This document shows, one piece after another, positions 1-39,442 of a stretch of 39,442 nucleotides of DNA; positions within the stretch are counted from its first letter, which is position 1; each line of letters opens with the position of its first letter. The translations under genes and the position numbers were made by a program. Source of the DNA: a virus; the IMG/VR virus record IMGVR_UViG_2166559002_000003, positions 1 to 39,442 of that record; one strand, 5' to 3'. The notes under the pieces are model-generated. The model saw nothing but the letters and a program-made list of their open reading frames with translations, was not told the DNA's origin and did no database searches.

Positions 1-23
1 CAGGGGGTGAAGGGGGGGGGCGA

Positions 24-506
24 TCAGCCCGTGAAGACGTTGTTGCCGGTGGCGTGGTCCACCTCGACCGCCGGGCCGCCTCCGGGCTCCAGCCAGGCCG
101 ACATCGCGCCGGCGGTGAAGTCGTTGGTGTCGGCCACCAGCCTGAAGCCCACGTAGGGCAGCCAGGCGGGGTTGTTGCCGGGCGGCAGGGTGAGCGGCAG
201 CCGGTAGTTGACGGTGAGCGACGCCTTGGCGATGGCGCCCGAGCGCCAGTGGATGTTCGGGTTGGTGAGCAGCTCAGCGGCCGAACTCACGAACTGGAAC
301 TCCAGATTCGCCGCGCCCGCGGCCGCGAGGAACGCCGTGGTCACCAGCACCACGCCCGAGCACTGGCCTCCTGTGCCCAGCTGGATGCCCGCGTTGCCGC
401 TGGCCAGCTCCTGCACCTTGTAGGAGGGCGTGACGAGCGGCGTGGCGGTCGTGACCAGGTACTGCGTCGCCTCGGTGAACATGACCTGTTGGTCGAGGAT
501 GCCCAT
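24..506 (-). CDS. Capsid cement (decoration) protein, Bbp16/epsilon15 gp10-like
   Basis: This 160-residue protein directly follows the major capsid gene and has no predicted membrane or signal segment. It opens with MGILDQQVMFTEATQ and continues as a beta-rich, Gly/Ala-rich sequence (GNAGIQLGTGGQCSGVVLV near residues 38-56). That resembles Bbp16-type cement proteins of BPP-1/epsilon15-like podoviruses, in which an N-terminal 'D.Q' segment precedes a jelly-roll-like body. Such proteins bind the outer capsid surface and stabilise it. The ATG at 504-506 is preceded by AAGGA at a 7-base spacing. The position, 55 bases after the capsid gene, supports the role. The family call rests on pattern memory and synteny, not on an alignment. 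Confidence 0.68.
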   Translation of the reverse strand: MGILDQQVMFTEATQYLVTTATPLVTPSYKVQELASGNAGIQLGTGGQCSGVVLVTTAFLAAAGAANLEFQFVSSAAELLTNPNIHWRSGAIAKASLTVNYRLPLTLPPGNNPAWLPYVGFRLVADTNDFTAGAMSAWLEPGGGPAVEVDHATGNNVFTG

Positions 507-561
507 GTCGTGGTCCTTGCGTGGGGACGGTGGTTCGGGGGAAGGGGTCTGGGCCGGTGGC

Positions 562-1575
562 TCAGGCCAGCTGGGCCTCGGCGTAGCCGAGCTGATCGGT
601 GCTCTTCACCTGCATACCGCGGAAGGTCTGGACCGCCATCCCGTCGATGTACTTGGTCTCGATCACGTTGGCGTTCGCGTGGGCGAGCGCCTGCCGGTCG
701 AGCGCCGCCAACATCGACGGAGCCATGTACCAGCAGTACTTCAGCGAGGACCCGTAGGGGTTGCGGACCCGGTGGGTCGCTTCGACCATGAGCTGCAGGA
801 TGCTGGTGGCGTAGGCGTCGATCGCCTGCGTGCCGCCCGCCACCACGTCACGAGCGGCGATGGTGTCGATGTTGCCGACGCGGCAGATGGCCCGGGGGTC
901 CTTGATGGTGATCCCCAGGTGCCAGAAGATCGTCTCGACGTACGCGAAGTACGCCGCGGCCCCCGCGCCCGTGGTGTCGGCGATGCGCTGCAGCTGCCGG
1001 TCGATCCTCTGCAGCCCTGCCATCGAGCCGCGGGGGTAGATGCCCATCAGGCCGTTGGGGCCGTGCCCCACCAGCAGGATGCTGCTCAGGTTCGTGGTGC
1101 CGCCCGCGGACAGCACCTGCTTGCCCAGCGCGTCGTAGCGCGGGAGGATGCCCGTGAACTCGTCGGGCGCGTCGAGCGCGTTGCCGTTCCAGCCGTAGTT
1201 TTCGGCCGACTGACCGCAGCTCTCCAGGAAGGCGTCGCCCTCCTGCTGCCGGTACTGCGTCTTCTCCTCGATCGCCTTGAGCACCAGCTCGTCGATCTCG
1301 GAGTGCCCCTCCAGCGCCATCATCACGTCCACGATGTCACCGGTGGTCGCCTTGCTGGGCGCCACGCCCTTGTTGGCGCGGCGCTTGCGGATGATCGGCA
1401 GGCCGGTCCGTCGCTTCGTCACCTCGGCCAGGGGGGCGTTGCCCTCCTTCATGAGCAGGTCGCCCACCAGGGGGTAGTCCTGGCTGAGCACCTCGATGGG
1501 CTTGACGAGCTTGCCCGAGGGGTCCAACGCTCGCACCAGGTCGAGCAGTCCGTAGACGTTTCCGGTCGCGGTCAT
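562..1575 (-). CDS. Major capsid protein, Gp7 (epsilon15/BPP-1) family
   Basis: This 337-residue protein forms the icosahedral shell. The length, the N-terminus (MTATGNVYGLLDLVRALDP), the charged helix E-loop region around residues 60-110 and the GIYPRGSMAGLQ segment near residue 180 match the Gp7-type HK97-fold capsid proteins of epsilon15-like podoviruses. It lies between a low-complexity scaffold-like gene and a cement-like gene, the usual order in these phages. The start is the ATG at 1573-1575 with GAGGA upstream. No cleavage site or delta domain is evident, consistent with a separate scaffold gene. Confidence 0.85.
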   Translation of the reverse strand: MTATGNVYGLLDLVRALDPSGKLVKPIEVLSQDYPLVGDLLMKEGNAPLAEVTKRRTGLPIIRKRRANKGVAPSKATTGDIVDVMMALEGHSEIDELVLKAIEEKTQYRQQEGDAFLESCGQSAENYGWNGNALDAPDEFTGILPRYDALGKQVLSAGGTTNLSSILLVGHGPNGLMGIYPRGSMAGLQRIDRQLQRIADTTGAGAAAYFAYVETIFWHLGITIKDPRAICRVGNIDTIAARDVVAGGTQAIDAYATSILQLMVEATHRVRNPYGSSLKYCWYMAPSMLAALDRQALAHANANVIETKYIDGMAVQTFRGMQVKSTDQLGYAEAQLA

Positions 1576-1599
1576 GGCGGGGTGTCCTCAGTCCGTGGG

Positions 1600-2298
1600 T
1601 CAGTCGGGATACGGGGTGCCTGGGTAGCTCTGCTCCCAGGCTTCACGGTCGTTGCCGGGCACGGCCGGCGCCGGAGCTCCGGGCATGGCGTCGGTGCTTT
1701 CGAGCAGCCCCAGCCCGATGGCGCGGAAGCCGCGCAGGTATCTAGGGTCGGAGAACTTCCCGCTGGCTGCCAGCTCCTCGGCCACCTCCGGCGGGAAGTA
1801 CTTGGTCAGCGCTGCCTTCGCGGCCCTGACCGTGCGCACCAGGTTCTCGGGCGTGCCACCGAGATCGGGGTCGGTGCGCACCGCCTTCTCCCAGCTTGTC
1901 ACTTGCTGGCTGCGCAGCTCCGTCGCCTGGGCTGCCATGGACGCCTCACGCGCCAGCACGGCCTGGGCCGCATCCAGCGGCAGCTTGGCCTCGGCCGCGA
2001 AGGAGCGCACGTCCGCCAGGTCCTCCGCGCTCAGCGGGCTGCCCTCGGGCAGCGCCAGCGCCGCGTAGCCGCCGGGGTCGCCCTCGGGGCTCGCCTCGCC
2101 GCTCGCACCCCCCACCAAACCGTCCAGCCCGAACAGCCCACCCTCGCCTCCGTCACCATTCTGGCTGGGAGTGGGAGTCGATCCCGGAGGCGGCGCGGCC
2201 GCCGTTGTGGGGGTCGGTGCGATCGTGGTGGCCGCAGGATCACCCGGCGCGGTGGCCGGAGCGGCGCTCGGAGTACTCGCAGGTGCGGCGGTCGTCAT
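1600..2298 (-). CDS. Probable head scaffolding protein
   Basis: This 232-residue protein is encoded directly before the major capsid protein. Its first 55 or so residues are almost only Ala, Thr, Pro and Ser. An acidic Gly/Glu stretch follows, then a long predicted helical region (residues about 85-175, with ADVRSFAAEAKLPLDAAQAVL and TELRSQQVTSWEKAVR). A disordered N-terminus, a helical C-terminal half and this position are typical of podovirus scaffolds, which organise procapsid assembly and then leave the head. The phrases 'FSDPRYLRGFRAIGLGLLES' and 'KALTKYFPPEVAEEL' recur in scaffold-type proteins of this phage group. The Shine-Dalgarno is weak (GGGATGGGGG). The function is inferred mainly from position and composition. 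Confidence 0.65.
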   Translation of the reverse strand: MTTAAPASTPSAAPATAPGDPAATTIAPTPTTAAAPPPGSTPTPSQNGDGGEGGLFGLDGLVGGASGEASPEGDPGGYAALALPEGSPLSAEDLADVRSFAAEAKLPLDAAQAVLAREASMAAQATELRSQQVTSWEKAVRTDPDLGGTPENLVRTVRAAKAALTKYFPPEVAEELAASGKFSDPRYLRGFRAIGLGLLESTDAMPGAPAPAVPGNDREAWEQSYPGTPYPD

Positions 2299-2336
2299 GC
2301 CCCCATCCCGCCAGGACTATGGGGCCGATCAACCCT

Positions 2337-2576
2337 TCATTGAGTCCTCGGCCGACGACGACGTGGCGGGCGCACCTTGGCTTCCTCCAGCTCGATCATC
2401 GTCAGCACCGCCAGCCGCGTGAAATGCGCCGCTGTGATGAACCCCATGCGAACCGCCACCGTCACGAACCGACGGTGTTCGCTCGCCGACAGGTTGCCCG
2501 TCACCCGCTTGCTCAGCGGCTCCTCGGTGGGGTACGGCACGCCACGGAACGAGGGCACGCGCGTTACGTCAGGCAT
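2337..2576 (-). CDS. Conserved hypothetical protein, 79 aa
   Basis: A short basic protein of unrecognised family, encoded between the portal-proximal gene and the scaffold. Residues 25-65 look helical (SASEHRRFVTVAVRMGFITA) and the C-terminus is very basic (RPPRRRRP), so nucleic-acid contact is possible. The ATG at 2574-2576 lies just inside the 3' end of the preceding gene (8-base overlap), which suggests translational coupling. It could be a minor head component. No catalytic motif is visible. Confidence 0.55.
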   Translation of the reverse strand: MPDVTRVPSFRGVPYPTEEPLSKRVTGNLSASEHRRFVTVAVRMGFITAAHFTRLAVLTMIELEEAKVRPPRRRRPRTQ

Positions 2577-2919
2577 TGAGGCCCTCCATCAAGACGGGCA
2601 CCGCAGCCACCTCCACCGCCATGCGGGGCAGCGCTGCCTCGTCCAGGTCCTTGATGCGTTGTCTCAGCTCCAGGGCGGCCTCGCGGCGGCCGATCGCGCG
2701 CTGGCCAAGCTCCCCTTCGGGCGTCGCCCCGTACAGCCGGCCCACGTCGTCCACGAGCCAGCCGAGCACCCGCAGCCCCTCGACCGTAGCCAGCACCGCC
2801 TGCAGGTCGCGTCGTAGTCGCGCTTCGCGCGCCACCGCCACCTGCGTGTCGAAGCTCGGCGGGTCGGGGTTGCCACGGCGGGCACGGGCCATCGGCCCTC
2901 CAGGGGTCCGATCGATCAC
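2569..2919 (-). CDS. Conserved hypothetical protein, 116 aa, helical
   Basis: A mostly helical protein encoded immediately after the portal. A GTG at 2917-2919 overlaps the portal stop (GTGA). An internal ATG at 2890-2892 has a better ribosome binding site (GGAGGG) and would give 107 residues. Residues 25-110 are rich in Arg, Glu, Leu and Ala (LRRDLQAVLATVEGLRVLGW; ALELRQRIKDLDEAALP) and may form a coiled coil. Small helical genes between portal and scaffold in BPP-1-like phages are usually of unknown function. A virion or assembly role is inferred from position only. Confidence 0.6.
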   Translation of the reverse strand: MIDRTPGGPMARARRGNPDPPSFDTQVAVAREARLRRDLQAVLATVEGLRVLGWLVDDVGRLYGATPEGELGQRAIGRREAALELRQRIKDLDEAALPRMAVEVAAVPVLMEGLNA

Positions 2920-4814
2920 TGATCAGCTCCTGCGCTCACCAGCTGGTCGAGCACGCTCTCTCCGCCGACCTGGGCCTGGGACAAATCCTTCACCGCCTTC
3001 GCCCGGCCCGGAGCCTGCTCCGCCGCCTGGGCCGCTGCCGCCGCCTGCGCCTCACGCTGCCGCAGCATCGCCAGCTCATCCTCGGTGGGCTGCAGCCGGC
3101 GCGGCACGCCGCTGATGGATGCGTGCTCAGCCACCAGGGCGTCCACCTTGGCCGCCAGCGTGGCCTGAGCCTCGGGCACGATCTGCGCCAGCCCCGCCAC
3201 GAATCCGACGTGACGCTCGATTGGCTCCAGCCCGGCCAGGCGCAAGCTCTGCGCGATCTCCGACGTGTACTGGACCTTCAGCTCAGACCCCTGGAGCGCC
3301 TCGGGGGGCCGTGATAGCCGCGGCGAGTCCTGGCCGCGAGCCCAATACGGACCCGCCTCGCGCATCAGCTGCGCCACAGTGCGCTGCACCAGCGGGTCAA
3401 TCACCTCGTCGTAGAACGTCTGCATGGTCGGACCAATCAGGGCGTTCCTCTCGCCCAGCTTGGCTCGCACAGCCTGCGCCGTCTCCGGCTGCGCGCGGTC
3501 GTAGTCAATGATCGCGCGGAACAGGTCCACGTAGTAGAACGCCTCGATCTCCTTGGCGTACTCCTTCATGTGCTCGGACAACAGCTGGATCGGCGTGTTG
3601 ACCTGGTACAGCGGCCGCACGCCGCCCTTCGGACCTGTCATCGAGTCGTCGTAGGTCACGGCGCGCGGCAGCCCGCTCACCGCCTTGTTCTTCATGTTGT
3701 CGCCGGCCAGCAGCGGCGGGTCGGTCATCTTCTCCACCGCCGTAAGGTACATCTCCTCCATCGCCTGCAAGCTTCCGTTCACACCGAGCGAGTCGATCCC
3801 AGGACTACTCATCCCATAGGTGTCATCGTGGCTCCTCCCCCAGCGTGCCGCGAAGACCGGGAACTCATGGAATCCGCCGATCATCAACACACCGTGGCCT
3901 ACCACCGGGATCGAAGGGGGTGGCCCAGCGCTCCCCGCAGGCAGGTGCTTCTTGCCCTCGGCGAAGCCACCCTCCCAATACACTTCCCGCCAGGCCCAGG
4001 GTGCCTCGTGCGGCCCGCTCTGCCACTTGGGCCAGGTCCCGGCCGATGCAATGAGATGCCGTACGTTCAGCTTCTGGTCATACCGTCCGTTGCTGTAATG
4101 GTCGCGTACGGTCTGTGTCACCGTAGCGATGCCGAAGCGCTCCACCACCTGAGCCACAGTGGAAGGGAACTGACGGGCGAACTGGTTGACTCGCCCGCGG
4201 AAGTCATTCCCCAACCGAAACGATCCCACCGGGAACGTCTGGTAGTGAGCCAGCTTCTCGTCATCGTCCCAGGCCGCAAGCAGTCCCGTGGCGAAGTCCA
4301 GAGAGTCCGCCAGCATCATCCCGAGCTGCGCGTACAGGTTGTTCTGCTCGTAGCTGGTCAGCACAGCCCCGCTGAGCTCCTCCAGCCACTCCACCGACTC
4401 GTCATCAGGATTCACCAGGTCGGTGCGCAGCGCCACCCACGGCCTGGCCGGCGACGCCAGGCCGTTGAGCAGGCCGGCCCTGGCCGTGCGACTCGCCAGG
4501 GTGGCCACGGCCCGCAGGATATTGTTGTTCCGTCTGCTCACACCGCCCGAGGTCGCGTACTTCGTGAACCGCGGTCGGGTGGGCCTGATCAGGCTCGCCA
4601 GGTCCTGCCAGAGCGGCTCCATCTCGTGATAGTCGGCGTCGAGCAGGCTGAAGCGCCGATCCAGGTCGGTGCGCATGGCCTTGGCGTCGGCTTCGTTCGC
4701 CACGCCACCCCGCGCCGCGGCAGCACCCGTGGTCATGTTGATACCACCGCCGCCACCGCCACCACCGCCTGGGGGTGGGCCTTGGCTCCCGGCCTCGCCG
4801 CCGGTGCCTGGCAT
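2916..4814 (-). CDS. Portal protein (head-to-tail connecting family, T7 gp8/epsilon15 type)
   Basis: This 632-residue protein forms the dodecameric ring at the capsid vertex through which DNA enters and leaves. After a Gly-rich N-terminus (a run of nine Gly at about 17-25) it shows DLDRRFSLLDADYHEMEPLW and RTARAGLLNGLASPARPW. These are hallmarks of the podoviral head-tail connector family: an N-terminal helix, an 'R...N' patch, then 'G.. .P.RPWF.L'. The length fits the family. The C-terminal 70 residues are helical and Gln/Ala-rich (REAQAAAAAQAAEQAP). The ATG at 4812-4814 overlaps the preceding stop (ATGA). An internal ATG at residue 27 would remove the poly-Gly tract and is a possible alternative start. 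Confidence 0.9.
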   Translation of the reverse strand: MPGTGGEAGSQGPPPGGGGGGGGGINMTTGAAAARGGVANEADAKAMRTDLDRRFSLLDADYHEMEPLWQDLASLIRPTRPRFTKYATSGGVSRRNNNILRAVATLASRTARAGLLNGLASPARPWVALRTDLVNPDDESVEWLEELSGAVLTSYEQNNLYAQLGMMLADSLDFATGLLAAWDDDEKLAHYQTFPVGSFRLGNDFRGRVNQFARQFPSTVAQVVERFGIATVTQTVRDHYSNGRYDQKLNVRHLIASAGTWPKWQSGPHEAPWAWREVYWEGGFAEGKKHLPAGSAGPPPSIPVVGHGVLMIGGFHEFPVFAARWGRSHDDTYGMSSPGIDSLGVNGSLQAMEEMYLTAVEKMTDPPLLAGDNMKNKAVSGLPRAVTYDDSMTGPKGGVRPLYQVNTPIQLLSEHMKEYAKEIEAFYYVDLFRAIIDYDRAQPETAQAVRAKLGERNALIGPTMQTFYDEVIDPLVQRTVAQLMREAGPYWARGQDSPRLSRPPEALQGSELKVQYTSEIAQSLRLAGLEPIERHVGFVAGLAQIVPEAQATLAAKVDALVAEHASISGVPRRLQPTEDELAMLRQREAQAAAAAQAAEQAPGRAKAVKDLSQAQVGGESVLDQLVSAGADQ

Positions 4815-5089
4815 CAGAAGCCGATCCCGCCCGGGGGCACAGCGACCGGGGGCAGCCCCATCGAAGCAGCACCCGTCCGCGTGTCGCCCAGGCCGAACGC
4901 GCCGATACGCCGGTTGCGGATCTCCTCGGCGCGCGCCAGGGCGAGCCGGCGATCACGGCTCGGGTCCAACTGCGGACCCAGCTTCTTGCTCTTCTTGGCC
5001 AGCCGGCGCACGAACCGCTTCGGCAGCCAATCCAACCCGAACAGGGTCAGAGGATCAGCGTTGAAGCCAAGGGAACCTGATTCGTTCAC
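4814..5089 (-). CDS. Conserved hypothetical protein, 91 aa, between TerL and portal
   Basis: A small basic protein with GTG start (5087-5089) preceded by a purine-rich GGGATGGAG. A central basic segment (LPKRFVRRLAKKSKKLG) is followed by an Arg/Ala helix (ALARAEEIRNRRIGAFG). Its stop overlaps the portal start. Small proteins of this type are common between terminase and portal in podoviruses, but I do not recognise a function. The strong positive charge would allow contact with DNA or with the acidic portal. Confidence 0.6.
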   Translation of the reverse strand: MNESGSLGFNADPLTLFGLDWLPKRFVRRLAKKSKKLGPQLDPSRDRRLALARAEEIRNRRIGAFGLGDTRTGAASMGLPPVAVPPGGIGF

Positions 5090-5126
5090 CGCTCCATCCC
5101 ACCAGTACTCTGCAGCAGATCAAGCT

Positions 5127-6629
5127 TCATCGGCTGCTGTGTCTCCGGCGCTGGTAGTCGATTCCGGCCGCGCGGGCGGCCGGCGCCCATAGCGCTGCCG
5201 CCGGCGGGAGCCCTGGCCCGAAGCCAGGAACAGCCACCCCCGGCGGTGCCACCTCCGTAACGAACGTGTGGCCCAGGGCCGATCCGAAGTCCAACGATCG
5301 GCCCGCCCGCTGCCGGATTCGCTCGCTGTTCTCCAGCACCAGCTGGTCCTGGACGTAGCTGTACTGAGGGATCACCAGGTCAGAGGCCAGCCGGTCGCAC
5401 CCAGCGGGGATCGCCAGCCGGCGTTCCTTCACGGCTTCGGCCATGCGCCACCACATGCCGGTGCGCTTGTCTTTCATGCGTGCATCGGTGTCTCTCTCGC
5501 TGCACAGCACCTCAACAGGGTCGAAATTGAGCACCCTCAGCTGATCCACCCACGACCCCCCGTACCCCCCCGTGCCGTCCACGAAGGCCGCATGAGCGCC
5601 CCGCTCACCCCAAACCTTGGCCGTCACCGCCGCGCCCCGCACCCCATCGACCTGGCTCAGGACCGTGGGCTCCCAGACCATCGAGTGCTGGCGGGGGAAG
5701 ATGACTGACTTGTCCAGACCGAACCTGGCCACGTCGATGCCCAGGATCATCGCCGCCCACTCGTACTCACTCGGTTGCGGCGCCAGCTGCTGCGCCTCCA
5801 TTACCTGGTCCTCGGTCAGCAGGGTATTGATGGCCGACACCGGGTAGCGACCCAGGATGTAGACCCGCACCCAGGGATCATCCCGGCCCAGGTCCGCCTC
5901 GGCGATCTTCTCCCGCGCGTACTCGATCGGGACGCGCGGACTGCGGCGCGGGTCGTCCGGGTCGGATGTGATCTCGATCACCTTCCGATTGCCCGGCTTG
6001 CGCTGTGCCCAATGGTAGAGCAGCCCCTCCCTGCTGTCGGGGTTGCCGGACACGGCAATCACACCATCCACGCAGTCCGTCATGCCCTGCTCGCAGCGCT
6101 GGCCCACCTGTCGCGCCACCGTGCCCACCTCGTCCCCGAAATAGCTGGTCCACTTGCCGTGGAAGCCGCTGAACGCCTTGGCCTGCATCTCGGGATTGGC
6201 GCTCTTGGGCCAGCTGAGGAAGCGCATTTCCCGCCCGCCGGACCCGTCCGCTGGCTTGATGCCGTCCTGCGTCTGTCGCGTGAGCCGTGTGAGCAGGGTC
6301 GAGCGCGCGATCCACTTTCTCAGCTCGGCTTCCATGCCGATCTGCAGCTGGTCCCGGGTGCAGGAGAACACCAGCTGGCGCGACGGCTCCTCAGGAGTGC
6401 CCCAGCACAGCCAGCGGCGCAGCGCCTCCAGCGCCATCCACGCGGTCTTGCCGGTCCCCCCGCTCGCCTGCTGGACGATCCGCTTCTGCCCACGGCCAGC
6501 GACGTACTCGTTGGCCGCTTCCTGGCTCGGGTCCGGTTCGAACCCCGGCCACACCTCCCGCTGGAAGGCGTCGGGCGAACCCCTCCACCGCAGCAGCGCA
6601 GACCCCGCGATCTGATCGGCCAGGCTCAC
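5127..6629 (-). CDS. Large terminase subunit (packaging ATPase/nuclease)
   Basis: About 500 residues from a GTG at 6627-6629 (VSLADQIAGSALLRW). The frame stays open upstream to 6881, but those residues are Arg/Trp-rich shadow of the preceding small gene. The ATPase half shows a Walker-A-type P-loop (QQASGGTGKTAW, about residue 50), an acidic Walker-B region (SYFGDEVGTV) and the coupling motif (SGNPDSREGLLYHW). The nuclease half shows an RNase-H-like first strand (MILGIDVARFGLDKSV) and a second acidic strand (HAAFVDGTGGYGGSWVDQL). It cuts and translocates concatemeric DNA into the prohead through the portal. It follows small terminase and a 66-residue gene. The start codon has only a weak purine stretch upstream. 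Confidence 0.9.
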   Translation of the reverse strand: MSLADQIAGSALLRWRGSPDAFQREVWPGFEPDPSQEAANEYVAGRGQKRIVQQASGGTGKTAWMALEALRRWLCWGTPEEPSRQLVFSCTRDQLQIGMEAELRKWIARSTLLTRLTRQTQDGIKPADGSGGREMRFLSWPKSANPEMQAKAFSGFHGKWTSYFGDEVGTVARQVGQRCEQGMTDCVDGVIAVSGNPDSREGLLYHWAQRKPGNRKVIEITSDPDDPRRSPRVPIEYAREKIAEADLGRDDPWVRVYILGRYPVSAINTLLTEDQVMEAQQLAPQPSEYEWAAMILGIDVARFGLDKSVIFPRQHSMVWEPTVLSQVDGVRGAAVTAKVWGERGAHAAFVDGTGGYGGSWVDQLRVLNFDPVEVLCSERDTDARMKDKRTGMWWRMAEAVKERRLAIPAGCDRLASDLVIPQYSYVQDQLVLENSERIRQRAGRSLDFGSALGHTFVTEVAPPGVAVPGFGPGLPPAAALWAPAARAAGIDYQRRRHSSR

Positions 6630-6642
6630 CGCTGGGCTCTGC

Positions 6643-6843
6643 CTATGCGTCGCCGCCCTGCTCTGCCTGCCGCCGGCTGTCCTCCAGGATCTGCACCAAC
6701 AGCAACGCCGGCGGCTGGGCCTCGGGGGCCTCCACCGGCATGAGACCGCCCTGGCCGTCCGGCACCACCAGCCCGGGATTGCCCGGCGGGGGCTGCGTGG
6801 GCGAGGGCAGGTGGCCCACGACCCGGTTGTTCGGCTTGTCCAT
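6643..6843 (-). CDS. Small hypothetical protein, 66 aa, between the terminase genes
   Basis: A Pro-rich small protein starting at the ATG at 6841-6843 (MDKPNNRVVGHLPSP), with a strong Shine-Dalgarno (GGAGGGACC) directly before it. The C-terminal third (ALLLVQILEDSRRQAEQ) looks helical. The same frame is open up to a GTG at 6970-6972 that touches the small-terminase stop. That would add 43 residues containing three DTW repeats encoded by the 9-bp tandem repeat. The strong ribosome binding site makes the short form more likely. The function is unknown; it may assist terminase. Confidence 0.55.
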   Translation of the reverse strand: MDKPNNRVVGHLPSPTQPPPGNPGLVVPDGQGGLMPVEAPEAQPPALLLVQILEDSRRQAEQGGDA

Positions 6844-6921
6844 GGTCCCTCCACGGTGGGAGGGCTCCGGGGATGGACCATCCTGGCCTACCGGCCTGGC
6901 GCGATCCACCCCGGCCACGCG

Positions 6922-6964
6922 TCCCAGGTGTCCCCAGGTGTCCCAGGTGTCCCAGGTGTCCCAG
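6922..6964 (-). repeat. 9-bp tandem iterons (TCCCAGGTG / CACCTGGGA) between terS and terL
   Basis: Four consecutive copies of TCCCAGGTG, one expanded to 10 bases by an extra C, are followed by a partial fifth. They lie in the 128 bases between the small-terminase stop and the strong ribosome binding site of the next gene. Read on the minus strand the unit is CACCTGGGA (codons GAC ACC TGG if translated). Iterons in this location are candidates for a packaging (pac) recognition site for small terminase. That role is inference. Confidence 0.7.
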
Positions 6965-6971
6965 CGGGGCA

Positions 6972-7394
6972 CTACCCCCCAGCTGCCGCCGCCTCCACCG
7001 TCTCAGCGATGAGATCGGCCAGCGTCATCTGCCCTTCGTCCCGTTCCACCGGGGCGCGCAGCCGCTTCAGCAGGAAGCGGTTGAACTCCTCATCCGCCTG
7101 CCGCACCAGGTAGAAGATCACAGCCTCGTCGTCGCGCAGCTTCTTGCCTGCCGCCCCTGCCAGGCGACGGCCACGCTCTGCCACCGCGCCGTCGATCAGG
7201 TTCGCCCAGGCACGCTGGCTCCGATTCGGGGTCCCGGGCTCCCGGCCGCCGACCCGCTTGTGCCCAGACAGAAACCGCCCGTCAGCACCACGACTCTCCA
7301 CCACTTTCGTGGGCTTCGTGGCCTTGCGCTTCGTGGTCGGCTTCTTCTTCGCGCTCGTCTTGCGCGTCGCCTTGGGAACTCGCTTCGATGCCAT
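6972..7394 (-). CDS. Probable small terminase subunit
   Basis: 140 residues. The very basic N-terminus (Lys/Thr/Arg-rich to about residue 30) is followed by [20 protein letters not shown]. That is the 'G.F..G.....GR..G..N' segment typical of phage small-terminase-like DNA-binding proteins. Residues 60-130 are helical ([33 protein letters not shown]), suitable for oligomerisation. It is first in the minus-strand packaging and head block and is divergent from the early genes. The ATG at 7392-7394 is the natural start. It would recognise viral DNA and load the large terminase. The assignment rests on motif and position. Confidence 0.75.
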
Positions 7395-7774
7395 GGCCTC
7401 ACCATCGCGGTACTGGACCAGTCCTCAAGTTTTGCTTGTACTCTCCACTTGTACTCGGTGGCGCAAATCCTGTATCCCGAGTGCATCGGAGGCCGAACCC
7501 AGCGCCCCGGCTGGGCACCCCGATGGGAACGAGGATGGCACCCCCGAACCCCTATATCTGTAGTGCGAGCGCCACGGCAGCGGCAGCCGTGGTACCCTCG
7601 CCAACGGCGCGCAGGGAGGGTCCTGCGAGGGTTACACGTGGCGAGAACGAGCCGGCCAGCACCAGGCGGGCGGGGGCCACCACCGGGCTGGTACAATACG
7701 GAGCTTTTCCACCCGGAGGGGGTGCAACGGAACAGGGCCTCAGCCGTCAGGATCGCGTGCGAATCGCCGATCCG
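7395..7774. other. Divergent control region, left part (no gene seen)
   Basis: 380 bases separate the small-terminase start (minus) from the recombinase remnant (plus). The stretch is less GC-rich near 7420-7470 and around 7550-7565 (CCCCTATATCTGTAGTG), where promoters would be expected. It holds the small palindrome and direct repeats listed separately. Frames crossing it read as Arg/Pro-rich noise. No canonical -35/-10 pair could be assigned with confidence, and no dif-like or tRNA sequence was found. Confidence 0.5.
7412..7456. promoter_or_regulatory. Candidate operator/promoter patch: palindrome plus 9-bp direct repeats
   Basis: ACTGGACCAGT (7412-7422) is a perfect 5-bp palindrome around one base. 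It is followed by CTTGTACTC at 7435-7443 and again at 7448-7456, a 13-base period. TTGTAC could serve as a -35-like element on the plus strand. The patch lies 18-62 bases upstream of the small-terminase start, suitable for controlling the late minus-strand operon. Protein binding is inference. Confidence 0.35.
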
Positions 7775-8161
7775 ATGATCGCGGAGCCGGCCCAGAGCTC
7801 GGCCGCGGCCATCGACGCCTGGCTGCCAGCACGCGGCGCGATCCTGGCCCAGCTCGGCGCTGCGAGCCGGCTGGTCTTCATCAACCGCGCCGGGCGGCAG
7901 TTGCACGCCTCCCACTGGAACGAGCGGCTCAAGCGCTACGCGGCCGCCGCGGGGCTGCCCAGCTGGGTCAGCAGCCACAAGCTGCGCCACTCCTTCGCCA
8001 CCCACATGCTGGAGGGTGGGGCGGACCTGCGGGTGATCCAGGAGCTGCTGGGTCACTCCAGCCTGGCCACCACCCAGCTCTACACCCACGTCTCCAACGA
8101 GCACCGACGCCGCGTCTTCCGCGCCAGCCACCCGCTCTCACACCCGTACACCGGGGTCTAG
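7775..8161 (+). pseudogene. C-terminal remnant of a XerC/XerD-type tyrosine recombinase
   Basis: The 128 residues from ATG 7775 (or 134 from GTG 7757) match only the catalytic C-terminus of Xer recombinases. A bounded strand reads [13 protein letters not shown]. Then come [20 protein letters not shown] (the H..R box), [20 protein letters not shown] (the second His and the Tyr nucleophile) and the Xer-typical tail ending ASHP. The N-terminal core-binding domain, the first catalytic Arg and probably the active-site Lys hairpin are absent. Homology starts about QDRVRIADP, where full-length Xer proteins have their Lys hairpin. Upstream in frame there is only non-protein-like sequence. It could be a captured host xer fragment left by an attachment or recombination event, or a minimal protein that is still expressed. 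Catalysis by itself is unlikely. Confidence 0.75.
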
Positions 8162-8489
8162 CCGCCGCCAATCATGTTGGGTTCCGGGGTGATCTCAGCA
8201 GCGCTACTGCGCTCTTCGGGCGGCTAGGCCCCCTTCCATCCATTGTGCTCTGCCTGGGCGCATCGCTTGAGCCACTCGGCTCGCGGCGCCTGCAGTCTTC
8301 CCCCTTCTCCGCGCAATCAGCCAAACGACCGCCCGGTCTCACTGGCATCGCGCGGCGCAGGCCAGCCCAGGCAGGGCCTTATCCACTGCGCGCCGGTCGA
8401 AGCCGGCGCATTCCCACGCCCCTCATGCCGCACACCGCCAGCTGCACAGTGCGGCATGAGGGGCTTCCTACTCCCACCGGAGCAGCAGC
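8162..8489. other. Intergenic control region before the early operon
   Basis: 328 bases with no convincing gene; the open frames crossing it have no protein-like composition. A small hairpin (AGCGC-TACT-GCGCT) lies near 8200-8213, shortly after the recombinase remnant, and could act as a weak terminator. The main element is the perfect 15-bp inverted repeat at 8419-8463. The early-operon ribosome binding site (GGAG near 8478) closes the region. Confidence 0.5.
8419..8463. repeat. Perfect 15-bp inverted repeat upstream of the early operon
   Basis: CCCCTCATGCCGCAC (8419-8433) and its exact reverse complement (8449-8463) flank a 15-base spacer. The spacer contains the palindrome CAGCTG. The element ends 26 bases before the ATG at 8490. 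There is no T-tract, so a standard intrinsic terminator is unlikely. A dimeric-repressor operator, an RNA hairpin in the 5' leader or a recombination site are possible. Confidence 0.85.
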
Positions 8490-8936
8490 ATGGTGAGTCA
8501 CAACGGCAAGCAGGTCCCCACGCATTGGCCGCCCACCCCGAAGCAGGACGCGAGCCTGAACGCCCTCAAGATGCGGGCAGCGCAGGACGTGAAGAACAGC
8601 ACCGCCAACCTGGCCGCCCTCATCTCCTTTGCCAATGGCCAGTCCTGCAGGGCACGCTCAACGTCCCTCCTGCTGCGGATGACGGCTCACTCCGTGCTCC
8701 TGCTGCTCGCCGAACGTGAGCAGTTCAACGGCCCCGCCACCCACGCCGTTCAGCAGGTCGATCTGCACTCGCTCGCCCGAATCGTGATGGACGAGCACGA
8801 CCGGCTCGTCGGCGCCATCCAGGGCAGCCAACAGGAGCCGGCCCGGCCCACGGTGAGCCGGATGACCGCCTTCCTGGTCGTCCTCGGCGTGGTGGCCATC
8901 TGCCTCGGCATCGTGGCCTTCGCGCTGACCCGGTGA
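8490..8936 (+). CDS. Tail-anchored membrane protein of unknown function, 148 aa
   Basis: First gene of the plus-strand operon, with ATG at 8490 and GGAG 8-9 bases upstream. Residues 1-120 are soluble and largely helical (RSTSLLLRMTAHSVLLLLAE; HSLARIVMDEHDRLVGAIQG). Residues about 125-147 form one hydrophobic segment ending in TR, so the protein is probably anchored by its C-terminus with the bulk in the cytoplasm. It overlaps the next gene (GTGA). A role in early takeover, exclusion or membrane attachment would fit the position, but no family was recognised. Confidence 0.65.
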   Translation: MVSHNGKQVPTHWPPTPKQDASLNALKMRAAQDVKNSTANLAALISFANGQSCRARSTSLLLRMTAHSVLLLLAEREQFNGPATHAVQQVDLHSLARIVMDEHDRLVGAIQGSQQEPARPTVSRMTAFLVVLGVVAICLGIVAFALTR

Positions 8937-9283
8937 CTGGTCAGGGGGACCTCTTCGGACGGGCTGTGCCGTGGATCGAGCGCCAGGGGAGGCTTGCGCG
9001 CTCCGACGGCCCGGAGACCTCCCGCGCAGCAGCTCGCCAGGTCGCCCCGAAGCTGTCCGGCCTCCGCGCCCGGGTGCTCGATCTGGTCCGCGAGCACCCG
9101 GGCTGCACCGCCACCGAGCTGGCTCACCACGCCGGCGACGGTGATCCGCGCCGCGTCAACCGCCGCCTCCCCGAGCTGGTCCGCGACGGCCTGCTCGTCC
9201 GCGGACCAGCCCGGCCCTGCCTGATCACGGGCCTCAAGGCCCACACCTACCACAGCGCCCACCCGGCGCACCCCGCCACCTGA
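8933..9283 (+). CDS. Winged helix-turn-helix DNA-binding protein
   Basis: 116 residues from a GTG overlapping the previous stop. The segment RSDGPETSRAAARQVAPKLSG followed by a helix (LRARVLDLVREHPG), then the HTH-like CTATELAHHAGDGDPRRVNR, RLPELVRDGLLVRG and a beta-wing, matches a common phage family. In that family a 'DTS..AA..' lead precedes a MarR-like winged helix. It probably binds DNA as a transcriptional regulator. As second gene of the early operon it is a candidate to bind the inverted repeat upstream or the patch near small terminase. The regulatory target is inference. Confidence 0.7.
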   Translation: MTGQGDLFGRAVPWIERQGRLARSDGPETSRAAARQVAPKLSGLRARVLDLVREHPGCTATELAHHAGDGDPRRVNRRLPELVRDGLLVRGPARPCLITGLKAHTYHSAHPAHPAT

Positions 9284-9296
9284 AAGAGGACCCCGC

Positions 9297-9518
9297 ATGG
9301 CCAAGCACGTGCTCACTCTCGCCACCCTCCAGGAGCTGGAAGGAGGGAAGGTCGATCTGCTCTTCCGCCAGGCGCTCTCGCGCGTCGTGGATGACTGCAA
9401 GGATCGCCCCAACGACCGGGCCATGTGCCGCGCCCTGGCGCACATCCAGCAGCGCGTGCGCGATTGCCTGCCGGCTGATGAGTCCGTGGCTCCCATCTAC
9501 CTGGGCTCGCCCTCGTGA
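9297..9518 (+). CDS. Conserved phage hypothetical protein, 73 aa
   Basis: ATG at 9297 is preceded by AAAGAGGA, and the stop overlaps the next GTG. The sequence VDLLFRQALSRVVDDCKDRP resembles the start of a small phage family with 'F...L...V.DC.DRP...ARKV.L...I.P', which I recall only as hypothetical proteins encoded near replication or recombination genes. The usual beta-rich C-terminal part seems shortened here: the sequence turns to CRALAHIQQRVRDCLP and ends soon after. The function is unknown. Confidence 0.6.
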   Translation: MAKHVLTLATLQELEGGKVDLLFRQALSRVVDDCKDRPNDRAMCRALAHIQQRVRDCLPADESVAPIYLGSPS

Positions 9519-9883
9519 CTCCACGCGCGGCCTGGTCGATCGAGCTGCCCGTGCGCCTGGCGTCCGCTGCCAACGCACACCTGCATCGCATGGCTCGGCA
9601 CCGGGTCACCAAGAGGCTCCGTGGCACAGCCAAGGCTGCCACCGTCGAGATGCCCTCCATCCCCGACGGTGGCGGCCTGGCCGTCACCCTCACACGGATC
9701 GCCCCCAGAGCGCTCGACGGACACGACAACCTGCGCGCCGCGTTCAAGCCCATCGTGGACGGCCTGGCCGATCGGCTGGGCGTCAAGGACAACGACCCGC
9801 GCGTGAGCTGGCACTACGCCCAGGAGCGCCGAGGGGTCCGCGACTACGCCATCACCATCCGCGTGGAACCCACCACGCCATGA
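9515..9883 (+). CDS. RusA-like Holliday-junction resolvase/endonuclease
   Basis: 122 residues from a GTG overlapping the previous stop. The diagnostic part is VTLTRIAPRALDGHDNLRAA, then FKPIVDGLADRLGVKDND and VSWHYAQERRGVRDYAITI. This follows the RusA layout: an Asp-Asn pair ('D..DN'), a Lys-containing helix, an Asp before a 'D.LG..D' turn and an edge strand. RusA enzymes cleave four-way junctions as dimers, resolving recombination or replication intermediates before packaging. The first acidic position reads DGHDNL rather than DDDNL, so metal binding may be altered. Assigned from motif order; activity is unproven. Confidence 0.65.
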   Translation: MTPRAAWSIELPVRLASAANAHLHRMARHRVTKRLRGTAKAATVEMPSIPDGGGLAVTLTRIAPRALDGHDNLRAAFKPIVDGLADRLGVKDNDPRVSWHYAQERRGVRDYAITIRVEPTTP

Positions 9884-9984
9884 CCGTCATCGTGCTCAAG
9901 GGGGACCAGCTCGCCGTTGACCGGCAGGCGGTCGAAGGGGGCGGGGCCACCTGCGTCCGCTGGATCGGGGGGCGCGGGCTGTGA
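9880..9984 (+). CDS. 34-aa ORF resembling the N-terminus of proteasome-like (Ntn) phage proteins
   Basis: A complete 34-codon frame begins at ATG 9880 (overlapping the previous stop as ATGA) and ends in GTGA with the next gene, so it sits in the coupled chain. The sequence MTVIVLKGDQLAVDRQAVEG resembles the first strands of HslV/proteasome-like phage proteins ('TTI..DG..LAADRQ.T.GG...TKI'), which usually run to about 170-200 residues. Only that start remains. It may be a degenerate remnant kept for translational coupling, or a small peptide gene. Confidence 0.5.
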   Translation: MTVIVLKGDQLAVDRQAVEGGGATCVRWIGGRGL

Positions 9985-10322
9985 GCGGCGGACATCCCGA
10001 CCCCGACAGCAGGTGGCGCGCGGCGCTCGACCGCTGGGACAGGCTCAACGACCGCAAGGAACTGTGGGAGCCGCTGTTAGGACTGCTCGCCGTCCCGCGC
10101 CTGGTCTGCCGGCAGCACTACTACGCGGACTACGCGGCTGCCGCGGACGACCCGTGCGCCACCTGCCCCATCGTGGACGCCTGCGAGAGCTATGCCGGGT
10201 TCACCAGGCAGCGGTTTGCCACCCGGGGCGCCCGCCCATGCTCCGCGGAGTACTACCTGCTGGCCAGGGCTCGGGCGTTCAAGCGGGTGGCTGCCCGGGC
10301 GCTGGAGGGCAAGAGCTCATGA
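9981..10322 (+). CDS. Cys-motif protein with WhiB-like C-x2-C-x5-C spacing, 113 aa
   Basis: GTG at 9981 overlaps the previous stop and the end overlaps the next start. The N-terminal helix (RWRAALDRWDRLNDRKEL) is followed by VCRQHYYADY and then DPCATCPIVDACESYAGFTR. One upstream Cys plus C-x2-C-x5-C is the spacing of WhiB-type iron-sulfur regulators. The second conserved block of WhiB (GVWGG) is not visible, and a later Cys (RPCSAEYY) is present. A small zinc- or Fe-S-binding protein is the safest reading. It precedes the replication initiator and could regulate it. Confidence 0.6.
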   Translation: MSGGHPDPDSRWRAALDRWDRLNDRKELWEPLLGLLAVPRLVCRQHYYADYAAAADDPCATCPIVDACESYAGFTRQRFATRGARPCSAEYYLLARARAFKRVAARALEGKSS

Positions 10323-11473
10323 TCCCACCGGCGCGTGCGGACAGGGCGCAGGTCCCCCGCTTCATCGCCGTGTGGCTGGCTGACCTGCATGGCAGCTCCG
10401 CCAAGGCGGCGATGAGCGGCCCGGCCTGGGGTCTCTACTGCGCCATGCTGCTCGAACAACCGCTCACCGGCGGCCTTCCCGCCGACACAAAGGCGCTCGC
10501 TTCTCGACTGCGCTACCCCACGCGCACGGTGCGTAACTTGTGGCCCGAGATCGCGCCCTACTTCGAGCTGCAGGACGGCCGCCTCGTCAACCCCCGCATG
10601 GCCGCCGAGGCCAGCAAAGCTGTGCATCGGAGCCAGATTCAATCCGACCGCGCCAAGGGCAAGAAGGGCACCCGTGGTCAAGCCGCGGCTGCTGCCACGG
10701 CTGCTGCCACGGCTGAGCTATGGCCCGAGCCGGGGCTGCGCCGCGGTGCCAACCTCTCAGACCCAGACCCAGACCCAGACTTACCCCCCTCGCGCGCTTC
10801 GCGCCCTCCCCCCGACGAGGAGCACGTGGTGGGTACGGTGCCGGAACCGTGCCCTCCACGTGGCGGGAACAGCGAGAGCTCGACGGGCAGCGACCAGGTG
10901 GACGGGCAGCCAGCGCAGCTCCAGCGGGCGCTCGACGCATTCCTCGCCGCTCGGCGCTCCCACGACGCGGGCGCCAGGCCCGGCAAGCCCTCGACCTGGG
11001 CCGAGCCCATGGCTCGCCTGCTCGAACAGCACGGCGCCGAGCAGGTGCTCGGCCTGGCCTCCTGGCTCTTCGGCACCTACGGACCCGAGAGACCGGACTT
11101 CGACTGGCGCAGCCGCTGCTTCACCCCCTACCACCTCGAACGGCAGTGGGACGCCCTGGTCGCCACCCGCACCGGGCAGCAGCAGGGTGGCGGACCAGCA
11201 GCCGCGGCAGCCTGCCCGTGTGGCTCCACCACCACGCCCGATGTCGATCTCGACGAGGACCGCCTGGAGTGCCTGCACCACGTGGTGCTCGCTCGCTCCC
11301 GCACCGTCCGCTGTGCTAACTGCCAGCAGCTGCTCGACCAGACGTTCCTCAAGGTCGATGCCTGCGACAGCTGCAACCCCGACGGCCAGGACGCCCACCT
11401 CCACGCCTGGGCGACCCAGGCAGCCGCTCACGCGCGGTCCCTGCACCAACAGAACCAAGGAGGCACAGCATGA
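10319..11473 (+). CDS. Probable replication initiator, DUF1376-like, with C-terminal zinc ribbon
   Basis: 384 residues from ATG 10319, which overlaps the previous stop; the frame is open further upstream but that part is a shadow. Residues 10-105 (VPRFIAVWLADLHGSSAKAA, GPAWGLYCAMLLEQPLTGGL, then RYPTRTVRNLWPEI and QDGRLVNPRM) match the DUF1376 winged-helix layout found at the N-terminus of phage replication organisers. A low-complexity linker follows, with DPDPDPD encoded by tandem ACCCAG repeats (10761-10778) and Ala/Thr repeats. Next is a helical domain (LDAFLAARRSHD to YHLERQWDALVA). The C-terminus carries Cys pairs (CPCG, CANCQQLL, CDSC) typical of a zinc ribbon. It probably loads host helicase at the phage origin. 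No primase, helicase or polymerase is encoded nearby, so host replication proteins are likely used. Confidence 0.65.
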   Translation: MIPPARADRAQVPRFIAVWLADLHGSSAKAAMSGPAWGLYCAMLLEQPLTGGLPADTKALASRLRYPTRTVRNLWPEIAPYFELQDGRLVNPRMAAEASKAVHRSQIQSDRAKGKKGTRGQAAAAATAAATAELWPEPGLRRGANLSDPDPDPDLPPSRASRPPPDEEHVVGTVPEPCPPRGGNSESSTGSDQVDGQPAQLQRALDAFLAARRSHDAGARPGKPSTWAEPMARLLEQHGAEQVLGLASWLFGTYGPERPDFDWRSRCFTPYHLERQWDALVATRTGQQQGGGPAAAAACPCGSTTTPDVDLDEDRLECLHHVVLARSRTVRCANCQQLLDQTFLKVDACDSCNPDGQDAHLHAWATQAAAHARSLHQQNQGGTA

Positions 11474-11694
11474 ACCCGCCTACCGCCAAGGGCTGGACAC
11501 CCATCCAGATCAGCATCGCCATCGGCTGGCTCGACACGTCGCCCGGTGCGCCGACCACGCTCTCGGTCACCGTGGACGACAGCGACGAGGAAGCACGCCG
11601 CCGCTCCCCCTTGCCCGACCACCGCCTCTACCTCGTGCACCGCGTAATCAACGTGCTCATGCCGGACCCACCCGAACCAGAATCCCAGGAGTGA
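11470..11694 (+). CDS. Hypothetical protein, 74 aa
   Basis: ATG 11470 overlaps the stop of the replication initiator (ATGA). The protein is small with no Cys motif or membrane segment. A central acidic patch (TVDDSDEEARRR) precedes PDHRLYLVHRVINVLMPDPP. No family was recognised. The coupling suggests co-expression with the initiator. Confidence 0.5.
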   Translation: MNPPTAKGWTPIQISIAIGWLDTSPGAPTTLSVTVDDSDEEARRRSPLPDHRLYLVHRVINVLMPDPPEPESQE

Positions 11695-11697
11695 CCC

Positions 11698-11866
11698 ATG
11701 AAGACTGAATCGACCGCCGTGACCCTGCGCCTGGAGCGACTGTCCCGTGTACGAGGCCACCCACGGCGAGTGGTGCCACGCGGAGCACGAGGACGTTGAG
11801 CCCGTTTGCACGACGTGCCACCATAGACGGGAGGCGCGTAGAGCACTGGAGCCCGTGCAGCGATAA
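11698..11866 (+). pseudogene. Frameshifted small zinc-finger-like gene
   Basis: The ATG at 11698 opens a frame that turns Arg-rich after about 15 codons and stops at 11799. A different frame, bounded by a TGA at 11720-11722, runs to 11866 and is protein-like: PCAWSDCPVYEATHGEWCH, then a short acidic stretch and CTTCHHRREARRAL. It contains C-x4-C, Trp-Cys-His and C-x2-C-H-H, a plausible zinc site. Its only in-frame start is a GTG at 11747, inside the motif. The simplest reading is a single-base indel near 11715-11730 joining MKTESTA to the Cys-rich part. Alternatively, only the short GTG version is made. Confidence 0.4.
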
Positions 11867-12806
11867 TCTAGCGTCGCCGCTGCGATGGCGTGTCCCCAGG
11901 GTCGTGTGCGTTACCAGCGACCTGTTCCACGCGGACGTGCCTGACGAGTTCATCGCTGATGTGTTCGGAGTCATGGCCGTGGGCGGCGGCGCGTTCCATT
12001 GCGGTCGCAACGCCAAGCGCAAACTCGGTCCCAACCACTACGCGGTGGGCATGGCAGACCCGAGGATCTACGGCCCGCACACGTTCCTGCTGCTGACGAA
12101 GCGCCCCACCCGGATGCAGCGGCTGCTCGCCAGCCGGAGCTTCCGTGCGTCGGTTGCGCGAGCGGCGTTCCGGCACGCGCACAACCGCACCGATGCGGGC
12201 TACCTGGCGCACCAGATCGACACTCGGCAGCAGGAGGCGCGCTGCTACGACCCCGGGCGACTGTGGCCTCTCCCCAACGTCCGCCTCGGCGTGTCGGTGG
12301 AGGACCAAGCCGCTGCGGATGAGCGAATCCCGATCCTGCTCGACACGCCTGCGGCAGTCCGGTGGATCTCCGCCGAGCCGCTGCTGGGTCCGGTGGACCT
12401 CGACCCGACGCGGTGCGACATCTGCGGCGGCCCGCCGACCTACGGGGAGCCGGTGTCGCAGCCGTGGTGCCTGGACTGCGATCACGAGTGCGGCATCTAC
12501 CTGGATTGGCTGAACCCAGCTGGCCTTGACTGGGTGGTGGTCGGCGGCGAGAGCGGCCGCGGGTCTCGACCGTGCAACGTCGCGTGGATTCGATCGGTCG
12601 TCGATCAGTGCAGCGATGCTGGCGTGCCGTGCTTCGTCAAGCAGCTCGGGGCGCGGCCAGTAGTCACCGTCCCATACCCGAACGAGAACTGGGAGCTCCG
12701 CGGGAGGGACACACCACTGCCCATCACCAACCGCAAGGGGGCCGACCCGTCGGAGTGGCCCAGGGATCTGAGAGTGCAGGAGTTCCCCAAGGAGAACGGA
12801 TCATGA
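11796..12806 (+). CDS. DUF5131 (phage Gp37/Gp68-like) protein, N-terminally truncated
   Basis: 336 codons from a weak TTG. Recognisable DUF5131 sequence starts only near residue 27 (LRWRVPRVVCVTSDLFHADV) and continues through LTKRPTRMQRLL, LGVSVEDQAAADERIPIL, RWISAEPLLGPVDLD, DWVVVGGESGRGSRP and VPCFVKQLGARP. Full-length members begin with a radical-SAM-like cluster ('WNP..GC..VS.GC..CYA'), which is missing here. The first 25 codons overlap the Cys-rich frame of the preceding broken gene, so a deletion may have removed the 5' ends of both. A later Cys pair block (CDICGG, CLDCDHECG) is an insertion. The family's biochemical role is not established. Without the N-terminal Cys cluster the protein is probably inactive or repurposed. 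Confidence 0.7.
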   Translation: MSPFARRATIDGRRVEHWSPCSDNLASPLRWRVPRVVCVTSDLFHADVPDEFIADVFGVMAVGGGAFHCGRNAKRKLGPNHYAVGMADPRIYGPHTFLLLTKRPTRMQRLLASRSFRASVARAAFRHAHNRTDAGYLAHQIDTRQQEARCYDPGRLWPLPNVRLGVSVEDQAAADERIPILLDTPAAVRWISAEPLLGPVDLDPTRCDICGGPPTYGEPVSQPWCLDCDHECGIYLDWLNPAGLDWVVVGGESGRGSRPCNVAWIRSVVDQCSDAGVPCFVKQLGARPVVTVPYPNENWELRGRDTPLPITNRKGADPSEWPRDLRVQEFPKENGS

Positions 12807-13327
12807 GCAAGCCAGCCATCAAGTACCGACTGGATCGTTGGGAGCGCGCACTCGCGTTCCAGGTGTTGGAGCAGGACGAGCGGCTGCTCGCGGCCAAGGA
12901 AGTGACGGCCGGCGGGCTGGGCGTATCTGTGAGGGTCTACATCGCCATGCACCCGACTTGGCTATGCCCGCGTGGCACGAGCTGCGGTAACGACTTCGCA
13001 GTCGCCACGCTGACCTTCCCAAACAACGCCGAGCGCGACGCCTACGCCGCCAAGCTCGGCCCGGCAATCCAGGCGTGGGTCGATGCGAACCGCCACTTGC
13101 TGGTCGAGGGCGAGCCGCGCGAGGGCTGCCGGCTGACAGACGATGAGTGGCTGGGGGCGTGCGAGGTGTACGACTCAACGGGGATTTCTACGCGCGCCTC
13201 CGTTCACAGCCTGCTCGACGCCGAAGCGAAGGCGCGGGGGCTAACAGGGTGGGAATGCTACGGCGAATACACCAAGACCGGGTTCGCGACGCACCCCGAA
13301 ACCCCCGGCATCGTGGAGGTGTGGTGA
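12803..13327 (+). CDS. Hypothetical protein, 174 aa
   Basis: ATG 12803 overlaps the previous stop and is preceded by AAGGAGAACG, a good ribosome binding site. A mixed alpha/beta soluble protein: residues 35-75 look like strands (GVSVRVYIAMHPTWLCPRG; DFAVATLTFPNNAERDAYA), and the acidic region RLTDDEWLGACEVYDSTG lies near residues 112-129. No catalytic motif or family recognised. A TGATG junction couples it to the next gene. Confidence 0.55.
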   Translation: MSKPAIKYRLDRWERALAFQVLEQDERLLAAKEVTAGGLGVSVRVYIAMHPTWLCPRGTSCGNDFAVATLTFPNNAERDAYAAKLGPAIQAWVDANRHLLVEGEPREGCRLTDDEWLGACEVYDSTGISTRASVHSLLDAEAKARGLTGWECYGEYTKTGFATHPETPGIVEVW

Positions 13328-13509
13328 TGGTGCGAACGACGGCAGCAGAAGACGCGAGCTTCGTAGCCGCCGGGGTTGACCCGCTCATGCTGGAGTCAGC
13401 CATCGACTGGATCGCGAGCAACCTGGACCCATACGACGTGTTCGACGAAGACGCTCTGGCCGAGTGGGCCGAGCCCAACGGCTACACGAAGGGAGACTCC
13501 GATGACTGA
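13327..13509 (+). CDS. Small acidic hypothetical protein, 60 aa
   Basis: ATG 13327 shares its A with the preceding TGA (TGATG). The protein is strongly acidic (DWIASNLDPYDVFDEDALAE). The sequence pattern 'LE.AIDWI..NL.P.DVFDE..L..WA..NGY' is that of a small phage protein commonly seen in early operons. The charge would suit a DNA-mimic or inhibitor, but that is speculation. The stop lies inside the next gene's start region (8-base overlap). Confidence 0.55.
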   Translation: MVRTTAAEDASFVAAGVDPLMLESAIDWIASNLDPYDVFDEDALAEWAEPNGYTKGDSDD

Positions 13510-13738
13510 CCGCCCCAAGCTGACCGGCCGCGCGCTTGAGATAGCGCGGAGCCCTGCGTATAGAGAACTCAGATACACCACCCTAGTCGCGGGCGCCCTG
13601 GTGCTCACTGCGCGCATCGACGTGATGCAACAGAGGCTGGAAGAGATGCTGACTATACTACGCGCAGACCCGCGCTTCCCCGAAGCCAAGCTCTCGCATG
13701 CCTACCGCCTCACGCTCTCGATAGAGGAGGAAGCATGA
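13502..13738 (+). CDS. Hypothetical protein, 78 aa, helical
   Basis: ATG 13502 overlaps the preceding gene by 8 bases, with GGGAGA upstream. Mostly helical (ALEIARSPAYRELRYTTLVA; RIDVMQQRLEEMLTILRADP), so a small coiled-coil dimer is possible. No family recognised. The stop overlaps the next ATG. Confidence 0.5.
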   Translation: MTDRPKLTGRALEIARSPAYRELRYTTLVAGALVLTARIDVMQQRLEEMLTILRADPRFPEAKLSHAYRLTLSIEEEA

Positions 13739-14154
13739 CTGACCCACGCGAGGCGCAGATCAGAGCGGCGGCCGAGGCGTGCTCTGTTTTCATTTCGAAG
13801 AATCTGGCATGTATCAGCGAGCAGTCGTGTAGCAAGGTATTCGAGGGCATCCTCCGCGAGCATCTGCCCATGCCCGCCCCCGCCCCGCTGCTCTGCCGCG
13901 ACGAAGACGGCAGCACTCACATCTTGGCGTGCGAGAACTGCGAGACGATGGACCGCGATCTCACGGCGGCAAGCATGCGTCACGCGGGACTGGTCGCGGC
14001 GCTGCGGGAGCTATGCGATACGGCGACTCCCGCGCCGCCGATGCCTCACCCGATCTCCGGATACGACGACGGGTGGGACAACTCCGACGCCGCGCTCCGT
14101 GACGCCATCCGTTCCATCCTCGACGCGCACGAGCAGCGGAAGGAGGCGACGTGA
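13735..14154 (+). CDS. Hypothetical protein, 139 aa, with Cys pairs
   Basis: ATG 13735 overlaps the preceding stop, with GAGGAGGA upstream. The N-terminal half is helical (AQIRAAAEACSVFISKNLAC). The middle carries LLCRDEDGSTHILACENCET, a possible zinc site (C, then C-x2-C). The C-terminus is acidic then helical (SDAALRDAIRSILDAHEQ). No family recognised. This region (13500-13800) is visibly less GC-rich than its neighbours, which may reflect separate acquisition. Confidence 0.5.
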   Translation: MTDPREAQIRAAAEACSVFISKNLACISEQSCSKVFEGILREHLPMPAPAPLLCRDEDGSTHILACENCETMDRDLTAASMRHAGLVAALRELCDTATPAPPMPHPISGYDDGWDNSDAALRDAIRSILDAHEQRKEAT

Positions 14155-14468
14155 AGTTCAGATGCTTGTTCGGTCATGCGTGGGTACTATCGCGTCCCGT
14201 GACCTACTTGGATACTTTCCCGCCACCGAATATCGCGTATCAGCCGCCTACGCGTCGGTGCGCTCGCTGCGGGAAGCCGCAACGCTGGCTCCCGGGCTAC
14301 GGCGGTTCTGAGATAGGGTGCTGGCTGACAATACCGTGGACCGCTGAGTGGTCGAAGGGGTGCCCCACCCATGACCGTCGCTGCCGTGGTGTCCCGCATT
14401 GCCCCCACCCCGCTCATCGCCCTGCTGCGCGCTCTGGAAGCGGCCGGGCGGCTGCCGGAGGACGATGA
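14151..14468 (+). CDS. Small zinc-ribbon-like phage protein
   Basis: GTG 14151 overlaps the preceding stop. KFRCLFGHAWVLSRP followed by RRCARCGKPQRWLPG is the 'C...H.W...C..CG' arrangement of many small phage zinc-ribbon proteins. The last 35 codons in this frame (Arg/His/Pro-rich) have poor third-position GC, while a different frame (14371-14481) is coding-like there. The true C-terminus may therefore be shorter or shifted. The present stop overlaps the next ATG as ATGA. Function unknown; nucleic-acid or protein binding is plausible. Confidence 0.5.
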   Translation: MKFRCLFGHAWVLSRPVTYLDTFPPPNIAYQPPTRRCARCGKPQRWLPGYGGSEIGCWLTIPWTAEWSKGCPTHDRRCRGVPHCPHPAHRPAARSGSGRAAAGGR

Positions 14469-14481
14469 TGCCAGCGCCTGA
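14371..14481 (+). CDS. Possible overlapping 36-aa ORF
   Basis: ATG 14371 to TGA 14481 encodes MTVAAVVSRIAPTPLIALLR followed by an acidic tail. Third codon positions are nearly all G or C, unlike the overlapping frame of the zinc-ribbon gene. GAAGGGG lies about 10 bases upstream. It may be a genuine small gene overlapping both neighbours, or the displaced 3' end of the 14151 gene after a frameshift. Confidence 0.35.
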   Translation: MTVAAVVSRIAPTPLIALLRALEAAGRLPEDDDASA

Positions 14482-14866
14482 CCTGCGTGACTTGGGCTAC
14501 ACCGACGCAGACGCAGACGAGCTGCTGCTCAGTACCGAAGCTGCGGTCATCGAGACGGCCAACCGGCTCAAATGCGACGGGCTGTGGAACGGAGACTGCG
14601 CGTGCCTGTTGGACGACCTATTCCCCTGCGGCGACCCGTCGCCAGACTGCGAGCTGGGGCACAAGTGCGACGGGTGCCCACCAGGCTGCGGCCTCGGGTG
14701 CGACTGGCACGTCGCGGAGAGCGGCCAGCGGATGAGCATGGGCTCGACGTGGATCGGACTCGGCTGGGACGGCGACGGGCGGATGCTGCCGGAGGACGCC
14801 GGGCAGGCCAGCCTCGGCTCAGATTCCTCGTGGCCACGCCACAACCCCAACGGAGATCAACCATGA
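14465..14866 (+). CDS. Cys-rich hypothetical protein, 133 aa
   Basis: Starts at ATG 14465 (a second ATG follows immediately), overlapping the preceding stop. The N-terminus is acidic (GYTDADADELLLSTEAAVIE). The centre holds a dense Cys cluster: NGDCACLLDDLFPCGDPSPD, then CELGHKCDGCPPGCGLGCDW. This suggests one or two zinc sites. The remainder is Gly-rich. I recall 'NGDCAC.LDDL.PC' from other phage small proteins of unknown role. The stop overlaps the next ATG. Confidence 0.55.
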   Translation: MMPAPDLRDLGYTDADADELLLSTEAAVIETANRLKCDGLWNGDCACLLDDLFPCGDPSPDCELGHKCDGCPPGCGLGCDWHVAESGQRMSMGSTWIGLGWDGDGRMLPEDAGQASLGSDSSWPRHNPNGDQP

Positions 14867-15174
14867 ACCCATCCGTCACCACCGCCCATTCCACATGCCA
14901 GGGTACCGCTCGGACACTGGGCTGCTCCCTGGCGAAGCTGCTCGCGGACCAGAGCAACGCTCTGGACCTTCTCAGCTCGCAGCTCGACACACTCCAGCAA
15001 GCCCTGGAATTCATTCTCGCGGAGCCTGACTCGACAGACGCTGCAGTGCCGTGCCCGCCCGACGCCGAGCCGCCCACTTCTCTCGCGGGTAAGCAGGTCC
15101 ACGACAACACGGTGCGCATCCACCGCCTGGCCGCAGGGCTTGGCCTCTTCACGGAGAGGGTCAATCTGCAATGA
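14863..15174 (+). CDS. Hypothetical protein, 103 aa
   Basis: ATG 14863 overlaps the previous stop, with GGAG upstream. A long helix (LAKLLADQSNALDLLSSQLD to QQALEFILAEP) is followed by a Pro-rich linker and a second helix (KQVHDNTVRIHRLAAGLGLF). No Cys pattern or membrane segment. Two helices with a flexible linker could dimerise. No family recognised. It is coupled to the last gene of the operon by an ATGA overlap. Confidence 0.5.
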   Translation: MNPSVTTAHSTCQGTARTLGCSLAKLLADQSNALDLLSSQLDTLQQALEFILAEPDSTDAAVPCPPDAEPPTSLAGKQVHDNTVRIHRLAAGLGLFTERVNLQ

Positions 15175-15470
15175 AAACGTCGATCGACCCGCCACTCGGC
15201 CCCGTGGCCATCTTCCCTCCATCGGAGCGCGTGCTTCGGTTCCCATCCCTGGAGTTCTTCAGATACGACCACCTACCGCCGCACCTCCAGGCGGTTGCGC
15301 TACCGTTTTACAATCTCGCGCAGGACGTCGCCCGCACGTGGTTCGACCAGGGCGTACCTGGCGAGCGCTGCGCCCAGATGCTCGGGCGAGAGGACCAGAC
15401 CAGCTTGGCCCTCCAGAAGCTGCTCGAAGCGAAGGACGCCGCTGTGCGCGCGGCCTTGCCACTCAAGTAA
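15171..15470 (+). CDS. Conserved phage protein with C-terminal 'KLLEAKDAAVRA' helix
   Basis: 99 residues from ATG 15171, overlapping the previous stop. FFRYDHLPPHLQAVALPFYN, then LAQDVARTWFDQ and LQKLLEAKDAAVRAALP match a small protein found in many siphoviruses and podoviruses ('F.Y.HLP.HLQ.VS.PF..LA ... LRKLLEAKDAAVRA'), usually encoded next to the lysis or late region. Its molecular role is unknown to me. It is the last plus-strand gene, and its TAA is directly adjacent to the stop of the convergent lipoprotein gene. Confidence 0.65.
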   Translation: MKTSIDPPLGPVAIFPPSERVLRFPSLEFFRYDHLPPHLQAVALPFYNLAQDVARTWFDQGVPGERCAQMLGREDQTSLALQKLLEAKDAAVRAALPLK

Positions 15471-15764
15471 CTACCGCCAGCGCCACAGCCCGAGACCGGC
15501 CAGCAGGGTGAGGCCAAGGGCAGCCGGCACCCATGGCCAGTCCGCCGCAGCCGTCACCTCTTCCGGCGCGGGGGCCGCGGGCTCGGCGTCCACAACCACC
15601 GTGGCTGTCACCCCCGAGCCGCCCCCTCCTGCCAGCAGCTCTGTCGATCCCGGGAGGGATAGGTAGACGGAGACGTGGACCGGCCCGGGGCGGCTGGCCG
15701 GCGTCCCGCAGGCCGGCAGCAGGGCGCCGAGCAGCAGCAGCAGGGTCCAGCGCCAGCTGATCAT
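15471..15764 (-). CDS. Small lipoprotein with C-terminal TM, candidate unimolecular spanin
   Basis: 97 residues from ATG 15762-15764, overlapping the preceding stop as ATGA; the frame is open further upstream but that part is a shadow. Residues 1-18 form a lipoprotein signal (ISWRWTLLLLLGALLPAC) with lipobox LPAC and Cys19. A 55-residue periplasmic stretch rich in Gly, Val, Ala and Pro follows. Residues about 77-94 form a C-terminal transmembrane segment ending WRWR. An outer-membrane lipid anchor plus an inner-membrane segment is the layout of T1 gp11-type u-spanins, which fuse the two membranes in the last lysis step. It is last in the cluster of small membrane genes. It is shorter than T1 gp11, and the role is inferred from topology. 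Confidence 0.6.
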   Translation of the reverse strand: MISWRWTLLLLLGALLPACGTPASRPGPVHVSVYLSLPGSTELLAGGGGSGVTATVVVDAEPAAPAPEEVTAAADWPWVPAALGLTLLAGLGLWRWR

Positions 15765-16075
15765 CCAGCGCCACCCGTCGAGCCGCGCCGCATGAGCGCG
15801 CTGCGCACCTCGCGCAGGTCTCGCTGGGTCTCGGCCATCTGTCGCTCCAGGGATTCCACGCGAGCCTCGGCACGAGACGGCCCGTGCTCGACTCGCTTGG
15901 CCTTGCGCAGGGCGCCGAAGGCCATGGCCAGGGTCCCGAGCAGCCCCCCTCCTGCGGCGCCCGCCAGGGGGTCTACAGCGCCCAACAACCCAGCAAGGCC
16001 CTGGGCGTCGGGGGCGTCGCCGTTCCACCAGCCAGCGAGCAGGAAGCCAGCCAGCGCGGCGATCAGGCTGCTCAC
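15761..16075 (-). CDS. Small membrane protein with coiled-coil tail, candidate holin
   Basis: 104 residues from a GTG (16073-16075) overlapping the preceding stop. Two hydrophobic segments lie at residues 2-17 (SSLIAALAGFLLAGWW) and about 27-55 (Gly/Ala/Leu-rich). A basic link and a coiled coil (RAEARVESLERQMAETQRDL) follow. Two-TM proteins in a lysis cluster are often holins. The long cytoplasmic coil also resembles phage XkdA/hemolysin-XhlA-like proteins. It lies between two other membrane proteins with ATGA/GTGA coupling. Confidence 0.5.
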   Translation of the reverse strand: MSSLIAALAGFLLAGWWNGDAPDAQGLAGLLGAVDPLAGAAGGGLLGTLAMAFGALRKAKRVEHGPSRAEARVESLERQMAETQRDLREVRSALMRRGSTGGAG

Positions 16076-16368
16076 GGGTCAGCCGGCCAGCGGGACAGCC
16101 TGGTGGCGATGGCCTGGTCGTAGGACGCCACGCTTGGGAACGACCGGCGCAGCACCACGATGTGGAGCCGGCCCCCGCCCGCTTCTGTGTGCCACCACTC
16201 GGTGCGATCGGCCAAGGCCATGACCTGACCCTTCACAGCCGCAAGCTGCTGCTCGCACATGGCCAGGCGATCGTCCCGTCTCTGCTCTGCCCTCACGCCC
16301 CACGTCGCGGCGCCGCCCAGCACCGCGGCGAGCGCCACCATCCACCACACCTGTGCCTTGGTCTTCAT
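16072..16368 (-). CDS. N-terminally anchored membrane protein, lysis cluster (98 aa)
   Basis: ATG 16366-16368. An N-terminal segment (KAQVWWMVALAAVLGGAATW) acts as a membrane anchor. It is followed by a helical stretch with a single Cys (LAMCEQQLAAVKGQVMAL) and a more beta-like C-terminus. The topology resembles Rz-like inner-membrane spanins, but the soluble part is short and not clearly coiled. With a u-spanin candidate two genes downstream, another role (antiholin or accessory) is possible. Confidence 0.5.
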   Translation of the reverse strand: MKTKAQVWWMVALAAVLGGAATWGVRAEQRRDDRLAMCEQQLAAVKGQVMALADRTEWWHTEAGGGRLHIVVLRRSFPSVASYDQAIATRLSRWPADP

Positions 16369-16405
16369 GCCCTTGGCAGCGCGTCGAGCCGGCCCCAGCG
16401 GACAC

Positions 16406-16714
16406 CTATCTGCCCCCCGAAGGCTCGGGCACGCGGAGATCCGGGTTCAGCTCCTGGAATCGCTGCACCCACGCGGCCAGGTCTGCCCTCCGCAGGTGCT
16501 CAGCCGCGGCCGCGCGCCCGTCCGCCGCCATCCGGTCCATCCCGGCCTTGATGTCTTCCACGCCCTGCTCGACCCGCTCCAGCCGACCGTCGAACTTCGC
16601 GGTCGTCGAAGCGAACTGCCAGGTCCCCACGATCAGAGCCACCACGACCACCATCGGCAGCAGCAGCTCGCCACCCTCGCCCAGCCGCACCTTCCAGCCT
16701 CCATCGCCGGCCAA
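16406..16714 (-). CDS. Membrane protein with coiled coil, 102 aa, TTG start
   Basis: The frame begins at TTG 16712-16714, with GGAGG eight bases upstream on the minus strand, so the TTG start is well supported. A hydrophobic segment at about 17-33 (ELLLPMVVVVALIVGTWQFA) is followed by a helical coil (FDGRLERVEQGVEDIKAGMD) and a helix ending LRVPEPSGGR. First gene after the tail protein and first of the lysis cluster. It could be a holin or a spanin partner; no family assigned. Confidence 0.5.
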   Translation of the reverse strand: MAGDGGWKVRLGEGGELLLPMVVVVALIVGTWQFASTTAKFDGRLERVEQGVEDIKAGMDRMAADGRAAAAEHLRRADLAAWVQRFQELNPDLRVPEPSGGR

Positions 16715-16717
16715 CGA

Positions 16718-19687
16718 TCAGACCTCCGTGATATGCACCACCTCGTCCACACCGTCAGGGCTGCGCACCCAGACGGCCCCCTTGCCAGCCAGGCGGCGGG
16801 GCTCGGGGTTGCCGACCAGACCGCCGGCACGCGGGTGAACTGGCATCGGGACACCCGCCACCGTGCCGTCGGGCGCCGTGTAAGCGTCCTCGGTCACCAG
16901 GGTCTCCACCAGGCGCGGACCCAGAAGAAACACGTCCTCGTTGTCAGCCACGGCCGAGGCCAACCCCGGGGCGAAGGTGATCGAGGAGGCCGTGTCGCTG
17001 TCCGTGGTGTTGTCCACCGATCGGATCAGGTACTCGGTCCCCAGGTCGCCCTTCAGAACGAAGCGCTCGCCCACCCGGGGCAGCGGCTTGATGTGCCCGG
17101 CGCCGTTGTCCAGCACCAGGCTGGTGGCCGCGGCGAGGGCGCTACCCTTCGACAGGCAGGCGCCAGGCGCCCGGGCGGTCCCCGGGCCGTAGTCGCCGAA
17201 CGAGATCACCTCAACGTGGCTCTCGCGCAGGGGGTTCGGGGCGGCCGCCAGCACCCAGGGACTGGCCTGCTGCGCCACGGCCAGGTGCGCCTGGATGTAG
17301 TCGGCCATCGACCGCCAGCGGGTCGTGAAGTCCGAGATCACCGCGTCGATCTGACGGACGGCCCCGTTCGCCACGGCGTTGAGATCGACGAACTCTTCCT
17401 TGGTCACCACCGTGTAGGCCAGCGGGCACATCTTCATGAGCCAGTAGTGCGCATAGGAGCTGTGGGCCGATTTGATGCCCTGCCCGTCGGTGCCCACATA
17501 TCCGAAGTTGCTGCCGTAGGCCGGCGCCGCCAGCACCTCGGGCTCGATGCCCGCGTTGCAGGAGGCCCAGACCGGCATGGCCGCGTTCTCCGCCGCCAGG
17601 CCGAGCCAGCTGCCGCTGGCGGGCCACTGGCTGTCCTGGTTCGCGTAGTACACCGGCGAGAGCAGCAGCGACAGGTTGCCGTCGACGGCGGTCTTCACGT
17701 CGTCCGCCGGAACGTCCCACGCCCCGCTGTTCTTGAGCGCCAGCTGCCAGGCCGCCGGCCCGCCGTTGGCCAGCACCTTGCGCCAGGCCACCATGGTCAT
17801 GAGCGGGTTGGCGATCGCCAGGCAGTTGGGCCGGGTGCTCTCGGCGCGCTGCCCGCCCGCCGCGATGTTCTCGGCGATCAGCGCCTTGTCCCCCGAGAGC
17901 CCGCACCACTGGACCAGCTGGGCGCCCGAACTGCCGCCGTACACGGCCAGGCGGGAAGGGTCGATCGGCAGCTCGTCGCCGCCCGACCCGCCCCCGATGC
18001 CGAAGTACTTCACGTGCTGCACGATCCACTCGGCAGCCCGCCAGGGCGTCAGGAACTCCATGTCGAGCCACGGGTGCGTCCCCGCCCAGCCCGACGGTAG
18101 GGCGCCCGGGTAGGGGGTCGCCGTCGCCGGACCCCCATCGACCTGCACCATGGCACCGTTGCCGCGCACGTAGGCCGCACCGAACTGGCCATTGGACGGG
18201 TTGAAAGTCGCCTCGCTGGTCAGGATCCCGGTCGGCCCACCGCGCACCGCCGGCGCAGTGAAGGACACGATGGCGATGCCTAGCTCCAGAAGCATCTTCT
18301 GCGGCACCTGGGCCGCCCCGATGGACGTGAGCAGGCTGTCCTGGATGTAGCCCTGGCTGCTGCTCCAGAGGCACGCCGGGTAGCCGCCAGGCGGCATCGG
18401 GAAGCGCACCGGGTCCGGCAGGATCCCGTTGCAGCGCAGGATCGGGTGGCTGGTCACCCCGGCCGGCTCGTACTGGCGATTCGTCCAGCCGTTGGGGTTG
18501 GGGGAGCTGGGCGTCCAGGTCTGCACCGTGCCCGCCGACGTGATCGCCATGCTCACCGTGCGCGGCCGGGCTGCCTGGCGCAGCGCCTTCCAGGGCTCTC
18601 GCCGGTGGAAGTCCGCCACGTCGAAGCGCTCGCCCTTCACGACCGCCTCATCCACCTGATCGAGGAAGGTCACGGCATCCCGCACCGCCGGCGTGTCCGC
18701 CGTGCCCACGGTGCCGGGCACCTTGAGCATCAGATCGCTGCCATGGGTCGGCGCGAAGCCGTCCCCCGACACCGCCAGGGAGCGCACGCGATCCGGCCAG
18801 GCCCGGCGAGCAATCTCCACCCCCAGGATGGAGTTGTTGCTCGCCTCCGTGCCGGGCGGGATCGGGTCTCCCCCCAGCGCTTCGAACACGACGCCCGTGG
18901 CCGCGTAGGCCGAGGCCATCCACATGGGAGGCATCCGGGCACCCTTCAACGCCTTGCTGTACTCGGCGAAGAAGAACGGGCTGAAACCCTCCAGGTACTC
19001 CGCCGACAGGTCGCCCAGGATCGTCGCCGGCGTGTCGGGCGCCCCGTCCTTCGCAGCCACGGCGAAGCCAAGCCCCAGGGACAGGCTCGGCAAGTGCACA
19101 GTGCCCTCCAGCGTGACCAGGCCGGCCAGGCGCGGGTCCCATCCGTACTGACGATCGACCGCCCGGTCGCCGTACTCCGCTTCGACCCAGGGACGCAGAG
19201 CACCCCAGCAGAGCGACTGGAACCCTGTCCCTGAGGACAGCCCGAACATCCGATCGGGGTCGATGTTGTAGGCCGCCGCGTTCTCTTTCAGGAACTGCAG
19301 GGCGTAAACGATGTCCTTGTTGTACGCCTGGCGGGTCTTGTCGCCGAAGTTGGGATGACTCGGCAGGTGCGCGGCCCCGGCGCCCGTGATCGCAGCACCG
19401 GCCACGGTCAGGCCGATCGACACCACCACCCAGCCCCGCCCCAGCGCCTCGTTGCACATGATGTCATCGAACAGCACCGAATCGTCGTCGTAGCTGCTCT
19501 TCACCGTGGAAGCCGTCCAGCCGTTGAAGACCACGTGCACCAGGCACGGACGCGGGCGAGTGGGGCCGCCCGCGGCGTTCGTCACCCCGGTGCCAGCGAA
19601 CACGCTCAGACGCTGGCCCGAGTGGCTGGTCACGTCCGAGGGCGTGTAGTCCAGGGACGGGGCGATCGGAGTCCAGGTCTGGGTCAT
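16718..19687 (-). CDS. Tail-associated protein with two tandem alpha/beta-hydrolase domains
   Basis: 989 residues, between the ejection region and the lysis genes where podoviruses carry the receptor-binding tailspike or fibre. The sequence is internally duplicated. Residues 1-27 (TQTWTPIAPSL...DVTSH) align with residues about 388-414 (VQTWTPSSPNP...GVTSH). Each copy continues into an esterase-like fold with a GxSxG nucleophile elbow: DRMFGLSSGTGFQSL near 149 and RLAVYGGSSGAQLVQW near 580. Candidate acidic and His residues follow in each. Residues about 840-989 form a separate beta-rich C-terminal domain (LSKGSALAAATSLVLDNGAG onwards). It probably removes acyl groups from, or cleaves, host surface polymer during adsorption. 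The substrate is unknown; polyester-depolymerase-like activity cannot be excluded. The start ATG follows a 96-base gap. Confidence 0.75.
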   Translation of the reverse strand: MTQTWTPIAPSLDYTPSDVTSHSGQRLSVFAGTGVTNAAGGPTRPRPCLVHVVFNGWTASTVKSSYDDDSVLFDDIMCNEALGRGWVVVSIGLTVAGAAITGAGAAHLPSHPNFGDKTRQAYNKDIVYALQFLKENAAAYNIDPDRMFGLSSGTGFQSLCWGALRPWVEAEYGDRAVDRQYGWDPRLAGLVTLEGTVHLPSLSLGLGFAVAAKDGAPDTPATILGDLSAEYLEGFSPFFFAEYSKALKGARMPPMWMASAYAATGVVFEALGGDPIPPGTEASNNSILGVEIARRAWPDRVRSLAVSGDGFAPTHGSDLMLKVPGTVGTADTPAVRDAVTFLDQVDEAVVKGERFDVADFHRREPWKALRQAARPRTVSMAITSAGTVQTWTPSSPNPNGWTNRQYEPAGVTSHPILRCNGILPDPVRFPMPPGGYPACLWSSSQGYIQDSLLTSIGAAQVPQKMLLELGIAIVSFTAPAVRGGPTGILTSEATFNPSNGQFGAAYVRGNGAMVQVDGGPATATPYPGALPSGWAGTHPWLDMEFLTPWRAAEWIVQHVKYFGIGGGSGGDELPIDPSRLAVYGGSSGAQLVQWCGLSGDKALIAENIAAGGQRAESTRPNCLAIANPLMTMVAWRKVLANGGPAAWQLALKNSGAWDVPADDVKTAVDGNLSLLLSPVYYANQDSQWPASGSWLGLAAENAAMPVWASCNAGIEPEVLAAPAYGSNFGYVGTDGQGIKSAHSSYAHYWLMKMCPLAYTVVTKEEFVDLNAVANGAVRQIDAVISDFTTRWRSMADYIQAHLAVAQQASPWVLAAAPNPLRESHVEVISFGDYGPGTARAPGACLSKGSALAAATSLVLDNGAGHIKPLPRVGERFVLKGDLGTEYLIRSVDNTTDSDTASSITFAPGLASAVADNEDVFLLGPRLVETLVTEDAYTAPDGTVAGVPMPVHPRAGGLVGNPEPRRLAGKGAVWVRSPDGVDEVVHITEV

Positions 19688-19783
19688 GGCAGGGCGCTCC
19701 TCGGCGGGGTCGCAGGTCGCGGGCTCCGCCCGAGCGTTACAGGACCCCCCGCCCGTTCAATACCGGCGGCTGGTACTCCAGCC

Positions 19784-20104
19784 TCAGATGGTCTCCGTGC
19801 CGGCCTCCTGCTCGCCCGATTCGCTCCCCGTGTCCTTCTTCACCTGGTAGGGCATCCAGCAGCAGTACCCCGCCCGGTGTCTGTTGGGCGGGAGGTATGG
19901 GTTCTCATCGACATCCGGCTGCACAAGCGGCACGCTGGCGTGAGGGGATGGATCGCCGGACGTGCCAAACACGCAGAGCGACACCAGGTTGTCGTTGTGC
20001 ACGGAGACCACCAGGGCCGCCAGAGGGACACCGTAAGGGCCGAGGGTGAGCTCGTGCTGAAGGGGGTAGTAGTGAACGACGCGACCGACGGTGGGCTTGA
20101 TCAT
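19784..20104 (-). CDS. Conserved phage hypothetical protein, 106 aa
   Basis: ATG 20102-20104 with GGAG seven bases upstream. KPTVGRVVHYYPLQHELTLG, LAALVVSVHNDNLVSLCVFG and YCCWMPYQVKKDTGS follow the pattern of a small beta-rich phage protein ('PTVGR.V.Y.P......AAIV..VH.D..VNL.VF.......WMPYQ'). I recall it only as a hypothetical protein, often near tail or lysis genes. It may be a virion or tail accessory; no catalytic residues are evident. Confidence 0.65.
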   Translation of the reverse strand: MIKPTVGRVVHYYPLQHELTLGPYGVPLAALVVSVHNDNLVSLCVFGTSGDPSPHASVPLVQPDVDENPYLPPNRHRAGYCCWMPYQVKKDTGSESGEQEAGTETI

Positions 20105-20290
20105 GGATCATCTCCAGGGGCTGGGCCGCAGGGTGGGACCGCCGCATCGTGGCCCGCCCACCGTGGCCGTTCAACGGACGGGGGTGGCTCAGAACGGAAA
20201 GCGCCCCGGATGCCCCGAATCGCGGGGCGGGACACCCGGGACGCACACTCTTGCGAAGCGTCGCGCATCGTACCCCCACCAAGGTCGCGA
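20105..20290. other. Intergenic gap downstream of the giant gene, with hairpin
   Basis: 186 bases with no gene. A perfect 6-bp stem (GCCCCG/CGGGGC, 20212-20228, 5-base loop) could form in RNA from either strand. No T-run follows, so termination is doubtful. A processing or stability hairpin between the giant gene and the tail genes is possible. Confidence 0.4.
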
Positions 20291-20953
20291 TCAACGCTTC
20301 CGCGGCGCCCCGACCAGCACGGCGGAGATCGGAGCCTCCCCGTCCAGCCAGGCCCGCGCGCCCCGGTAGCTCTCCATGGCCTGCGTCATCGGGAGGTGGG
20401 CCACGATGCCCGACAGTGACAGGAATGCCCGGACAGCGGCCTCGTCCATCTCCCCTTGAGCCGCCTGCGCCCAGGCGTTCATGCCCTCCTGCAGCACGCC
20501 GGCTCCGGCTGTCCCCTGGTAGCGGAACCCCCGAGCCGCGGCCCCGAACTCCCTCAACCCCACCCAGAGGCCCAGCACCTCGGCTGCCGTCCGCCGGGCT
20601 GTCTCCTTGAGGAACGGCTCGTCGTCATCGTCCCCGCGGAGCATGTGGGTCATGATCTGTTCCCAGATCATGGGCGCGATGAAGATCAGGGTCATTTCCA
20701 TCGCCCAGCGAGCCACCGTCTTCGGGTCGCGCACCTTCATGCGCGCCGTGGACTCGGCCGTCAGGTTCAGGGTGCGGCTTGCGAACCCGTAGAACGTGGT
20801 CCACATCTTCTGCCACTCGCTGCCCCGAGCGATGCCGGCCATCTCGGCGACGCGCCCGCTGCCCTGGCTGGCCACCACAGCAGCGTCCGCAAGCTCGATC
20901 GCCACGGGATCCCAATCCAGCGGGTCGTGCGCCTTGCCAGCCGGCGGCAGCAC
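20291..20953 (-). CDS. C-terminal continuation of the giant polyvalent protein in the -1 frame
   Basis: From the G6 run at 20953-20958 the protein-like sequence leaves the long frame and continues in the -1 frame: VLPPAGKAHDPLDWDPVAIE, then ADAAVVASQGSGRVAEMAGI, WQKMWTTFYGFASRTLNL and a hydrophobic helix (ARWAMEMTLIFIAPMIWEQI), to TAG-side residues ISAVLVGAPRKR. The 220 residues match the helical, partly membrane-like C-terminal domain typical of large phage polyvalent proteins. The long frame instead gives Arg/Trp/Ser-rich sequence and stops at 20767. No ribosome binding site or start is seen for independent translation, so this is either reached by frameshifting or separated by an indel. 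Confidence 0.8.
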   Translation of the reverse strand: MLPPAGKAHDPLDWDPVAIELADAAVVASQGSGRVAEMAGIARGSEWQKMWTTFYGFASRTLNLTAESTARMKVRDPKTVARWAMEMTLIFIAPMIWEQIMTHMLRGDDDDEPFLKETARRTAAEVLGLWVGLREFGAAARGFRYQGTAGAGVLQEGMNAWAQAAQGEMDEAAVRAFLSLSGIVAHLPMTQAMESYRGARAWLDGEAPISAVLVGAPRKR

Positions 20954-23900
20954 CCCCCGGCCTTCTCGTAGGCCGCGATCCAGCTCGGCAGGTCCACCAT
21001 GGCCTGAGTGAAGGCCAGCAGGGCGAAGCTGCTGCGCTGGATCGCCCCGTGCACGTCTCGGCCTCGGGACACCTGAGCAAAGCGCCGGTACTGTTCCGCC
21101 ACTTCGCGCTGGAACGTCTTGTCGCGGTTGGCCATGGAGCTGCTGGCCTGTATGACCTGGTGGTAGATGGCTGCCACCTGCAGAGGCTGGGAGGCCAGCC
21201 GGGTGATGGCTCGCAGCACAGGGATCGGCCCGGACACCACCATCGACTGCGTGATGCCACCCAGGTTGATGAGGTTCGTCGTGATCCGCCATCCGAGCCG
21301 CATCACGATGGTGCCGGCCCGCATCTGGCCGAAGACACGCGCTCCCGCGTCGTTCAGGGCGCCCGTGCCCATGGCCATGTCCCGGTAGGCGTTCAGGAAC
21401 TGCCGGTAGACCGCCTCCCCGTAGCGCTCCTCGATCGCCAAGCGGACAGGCTCTCCGTGCAGCACCGCCTGCATGTCCCGCAGCGCTTCGAGGTGAGTGA
21501 TCATGTGAACCGCCTCGGCCAGGTGTCCCGTCACCACGCCGAAGTCCAGCCGCAGATGGTCGTTCACGTGCCTCGCGCGCTCGATCATCGAGCCGGCCTT
21601 GGTGGACACCCGCGTTGCCGTCCCGGTCTTGAACCGCTCCAGCTGCTGCTCCGGGCTGAGCTCATGGATCCACTTCGCCCCCGCGTACTTGATCCGGTGG
21701 TAGCCGCCCTGCCAGCGCACGGTCTCGCCACTCGGGCTCTTGGACGCGAAGGCGGTGGCCGGCACCTTGATCGGGGCGATGCCCTTGATCCGTTCCCAGA
21801 GCGCCTTGCTCTCCGGCCAGAAGCTGTTTTCCAGGTCCCAGATGATGGCGGCCATCTGGGCGTGCCGCGGCTCCAGCGTGTCCAGGATCGCCTGCACCTG
21901 GCGCGAGTCGAACGTTGTGAGCAGCCGCTCTCGCCCCTCCCTGTTGCCGTTGTTGAGCGCCACCATGAAGCGCTGCTGAAGGGACAGCGGGATGTCCACC
22001 CCAGGGATCTCTCGCGGCCGACCCCACTCCCGACGATCCTCGTCGGTGAACAGCTCGCGCATGGCACTCAGCTGCTCGTTGATCCGATCGGCGTGGGCCA
22101 CCTCGGCGTTTTCGGCACGAATCCCAGGACGCACCAGGAACTGACTCAGAGGCCCGTCGTCCGAGCCGTCGATCTGTCGTGCCAGGCTGTCGATCGCCCG
22201 GTGGGCCGAGCTGAAGTGAGCCAGCTTTCCCTGCCGCTCCTGGTACGCGATCTTCCGCGGCGCTCGGCTGTGCTCGACCCGCCTCGCCACCGCTACCTGG
22301 GCATCCTCGGCGCGCATCCGGCGCCGCACGGTGGTCATCCAGCCCTTGCTCTGCCCGAAGTGACGCACCTGCTTCCAGGCGTCCATCACGTCCTCGATCT
22401 GATCCACCGTCAGGTCGGTGTAGAGCACCCGGGCCTCGGGCCGGTCGTCCAGGATCCAGGGCATGATGTCCGGCGCCAGCTCGCCCGCCTTGTCCAGGGA
22501 CGCCAGCCAGCCGGCCAAGGACATGGTGGGCTGCAGGTCGGGGTTGCTGTACTGCCGTTCCAGGCCCACGCGCTGCAGCAGGCGCAGCAGCTGCCGGCGG
22601 GCCTCCACGCTGCCCCGGCCCACGCCCGCCATGATGTCCTTGCGGCGCAGGAACTTGGCGTAGTCGATCAGCTTCTTCAGCGCCTTCTCGGCGACCAGCG
22701 CCAGGCGGAACGATTCGTAGTTGAACAGCTCCCGCTCCTTCGCCTGGGCCGCCGCGTAGAACTCGCCTTTCCTGACCAGCGCGGCCGATTTGCTGCTCTC
22801 CCGGCGCGCCGCGGCCAGGAAGGCGTTGGGACGGATCCGATTCACGGGCAGCGAAGCCATGGCGGCGGCTGCCTGCTTGCGGATCTGCGGCAGCGTCTTG
22901 GCGCCGGGCAGGGCGCGCCGGCGGTGGGTCACCTGGGGGGCCACCGCGGAGCCGGCCATGGTGGCCGTCGCCTGCCCACCCTCAGCCAGGTCCGCCCGCC
23001 GGCGGAGCAGCCGGCGGTACTCGCTGAAGATCCGGCGAGATCTCGATTCGGTGTCCCTGGCCCGCCTCTGGAGCGCCCTGATCGAAGCCGTGCCCATGAG
23101 CTCAGGGTGCTGCTCCTGCAGCGCCTGGCGGGCCATGCGGTCCACCACGTCATCGCGGCGCTCGGCCACGGTCACCATCCCGTTCAGCAGCACGTCGGCA
23201 GACCGCGCACCGAACGATTCAGCGGCCTCGGCCGGGGTCATCCCGTCGTCGGCAAGAACTCCCATCCCCTCCAGCGCAAGCGTCAGGGATCCGTCCTCGC
23301 CGTACTCCGCCTCGACGGCCGCGCGCGACAGCTTGCCCTGGGCCGATGCGGGCAGGTGAGTCCCGTCAGGGTGCTGCCCGTCGCGCATGTTGGCCAGCGC
23401 CACGGCAGGGGGCGTGTTGCCCAGCTCCTTGGACGCCTTGCGGCGCAGCGATGCCATGCGCCTGCTCCGCTTCTCCTTGACCAGCTCGGCCAGACTCATC
23501 GCGGTCGCTCGGCCCGCCGCCACCACCCCGTCCGCCTCATCGTCCGACACACTCTTGAGGTAGGCGGCTCGGTCCGCCTCCGACAGATCCGCGAGGGTGT
23601 CCTCGGGCAGCGGCTCGGCCGTCAGCTCGTACCGGTCGGCCGCGATCTCCTCGTCCGTGGCCAGCATCCGCTCGAACACCCCGCGGATCTCAGGCGACAG
23701 CTCGAACTCGAACCCCGCGGCCCGGTAGATGCCCTTGATCGAGTCGTAGAGCGCCGTCATCCAGCTGTGAATCGCCGCGAACGCCCCGCGCAGCTTCTTC
23801 GACGGCGCCTTGCCATCCATCAGCCAGGCCTCGAAGGTCCGCGCGATCTTCTCGTGGTGTGCTGTCGTCAGCTGGCTTACGTGACTCACCCCGACGTAGG

Positions 23901-26900
23901 CCAGCAGCTCGTGGAAGTCGTCCACCACCGCCTGGGGCGCGCCGTCTCGGGCCGCCAGGTCGCCCATGATCGTCGTCCACACGTGGGCCATCTCGTGCAG
24001 GAAGGTCGAGCGGTCCCGCGAACGGAACAGCTGGATCAGGAACGCACGCCGTCCGGTGGAATCCATGGCGCCGAACGTCGTGGCGCCCTGCGGGCCGCCA
24101 TCCGGCGCGGCCCCACCCTGCCGTTCACCCTCCTCGGGCTGCTGAAACAGAGGGAAGCCGCGCTGCAGGGCCGCGTCGCGCAGCTCCTTCGTGAGGGTGA
24201 ATCCGTGCTGCTGATCCTTCGGAGGGCGACCCTCATCGTCCCGGGCATCGTCGGGCATGTCCATCCGCTCAACCTTGGCGCCGTACTTCTTCACCAGCTT
24301 GCGCGCCACCTGGGGCAGGATCGCGTCGTAGAACGACCGCATCCCCTTGCCGCCGACCTGCAGGTCCTTCTCTTTGTAGATCCGCCCGGGCACGTACGCA
24401 GGATCGGTCAGCTGCTCCGCGTCGGTCAGGCGCCCCGCCGCTTCGTTGACCGCATCCACGGCGTCCTGCTTCACCGTGGTGCCCATCACATTCTCCATGA
24501 ACCGACTCTCAGGGTCCTCGACGATTCGGAGCAGGCTCACCCGCCTTCTCTCCACCAGGTCACGCAGCTCGTCGCGCGAGAGGGCTTCTGGTGATAAGCG
24601 GGCCGCCATCGCCACGTCTTGCGCCACCAGGCTCAGCACCGTGTCCTCCAGCTCGGTGACACCCTTGAAGTGTTGACCCTGACCGTAGAGCAGGCCGTCC
24701 GCCAGCAGCTGTAGGGGCCGGTCCTCATCCCCTGACAACACCATCGCTTCGCGCCCGCCCTCCCGGTTCAGGAACCGCTCCGCCATCTCTTTGCCGATCA
24801 CCGATTCCAGTGAGTGATCTGTGTACTGGTGGGCGTTTCTCCCGAACGCCCTGACAACCTGACCGGTCTCGTTCACAACAACATCCATGGCCGGATCCAC
24901 TGAATGCTGCTCCTCGCTGGTCAACCTGATGAGCCCGTTGCCCGCATCGGTGACCCGGATGCTCTCAACGAAGTGAGACAGCTCGTAGCGCTCGTTCTGG
25001 ACCGCGCCGCTGGTCCACATCACGCGATCGAACCCGTTTTCCGCGGCCAGCCGGATCACGCGCTTCAGAGCCAGGCTGGTCCACTCCTTCGTACGTGTCA
25101 CGAACGGCCCGGAATCGACAGCATCTTCCGGCTCCAGCTCCAGTAGCTCGCCAGTCCTGAAGGCGCTCTCTCGCAGCGCCAAGCTGGCTGCCTCGGTCGA
25201 GCGCCCGAGCAGCTGCACGACCGACATGGCCTGGACGTGACTCAACGCCTGCTGCAGGTCGTCACGCCACACGTAGCCCGGAAGCGGCGCGCGCAACAGT
25301 GGGGACCGGAACTCTACCTGTGGATCTCCGCCGTCTGGGGACGGGACCCTCACCAGCTCCAACGACTCTGCGATCCGGTGTGCCAGGGCCTGCCGTGCCA
25401 CCTCCGTGGCGTCCTGGCTCGCTTCGTAGTCTGCGCGGATCCGCTCTTGGTCGGCAGCGGAGTAGAACCCCTCCTCGCGCCCACGCTGTGCCCAATCCGA
25501 CTGCACCTCCTCCAGGAACAACACACGCTCGCCAGTCTCGGAGTCGATCCGCGTCTTGAATCGCACGTGGGCCAGCACCGATCCGCCCATCGGATTGAAG
25601 TGCTGGCCGTGGAACGTCGGCGCCCCTTCTGGGGAGGACGGCAGCACCAACAGAAGCTCCCGGTAGCCCTCACCGCCGGACAAAGAGTACTGCTCGAACA
25701 GATACTCGTCGGCGTCTACGTCTTCCACGCGCACCTGGTGGGCATCCATCCACTCCACCACCTCGCCCGTGGTCGGTGCGCGATGCAGGGTGTCCTTGAA
25801 GTCCTGCACGTAGCCGCCCACGTCGAGCCACTTCAGCTCCTCGGCCTTCACGCCCCGCTTCCGCAGAGCCGCCTCGATCTGCGCCTTGCTCCAGCGCGCA
25901 TCCTTCGGCAGCCCCCGAGCGGCATCCAGGGCCTTGCTGTAGAACGGGTCCGCCGGAGCCGGCGCCGGCCCCTGGAACAGCCGCTGGTACAGGGTCTTGC
26001 CCTCATCCACCTCCATGATCTCCTGGCCGGCCATCACGGCCGCCGTGGCCCGGGCCATCCCCTCTCCGGTCGGGATGAAGTAGCGCCGCTTGTACTGGTG
26101 CGTCTCCATGAACACGCCGGCCTTCTCCAGCACCGGCAGGTTGGCGAAGGTGGGACCGATCACCTCGATCCGTCGCTCGCCGGCCACGGTGACGGGCTTG
26201 ATCTGCCAGTGGTTGGTGAGCGTGAAAGTGGACCCGCGCAAGACGATCGGACCCACCTCGGCGGGCGCTATCTCGATCTTCCGCCGGCCCACCCCCAGCT
26301 TCCGCTTGGTGGAGTCCACCAAGCCGTCGGGGACCTCCCGCCCGATCACCTTGCGCCCGTCGGGCAGCGTCGCCCGGTAGACCTTCCCGAAGTCGGGCAG
26401 CCGGTCCCAGATGGGTAGCAGGAGCCCCGTGACCAGGTTCACTTCACGTGTCGCCTCGTTGGGCGCTGCGGCGTACTGCTTGCGCCAGAGTCCCGCTGCC
26501 TCGTCATTCGTTGCGCGGCGCCAGTTGCCTCTCCTGGATCCCTCGCGGAGCAACGCGGTGGACACTCGATCACCGGTCCCTCCCGGACCGTGCATCACAC
26601 GCACGAGCGACGCCACGCCAGACTTATCGGTGTCCGTGACGCTCCGGCCGGCTGCCCACACCCTACCCGAACGGGTGTTTACGAAGAAGTCCTGCCAGTA
26701 GACCCGGGCCTTGGCCCAATCCGTTTTCGGGACTGGGTTGGTGACATTCAACGTCAGCCAGTGGGTCTCGTTGCCTGTGCGCTCATCGACGCGGACCACA
26801 TCGTCCTGCTCGACCGTGAGCCGGTCCGCCTTTAGCTCCTGCATCCCCGAATCGAACGTCCCACGCGCGATGGCCGACTCAATCTCCGCGTCCAGGTTGG

Positions 26901-29900
26901 CGCTGAACTGGTCGAACAGCGCCACCTGGCGGTCCGGTCGAAGCGAAAGCATCCGGTTTAGGAACTGCGTCACCTTCGGGTAGCCGCCTTCGTTGACCGT
27001 CCCGTCCTTGCTGATCAGCGAGTGCAAGCCCATCTCGTCGGTGAGGCTCTTGGCGTCCCACCCCTCCACGCGCCCCTCCAGAATGGCGTTGATCGTCCAG
27101 CGCACGGCGGGCGCCGAGTAGGGTCCCTCCAGGTTGTCCCGTTCGCTGAAGACGGACGCACCCGCCGTTCGCTGCCCCCGCGTCAGCGCCCCCAGCTGCT
27201 CGATGCGGCGCGCCACCGAGCTGATGAACCGCTTGTGACCAGGCAGGTTGGTGGTCACCAGGATGTACTCGGGGGGCTGGGCCTGGTTGCTGCGGTGAGA
27301 CCGGCCGAAGCCCTGGATCGTGATGTCCGCTCGCCACCCGGGCTGCATCACGTAATGCCGGCGCAGCTGCTGGTTCTTCGCCTTCAGGTCCGCGTGGTAG
27401 CCGGCCCCCGTGCCTCCCGCCATGCTGAACAGCAGCACCCGCTTGCGCCCCGCCTGGAAGTCCGCGATCGAAGCCGCGTTGGCCTTCGCCGGGTTGCGCT
27501 TGACGACCACCTGCTTGCCATCGCGGTAGACGATCTTGTTCTGCCGCGCCGTCACCTCGGCGATGGCGTCGTCTCCCAGCTCCCGAGCCAGGAACTCGAT
27601 CGGACCCATAGAGATCGGCAGCTCCATCACGTCGGCGATCAGGGCGTCCCGCTTCGCCACACTGTCCGGGTCCTGCACGAAGTCCCCCTCCGAGTGCACC
27701 ACCCTCCCGTGCGCGTCGGTCACGTCGGTCATGTACTGCCTGGGGACCCAATTGTCCTTGCCGTCTTCGGTCGGCTGGTTCTCATACTGCTGCGTAGGGA
27801 ATGCCTGCTTCAGGTAGTTGATCAGCACTTCCTTCGGCGACACATCTAGCTCCTCGTCGTCCACCACCTCGCCAGCGGCCTCGGCCTTCTTCCGCGCAGC
27901 GACCGCACGCTTCAGCGCCGCCTCCTGGTGTGTCGTCAGCTGCAGGATCACCGATCGCCCGGCCGCCAGGTCCTTCTTGATCCCGGCTACCATGGTGGGC
28001 ATCTGCAGAGAGATCAGCAGCTGGTCGTAGAACCGCAGATTCGCGCTCCAGAACGCGCCGACCTTCTGACCCCGCGCGTTGCCCTTGTCGGCCCCGGTGT
28101 CCTTCATGACCTCGTGCATGTTCTGCAGCGCCACCTGCCAGGCGTCTGCTGCGCGCTCGTACATCAGCGTCTGCTCGGGCGTCAGCTCGTGCTCCATGCG
28201 CTCGTAGGTGACGCCCTTCATGCTGATCGTGCGCGCCGTGTACAGCCCCTGCTGCTTCAGCTCGCTGGCCACCTGTTCCATGGCTGCCAGGCCACCCGTG
28301 GCGATCTTCTCTACGAACTCCATCGCATTGGGGAACGGCGTCCCGATGCCCCAGAGGCCCAGCCGCTCGGCGTAGCCCAGGTTCGCCACCTCCGTGGCGC
28401 CCGTCGCGCTGGCGTACACCACGCGCGCGTTCGGGAAGGCGCGCTGCAGGAACAGCCCGGCCTTGGCGCGAGCCGAAGCCCCTTTGCTGCCGCGCTCGCC
28501 TTCGACCCCCAAGGCCCTCGACATGAAATGGCTCTCGTCAAAGACAATCACCCCGTCGAAGTCTGGCCCCAGCCACTCCACCAGCTGGTCCAGCCGCGTC
28601 TGCTTGCCTTCCGCCTTGCTGCGCTGCTCCTTCAGGTCTCCAGTGAAGGCCGCACCGCTCTTGAGCGCGTCGTAACTCAGGAACGCCACACCATCCTTGT
28701 CCGGCATCCGGTCCTGGGCACCCACCTTGCGGACCTCGATCAGATTCGAGTCAACCGGCCCGAAGTCCGCCCAGCCCTTCATGGCGTCGGCGAACAGCGA
28801 GGGCTTGGCGGACAGCCAGACGTGACGCCGGCGCCCCTGCCGGATGTTGTCGCGGATGATGCCGATGATCTCCCGGGTCTTCCCAACCCCCGTGCCGTCG
28901 CCGATCATGAATCCGCGCCGTGTCACTCCGTCGGGCAGCACCTGGTCGTGCGCCTGCCCGGCGAACACCACCGTCTCCAGCTGCGCATCCGACAGCGCTG
29001 CCATCTCCTCATCGCTGAGCGTCGGCTGGTAGGTGGGCGCGGGCCGCTTGGCAGCCTTCATGGCCGCCGACTCCACCAGATCGGCCGGATGGGGCACAGG
29101 ACCCTCCGGCCGGCTCACCACGCTGGCGTACTCCTCGAAGACAGCGCCCTCTTCGGCCTGGTCTGCGCTGGCCTCCTCGATCACCTCGATGCTGGCCGGG
29201 TCGTCCGGCTCGGCGAGCCGTGGCGCAGCCGGCTCAGCGGCTACGGGGGCGTCGCGTGCAGCGGGTGCGTCTGGCGGGGTGGCCAGTTGTCCCTCTGGCT
29301 GCCCAGCAGCTCGTTCAGGTGCTCCACCAGGTCGTCCGCCATCTCCTGCGGCTCCTGGCTCCGCCACTCCTTCGGCAGGCGCCCCAGGTCCCTCAGCGCC
29401 TGCAGGGCCTCTTCCTTGCCCCTCCACGACCGTTCGATCAGCTGGTCGGCCACCAGCTGCATCACCGCTCCCGCGTGCTCGTTGAGCATCGCCCCCGACT
29501 CCTCCGCCCGAGTCAGCCCCAGCTTCAGCAGGAGCAGCACGGGGGGCACCGTCGGATCCGGGGACGGGGCGCCCAGCGCCTCCAGTGCCTTCTCCGCTGC
29601 CCGGTTGTCCGGGTCCTGGAACAGCGCGTCGGCCTTCATGGATCAGATCCTCCAGTCCCGATAGTAGCAGCGATGGCGAACCCGCGGGGTCTGCAGCCGG
29701 GTCGAAGTGCGTGGACAGCCCCTCGGAGGGGGCCACGGCATCGAAGATCAGCACGTTGGTGCCGAAGGACGTGCCCATCTTCCGGTAGACCTTGCCGTCC
29801 ACCTTCACAACGGCGCGCAGCGAGTAGTTTGCCGCCATCTTGCGGAACCAGGCCGCGTAGCTCGGCGCGCTGGGGAGCATCCCCTCGCCCACGATGGCCA

Positions 29901-32900
29901 CCAGCCGGCCGCCCGGGAGGACCCGGCGCATGGCCTGCTCAATGTGCCGGCCCGCCACGCCCAGGTCATTCTTCACGCCCCGGTGACCGGCGTTGCTGAA
30001 CGGGGGATTCAGGATCACCACCGAAGCGTGCACGTCGGCGGGCAGGACCGCGTGCAGCGCCTCGGCGTCCTCGCCGAACACGGTCTCCACGCCCAGCTCA
30101 TGCAGCAGCGCCGCGCGCAGCGGGTCGATCTCGTTGGCGATCACCCGGGCGCCCGACCGGATCGCGGGCGCCAGCAGGTTGCCAGTGCCCGCCGAGGGCT
30201 CCAGCACCACGTCGCCGGCGCCGAGGCCGGCCAGGATCGCCACGGTCTGGGCGTAGTCCTGGGGCGTGCTGAACTGCTGGAAGGCTTCTTTGGTGCCCGT
30301 CCGACGGGTCTGGGTAGGGATCCGACCCACGATCGCGCCGATCTCCTCGATCGCGGCCAGCAGCTCGGGCAGGGTCGCGTCGGGATCCAGCGGCGGCAGC
30401 CGGGCCACCCGGCGGTTCACGGCGAACTCCGTCGCGTTGGCCAGGTCCTGGGCGTCGTAGATGCCCTGGGCCATCGTCCCGCCGAAAGCGCGGTTGGCCA
30501 GCTCCTGCAGGTCGCGCCAGGTCAGGGCCTCGTCGCCGTCCAGCACCAGGTCGAGCGCGTTGGCCAGCCGGCGCGCGGCCGCGATCTTGTGGGGGACCGA
30601 CTCCGAGACGGGTGCCTGGGGCGGGCTCGGGAGGGGCTCCTGGCCCGTCGGGGGCTCGGGGGTGTTGGGCACCGCATCGACGGGCGAGGCCGGTTCCTGG
30701 GCAGCCGTGGGCTGGTCTGGCGCCTGCTGGGTACTACCGGAGGGTGTTGCCTCGTCCGCGCGGCCCGGTGCTGCCGGAGCATCCGGCGCCGGTGAGGTGG
30801 ACACGGGCTGTCCACCCGGGGCGGCGGCCGGGGCGGCCGGGGCAGCCGGGCGGCTCAAGGGCTCTGCGTCCTGGGGATCGGGCGGTGGAGGGGAGGGGAA
30901 CTCCTCCGCCAGCACCGGGTCCCGGGGCGCCGGGGGCTCGGAGGTGGACACACGCTGTCCACCTGGCGTGCCGATAGCGGGTTCCCGGCTGCTTATAGGC
31001 ACGCTATCGGCAACGCCGGGCACCCCAGACGGATCAGAGGAAGGCCCGGGAACAGCCTTTCCAGGCCCTGATTCCGGCGTTGCCGCCGGCTTGCCGATAA
31101 CGGCTTCGCGGCTGCCTATAGGCACGCTATCGGCATTCTCCGGCGCGGGTGCGGTGGGATGCTCCTTGTCCACCTGCGCGGCGTCGGCGCCCTGGATGTC
31201 CACCGGGAACAGCTGGTCGATCTCCTCCTCGGTCAGGCCGTTGCGCTCCGCGGCCACCCTCACCATCTCGGTGAAGGTGAGCGCCATCACGCCCGCGTCG
31301 TCCTCGCTGAAGGACCCCTCGCGCACCAGCATCTCCTGCACCCGGCGCAGGCGCTCCTTGCGGCGCTTGCGGCGCGCCACCCGAGCGTCGGCCATGTCCT
31401 GCAGCCGGCGGTCGATCAGCGCCCGGCGCTCCCGGGCCGCGGCCAGCTCGGCGGCCGCTTGGTCGTTTGGATGCTTGTCGTCCATCCCGGCCGCTTCTTC
31501 GCGGTCGAGCTGTCCCTGCTCCAGCCTGATGATGGTCTCGTCCAGGGTGGCCGCTTCAGAGCGCAGGTCGCGCTCGTCTGCACTGAACACGGCTTCCTCG
31601 GCCGCGCTGCGCTGCGCCACGGTCGCGGCCGTCTGCTCCGCGCGGGCCTCGGCGATCAGCTCCTGGATCCCCGGTAGCTCGTCTTCCGCCTCCGTCAGGG
31701 TCGGCCCGTCCTCGCGCAGGCGGGCCACCTTGATCAGCTCCTCGGGGTCGGTGGTCTGGGACAGCTCCAGCAGGGAGTCAGCCAGCGGGATCTCAACCTG
31801 GCCGCTGCTCGTGGCGCGCGTGTAGGCATCGCGCCCCCCCTCGGAGATCCGCGCGGCCTCTTCGGCCGGCGACTTGCCCTGCTCGGCCCAATGTCGATTC
31901 CACTTGTCCAGGTCCACCCGAACCACGCCCGCGTCGGGGTCCGAATCGGTCAGCTGGCTCTCCAGGTACGACGCCGCCTCAGCCCGCCGGCGGCCAGCTA
32001 GCTTCGAGTCCCGCAGCGCCGCCGCCGCCCGGCGCACGCTGTCGGCGTCCTGGTGCGCCGTCATGCTCTTGGTCAGCGTCTCCAGCTTGGCCTGGTGACG
32101 ATCTGCCTGGGTCCGGTGGTGGTAGCCGAGGCCCACCTCGACCACCGCGTGCGGGCCGGCGACGCCCGCTTCCATCAGCGCCTCGCCGAGCGGGTCCCCA
32201 GCGAACCCCTTGCGCGCCGCCACGTGGCTGACGAACTCGCCGGCGAACTCACCGCCGACGTTGAACGCACCTTCCGTCACCGCCGCCCGCACGATCTGGC
32301 GCTTGGTGCCCCCCGCAGCCTTGGCCAGCCAGTGACCGCCGATCCCCATGGTCAACGTCTCGACCACGCCGACCACGAAGCCCTTACGCTTGGCCTCGCC
32401 GAGCGCCTGCTTCATCCAATCCTGGTCCCGGTACTTGGCCAGGATCGCCGCGCCGTCGTGCAGGTTCACGTTGTCCCGCTGCAGGGCGTCGGTGATCCAG
32501 GCGCCCATCTCGACAGCCATAACCCCGCTGAAGGTGCCCACCACCCCACCGATGGCACCACCGGCCACGGCCCCCGCGGCAGCTCCCTCGGGACCCAGCA
32601 GGGCGCCGTAGGATCCGCCCATCTCCGCGCCCGTGCCCGCTCCCAGCGCCGAGCCGGCCACGATCGGGATCATGTTCCCCAGCTGGCCCAGGCTCTCGGC
32701 AGCCAGGCCCTCCAGGTTGGACGGCAGCACCAGCAGCTTCTCCCATCCCTTCGCAGCAGCTAGGCGACGCCGATAGGCCTTGATGTCTGGATCCGCCTTG
32801 GCCCGCTCCTGGTCCGCCCGCCGGTAGGCGTCCGCCGCGGCGTAGGCGGCTCCCTCCAGCCCGCCCGGCCCGATCCCGAAGATCGCCGTCAGGTGATGCA

Positions 32901-33591
32901 CCCCAGGCTCCAGGTCGAGCGCTCCCTGCTTGGTGCTCGCCACCATCTCGTCGAACCAGGAGCGCTCCGGGCGGAACGTGGACAGCGCGTCGTTCAGGCG
33001 GTAGAGCGACTCCAGGTCGTCCTGCGCCATCGCCGCGTGGTCACCGTTCTGCAACCACGCCGACAGGCGGGGGGCAGCACGAATGATCGCCCCGTAGTCG
33101 TGCTCCGCGGCGTATCGGAACGCCAGATCCTTGCTCTCGGCAATGGCCATCCCGGCTGGCCGAGGCAGCCCCAGAACCTCGGAGATACGCAACGCCCGAG
33201 CGTGTTGGTCCGGGTCGATGCCCGAGACGGCATTGAGGACCCGCCCCGTGCGTGCCGCCTGAGCGTTCAGGTAAGCCTGAACACCAGGGCTCACGGAAGG
33301 CCCGGATGGATGAGCGCCCGGCGGCAACGCGGGCATTCGGAGTGGCTCGTCAGGAATCCGCTGGCTGGCGAACCCGTCCAGCAGCAGGGGGACGGAAGCC
33401 GGCCGCGGGGGCTGCTTGCCGTTTTCGATCCCACCTGGCCCCCGGGCGGGGCGCGGCTGGAGCGTGAAAGGATTGGGGCGTGCGACCTGTACGGCGCGGC
33501 CGCGGCGACCCGGCCGATTCCCAGAGGGGTGGTCCCCGTCCCCGGGATCAGGCCCCGGCGTCGGCCCCAGCACTGGTACGCGCGGCGTCAC
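20767..33591 (-). CDS. Giant polyvalent ejection protein: methyltransferase, Strawberry-notch helicase, EVQSDW module, zincin
   Basis: 4274 codons from GTG 33589-33591 (GAGGA six bases upstream), or about 4433 residues with the -1 extension. Approximate order: an FRYAAEHD module (150-215); Gly-rich hydrophobic segments (280-400) suited to membrane insertion; coiled coil (655-755); Pro-rich linker (815-1000); an N6-adenine-type methyltransferase with EPSAGTGNL (about 1131) and NPPF (about 1195); a low-complexity linker (1315-1450); an SF2/Strawberry-notch helicase with GDGTGVGKT (about 1563), DESH (about 1680) and QGFGRSHRSNQ (about 2092); a VTGLLLPIWDRLP region; an LPD-type module with FLEEVQSDW (about 2693); a metallopeptidase with STFLHEMAHVW (HEMAH 3199-3203); and a long helical C-terminus. 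Polyvalent proteins like this (DarB-like fusions) enter the cell with phage DNA and counter host restriction or remodel the DNA. Its place after gp14/gp15-like genes equals that of T7 gp16. Confidence 0.85.
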   Translation of the reverse strand: MTPRVPVLGPTPGPDPGDGDHPSGNRPGRRGRAVQVARPNPFTLQPRPARGPGGIENGKQPPRPASVPLLLDGFASQRIPDEPLRMPALPPGAHPSGPSVSPGVQAYLNAQAARTGRVLNAVSGIDPDQHARALRISEVLGLPRPAGMAIAESKDLAFRYAAEHDYGAIIRAAPRLSAWLQNGDHAAMAQDDLESLYRLNDALSTFRPERSWFDEMVASTKQGALDLEPGVHHLTAIFGIGPGGLEGAAYAAADAYRRADQERAKADPDIKAYRRRLAAAKGWEKLLVLPSNLEGLAAESLGQLGNMIPIVAGSALGAGTGAEMGGSYGALLGPEGAAAGAVAGGAIGGVVGTFSGVMAVEMGAWITDALQRDNVNLHDGAAILAKYRDQDWMKQALGEAKRKGFVVGVVETLTMGIGGHWLAKAAGGTKRQIVRAAVTEGAFNVGGEFAGEFVSHVAARKGFAGDPLGEALMEAGVAGPHAVVEVGLGYHHRTQADRHQAKLETLTKSMTAHQDADSVRRAAAALRDSKLAGRRRAEAASYLESQLTDSDPDAGVVRVDLDKWNRHWAEQGKSPAEEAARISEGGRDAYTRATSSGQVEIPLADSLLELSQTTDPEELIKVARLREDGPTLTEAEDELPGIQELIAEARAEQTAATVAQRSAAEEAVFSADERDLRSEAATLDETIIRLEQGQLDREEAAGMDDKHPNDQAAAELAAARERRALIDRRLQDMADARVARRKRRKERLRRVQEMLVREGSFSEDDAGVMALTFTEMVRVAAERNGLTEEEIDQLFPVDIQGADAAQVDKEHPTAPAPENADSVPIGSREAVIGKPAATPESGPGKAVPGPSSDPSGVPGVADSVPISSREPAIGTPGGQRVSTSEPPAPRDPVLAEEFPSPPPPDPQDAEPLSRPAAPAAPAAAPGGQPVSTSPAPDAPAAPGRADEATPSGSTQQAPDQPTAAQEPASPVDAVPNTPEPPTGQEPLPSPPQAPVSESVPHKIAAARRLANALDLVLDGDEALTWRDLQELANRAFGGTMAQGIYDAQDLANATEFAVNRRVARLPPLDPDATLPELLAAIEEIGAIVGRIPTQTRRTGTKEAFQQFSTPQDYAQTVAILAGLGAGDVVLEPSAGTGNLLAPAIRSGARVIANEIDPLRAALLHELGVETVFGEDAEALHAVLPADVHASVVILNPPFSNAGHRGVKNDLGVAGRHIEQAMRRVLPGGRLVAIVGEGMLPSAPSYAAWFRKMAANYSLRAVVKVDGKVYRKMGTSFGTNVLIFDAVAPSEGLSTHFDPAADPAGSPSLLLSGLEDLIHEGRRAVPGPGQPGSGEGTGGAGRPVPGSDGAPRAAPAEAGADSGGGVGGDAQRARGSGDAAGGRPADRTVVEGQGRGPAGAEGPGAPAEGVAEPGAAGDGGRPGGAPERAAGQPEGQLATPPDAPAARDAPVAAEPAAPRLAEPDDPASIEVIEEASADQAEEGAVFEEYASVVSRPEGPVPHPADLVESAAMKAAKRPAPTYQPTLSDEEMAALSDAQLETVVFAGQAHDQVLPDGVTRRGFMIGDGTGVGKTREIIGIIRDNIRQGRRRHVWLSAKPSLFADAMKGWADFGPVDSNLIEVRKVGAQDRMPDKDGVAFLSYDALKSGAAFTGDLKEQRSKAEGKQTRLDQLVEWLGPDFDGVIVFDESHFMSRALGVEGERGSKGASARAKAGLFLQRAFPNARVVYASATGATEVANLGYAERLGLWGIGTPFPNAMEFVEKIATGGLAAMEQVASELKQQGLYTARTISMKGVTYERMEHELTPEQTLMYERAADAWQVALQNMHEVMKDTGADKGNARGQKVGAFWSANLRFYDQLLISLQMPTMVAGIKKDLAAGRSVILQLTTHQEAALKRAVAARKKAEAAGEVVDDEELDVSPKEVLINYLKQAFPTQQYENQPTEDGKDNWVPRQYMTDVTDAHGRVVHSEGDFVQDPDSVAKRDALIADVMELPISMGPIEFLARELGDDAIAEVTARQNKIVYRDGKQVVVKRNPAKANAASIADFQAGRKRVLLFSMAGGTGAGYHADLKAKNQQLRRHYVMQPGWRADITIQGFGRSHRSNQAQPPEYILVTTNLPGHKRFISSVARRIEQLGALTRGQRTAGASVFSERDNLEGPYSAPAVRWTINAILEGRVEGWDAKSLTDEMGLHSLISKDGTVNEGGYPKVTQFLNRMLSLRPDRQVALFDQFSANLDAEIESAIARGTFDSGMQELKADRLTVEQDDVVRVDERTGNETHWLTLNVTNPVPKTDWAKARVYWQDFFVNTRSGRVWAAGRSVTDTDKSGVASLVRVMHGPGGTGDRVSTALLREGSRRGNWRRATNDEAAGLWRKQYAAAPNEATREVNLVTGLLLPIWDRLPDFGKVYRATLPDGRKVIGREVPDGLVDSTKRKLGVGRRKIEIAPAEVGPIVLRGSTFTLTNHWQIKPVTVAGERRIEVIGPTFANLPVLEKAGVFMETHQYKRRYFIPTGEGMARATAAVMAGQEIMEVDEGKTLYQRLFQGPAPAPADPFYSKALDAARGLPKDARWSKAQIEAALRKRGVKAEELKWLDVGGYVQDFKDTLHRAPTTGEVVEWMDAHQVRVEDVDADEYLFEQYSLSGGEGYRELLLVLPSSPEGAPTFHGQHFNPMGGSVLAHVRFKTRIDSETGERVLFLEEVQSDWAQRGREEGFYSAADQERIRADYEASQDATEVARQALAHRIAESLELVRVPSPDGGDPQVEFRSPLLRAPLPGYVWRDDLQQALSHVQAMSVVQLLGRSTEAASLALRESAFRTGELLELEPEDAVDSGPFVTRTKEWTSLALKRVIRLAAENGFDRVMWTSGAVQNERYELSHFVESIRVTDAGNGLIRLTSEEQHSVDPAMDVVVNETGQVVRAFGRNAHQYTDHSLESVIGKEMAERFLNREGGREAMVLSGDEDRPLQLLADGLLYGQGQHFKGVTELEDTVLSLVAQDVAMAARLSPEALSRDELRDLVERRRVSLLRIVEDPESRFMENVMGTTVKQDAVDAVNEAAGRLTDAEQLTDPAYVPGRIYKEKDLQVGGKGMRSFYDAILPQVARKLVKKYGAKVERMDMPDDARDDEGRPPKDQQHGFTLTKELRDAALQRGFPLFQQPEEGERQGGAAPDGGPQGATTFGAMDSTGRRAFLIQLFRSRDRSTFLHEMAHVWTTIMGDLAARDGAPQAVVDDFHELLAYVGVSHVSQLTTAHHEKIARTFEAWLMDGKAPSKKLRGAFAAIHSWMTALYDSIKGIYRAAGFEFELSPEIRGVFERMLATDEEIAADRYELTAEPLPEDTLADLSEADRAAYLKSVSDDEADGVVAAGRATAMSLAELVKEKRSRRMASLRRKASKELGNTPPAVALANMRDGQHPDGTHLPASAQGKLSRAAVEAEYGEDGSLTLALEGMGVLADDGMTPAEAAESFGARSADVLLNGMVTVAERRDDVVDRMARQALQEQHPELMGTASIRALQRRARDTESRSRRIFSEYRRLLRRRADLAEGGQATATMAGSAVAPQVTHRRRALPGAKTLPQIRKQAAAAMASLPVNRIRPNAFLAAARRESSKSAALVRKGEFYAAAQAKERELFNYESFRLALVAEKALKKLIDYAKFLRRKDIMAGVGRGSVEARRQLLRLLQRVGLERQYSNPDLQPTMSLAGWLASLDKAGELAPDIMPWILDDRPEARVLYTDLTVDQIEDVMDAWKQVRHFGQSKGWMTTVRRRMRAEDAQVAVARRVEHSRAPRKIAYQERQGKLAHFSSAHRAIDSLARQIDGSDDGPLSQFLVRPGIRAENAEVAHADRINEQLSAMRELFTDEDRREWGRPREIPGVDIPLSLQQRFMVALNNGNREGRERLLTTFDSRQVQAILDTLEPRHAQMAAIIWDLENSFWPESKALWERIKGIAPIKVPATAFASKSPSGETVRWQGGYHRIKYAGAKWIHELSPEQQLERFKTGTATRVSTKAGSMIERARHVNDHLRLDFGVVTGHLAEAVHMITHLEALRDMQAVLHGEPVRLAIEERYGEAVYRQFLNAYRDMAMGTGALNDAGARVFGQMRAGTIVMRLGWRITTNLINLGGITQSMVVSGPIPVLRAITRLASQPLQVAAIYHQVIQASSSMANRDKTFQREVAEQYRRFAQVSRGRDVHGAIQRSSFALLAFTQAMVDLPSWIAAYEKAGGCCRRLARRTTRWIGIPWRSSLRTLLWWPARAAGASPRWPASLGAASGRRCGPRSTGSQAAP
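20953..20958 (-). other. G6 run at the frame change in the giant gene
   Basis: Minus-strand codons GCC GGG GGG TGC. Re-reading the last G gives GTG CTG CCG CCG and the natural C-terminal sequence. Slippage of tRNA-Gly on GGG GGG by -1 is possible at the second codon (GGG to GGG). A homopolymer sequencing error or a real inactivating insertion would look identical. Confidence 0.8.
29241..29639 (-). CDS. Nested 132-aa gene inside the giant gene, +1 frame
   Basis: ATG 29637-29639 is preceded by GGAGGATCTGATCC, a strong Shine-Dalgarno at a suitable distance. It opens a 132-codon frame with more than 90% G/C at third positions and balanced composition: MKADALFQDPDNRAAEKALE, a hydrophobic helix (VPPVLLLLKLGLTRAEESGA), AVMQLVADQLIERSWRGKEE and LEHLNELL-type helices to the TAG at 29241. 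In the same stretch the giant frame is only Gly, Ala, Pro and Arg, as expected for an out-of-frame reading. The gene therefore appears to be translated on its own, and the giant protein uses its shadow as a linker between methyltransferase and helicase. The function is unknown; a helical regulator or partner of one of those domains is a reasonable guess. Confidence 0.7.
   Translation of the reverse strand: MKADALFQDPDNRAAEKALEALGAPSPDPTVPPVLLLLKLGLTRAEESGAMLNEHAGAVMQLVADQLIERSWRGKEEALQALRDLGRLPKEWRSQEPQEMADDLVEHLNELLGSQRDNWPPRQTHPLHATPP
30796..30963. repeat. Two copies of a short palindrome GGTGGACA-N5-TGTCCACC
   Basis: Perfect 8-bp inverted repeats with a 5-base spacer occur at 30796-30816 (spacer CGGGC) and 30943-30963 (spacer CACGC). 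Both lie in the Pro-rich linker of the giant gene and encode GGQ(P/R)VSTS. The flanks also match (GAG before and CC after). They could form hairpins in mRNA. Confidence 0.85.
30969..31135. repeat. Two copies of an 11-bp inverted repeat (TGCCGATAGCG ... CGCTATCGGCA)
   Basis: Copy one (30969-31012) has perfect 11-bp arms and a 22-base spacer. Copy two (31092-31135) has the same layout with one arm mismatch. TATAGGCACGCTATCGGCA is identical in both. They encode ADSVPI(G/S)SRE..IG.P in the linker of the giant protein. The first starts only six bases after the second short palindrome ends, so the elements are clustered. Confidence 0.85.
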
Positions 33592-33877
33592 GGCCGATCC
33601 TCACGGCACTGAGCGCGGCCCAGGCCGCGGCCAGCAACCCCAGCAGGCACACCGACCCGAGGATCACCAGCATCGCCTTGGGGGACCCCTCTGCGAACCG
33701 CAGCAGCCACGACGGAGCCGGCTCGGTCTGATCGAACACAGCAACCCATCCACGCAACGCTTCCACGTCGAGCGGGTCTACCCCAGCGTGGTCGCCGGAT
33801 TCCAGCCACGCCTCGACCTTCGGAATGGCTGCCACGATCGGAGCGTAGTCGTGCTCCGCTGCGTATCGGAACGCCAG
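33094..33877. repeat. Duplicated 33-bp core (FRYAAEHDY module) shared by the giant gene and its neighbour
   Basis: Bases 33094-33126 (giant gene) and 33845-33877 (small membrane-protein gene) match at 32 of 33 positions, in the same orientation. The encoded similarity extends to about 60 residues (LAFRYAAEHDY..I, then WL..GDHA and a later SW). This is a domain duplication, not a chance match. Confidence 0.9.
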
Positions 33878-34063
33878 GTTCCGCGGCCGCTGGTGCGTTT
33901 CCGGCCGCGGCTCGATGCCACCGATCCGCTGAAACAGCTCGGTCGGGAACGGCCTGGCGTTGGCTCGTGCCTGGCGATCCATCTCCCGCGCCAAGCCGAA
34001 CGCACCCAGCGCGCCCACGCCGAGCAGCACCACGGCCAGCACCACTCTCGTGACTCGTCCCAC
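33548..34063 (-). CDS. Two-TM membrane protein with an FRYAAEHD domain
   Basis: 171 residues from GTG 34061-34063 (GGAG six bases upstream); a GTG at 34130-34132 would add 23 Cys/Arg-rich residues. An N-terminal transmembrane segment (VTRVVLAVVLLGVGALGAFG) and a C-terminal one (KAMLVILGSVCLLGLLAAAW) flank a soluble domain. Its core (NLAFRYAAEHDYAPIVAAIP, then WLESGDHAGVDP) is repeated near residue 155 of the giant protein. The 3' end overlaps the giant gene by 44 bases. It may be a membrane-embedded ejection component or a partner that pairs with the giant protein's N-terminus. No known family assigned. Confidence 0.6.
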   Translation of the reverse strand: MGRVTRVVLAVVLLGVGALGAFGLAREMDRQARANARPFPTELFQRIGGIEPRPETHQRPRNLAFRYAAEHDYAPIVAAIPKVEAWLESGDHAGVDPLDVEALRGWVAVFDQTEPAPSWLLRFAEGSPKAMLVILGSVCLLGLLAAAWAALSAVRIGRDAARTSAGADAGA

Positions 34064-34147
34064 GGGTCGCTCCGAGGCCCAACAGCCGCGGCTGCAAGCA
34101 TACCGCCGGGTCCACGAATCCAGCAAGCGCACCTCGATCCACGTGAA

Positions 34148-35986
34148 TCATCGTTGAGGGTTCGCATTCTCTGCGTTGTCCCAGCTCTCCCGGATCGCCT
34201 CCGGCGTAATCGGGTGCCCCCTCGACTGGAGCTCCGCGGCGATCCGCAGCCGGTCCGCCGCGGGGATGTCGCTCAGGTCGATCATCCTGAAGGTCGAATC
34301 CCAGATCACTCCGGTTTCCTTGATCCGCTCCTCCAGGAGTGGCTTCAGCAGGTTGGCCACTTCCAGCCCGCTGAGCTTGCGATTCAGGCCTCCTCGGCTC
34401 GTGCCCGGGCCACCGTCGGGTGCCTGCGCCAGGGCGATCGCCTCGTCCAGCTGTCGCGCGAACTCCACCCGGTCGATCCATCGGCCGTCCCCGGGCTTCA
34501 CGTTGGGGTAGACCGAATCCAGCACTCCATCAACAGCCTTGGGCACCGACAACGCACCGCCGCGCAACTCGGTCTCCCCGTCCATCATCTGCTTCTGCAG
34601 CTTATGCCAGGTGTCGAACTTCTTGCCTCCCAGCAGTGCCCCGTCGTACAGCAGGTTGCGGCGCTTGAAGCCCTCGGGGTCGCTGTAGCTCTGCGTCCGC
34701 AGCTCGGCTTCGAGTGTCAGCCGGTCCCGATCGCGCCGCTGCCCGAGGAACTGCCGCGCGCGGGTCCATAGGCCGCGTCGCTCGGGGCCGGTCGCGTTCG
34801 CCCACTCGTCGGGCCGCGTCTGCTGCAGCATGGCCATGTTGCCGCGCAGGCTCACCAGCTCGTCGTCCAGGGCACGAAACACCTCATCGTGCACGGCGTT
34901 GGCATCGGCCAGCTCCTGAGCCGCCTGGCTGCGCACCACCGCGCGCGCCGCCTTCCGCCTCTCGGCGTCCCAGCCCTGGCTCTCGCTCACCGTGTCGAGC
35001 TTGTCGAGGCGGGCCTGGAGCATCGCGGCCGGTCCGATCGTCGCGCGCGCCCCCACGTCGATCGGCATCGCCTCGGCCAGCTGCCCGGCCAGTCGCAGGT
35101 TCTGACCCTGCTCGTGGCTGTTGCTCACGTTGTCGCGCAGCTGGTTCAGGGCCGGCCCTGAGATCTGGTCCTCGTAGCGCTTCAGGTAGTCGCTGGCTTC
35201 GGTGTCTTTCTCCTGGCTCAACAGGCTGGAGATCACGCCCTGGTGAAGCTCGGAGCGCCGGACGGCGAGCTCGGCCGACACGAACTGCCCCACCGTCATG
35301 CCACGCACCATCTCCGGGTGCTCCGTCGCAAACACCCGCACGCGCTGCTCGATGTCTCCCAGGGCCTGATCGACCACCGTGGTGTCGAGCTGGCCGCCCA
35401 CGTACGTGATCCCGGTCTTGGATTCCACCAAGGTCGAGCGCAGCCGCTGGTCCTGCCCCTGATTGTAGGTGCCGACGTAGAACGCTTCGCGCTCCGGGGC
35501 CTCATACCGCGTCAGCGCGTCCTGGAAGCGCTGCATCGACTCGTGCATCTTGCCCGCCGCCTTCGCCCGGGCACCGCTGGGTAGCGCCTTGAGCAGCTGG
35601 GAGGCTCGCGCCTGCGCGGCCTCCACGGCTGGCGTCACGCCAGCGAACAGCTCTTGTCCGTGCCGGCGCGTCAGACCAGGGCCTGGCTTTCCATCGGTGC
35701 CGGGCAGGTCGGTCTGCTCGCCATCGAGGAGGTTGGTCCAGTAGTCCTCGTGATTCGCCACGGCCTCCTGGGCGACCGCCAGCTGTGCCTTCTCCTGTTC
35801 CTGCTTCAATGCTGCCTTGCGAGCGTTCGCTCTTGCGAGGTTCGCCCGACTGCCCGCCACTAGGCTCTCCGACGCGCCATTTGATGCTCTGCCCGTGCGG
35901 CCGCCCCCTGCGGCACCCACGTTGATCGCCACGCCAGGGAGCGCCTGGCTTGCCACTTGCGGCGCGTTGTATCGGGGAATCTGCAT
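34148..35986 (-). CDS. Internal virion (ejection) protein, gp15-like position
   Basis: 612 residues. It begins MQIPRYNAPQVASQALPGVA, a lead seen in many podoviral internal virion proteins ('I..Y......P.ALPG....'). The rest is almost entirely helical and polar, with long Ala/Arg/Gln/Glu stretches (ARKAALKQEQEKAQLAVAQE) and repeat-like helical pairs (SQEKDTEASDYLKRYEDQIS; GPALNQLRDNVSNSHEQGQN). There is no signal peptide or catalytic motif. Lying between a gp14-like gene and the giant polyvalent gene, it probably forms part of the proteinaceous tube that carries DNA across the envelope during injection. Assigned by composition and synteny. The ribosome binding site is weak (AGTGAG). Confidence 0.65.
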   Translation of the reverse strand: MQIPRYNAPQVASQALPGVAINVGAAGGGRTGRASNGASESLVAGSRANLARANARKAALKQEQEKAQLAVAQEAVANHEDYWTNLLDGEQTDLPGTDGKPGPGLTRRHGQELFAGVTPAVEAAQARASQLLKALPSGARAKAAGKMHESMQRFQDALTRYEAPEREAFYVGTYNQGQDQRLRSTLVESKTGITYVGGQLDTTVVDQALGDIEQRVRVFATEHPEMVRGMTVGQFVSAELAVRRSELHQGVISSLLSQEKDTEASDYLKRYEDQISGPALNQLRDNVSNSHEQGQNLRLAGQLAEAMPIDVGARATIGPAAMLQARLDKLDTVSESQGWDAERRKAARAVVRSQAAQELADANAVHDEVFRALDDELVSLRGNMAMLQQTRPDEWANATGPERRGLWTRARQFLGQRRDRDRLTLEAELRTQSYSDPEGFKRRNLLYDGALLGGKKFDTWHKLQKQMMDGETELRGGALSVPKAVDGVLDSVYPNVKPGDGRWIDRVEFARQLDEAIALAQAPDGGPGTSRGGLNRKLSGLEVANLLKPLLEERIKETGVIWDSTFRMIDLSDIPAADRLRIAAELQSRGHPITPEAIRESWDNAENANPQR

Positions 35987-35998
35987 CTCACTTCACTT

Positions 35999-36409
35999 TT
36001 AGGAATTCTGACCAGTACCAGTACTCATACCGTTCCCCGGGCCAAACAGGTTCGAGCTGCTCTGGTTGCCCTGGGCCGCGTCGAACGCCAGATTCGCCTC
36101 CAACCGGCGCAGCTTGCCCGACACCCTCAGGCCCCATGCCTCTCGCGCCGCGTTGTTCAATGCCCGCTGGATGTCGAGACCGCTGAAGAACCCGGTCTCC
36201 TCTTGGATCGCCAGCCCCGTGCCTGAGTCCAGCGACACCCCTGCTCCGGCCAGGCCGGCTACCTGCTGCCCGGTCACGTTGCGGGCATTGCGCGCGACAT
36301 CCTGCGCCACTTGCCGGCCCCGCTGCAGCGCGTCCAGCATCTGGATGTCCTTGAAACGCGCGTTCAGGTGCGCCAAGTCCCTGCGCGTGGTGTCTGCCTG
36401 TGCTGCCAT
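35999..36409 (-). CDS. Internal virion protein, T7 gp14-like
   Basis: 136 residues from ATG 36407-36409, directly after the nozzle-gene stop, with GGAGG upstream. A helical N-terminus (DLAHLNARFKDIQMLDALQR) is followed by the typical core: a Gly/Ala/Val turn region (QVAGLAGAGVSLDSGTGLAI), then QEETGFFSGLDIQRALNNAA and REAWGLRVSG. This matches the pattern of small podoviral internal virion proteins ('G..L..GS......E.......A..IR.NA.REA.G'). T7 gp14 is somewhat longer (about 196). It is likely ejected first and forms an outer-membrane pore. Polar C-terminus (GPGNGMSTGTGQNS). Confidence 0.65.
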   Translation of the reverse strand: MAAQADTTRRDLAHLNARFKDIQMLDALQRGRQVAQDVARNARNVTGQQVAGLAGAGVSLDSGTGLAIQEETGFFSGLDIQRALNNAAREAWGLRVSGKLRRLEANLAFDAAQGNQSSSNLFGPGNGMSTGTGQNS

Positions 36410-39277
36410 CTACCTACCTCCCACGTCCACGTCGAGCACCACGCCGAAGATGGTGGCCGGCACCGGGTCGTCCACCGCGAGGATCAACGACAGCCCGCGA
36501 TCCCAACGTCCTCGCCAGTGCGCGGGCACCAAGCCGCTCATGGGCGCCGTCAGGTCCGCCGCAGAGGCACCCGTCTTCACCGTCTCCAGAGAGCCTTCCT
36601 CCAGCCCCACCTTCACGCCCCGTGCCTCGTCGAGGATCAGCGTTGCGGAGCTCACAGCCTTCACATGATCGACCACTCCGTTCTGCTCCAGGATCCAGTC
36701 AGGCGGAATCATCTTCGCGCGCGGCTTGTACGGAAGCCCGACGGCAATGCCGTCCGCGCCCGTGAATCCAGGCGTGTAGAGGTTGACCCATGGCGAGATG
36801 TCCGCGACTCCTCCCACCACAGTCACCGGCCCCACCGGGTAGCCCTGGAACAACCCGTAGACCGACTCCCCTTCGAGGTGGGAGAGTCCCGAGATGCTGG
36901 TGACCAGCTCCTTCCAGCTGCCGGCGTAGGCGTTCCGCAGCGCCGCCGGCGTCGCCAGGCCATCCGGTTCGCTGCTCGGGCCAAGGTTGGCTGTCACAAC
37001 GTTCCCGGCAAGGATCCAGCCCGTGATTTTGCAGTCGGTCCAGCTCCCGTCGGCCGCGTACAGCCTGTAGGCCTTGCCCACGTCACCGTCCACCCACTGG
37101 TTCATGTTGTCGCTGCGCAGTTCCACCGCCTGGGGCGATGTCCACCCGGCCGCGTTCCACAGGCCGATCTGATCCCCACTCGTGTCAAGCACCGCCACCT
37201 TGCTCGATGCGTCGTCCAAGAAGATGGCCGACTCGACGGGCTTGTCGCCCTGGTAGCCGATGGTGCGAGGCGCGAGCCGCTCCACGTAGTGGCGGTCAGC
37301 ACCGTTGATGTGCCGGCGCACGATGGCGTAGATCAGTTCCTGCCCGTCCTCCCAGGCCGTGGCCACCGACTGGAAGCCCTCGGTCGCCAGGGTGCCCGTG
37401 GTGTGCACGTGCCAGGCCGCGATGCTGTGCTCGTTGTCAAACGTGCACGCCAGCAGCGCGCCGTCAGACCTGACAGCCAGGACCATCGGCTCCGGTGCCT
37501 CCACGTAGTCGAGCTGCAGGATCGTGTACCCATCGAAGAGATCCGCCGACAGAGTCGTGATGTCGCTGGCCTGGAATCCCGCCACCCCTCCATCCTGGGA
37601 CAGGAATCGGCCCTCGCGCAGCTTGGCGCCCAGGCGATGGACCCAGATCAGCCCGTCCTCGGCCACGACAGCATCGACGCGCTTGGCGCCCACGCTGCCC
37701 ACCATCTGAACCTGGATCTGACCTGGAGCCACGGTGCCGCCGATGGGCGACACCACGGCCACCGGACCGTTCGTTCTCACCACCAGCGGCCCGAGCGGGT
37801 CGATGCCGACGATCTCGAACGATTCGGGGAGAGGCATCTCGAAGTCGATCGAGTCGCTGGCCAGCAGCGGGAAGCTGGCGCTGAAGGCGTAGAAGTTGCC
37901 CGCGGCGGAGAGCAGCAGGCGCATGGGTCGCTTCTTCGAACCGCCGAACACCTGGCGCTGCTGCCAGTAGCAGCTCACGACAGGCCAGAGCTGATGCCTG
38001 AACGGCAGCCGGTAGGCAGGCGGCGCGAACTGAGTTTCCGGGACCTTCTGCCCGAAATCAGTCCACGTGGTGAACTTGACCCGCGCCACCAGCCCGAAGT
38101 CACCGAAGTTGTCCGCCCGGTAGATCTTGTACTCCTCCGCGTCCGCCACAGGCACCCAGAACAGCAGGATCCAGCTCGTAGGGTCGCCGATCGTTGGTAC
38201 CGCGAAGGTGATCTTCAGGTCGAGCGTGTTCCACGTGACAGTCACACCAGGCCAAGCTGCCGGACCGACGGCCGGCATGGTCAGGACGCCTTCGGAGCCG
38301 ACCAGACTGAACTGATCGTCTGTGATCTTCTCCACGGTCCAGCTGCGACCGAGCAGCGCGATGCCGGCTGCCTCGTTCGCCAGGTCAGCCGTCACCGGTG
38401 TGACCGCCTGGATCCCGATCACGTCACCGCTCGACAGCCCGTGAGCCACGTGGTCGATCGTCACCGGGTTGGTGGAGTCGGTCACCGCCGCCGCGTTGAC
38501 GGTGCTCGTCTTCGGGCTGACCAGCGTGCCCGGGGCGCTTTCTGCCAGCGTGTCCTTCTGGATAGCCGTCACCATGTAGGTGACTGCGCCCGTGCCGGTT
38601 CCGCCTATGACGCGCTGGAAGCTGATGGGACGGTCGATCGACGGACGGAACGCCGCCGGCTGGCAGGTCCACTTCGTGGGCGTCCAGCGCACGATCTCGT
38701 ACGGCGGGTAGTCCGGGTGGCAGAGCATGATCCGGTCGCCCGCCGGCGAGGCATTCACCGCCCAGAGATCCGTGTCCTTGTACGGATGCGGCAGCTCCAG
38801 GATGGCGCTGCTGCCCGAGGCGGGCAGTGGATGCCAGTACTGAGTGTTTTGGCCGGCCAGGATCGGGATATTGTCCGCCGCCGAAGACGTGTGCGTCGCC
38901 GTGCACCAGTAGTAGAGACCCTCGTAGACCACCAAGTCGCCCGGTTCGTACCCAACCGGCGAGCTCCATGTGGGGGGCGATCCGACCAATACCACGCCGC
39001 CCTGGGTGTACAGCTGCAGCCAGCCAGGACCCAGCGCGATGGCCACGGAGTCGTCGGCGCCGAACCTGACCCTCAGCAGCCGCGTGTTGTCCGTGGCGCT
39101 CGCTGGGAGCTCGCCGGCGAAGACCAGCCCCGAGCGGTTGAACAGCGCTCCCGTGCGCCCGATCATCCAGTTGGTGCACTCCAGCAGCCCGTGACCCACC
39201 TGGGGGATGTCGGCGCGGTGGGCAAGCGATTGACTCACCCTCCCGCCCGCGAAGCTGCGCTGAACGATGGCTGCCAC
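36410..39277 (-). CDS. Tail nozzle/tubular tail protein B-like (T7 gp12 position)
   Basis: 955 residues from GTG 39275-39277, with GAGG upstream. The N-terminus (VQRSFAGGRVSQSLAHRADI, then GHGLLECTNWMIGRTGALFN) is characteristic of the large beta-rich podoviral tail proteins that begin '..F.GGE.SP.L.GR.D...Y..G...L.NF......GGA..RPG'. The body is beta-strand-rich with many Gly, Val and Trp, and contains a fibronectin-like stretch near residues 320-380 (ISWILLFWVPVADAEEYKIY-type). It should form the distal tail tube. It is adjacent to the ejection-protein genes, as in T7-like and epsilon15-like phages. Confidence 0.7.
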   Translation of the reverse strand: MAAIVQRSFAGGRVSQSLAHRADIPQVGHGLLECTNWMIGRTGALFNRSGLVFAGELPASATDNTRLLRVRFGADDSVAIALGPGWLQLYTQGGVVLVGSPPTWSSPVGYEPGDLVVYEGLYYWCTATHTSSAADNIPILAGQNTQYWHPLPASGSSAILELPHPYKDTDLWAVNASPAGDRIMLCHPDYPPYEIVRWTPTKWTCQPAAFRPSIDRPISFQRVIGGTGTGAVTYMVTAIQKDTLAESAPGTLVSPKTSTVNAAAVTDSTNPVTIDHVAHGLSSGDVIGIQAVTPVTADLANEAAGIALLGRSWTVEKITDDQFSLVGSEGVLTMPAVGPAAWPGVTVTWNTLDLKITFAVPTIGDPTSWILLFWVPVADAEEYKIYRADNFGDFGLVARVKFTTWTDFGQKVPETQFAPPAYRLPFRHQLWPVVSCYWQQRQVFGGSKKRPMRLLLSAAGNFYAFSASFPLLASDSIDFEMPLPESFEIVGIDPLGPLVVRTNGPVAVVSPIGGTVAPGQIQVQMVGSVGAKRVDAVVAEDGLIWVHRLGAKLREGRFLSQDGGVAGFQASDITTLSADLFDGYTILQLDYVEAPEPMVLAVRSDGALLACTFDNEHSIAAWHVHTTGTLATEGFQSVATAWEDGQELIYAIVRRHINGADRHYVERLAPRTIGYQGDKPVESAIFLDDASSKVAVLDTSGDQIGLWNAAGWTSPQAVELRSDNMNQWVDGDVGKAYRLYAADGSWTDCKITGWILAGNVVTANLGPSSEPDGLATPAALRNAYAGSWKELVTSISGLSHLEGESVYGLFQGYPVGPVTVVGGVADISPWVNLYTPGFTGADGIAVGLPYKPRAKMIPPDWILEQNGVVDHVKAVSSATLILDEARGVKVGLEEGSLETVKTGASAADLTAPMSGLVPAHWRGRWDRGLSLILAVDDPVPATIFGVVLDVDVGGR

Positions 39278-39278
39278 G

Positions 39279-39442
39279 TCAGTAGCCTCGGCGCGCCGTG
39301 ATCAGGCGCCCCGTCCGCCGCAGCGGCTCGTTCTCCTCGTTGGCGTTCTGCGCCTTGGCCGCCGTGAGCGTGCGGAAGTACTGCTGCTCGGCCGCGTCGG
39401 CCCGATCCGACCAGGCCGTGAACTCACGCGCGATCTCGGCCG
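39279..39442 (-). CDS. Partial gene, C-terminal 53 residues of a probable head-tail/tail tube protein
   Basis: The frame is open from the window edge to a TGA at 39279-39281, just before the nozzle gene start (1-base gap). The visible sequence is helical and polar (AEIAREFTAWSDRADAAEQQ, YFRTLTAAKAQNANEENEPL) and ends RRTGRLITARRGY. A gp11-like tubular tail protein A would be expected here, but too little is visible to assign a family. The start lies beyond the window. Confidence 0.6.
   Translation of the reverse strand, partial: AEIAREFTAWSDRADAAEQQYFRTLTAAKAQNANEENEPLRRTGRLITARRGY

Follow-up and report, generated by a model that had tools for sequence, protein, structure and literature searches.

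P0001, a 989-residue protein encoded in a virus record from IMG/VR, is probably the receptor-contacting tail protein of a podovirus of the BPP-1/epsilon15 type. It combines two diverged copies of a domain related to BD-FAE (PF20434; PDB 6tkx/6xyc), a bifunctional feruloyl and acetyl xylan esterase, with a C-terminal module of 170 residues. The second copy (domain B) would be active and the first (domain A) may be non-catalytic. The sequence analysed, referred to as the window, is the whole record of 39,442 bases. The open reading frame predicted at 16718-19687 exists there, but it is the minus strand that encodes it, since stops interrupt the plus strand. Its parts are as follows:

16718..19687, minus strand: P0001, two predicted alpha/beta-hydrolase domains and a C-terminal module (translation, Pfam BD-FAE, profile matches)
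18638..19687, minus strand: domain A, residues 1-350, modelled alpha/beta-hydrolase fold related to BD-FAE (model against 6xyc; independent profile, 49 bits)
17273..18523, minus strand: domain B, residues 389-805, of the same subfamily as A, catalytic residues kept (profile, 75 bits; homologs L103, L123 and L104)
16721..17230, minus strand: C-terminal module, residues 820-989, no relatives in Pfam, NCBIfam or related phages

The two copies of the original prediction are recovered as domains A and B, but the last 170 or so residues (820-989) lie outside both.

Domains A and B have a common ancestry, which is seen with profiles and not by direct comparison. When the halves of P0001 are compared by BLASTP, the sole significant match is a lead of 26 amino acids (E=0.007), the TWTP...VTSH segment already recognized in both copies, with QTWTP at residues 3 and 389. 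In five Planctomycetota homologs the first region aligns to this lead, which is therefore the start of the hydrolase fold and not a linker. A first profile, built from seven cellular BD-FAE-like proteins retrieved via A's motif, matches B at E=1.9e-4, with the next match at E=0.61 among 6,876 phage ORFs and shuffles. With B as the query against 392 genomes from the phylum to which a Gemmataceae MAG belongs (Planctomycetota), domain-wide homologs are found in L103 (E=6.5e-10), L123 (E=8e-10) and L104 (E=2.3e-6); in the same genomes, the best match of A itself is L128 (E=5.5e-10), the same protein as L109. An independent profile made from five Planctomycetota proteins (L103, L104, L105, L109 and L123), none of them from the window, matches both B (taken as 386-805; 75.2 bits, E=1.8e-21) and A (49.2 bits, E=1.4e-13) domain-wide, the next best of 6,876 background sequences being at E=0.39. 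Similarity beyond the lead, which BLASTP misses, is thus recovered over both domains. Pfam BD-FAE also matches two stretches of the whole protein (E=3.4e-8, 33.7 bits against a gathering score of 26.8), and each half alone falls under that score. Together with the model of A, these matches support the predicted tandem of diverged hydrolase domains.

In a tree, A, B and the five Planctomycetota proteins form one clade (99/99), the five having entered via B. The terminal branches of A and B are long and their relative position is uncertain, so that a duplication inside the phage and two separate acquisitions are both possible. Two alignments were set aside: MAFFT on A with B alone misaligned the elbows, and in a full-length alignment (A8) the homologs were laid over A while their ends were broken off and assigned to B. 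The five Planctomycetota proteins are secreted and have the GxS elbow and HxxW motif in common with B, but they are cellular and uncharacterised, carry a single hydrolase domain each, and have other C-terminal parts. No direct relatives of P0001 were found by tblastn in phage and plasmid records, nor by peptide patterns in IMG/VR or by its own patterns in GTDB genomes, such scans being blind to more distant kin. Three loci came out of a motif scan of viral contigs, all of them unrelated. The profile A7 (E<=1e-10) returned nothing from 199 Bacillota and 178 Bacteroidota genomes, Pseudomonadota being among the phyla outside this sample. Planctomycetota as origin or host is thus only a lead. One cellular Planctomycetota protein, L145 (568-2151, minus strand), also carries BD-FAE-like domains in tandem: of the two, one is of HHxxxG type and the other is classical.

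An AlphaFold2 model of domain A was made from 25 aligned rows (m7448520a6bd5; pLDDT 72.6, pTM 0.80), and in this model A is an alpha/beta-hydrolase, as the original prediction had proposed. It superimposes on the BD-FAE carbohydrate esterase 6xyc with Z 23.9 and rmsd 2.8 over 249 residues, followed by 6tkx (Z 23.8), Lip_vut4 (Z 22.9) and, lower, tannases. All of the chains compared with the model (1000/1000) reach Z>=8. Structural comparison was also done by Foldseek. Among viral proteins, an 'esterase/lipase' from Siphoviridae sp. ctBLh2 matches best. Domain B is predicted to have the same fold, as its profile retrieves generic BD-FAE-like proteins and B in turn matches such profiles. Single-sequence AlphaFold2 on the full P0001 gives no usable fold (pLDDT 34.5). 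The likeness to BD-FAE extends from the fold of A to the elbow region, an NIDPxR motif and the whole-protein Pfam match. The differences are that BD-FAE has one hydrolase domain whereas P0001 has two, that identity is about 17%, that the nucleophile of A is doubtful, and that the histidine of B lies in another motif than that of BD-FAE.

The positions on which catalysis depends are these:

19223..19243, minus strand: elbow region of A, residues 149-155 GLSSGTG (Ser151 at 19235-19237, Gly153 at 19229-19231)
17924..17938, minus strand: nucleophile elbow of B, residues 584-588 GGSSG (Ser586 at 17930-17932), aligned with the Ser of all relatives
17462..17464, minus strand: His742 of B, the conserved subfamily His (HxxW / HHxxxG motif), from the alignment
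18836..18838, minus strand: Asn284 of A, in the subfamily His column of the alignment

A GxSxG motif occurs three times in P0001, at 149 (GLSSG), 566 (GGSGG) and 584 (GGSSG). Shuffles of the protein contain 0.78 on average, with P(>=3)=0.044; the motif alone is near chance and thus weak evidence, and its count was rejected as an argument for hydrolase domains. Residues were compared in a 25-row alignment of A with 24 other rows. The nucleophile column holds Ser in 24/24 rows other than A, which has Gly153, and the column two before it holds Gly in the same 24 rows and Ser151 in A. Of the 17 rows with a residue in the subfamily His column, 16 have His; B has His742 in this column, and A has Asn284. 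Because Ser586 and His742 are both conserved, domain B looks catalytically competent, and GGSSG holds up as its elbow. The other predicted elbow, GLSSG in A, is possibly not one, or at least not in the standard register. The nucleophile position of A is probably Gly153, which would make A a degenerate copy. The claim of two esterases can therefore be kept for B, but for A both nucleophile and subfamily His are doubtful.

It is possible, though rather unlikely, that both domains are active, B by Ser586 and His742 and A by Ser151, Asp274 and His315, with strand beta5 two residues shorter, and that they attack two acyl groups or sites. GLSSG is indeed present in A, and the PDB match and the cellular profiles pick a gapped register (-2/+2) that saves Ser151. 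Before its two gap penalties this register reaches 29.1 bits, compared with 14.5 for the ungapped one; once the penalties are applied, the two appear roughly equal. His315 is on the loop after beta8, the classical His site, with Asp274 before it, and these residues could be members of a classical triad, both loops being of low confidence in the model. In BD-FAE the triad is Ser128-Asp237-His269 (PMC8165983). Arguing against an active A, the shortened beta5 is found in 0/24 relatives, a conserved Trp at +15 and Gly155 suit the ungapped register, and Asn284 replaces the subfamily His. The model of A also passes from a strand (142-152) to a helix (153-164) in a block with pLDDT 96, placing residue 153 at the elbow, the alignment fed to the model already carrying the ungapped register. 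As a separate observation made by eye, seven BD-FAE-like proteins (L145, L147, L150, L151, L152, L159 and L008) seem to be without the classical His after beta8. Instead, the same seven seem to share an HHPxxG-like motif ahead of the helix that precedes this site, so that the catalytic His may have been relocated.

The role of P0001 on the virion is suggested by its place among the late genes, which are on the minus strand and include internal virion proteins:

20767..33591, minus strand: giant internal virion protein, 4274 aa, BPP-1 Bbp10-like, upstream of P0001 (phrog_9880; tblastn to BPP-1 and Carin1)
5127-6881, minus strand: terminase
2916-4814, minus strand: portal
1600-2298, minus strand: protease/scaffold
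562-1575, minus strand: major capsid
36410-39277, minus strand: tail protein

By portal and tail protein, the nearest records, with identities of about 25-31%, are epsilon15/phiV10-, Ab31- and BPP-1-like podoviruses. Homologs of the giant protein by tblastn are BPP-1 Bbp10 and Carin1 gp32. In Carin1, a marine podovirus, the gene after gp32 is Dpo31, a validated tail spike of solved structure that depolymerises host exopolysaccharide; its N-terminal domain connects it to the base of the virion (PMC13317679). In BPP-1, Bbp9 and Mtd, which binds the receptor, come after Bbp10, and in two Manatee Spring podoviruses this slot holds a 'tail fiber protein'. The P0001 gene, after the giant protein and before the putative lysis genes, occupies the position of a tail spike or receptor-binding protein, in agreement with the tail assignment first proposed. 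Dpo31 has the same gene position as P0001 but is a trimeric beta-helix spike with a virion-linked N-terminal domain, and is without a hydrolase fold of this kind. A survey of the slot covered 81 ORFs, some of them not true genes, from IMG/VR relatives and five reference phages; Pfam identified beta-helix (13), pectate-lyase-like (12) and T7-tail N-terminal (PF03906; 11) domains, among others. No alpha/beta-hydrolase is present among the 25 Pfam families listed, of 30 matched by these ORFs, so that P0001 is unusual for its slot.

Several further observations concern the record itself. The C-terminal part of the giant protein shifts frame, phrog_9880 matching at 943-1986 in one ORF and at 1996-2210 in the next, and the continuation is in the frame of 20291-21292 on the minus strand; this is a frameshift, either genuine or sequencing-derived. 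At about residues 1093-1284 and beyond, the giant protein has a DNA-methyltransferase-like stretch (phrog matches) and, further downstream and judged by eye, a helicase-like part, which recall the injected anti-restriction proteins of DarB type. Between the giant protein and P0001, a 106-aa protein (19784-20104, minus strand) matches phrog_2293, of unknown function. At about 7868-8161 on the plus strand, an ORF matches positions 148-232 of the 301 of an integrase profile, which cover the catalytic, C-terminal half of a tyrosine recombinase; the upstream part of this ORF is without a match. In relatives, the gene for tail tubular protein A separates the capsid-side genes from that of the large tail protein. 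The record ends (1-24 and 39278-39442) leave no space for it, and thus some 0.7 kb or more seems to be missing there.

An improbable but less remote alternative than a polyester target is that P0001 is not on the virion at all, but is a soluble late enzyme, used for instance in polymer breakdown at release, or a moron inserted where the virion genes give way to those for lysis. The homologs of P0001 are soluble enzymes that are secreted, and its neighbours are small membrane-protein genes resembling a lysis cassette. At the N-terminus, domain A begins directly, and no virion adaptor (e.g. PF03906) was recognised there in Pfam or PHROG; the apparent lack of this domain, common in slot proteins, also counts against our best explanation. 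In favour of a virion protein, P0001 occupies the conserved slot of the tail spike, and the minus-strand late region shows no further large receptor-binding candidate.

For the receptor-contacting tail protein with an active B and a possibly non-catalytic A, a mechanism can be proposed. P0001 would be located on the virion at the tail tip, and during adsorption B would strip acyl groups (acetyl or aryl esters) from the host surface polysaccharide, with A mainly binding or positioning the polysaccharide. If Ser151 is used after all, A would instead attack a second ester. The polyester target once suggested, such as PHB, or any other non-polysaccharide surface polymer, is compatible with an alpha/beta-hydrolase fold but most improbable, because no PHB-depolymerase family matches in Pfam or NCBIfam at E up to 10, whereas the carbohydrate esterase BD-FAE exceeds its gathering score and is the nearest fold, before Lip_vut4 and then tannases; deacylation of a polysaccharide is likelier. 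More tentatively, one esterase copy may have lost its catalytic Ser (Ser to Gly) and may now serve to bind the very polymer from which its active tandem partner removes acyl groups. The same change, from catalytic Ser to Gly, is found in neuroligins among cholinesterase-like proteins. If this is true, an enzyme-derived lectin and its enzyme would be present on one tail spike, and the parts of this spike would come from a subfamily of secreted esterases which, in the genomes covered here, was met only in Planctomycetota.

By analogy, P0001 may be compared with the SGNH-type tail esterases (G7C gp63.1, Klebsiella prophage RBPs), for which virion-borne deacylation of surface polysaccharide is likewise proposed (PMC13123978); these belong to another family, have the usual fibre architecture, and are without tandem BD-FAE-like domains. 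The parts of P0001 are of known kinds, and their putative combination, in which BD-FAE-like domains stand in tandem in the tail-spike slot of a podovirus, was not found in the collections or literature searched. Since the tail esterases in the literature examined are SGNH hydrolases, such a protein would mean that phages use a further enzyme family to remove the sugar coats of their hosts. The split between an active and a degenerate copy, if true, would show a phage turning a borrowed enzyme into a receptor-binding domain.

Follow-up and report, generated by a model that had tools for sequence, protein, structure and literature searches.

Polyvalent proteins, the pairing of a methylase with a SNF2/SBNO helicase within them, and the proposal that they are injected and then processed by an MPTase domain were put forward by Iyer et al. 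2017 (PMC5512222). According to the same work, DarB of P1 is present in the virion and protects DNA in cis, the N4 virion RNA polymerase (RNAP), which has an MPTase domain, is packaged whole, and Strawberry-notch lies within a clade of ATP-dependent DNA translocases; its text names neither Bordetella nor ejection. Podoviral ejection proteins were reviewed in 2022, with sizes of 609–1337 for those like gp16 and no word on polyvalent proteins, effectors or Bordetella. The Bbp10-type proteins Bbp10 of BPP-1 (2052 aa), gp16 of AF (2213 aa), gp32 of Carin1 (2854 aa) and 039 of Jess A (2039 aa) are each encoded in an internal-virion-protein cassette, after the nozzle gene. Virion data for such proteins were not found in the Carin1 and BPP-1 papers, the BPP-1 structure paper having analysed two major bands only. 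Residues 700–1000 of Bbp10 were among the seeds of the CLCA_X metalloprotease family (PMC3650047).

The window (the whole stretch of DNA analysed, 39,442 bases) is the IMG/VR virus record IMGVR_UViG_2166559002_000003. It carries the following virion genes, among which lies one very large gene:

24..506, minus strand: Bbp16-like cement protein (PF21190, 2.4e-9)
562..1575, minus strand: major capsid protein, GP7/Bbp17 type (PF20911, 2.9e-70)
2916..4814, minus strand: portal, i.e. head-to-tail connector (PF12236, 3e-90)
5127..6881, minus strand: large terminase (phrog_2, 9e-14)
20767..33591, minus strand: polyvalent gene in the ejection-protein slot, main frame (P0001), 4274 aa, GTG start
33548..34132, minus strand: ORF of 194 aa, hydrophobic in two stretches and with another LPD22-like segment (P0001 154-213 matched at 45% over 60 aa, E 6e-14)
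34148..35986, minus strand: gp15/Bbp11-like internal virion protein, 612 aa (phrog_10475, 1.5e-8, first ~300 residues only)
35999..36409, minus strand: gp14-like internal virion protein, 136 aa (phrog_418, 2e-17)
36410..39277, minus strand: tail tube/nozzle protein, Bbp13-like, 955 aa (phrog_376, 1.9e-101)

The portal, capsid, Bbp16, nozzle, gp14-like and terminase matches all point to a podovirus whose virion follows the BPP-1 plan, and by gene content the phage is a BPP-1-like podovirus. The orders terminase-portal-capsid-Bbp16 and nozzle-gp14-gp15-like-big gene match those of BPP-1, AF and Carin1. The contig is permuted, its ends falling between the Bbp16 and nozzle genes; as the bbp14-like gene expected there was not found at the window ends (1-24 and 39277-39442), a small part of the genome is probably missing from the record, with the contig likely ending where that gene would be. 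A reading of this DNA made earlier from its letters only (hereafter the sequence-only reading) had put gp14- and gp15-like genes ahead of the big gene. The gp14-like gene is supported, the gp15-like match is weak, and the 194-aa ORF, for which a threshold of E 1e-3 gave no homologue among the other chassis loci, intervenes between the gp15-like gene and the big gene. Pfam gave no match, and hence no muralytic (peptidoglycan-cleaving) domain, in the gp15/Bbp11-like protein, unlike the annotation of Bbp11. The big protein was also proposed to occupy the slot of T7 gp16. It does so by position, being the last and largest in the gp14-gp15-gp16 order, but it has no sequence match and no significant fold match to T7 gp16 or to any solved ejection protein, and, unlike T7 gp16, no lytic transglycosylase domain was found in it by Pfam. 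Neither Pfam nor PHROG detected in it an RNAP catalytic domain like that of the N4 virion RNA polymerase.

The big gene starts with a GTG at 33591, preceded at ~6 nt by GAGGA, and can be divided as follows:

31672..33414, minus strand: constant N-module (residues ~60-640) with LPD22 at 119-207 (32971-33237; PF18834, 6e-14); matches to AF, HU1, DC33 and CP2
26032..30639, minus strand: cargo, a complete DNA adenine-methylase/Strawberry-notch helicase module (residues ~985-2520) defined by Pfam, PHROG and alignment with a plasmid protein; catalytic motifs invariant
29692..30483, minus strand: methylase domain with TP, EPSAGTG and NPPF (residues ~1037-1300; phrog_9133 and phrog_6263, DNA methyltransferases, at ~1094-1284; alignment invariants)
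26839..29094, minus strand: Strawberry-notch SF2 helicase, two lobes (residues 1500-2251; AAA_34, PF13872, at 1500-1812, 3e-99; Helicase_C_4/SBNO, PF13871, at 2001-2251, 5e-73)
24142..25974, minus strand: EVQSDW module (residues ~2540-3150), tentatively and weakly GNAT-like in fold, adjoining the zincin in 36 of 136 family members
20959..24099, minus strand: part of the constant C-module that precedes the frameshift (residues 3165-4211; phrog_9880, 5e-173)
23602..24099, minus strand: zincin metallopeptidase domain opening the C-module, HEMAH at 23983-23997, second conserved HE downstream (H20, E21, H24 and E68 invariant in the alignment)
20953..20958, minus strand: G6 run within the frame-break interval, probable frameshift or sequencing-error site
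20291..20952, minus strand: shifted frame, within P0002, encoding the final ~200 residues of the C-module (phrog_9880 1996-2210; blastp)

All seven motifs singled out by the sequence-only reading occur in the main frame: EPSAGTGNL at residue 1131, NPPF at 1195, GDGTGVGKT at 1564, DESH at 1685, QGFGRSHRSNQ at 2093, EVQSDW at 2695 and HEMAH at 3199. The profile searches that it had called for return the Strawberry-notch helicase and LPD22 with Pfam and the DNA methyltransferase with PHROG, and its HEMAH metallopeptidase is borne out by the family comparison given below. As judged from these matches, the motif and domain content of P0001 is not due to chance. The polypeptide thus combines enzymatic domains of unrelated activity (methylase, SF2 helicase and zincin) with LPD22, and gene order and profile matches place its gene among late virion genes. 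AAA_34 and Helicase_C_4 are both present with Walker A/B and motif VI, as expected of Strawberry-notch, and the methylase shows TP, EPSAGTG and NPP[FY] followed by an SNF2-type helicase, as in gamma-class adenine methylases of the DarB-type dyad.

A single gene of ~4400 residues had been proposed for 20291-33591. The 4274-aa frame stands, but the remainder lies in another frame, so that this length holds only if both frames are joined. The phrog_9880 match resumes in P0002 (20291-21292) at its residues 131-319, and blastp of the shifted frame matches BPP-1, Carin1, Jess A and ctEw122. This switch of frame places the frameshift between 20911 and 20958, probably at the G6 run, whether as a sequencing or assembly error or as a real change. 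In the latter case the gene could be decaying and this copy inactive, given that the frame change drops the last ~200 residues, which all complete relatives keep. Such decay appears quite unlikely, as all catalytic motifs are preserved and 4200 codons show no second disruption, the continuation in the next frame is unbroken and still matches the family, and single-base errors in homopolymers are a common artefact of sequencing and assembly. Within these last ~200 residues, which include the hydrophobic-helix region, the copy in the window may be broken or misassembled, and the shifted frame shows only weak hydrophobicity where the conserved C-terminal helix of the family would fall.

By homology (phrog_9880) and position, the big gene is the counterpart of bbp10 of BPP-1. 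A tblastn search with the C-module matched 42 phages; at least 517 IMG/VR stretches are related to it, and a species genome set contains 79 C-module loci, many in proteobacterial assemblies. Single-sequence scans of IMG/VR with the helicase or the C-module gave no matches, and alignment-based queries were needed. The homology to the Bbp10-type proteins of the 42 phages, together with domain content and gene order, bears out the earlier placing of a polyvalent protein in the ejection cassette. The relatives in BPP-1, AF, Carin1 and Jess A share with the window the gene position, the LPD22 N-module and a C-module that starts with HExxH and is 26–29% identical over ~1050 aa. They differ from it in their cargo, which is PBECR1, LPD23, PBECR5 or ART instead of a methylase-helicase. 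The relatives first inspected are 2039–3125 aa in total, and that of Microcystis phage Mel-JY33 reaches up to 4012 aa.

A comparison of 136 members (the window and 135 complete relatives) separates a constant part from a variable one. The C-module comprises ~1250 residues and always starts with the HExxH metallopeptidase: HExxH is kept in 135 of the 135 complete relatives, and a second HE downstream, whose Glu is invariant across the alignment, is as expected of a zincin. HExxH and the C-terminus are separated by 1248 (sd 42) and 1270 (sd 60) residues in two sets, while the length before HExxH varies from 627 to 2963 and from 157 to 2099 residues in these sets and is 3198 in the window. The most hydrophobic 19-mer of the C-module lies at a median of 148 residues from the C-terminus (IQR 142–152), and in 127 of 135 members it is 100–260 residues from the end; hydrophobic segments of the N-module show no enrichment over shuffled sequence. 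The membrane-like segments announced for the window protein reduce, in the main frame, to one weak segment (342-360, KD 1.67). The AlphaFold2 model of the C-module (pLDDT 76) is almost wholly helical beyond the zincin. Sequence and fold searches of the PDB with the C-module gave nothing significant. A fold search of BFVD returned 50 matches at E 1e-3 or better, several of them named polyvalent, ART, nuclease, MuF or acetyltransferase proteins, which suggests that this constant part extends beyond the reach of sequence comparison. In one locus, that of Vibrio phage 1.185.O, four CRISPR spacers are annotated in the phage genome, downstream of the cassette (17111-17328).

What lies between the modules changes from phage to phage. 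It is an ADP-ribosyltransferase domain (ART-PolyVal) in Jess A, ctEw122 and DC33, a PBECR nuclease in BPP-1 (PBECR1) and in Carin1 (PBECR5), and LPD23 in AF. In 47 IMG/VR cargo regions, ART was found 18 times, DUF7178 10 times, PBECR5 7 times, acetyltransferases 3 times, RadC twice, and PBECR3, GGDEF, LPD3, DUF3293 and MuF_C once each. The inheritance of these cargoes was assessed on a FastTree tree of the 136 C-modules by comparing change counts with those of 100 label shuffles; the rows of this tree are highly diverged from one another, and the labels come from HMMs trained in this analysis, so that missed members would inflate the counts. ART (27 rows) requires 26 changes versus a shuffled mean of 24.9 and PBECR5 (13 rows) 12 versus 12.6; both therefore leave no trace of vertical inheritance at the tree depth sampled. 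The EVQSDW module (36 rows) requires 15 changes versus a shuffled mean of 31.7, below all 100 shuffles, and so tends to travel with the constant part. Its AlphaFold2 model (pLDDT 71) finds mostly GNAT acetyltransferases as best PDB matches, all weak (E >=0.06, probability <=0.51), and a GNAT-like fold is proposed for it tentatively. Instead of one molecule that does everything, as first envisaged, the ejection protein is better described, from these comparisons, as a conserved vehicle plus an exchangeable payload, the zincin belonging to the vehicle because all 136 members have it and the methylase-helicase to the payload.

The methylase-helicase occupies the cargo slot of the window only (1 of 136 members). 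It is widespread elsewhere: the ~1500-residue module occurs in 680 of 72,556 plasmid records, many of these plasmids being typed as conjugative, and in 158 IMG/VR stretches, while a search of 50,697 cultured-phage records with its helicase part gave no match at E 1e-5. Residues ~985-2520 align end to end, with 38–40% identity, with stand-alone plasmid proteins such as the "strawberry notch family" protein of Methylorubrum extorquens p1METDI (WP_012778833, 1451 aa), whose methylase and SBNO parts are aligned over nearly its full length but which is encoded by a conjugative plasmid and lacks the ejection chassis. By description, DarB of P1 is similar in fusing a methylase to a SWI2/SNF2 helicase and in protecting DNA after injection; it differs in having no podoviral chassis. 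The methylase-SBNO polyvalent proteins of IMG/VR (e.g. L102, L114 and L140) share the methylase-SBNO pair and often a zincin with the window protein but belong to other phage types, in which BPP-1-like nozzle and gp14 genes were not found, and lack the full chassis. A chassis common to all methylase-SBNO phage proteins was considered and rejected, since a nozzle or gp14 gene occurs in 0 of 80 loci. Only L114 among these loci has the distal part of the chassis (profile 781-1214), in a 4375-aa protein (6296-19420) that combines methylase-SBNO, LPD23 and a DUF6782 metallopeptidase with it; a second fusion of related kind therefore exists. In a FastTree tree of 83 modules, that of the window clusters with those of L140 and L147 (SH-like 96) and plasmid modules are interspersed among the viral rows. 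An origin of the module from plasmids was not adopted, as 158 IMG/VR stretches carry it and the copy of the window groups with viral ones.

Residues S68-T69-P70 (TP), E91-G95 (EPSAGTG) and N155-F158 (NPPF) of the module alignment are invariant, as are those of Walker A/B and motif VI, and the predicted methylase and helicase are therefore probably active. DNA entry in T7 is enzyme-driven. By analogy, and because Strawberry-notch belongs to the translocase clade mentioned above, the module could be part of an ejection motor in which the SNF2-type translocase pulls the genome in, methylation being secondary. This is distinctly improbable: the module is absent from 135 of the 136 members, which must also deliver DNA, so it is not a general entry motor, and it also occurs, there too with a methylase, in many plasmids typed as conjugative.

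The best explanation, to which a probability of about 0.6 is given, is that the protein is the largest among the internal virion (ejection) proteins of a BPP-1-like podovirus, built of a vehicle and exchangeable cargo. The vehicle, as delimited by comparison, consists of the N-module (LPD22 and ~450 residues) and of the ~1250-residue, mostly helical C-module, with its zincin first and a hydrophobic helix near its end; the cargo is the complete adenine-methylase/Strawberry-notch translocase, followed by the vehicle-associated EVQSDW module. The mode of action can be pictured as follows. Packed in the head, the protein would pass through the tail ahead of the DNA or together with it, and the vehicle would help to form a conduit across the envelope. 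The zincin would then cut near its own domain and release the cargo into the cytoplasm, where the methylase-translocase would run along the entering phage DNA and modify it. We infer from the likeness to DarB an anti-restriction role, the modified DNA being shielded from restriction as DarB does in cis. The ADP-ribosyltransferases and nucleases of relatives would reach host targets by the same route. Alternatively, the protein may not be injected but work at a late stage in the cell that makes the phage, for instance by modifying progeny DNA ahead of packaging or by excluding superinfection; a methylase could work at that stage, and the Carin1 and BPP-1 papers give no virion presence for Bbp10-type proteins. 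This is nevertheless unlikely, as the relatives inspected have the gene between tail genes and those for internal virion proteins, the effectors of sister proteins (ART, PBECR) are most readily understood as acting in a host that has just been entered, and DarB and the N4 virion RNA polymerase provide precedents for packaging.

Extended to the whole family, the reading of the window protein as vehicle plus cargo becomes more tentative, at slightly less than even odds. Bbp10-type proteins would be general delivery vehicles, in which the fixed LPD22 N-module and zincin-started C-module carry a payload of ~100 to ~2500 residues that the zincin frees in the host. These payloads, toxin-like enzymes or anti-restriction machines drawn from the polyvalent pool of plasmids and phages, would be swapped faster than the vehicle diverges. 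New here are the combination of a methylase-helicase with a Bbp10-type chassis and the measured design of constant chassis and variable cargo, which ties together the literatures on polyvalent and on podoviral ejection proteins. The loose idea of injected multidomain proteins thereby becomes a definable system with a vehicle end, a cargo site and an always-adjacent protease. If confirmed, it would mean that folded enzymes as large as ~2500 residues are injected by BPP-1-like podoviruses and that one methylase-helicase payload passes from conjugation to phage ejection or back. Virion presence, processing and cargo function are directly testable, since BPP-1 and its cultured relatives are tractable.

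Three other ORFs of the window may be mentioned. An ORF at 7388-8161 (plus strand, opposite to the terminase) has in its C-terminal part the C-terminal half of a tyrosine recombinase; it covers positions 80–171 only of the Phage_integrase profile and appears truncated. A DUF5131 protein (E 1.3e-46) is encoded at 11796-12806 (plus strand). In the tail-spike position, a 989-aa protein (16718-19687, minus strand) has alpha/beta-hydrolase-like segments in each half (BD-FAE at 121-156 and Abhydrolase_3 at 549-593) and is possibly a duplicated esterase spike.

Follow-up and report, generated by a model that had tools for sequence, protein, structure and literature searches.

We consider it very likely that the linker between the methyltransferase and helicase domains of a giant viral gene harbours a conserved gene nested out of frame, that independent initiation there yields a free small protein, and that the giant frame read through the same bases yields a tether. 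The dual coding and its conservation are demonstrated at the level of sequence. The nested ORF is more than a chance opening: across many relatives, sequence comparison shows homology, a conserved start site and avoidance of stops.

The window, by which we mean the whole stretch of 39,442 nucleotides that was analysed, is an IMG/VR virus record (IMGVR_UViG_2166559002_000003). Its minus strand carries a giant ORF of 4,274 aa (20767-33591) that, from its ORF and domain matches, encodes a polyvalent virion-type protein. This protein includes an LPD22 domain (residues 119-207, positions 32971-33237; Pfam E = 6e-14), a DNA methyltransferase domain (residues 1094-1284, 29740-30312; phrog_9133 E = 3e-20, phrog_6263 E = 5e-11), the strawberry-notch ATPase AAA_34 (residues 1500-1812, 28156-29094; Pfam E = 3e-99) and Helicase_C_4, the strawberry-notch C-terminal domain (residues 2001-2251, 26839-27591; Pfam E = 5e-73). 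A single frame combines methyltransferase, AAA_34, Helicase_C_4 and an LPD domain, so the host gene is of the methylase-strawberry-notch polyvalent type. Because its C-terminal region is common to Bordetella phage BPP-1-like podoviruses and the gene adjoins tail and internal-virion genes, we infer that the module is probably virion-associated. The C-terminal part also carries HEMAH, a motif of the HExxH type known from zincin metallopeptidases (residues ~3199-3203, positions ~23983-23997, minus strand), which is conserved in the BPP-1-like relatives.

An earlier note on this DNA had described a 132-codon ORF in the +1 frame, preceded by a GGAGGA Shine-Dalgarno (SD) sequence, with very high third-position GC, lying exactly between the methyltransferase and helicase domains where the giant frame gives only low-complexity linker, and this description was confirmed in each respect. 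The nested gene (132 aa) extends from an ATG at 29639 to a TAG ending at 29241 on the minus strand, wholly within the giant ORF (33591-20767) and between the methyltransferase and the strawberry-notch helicase (residues 1500-2251). Its start is offset from that of the giant gene by 3952 nt, or 3 × 1317 + 1, which places it in the +1 frame. The GGAGGA sequence (29653-29648) is spaced 8 nt from the ATG, and an in-frame TGA (29645-29643) stands two codons upstream of it. GC at codon positions 1, 2 and 3 is 0.77/0.43/0.94 in the nested frame, resembling the pattern of the giant gene overall (0.72/0.49/0.86); read in the giant frame, the same bases give the inverted values 0.94/0.77/0.43. The giant-frame linker (29146-29640, minus strand) is by composition a low-complexity shadow of the nested gene, with G, A, P, R, E and D making up 84% of residues over the nested stretch and VILMFYW only 6%, compared with 27% in the nested frame. 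Codon usage favours the nested ORF over the giant frame by 0.98 bits per codon, and all other alternative-frame ORFs of at least 70 aa in the giant gene score between -0.7 and -1.4 bits per codon against that frame.

Relatives of the nested gene

Used as a protein query against phages and IMG/VR, the 132 aa of the window gave no match; the divergence of this copy (30 bits) accounts for that. Relatives were reached through a helicase search, which provided 49 IMG/VR loci. A profile built without the window matched the nested ORF and no other among 524 window ORFs (E = 1.5e-8). The same profile matches L137-L139, none of which was used to build it, as well as L140-L143, L145 and L146, with E values of 1e-12 to 1e-24 for loci outside the profile (L137, L140-L143 and L146); L144 has an ORF at the expected place with no profile match. 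Nested proteins from most loci are 20-30% identical, and 146 BLASTP pairs among them reach E < 1e-3, a few of these being near-identical copies. The predicted product at L002 (4121-4462) has 114 aa.

Over 45 loci from phages, plasmids and genomes were found to carry this +1 gene between methyltransferase and strawberry-notch helicase. The two enzymes share one frame at every locus with a mappable methyltransferase, and in nearly all such IMG/VR loci an ORF of 109-156 aa occupies the same site, in the +1 and never in the +2 frame. Whole-contig searches gave one nested copy per virus record, always at this site. The loci that lack the nested ORF are L025, L030, L041, L049 and the alphaproteobacterial plasmids L003 and L004, and their linkers are short in all cases save L041. 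Where the nested gene would lie, the giant-frame linker of L041 (7032-8000, plus strand) instead has additional sequence that is not of low complexity and has no Pfam match. Another locus, L022, has a second possible +1 ORF of 77 aa upstream of the methyltransferase (6292-6525, plus strand), whose codon usage beats that of the giant frame; no counterpart was found in sister loci. Helicase matches in L029, L031, L034, L035, L036, L048 and L049 are split by insertions, mostly of hundreds of bases, which are possibly inteins or introns.

Beyond viruses, the nested gene is present on plasmids of Methylococcales and Thioflavicoccus and on genome contigs labelled Methylovulum, Syntrophobacteraceae, Firmicutes, Oscillospiraceae, Defluviitaleaceae and Deltaproteobacteria. 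Plasmid MEALZ_p of Methylotuvimicrobium alcaliphilum 20Z carries the arrangement, which makes it directly testable in a cultivable methanotroph. Gene finders skip nested genes of this kind, and the annotation of the cultured plasmids lists the host gene only; a whole unannotated protein family resides inside the gene of anti-restriction polyvalent proteins.

In loci with long linkers the nested start and its SD are conserved at a single position, within the giant-frame motif LEG(I/V)RN(D/E)R, itself conserved, whose codons spell GAGGG..AATGA. SD matches of at least 4 nt accompany 93% of nested starts, compared with 18% among 991 ATGs of that frame taken as controls. In the relatives an in-frame stop precedes the nested start, at a median distance of 7 codons. 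The giant codon that supplies the AT of the ATG takes the NNT form in 31 loci where 11.8 are expected (product P = 2e-16). For L033 the start is uncertain, with a GTG one codon in. The earlier note had suggested that a separate protein is encoded here and had set down beforehand that a nested start and frame not conserved in related phages would refute this. Start, ribosome-binding site, frame and sequence all proved to be conserved in related phages and plasmids, so that the conservation in the nested frame expected of a true nested gene is found.

Origin and possible role of the nested protein

AF2 models made with the family alignment are all-helical both for the window protein (pLDDT 84.4, pTM 0.76) and for that of L013 (pLDDT 88.7, pTM 0.84), and we infer that the predicted all-helical fold applies to the nested protein. 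Fold searches at E <= 0.001 found no match for either model in the PDB or for the window model in BFVD, and VIA Z for the two models was at most 3.8; absence of a structural match does not show a new fold. Profile searches of PDB sequences gave only weak, implausible matches, and Pfam, PHROGs, NCBIfam and PADLOC offered no family, only single-member matches below threshold. No published report of the nested protein was found either, but most subscription papers were outside our coverage and this absence is not proof. Many members are acidic (pI 4-5), but several are near neutral, and the idea of a DNA mimic was therefore not adopted.

Homologues as stand-alone genes had been predicted, and profile searches of bacterial genomes identified them. 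Copies in Methylococcales genomes are nested, apart from one that is truncated. In the phylum of a Deltaproteobacteria MAG (G041), 13 copies are stand-alone and non-overlapping and form one clade (SH-aLRT 100), and a search of Firmicutes added one more stand-alone copy (L280), with 7 stops in the -1 frame. The genes beside the stand-alone copies, named by eye, vary (rubrerythrin-like, Ppx/GppA-like, NUDIX, pcm-like), and therefore no function can be drawn from context. In L275 (7327-8124, plus strand) a single ORF of 265 aa comprises both a stand-alone homologue and a NUDIX (MutT-like) domain.

These homologues bear on a question that the earlier note had left between two answers, namely that the small gene was overprinted or that it was inserted and the shadow frame kept as a linker. 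The second fits better, given the normal codon usage of the nested frame and its non-overlapping kin, and the 13 stand-alone homologues speak against de novo overprinting; the direction is inferred rather than shown. On the same two grounds, coding in the nested frame is probably the older and the giant linker its later shadow. The tree is unrooted, however, and the stand-alone copies could still derive from a nested gene that escaped. A more specific history is a conjecture, plausible but less likely than not: a bacterial-type gene may have been caught between methyltransferase and helicase genes, the linker frame opened through it, and the old protein may now act as a partner or regulator. 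If so, one ribosome would make the fused mega-enzyme and another the old protein. The arrangement suggests a route by which proteins could be fused without loss of the intervening gene, by reading that gene in another frame.

In the mechanism that we propose, ribosomes would start independently at the SD and ATG embedded in the giant LEG(I/V)RN(D/E)R codons and produce a free, small, all-helical and usually acidic protein. Other ribosomes would read the same bases in the giant frame, giving a disordered tether that joins both enzymes. Both the translation of the nested product and the disorder of the tether are inferences. As the small protein would come from the same mRNA as the methyltransferase-helicase, it would always be present with that module. 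We propose, tentatively and with function unproven, that it is a trans-acting accessory protein or regulator of this anti-restriction module, a role that is likewise inferred. At one locus a polyvalent protein with a strawberry-notch helicase (L050, 20-12604, plus strand) has the nested gene before the helicase and no detectable methyltransferase, which argues for a link to the helicase, from this single locus only. Against our best explanation, alphaproteobacterial versions with linkers of ~93-135 aa (one apparent 167) manage without the nested gene.

A gene that is independent cargo, residing in the mega-gene without acting on it and aimed at a cellular target of its own, as its chromosomal relatives must have, would share the same dual coding and is a serious possibility, slightly behind the accessory role. 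No strawberry-notch helicase was found in the 13 genomes with stand-alone homologues, some of which are MAGs and may be incomplete; the protein can thus function in the absence of that enzyme, which weakens the case for a dedicated subunit. Similarly, nested-type copies in L260, L264 and L267, with a short open shadow frame, survive where methyltransferase and helicase are gone, as relics or fragments. Yet the association with the helicase is long and fixed, nested copies never occur in a host gene other than the helicase mega-gene, and L050 keeps its copy beside the helicase even where the methyltransferase is missing.

There is little to recommend a homing or other selfish insertion read out of frame, for which the precedent is ShiLan, an HNH element lying out of frame in phage methylases, patchily distributed and with no RBS detectable (PMC11855218). 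None of 36 members of our family matched a nuclease family, including HNH, in Pfam, PHROGs or NCBIfam, and the gene occupies a fixed site with an SD. Its inheritance follows the helicase: on a methyltransferase plus helicase tree of 81 loci the nested state changes 3 times, versus 26.8 when shuffled, and the disjunct distribution among close relatives that would mark a ShiLan-type element is not seen.

Selection on both frames

Seven of the eight pairs of relatives compared differ most often at nested position 3, which is giant position 1; the eighth pair (L002/L044) is the most diverged and gives a tie. Nested position 2, which is giant position 3, is the quietest in six of the eight, opposite to what a giant-only reading would give. 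Synonymous shuffling of nested codons over 38 loci predicts 192 giant-frame stops, and none is observed; stops in the third frame of the same shuffle are as expected. A control shuffle of methyltransferase and helicase stretches of the same genes gave 585 observed versus 706 expected, so this null overestimates stops by about a fifth. The loci in the count are not fully independent, though mostly only 20-30% identical in the nested protein. From the substitutions at nested position 3 together with the avoidance of giant-frame stops, we conclude that selection acts on the small gene as well as on the fusion frame.

Three ordinary cistrons (methyltransferase, small protein and helicase) with a giant frame open by chance in GC-rich DNA draw some support from the window alone, where such an open frame has a chance probability of P = 0.05 and is not very improbable. 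For the family this reading, to which we give almost no credence, is already refuted by the sequence counts: many of the 38 stop-free loci are AT-rich, stand-alone homologues show 4-12 stops in the frame equivalent to the giant frame, and methyltransferase and helicase share their frame in every locus tested. Still less credible is a pair of compensating frameshifts (sequencing errors or programmed), with the true giant linker reading the nested frame, which would explain why codon usage is normal in that frame and not in the giant frame but is already contradicted by recurrence in dozens of separate assemblies, complete plasmids among them, by the SD, ATG and upstream in-frame stop at the nested start, and by the retention of both open frames.

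Comparison with known systems

Genes that are ancient, lie entirely within another gene in a different frame, and are conserved from one bacterial phylum or phage group to another are rare. Among the classical nested phage genes are phiX174 E within D and Rz1 within Rz. These are alike in complete out-of-frame nesting and separate initiation, and differ in that the proteins are unrelated to ours, that the nested protein described here has non-overlapping homologues, and that here it is the host frame that appears to be the shadow. Cas11 is made by internal initiation inside cas8 or cas10d. It offers only a parallel in how the arrangement works, since there too the gene of a large enzyme gives rise internally to a small helical protein; Cas11 shares the frame of the large protein and is part of its sequence, whereas the nested gene differs in both frame and sequence.

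The giant host gene itself resembles known polyvalent proteins with methylase-helicase dyads, including a Methylomonas strawberry-notch protein (PMC5512222), being likewise a large multidomain phage or plasmid protein with an adenine methyltransferase and a strawberry-notch ATPase. The text of that paper makes no mention of a nested gene, and it was the only literature found on strawberry notch with bacteriophage, most subscription papers being outside our coverage.

The closest published arrangement is that of ShiLan, in which the host frame is also open across the element (PMC11855218). There the element is a homing HNH nuclease, patchy in distribution, without an RBS and in the third frame. 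In contrast, the gene described here encodes no recognised nuclease, has a conserved SD, is always in the +1 frame, and keeps a fixed place between the methyltransferase and the strawberry-notch helicase, whether in phages, on plasmids or across several phyla.
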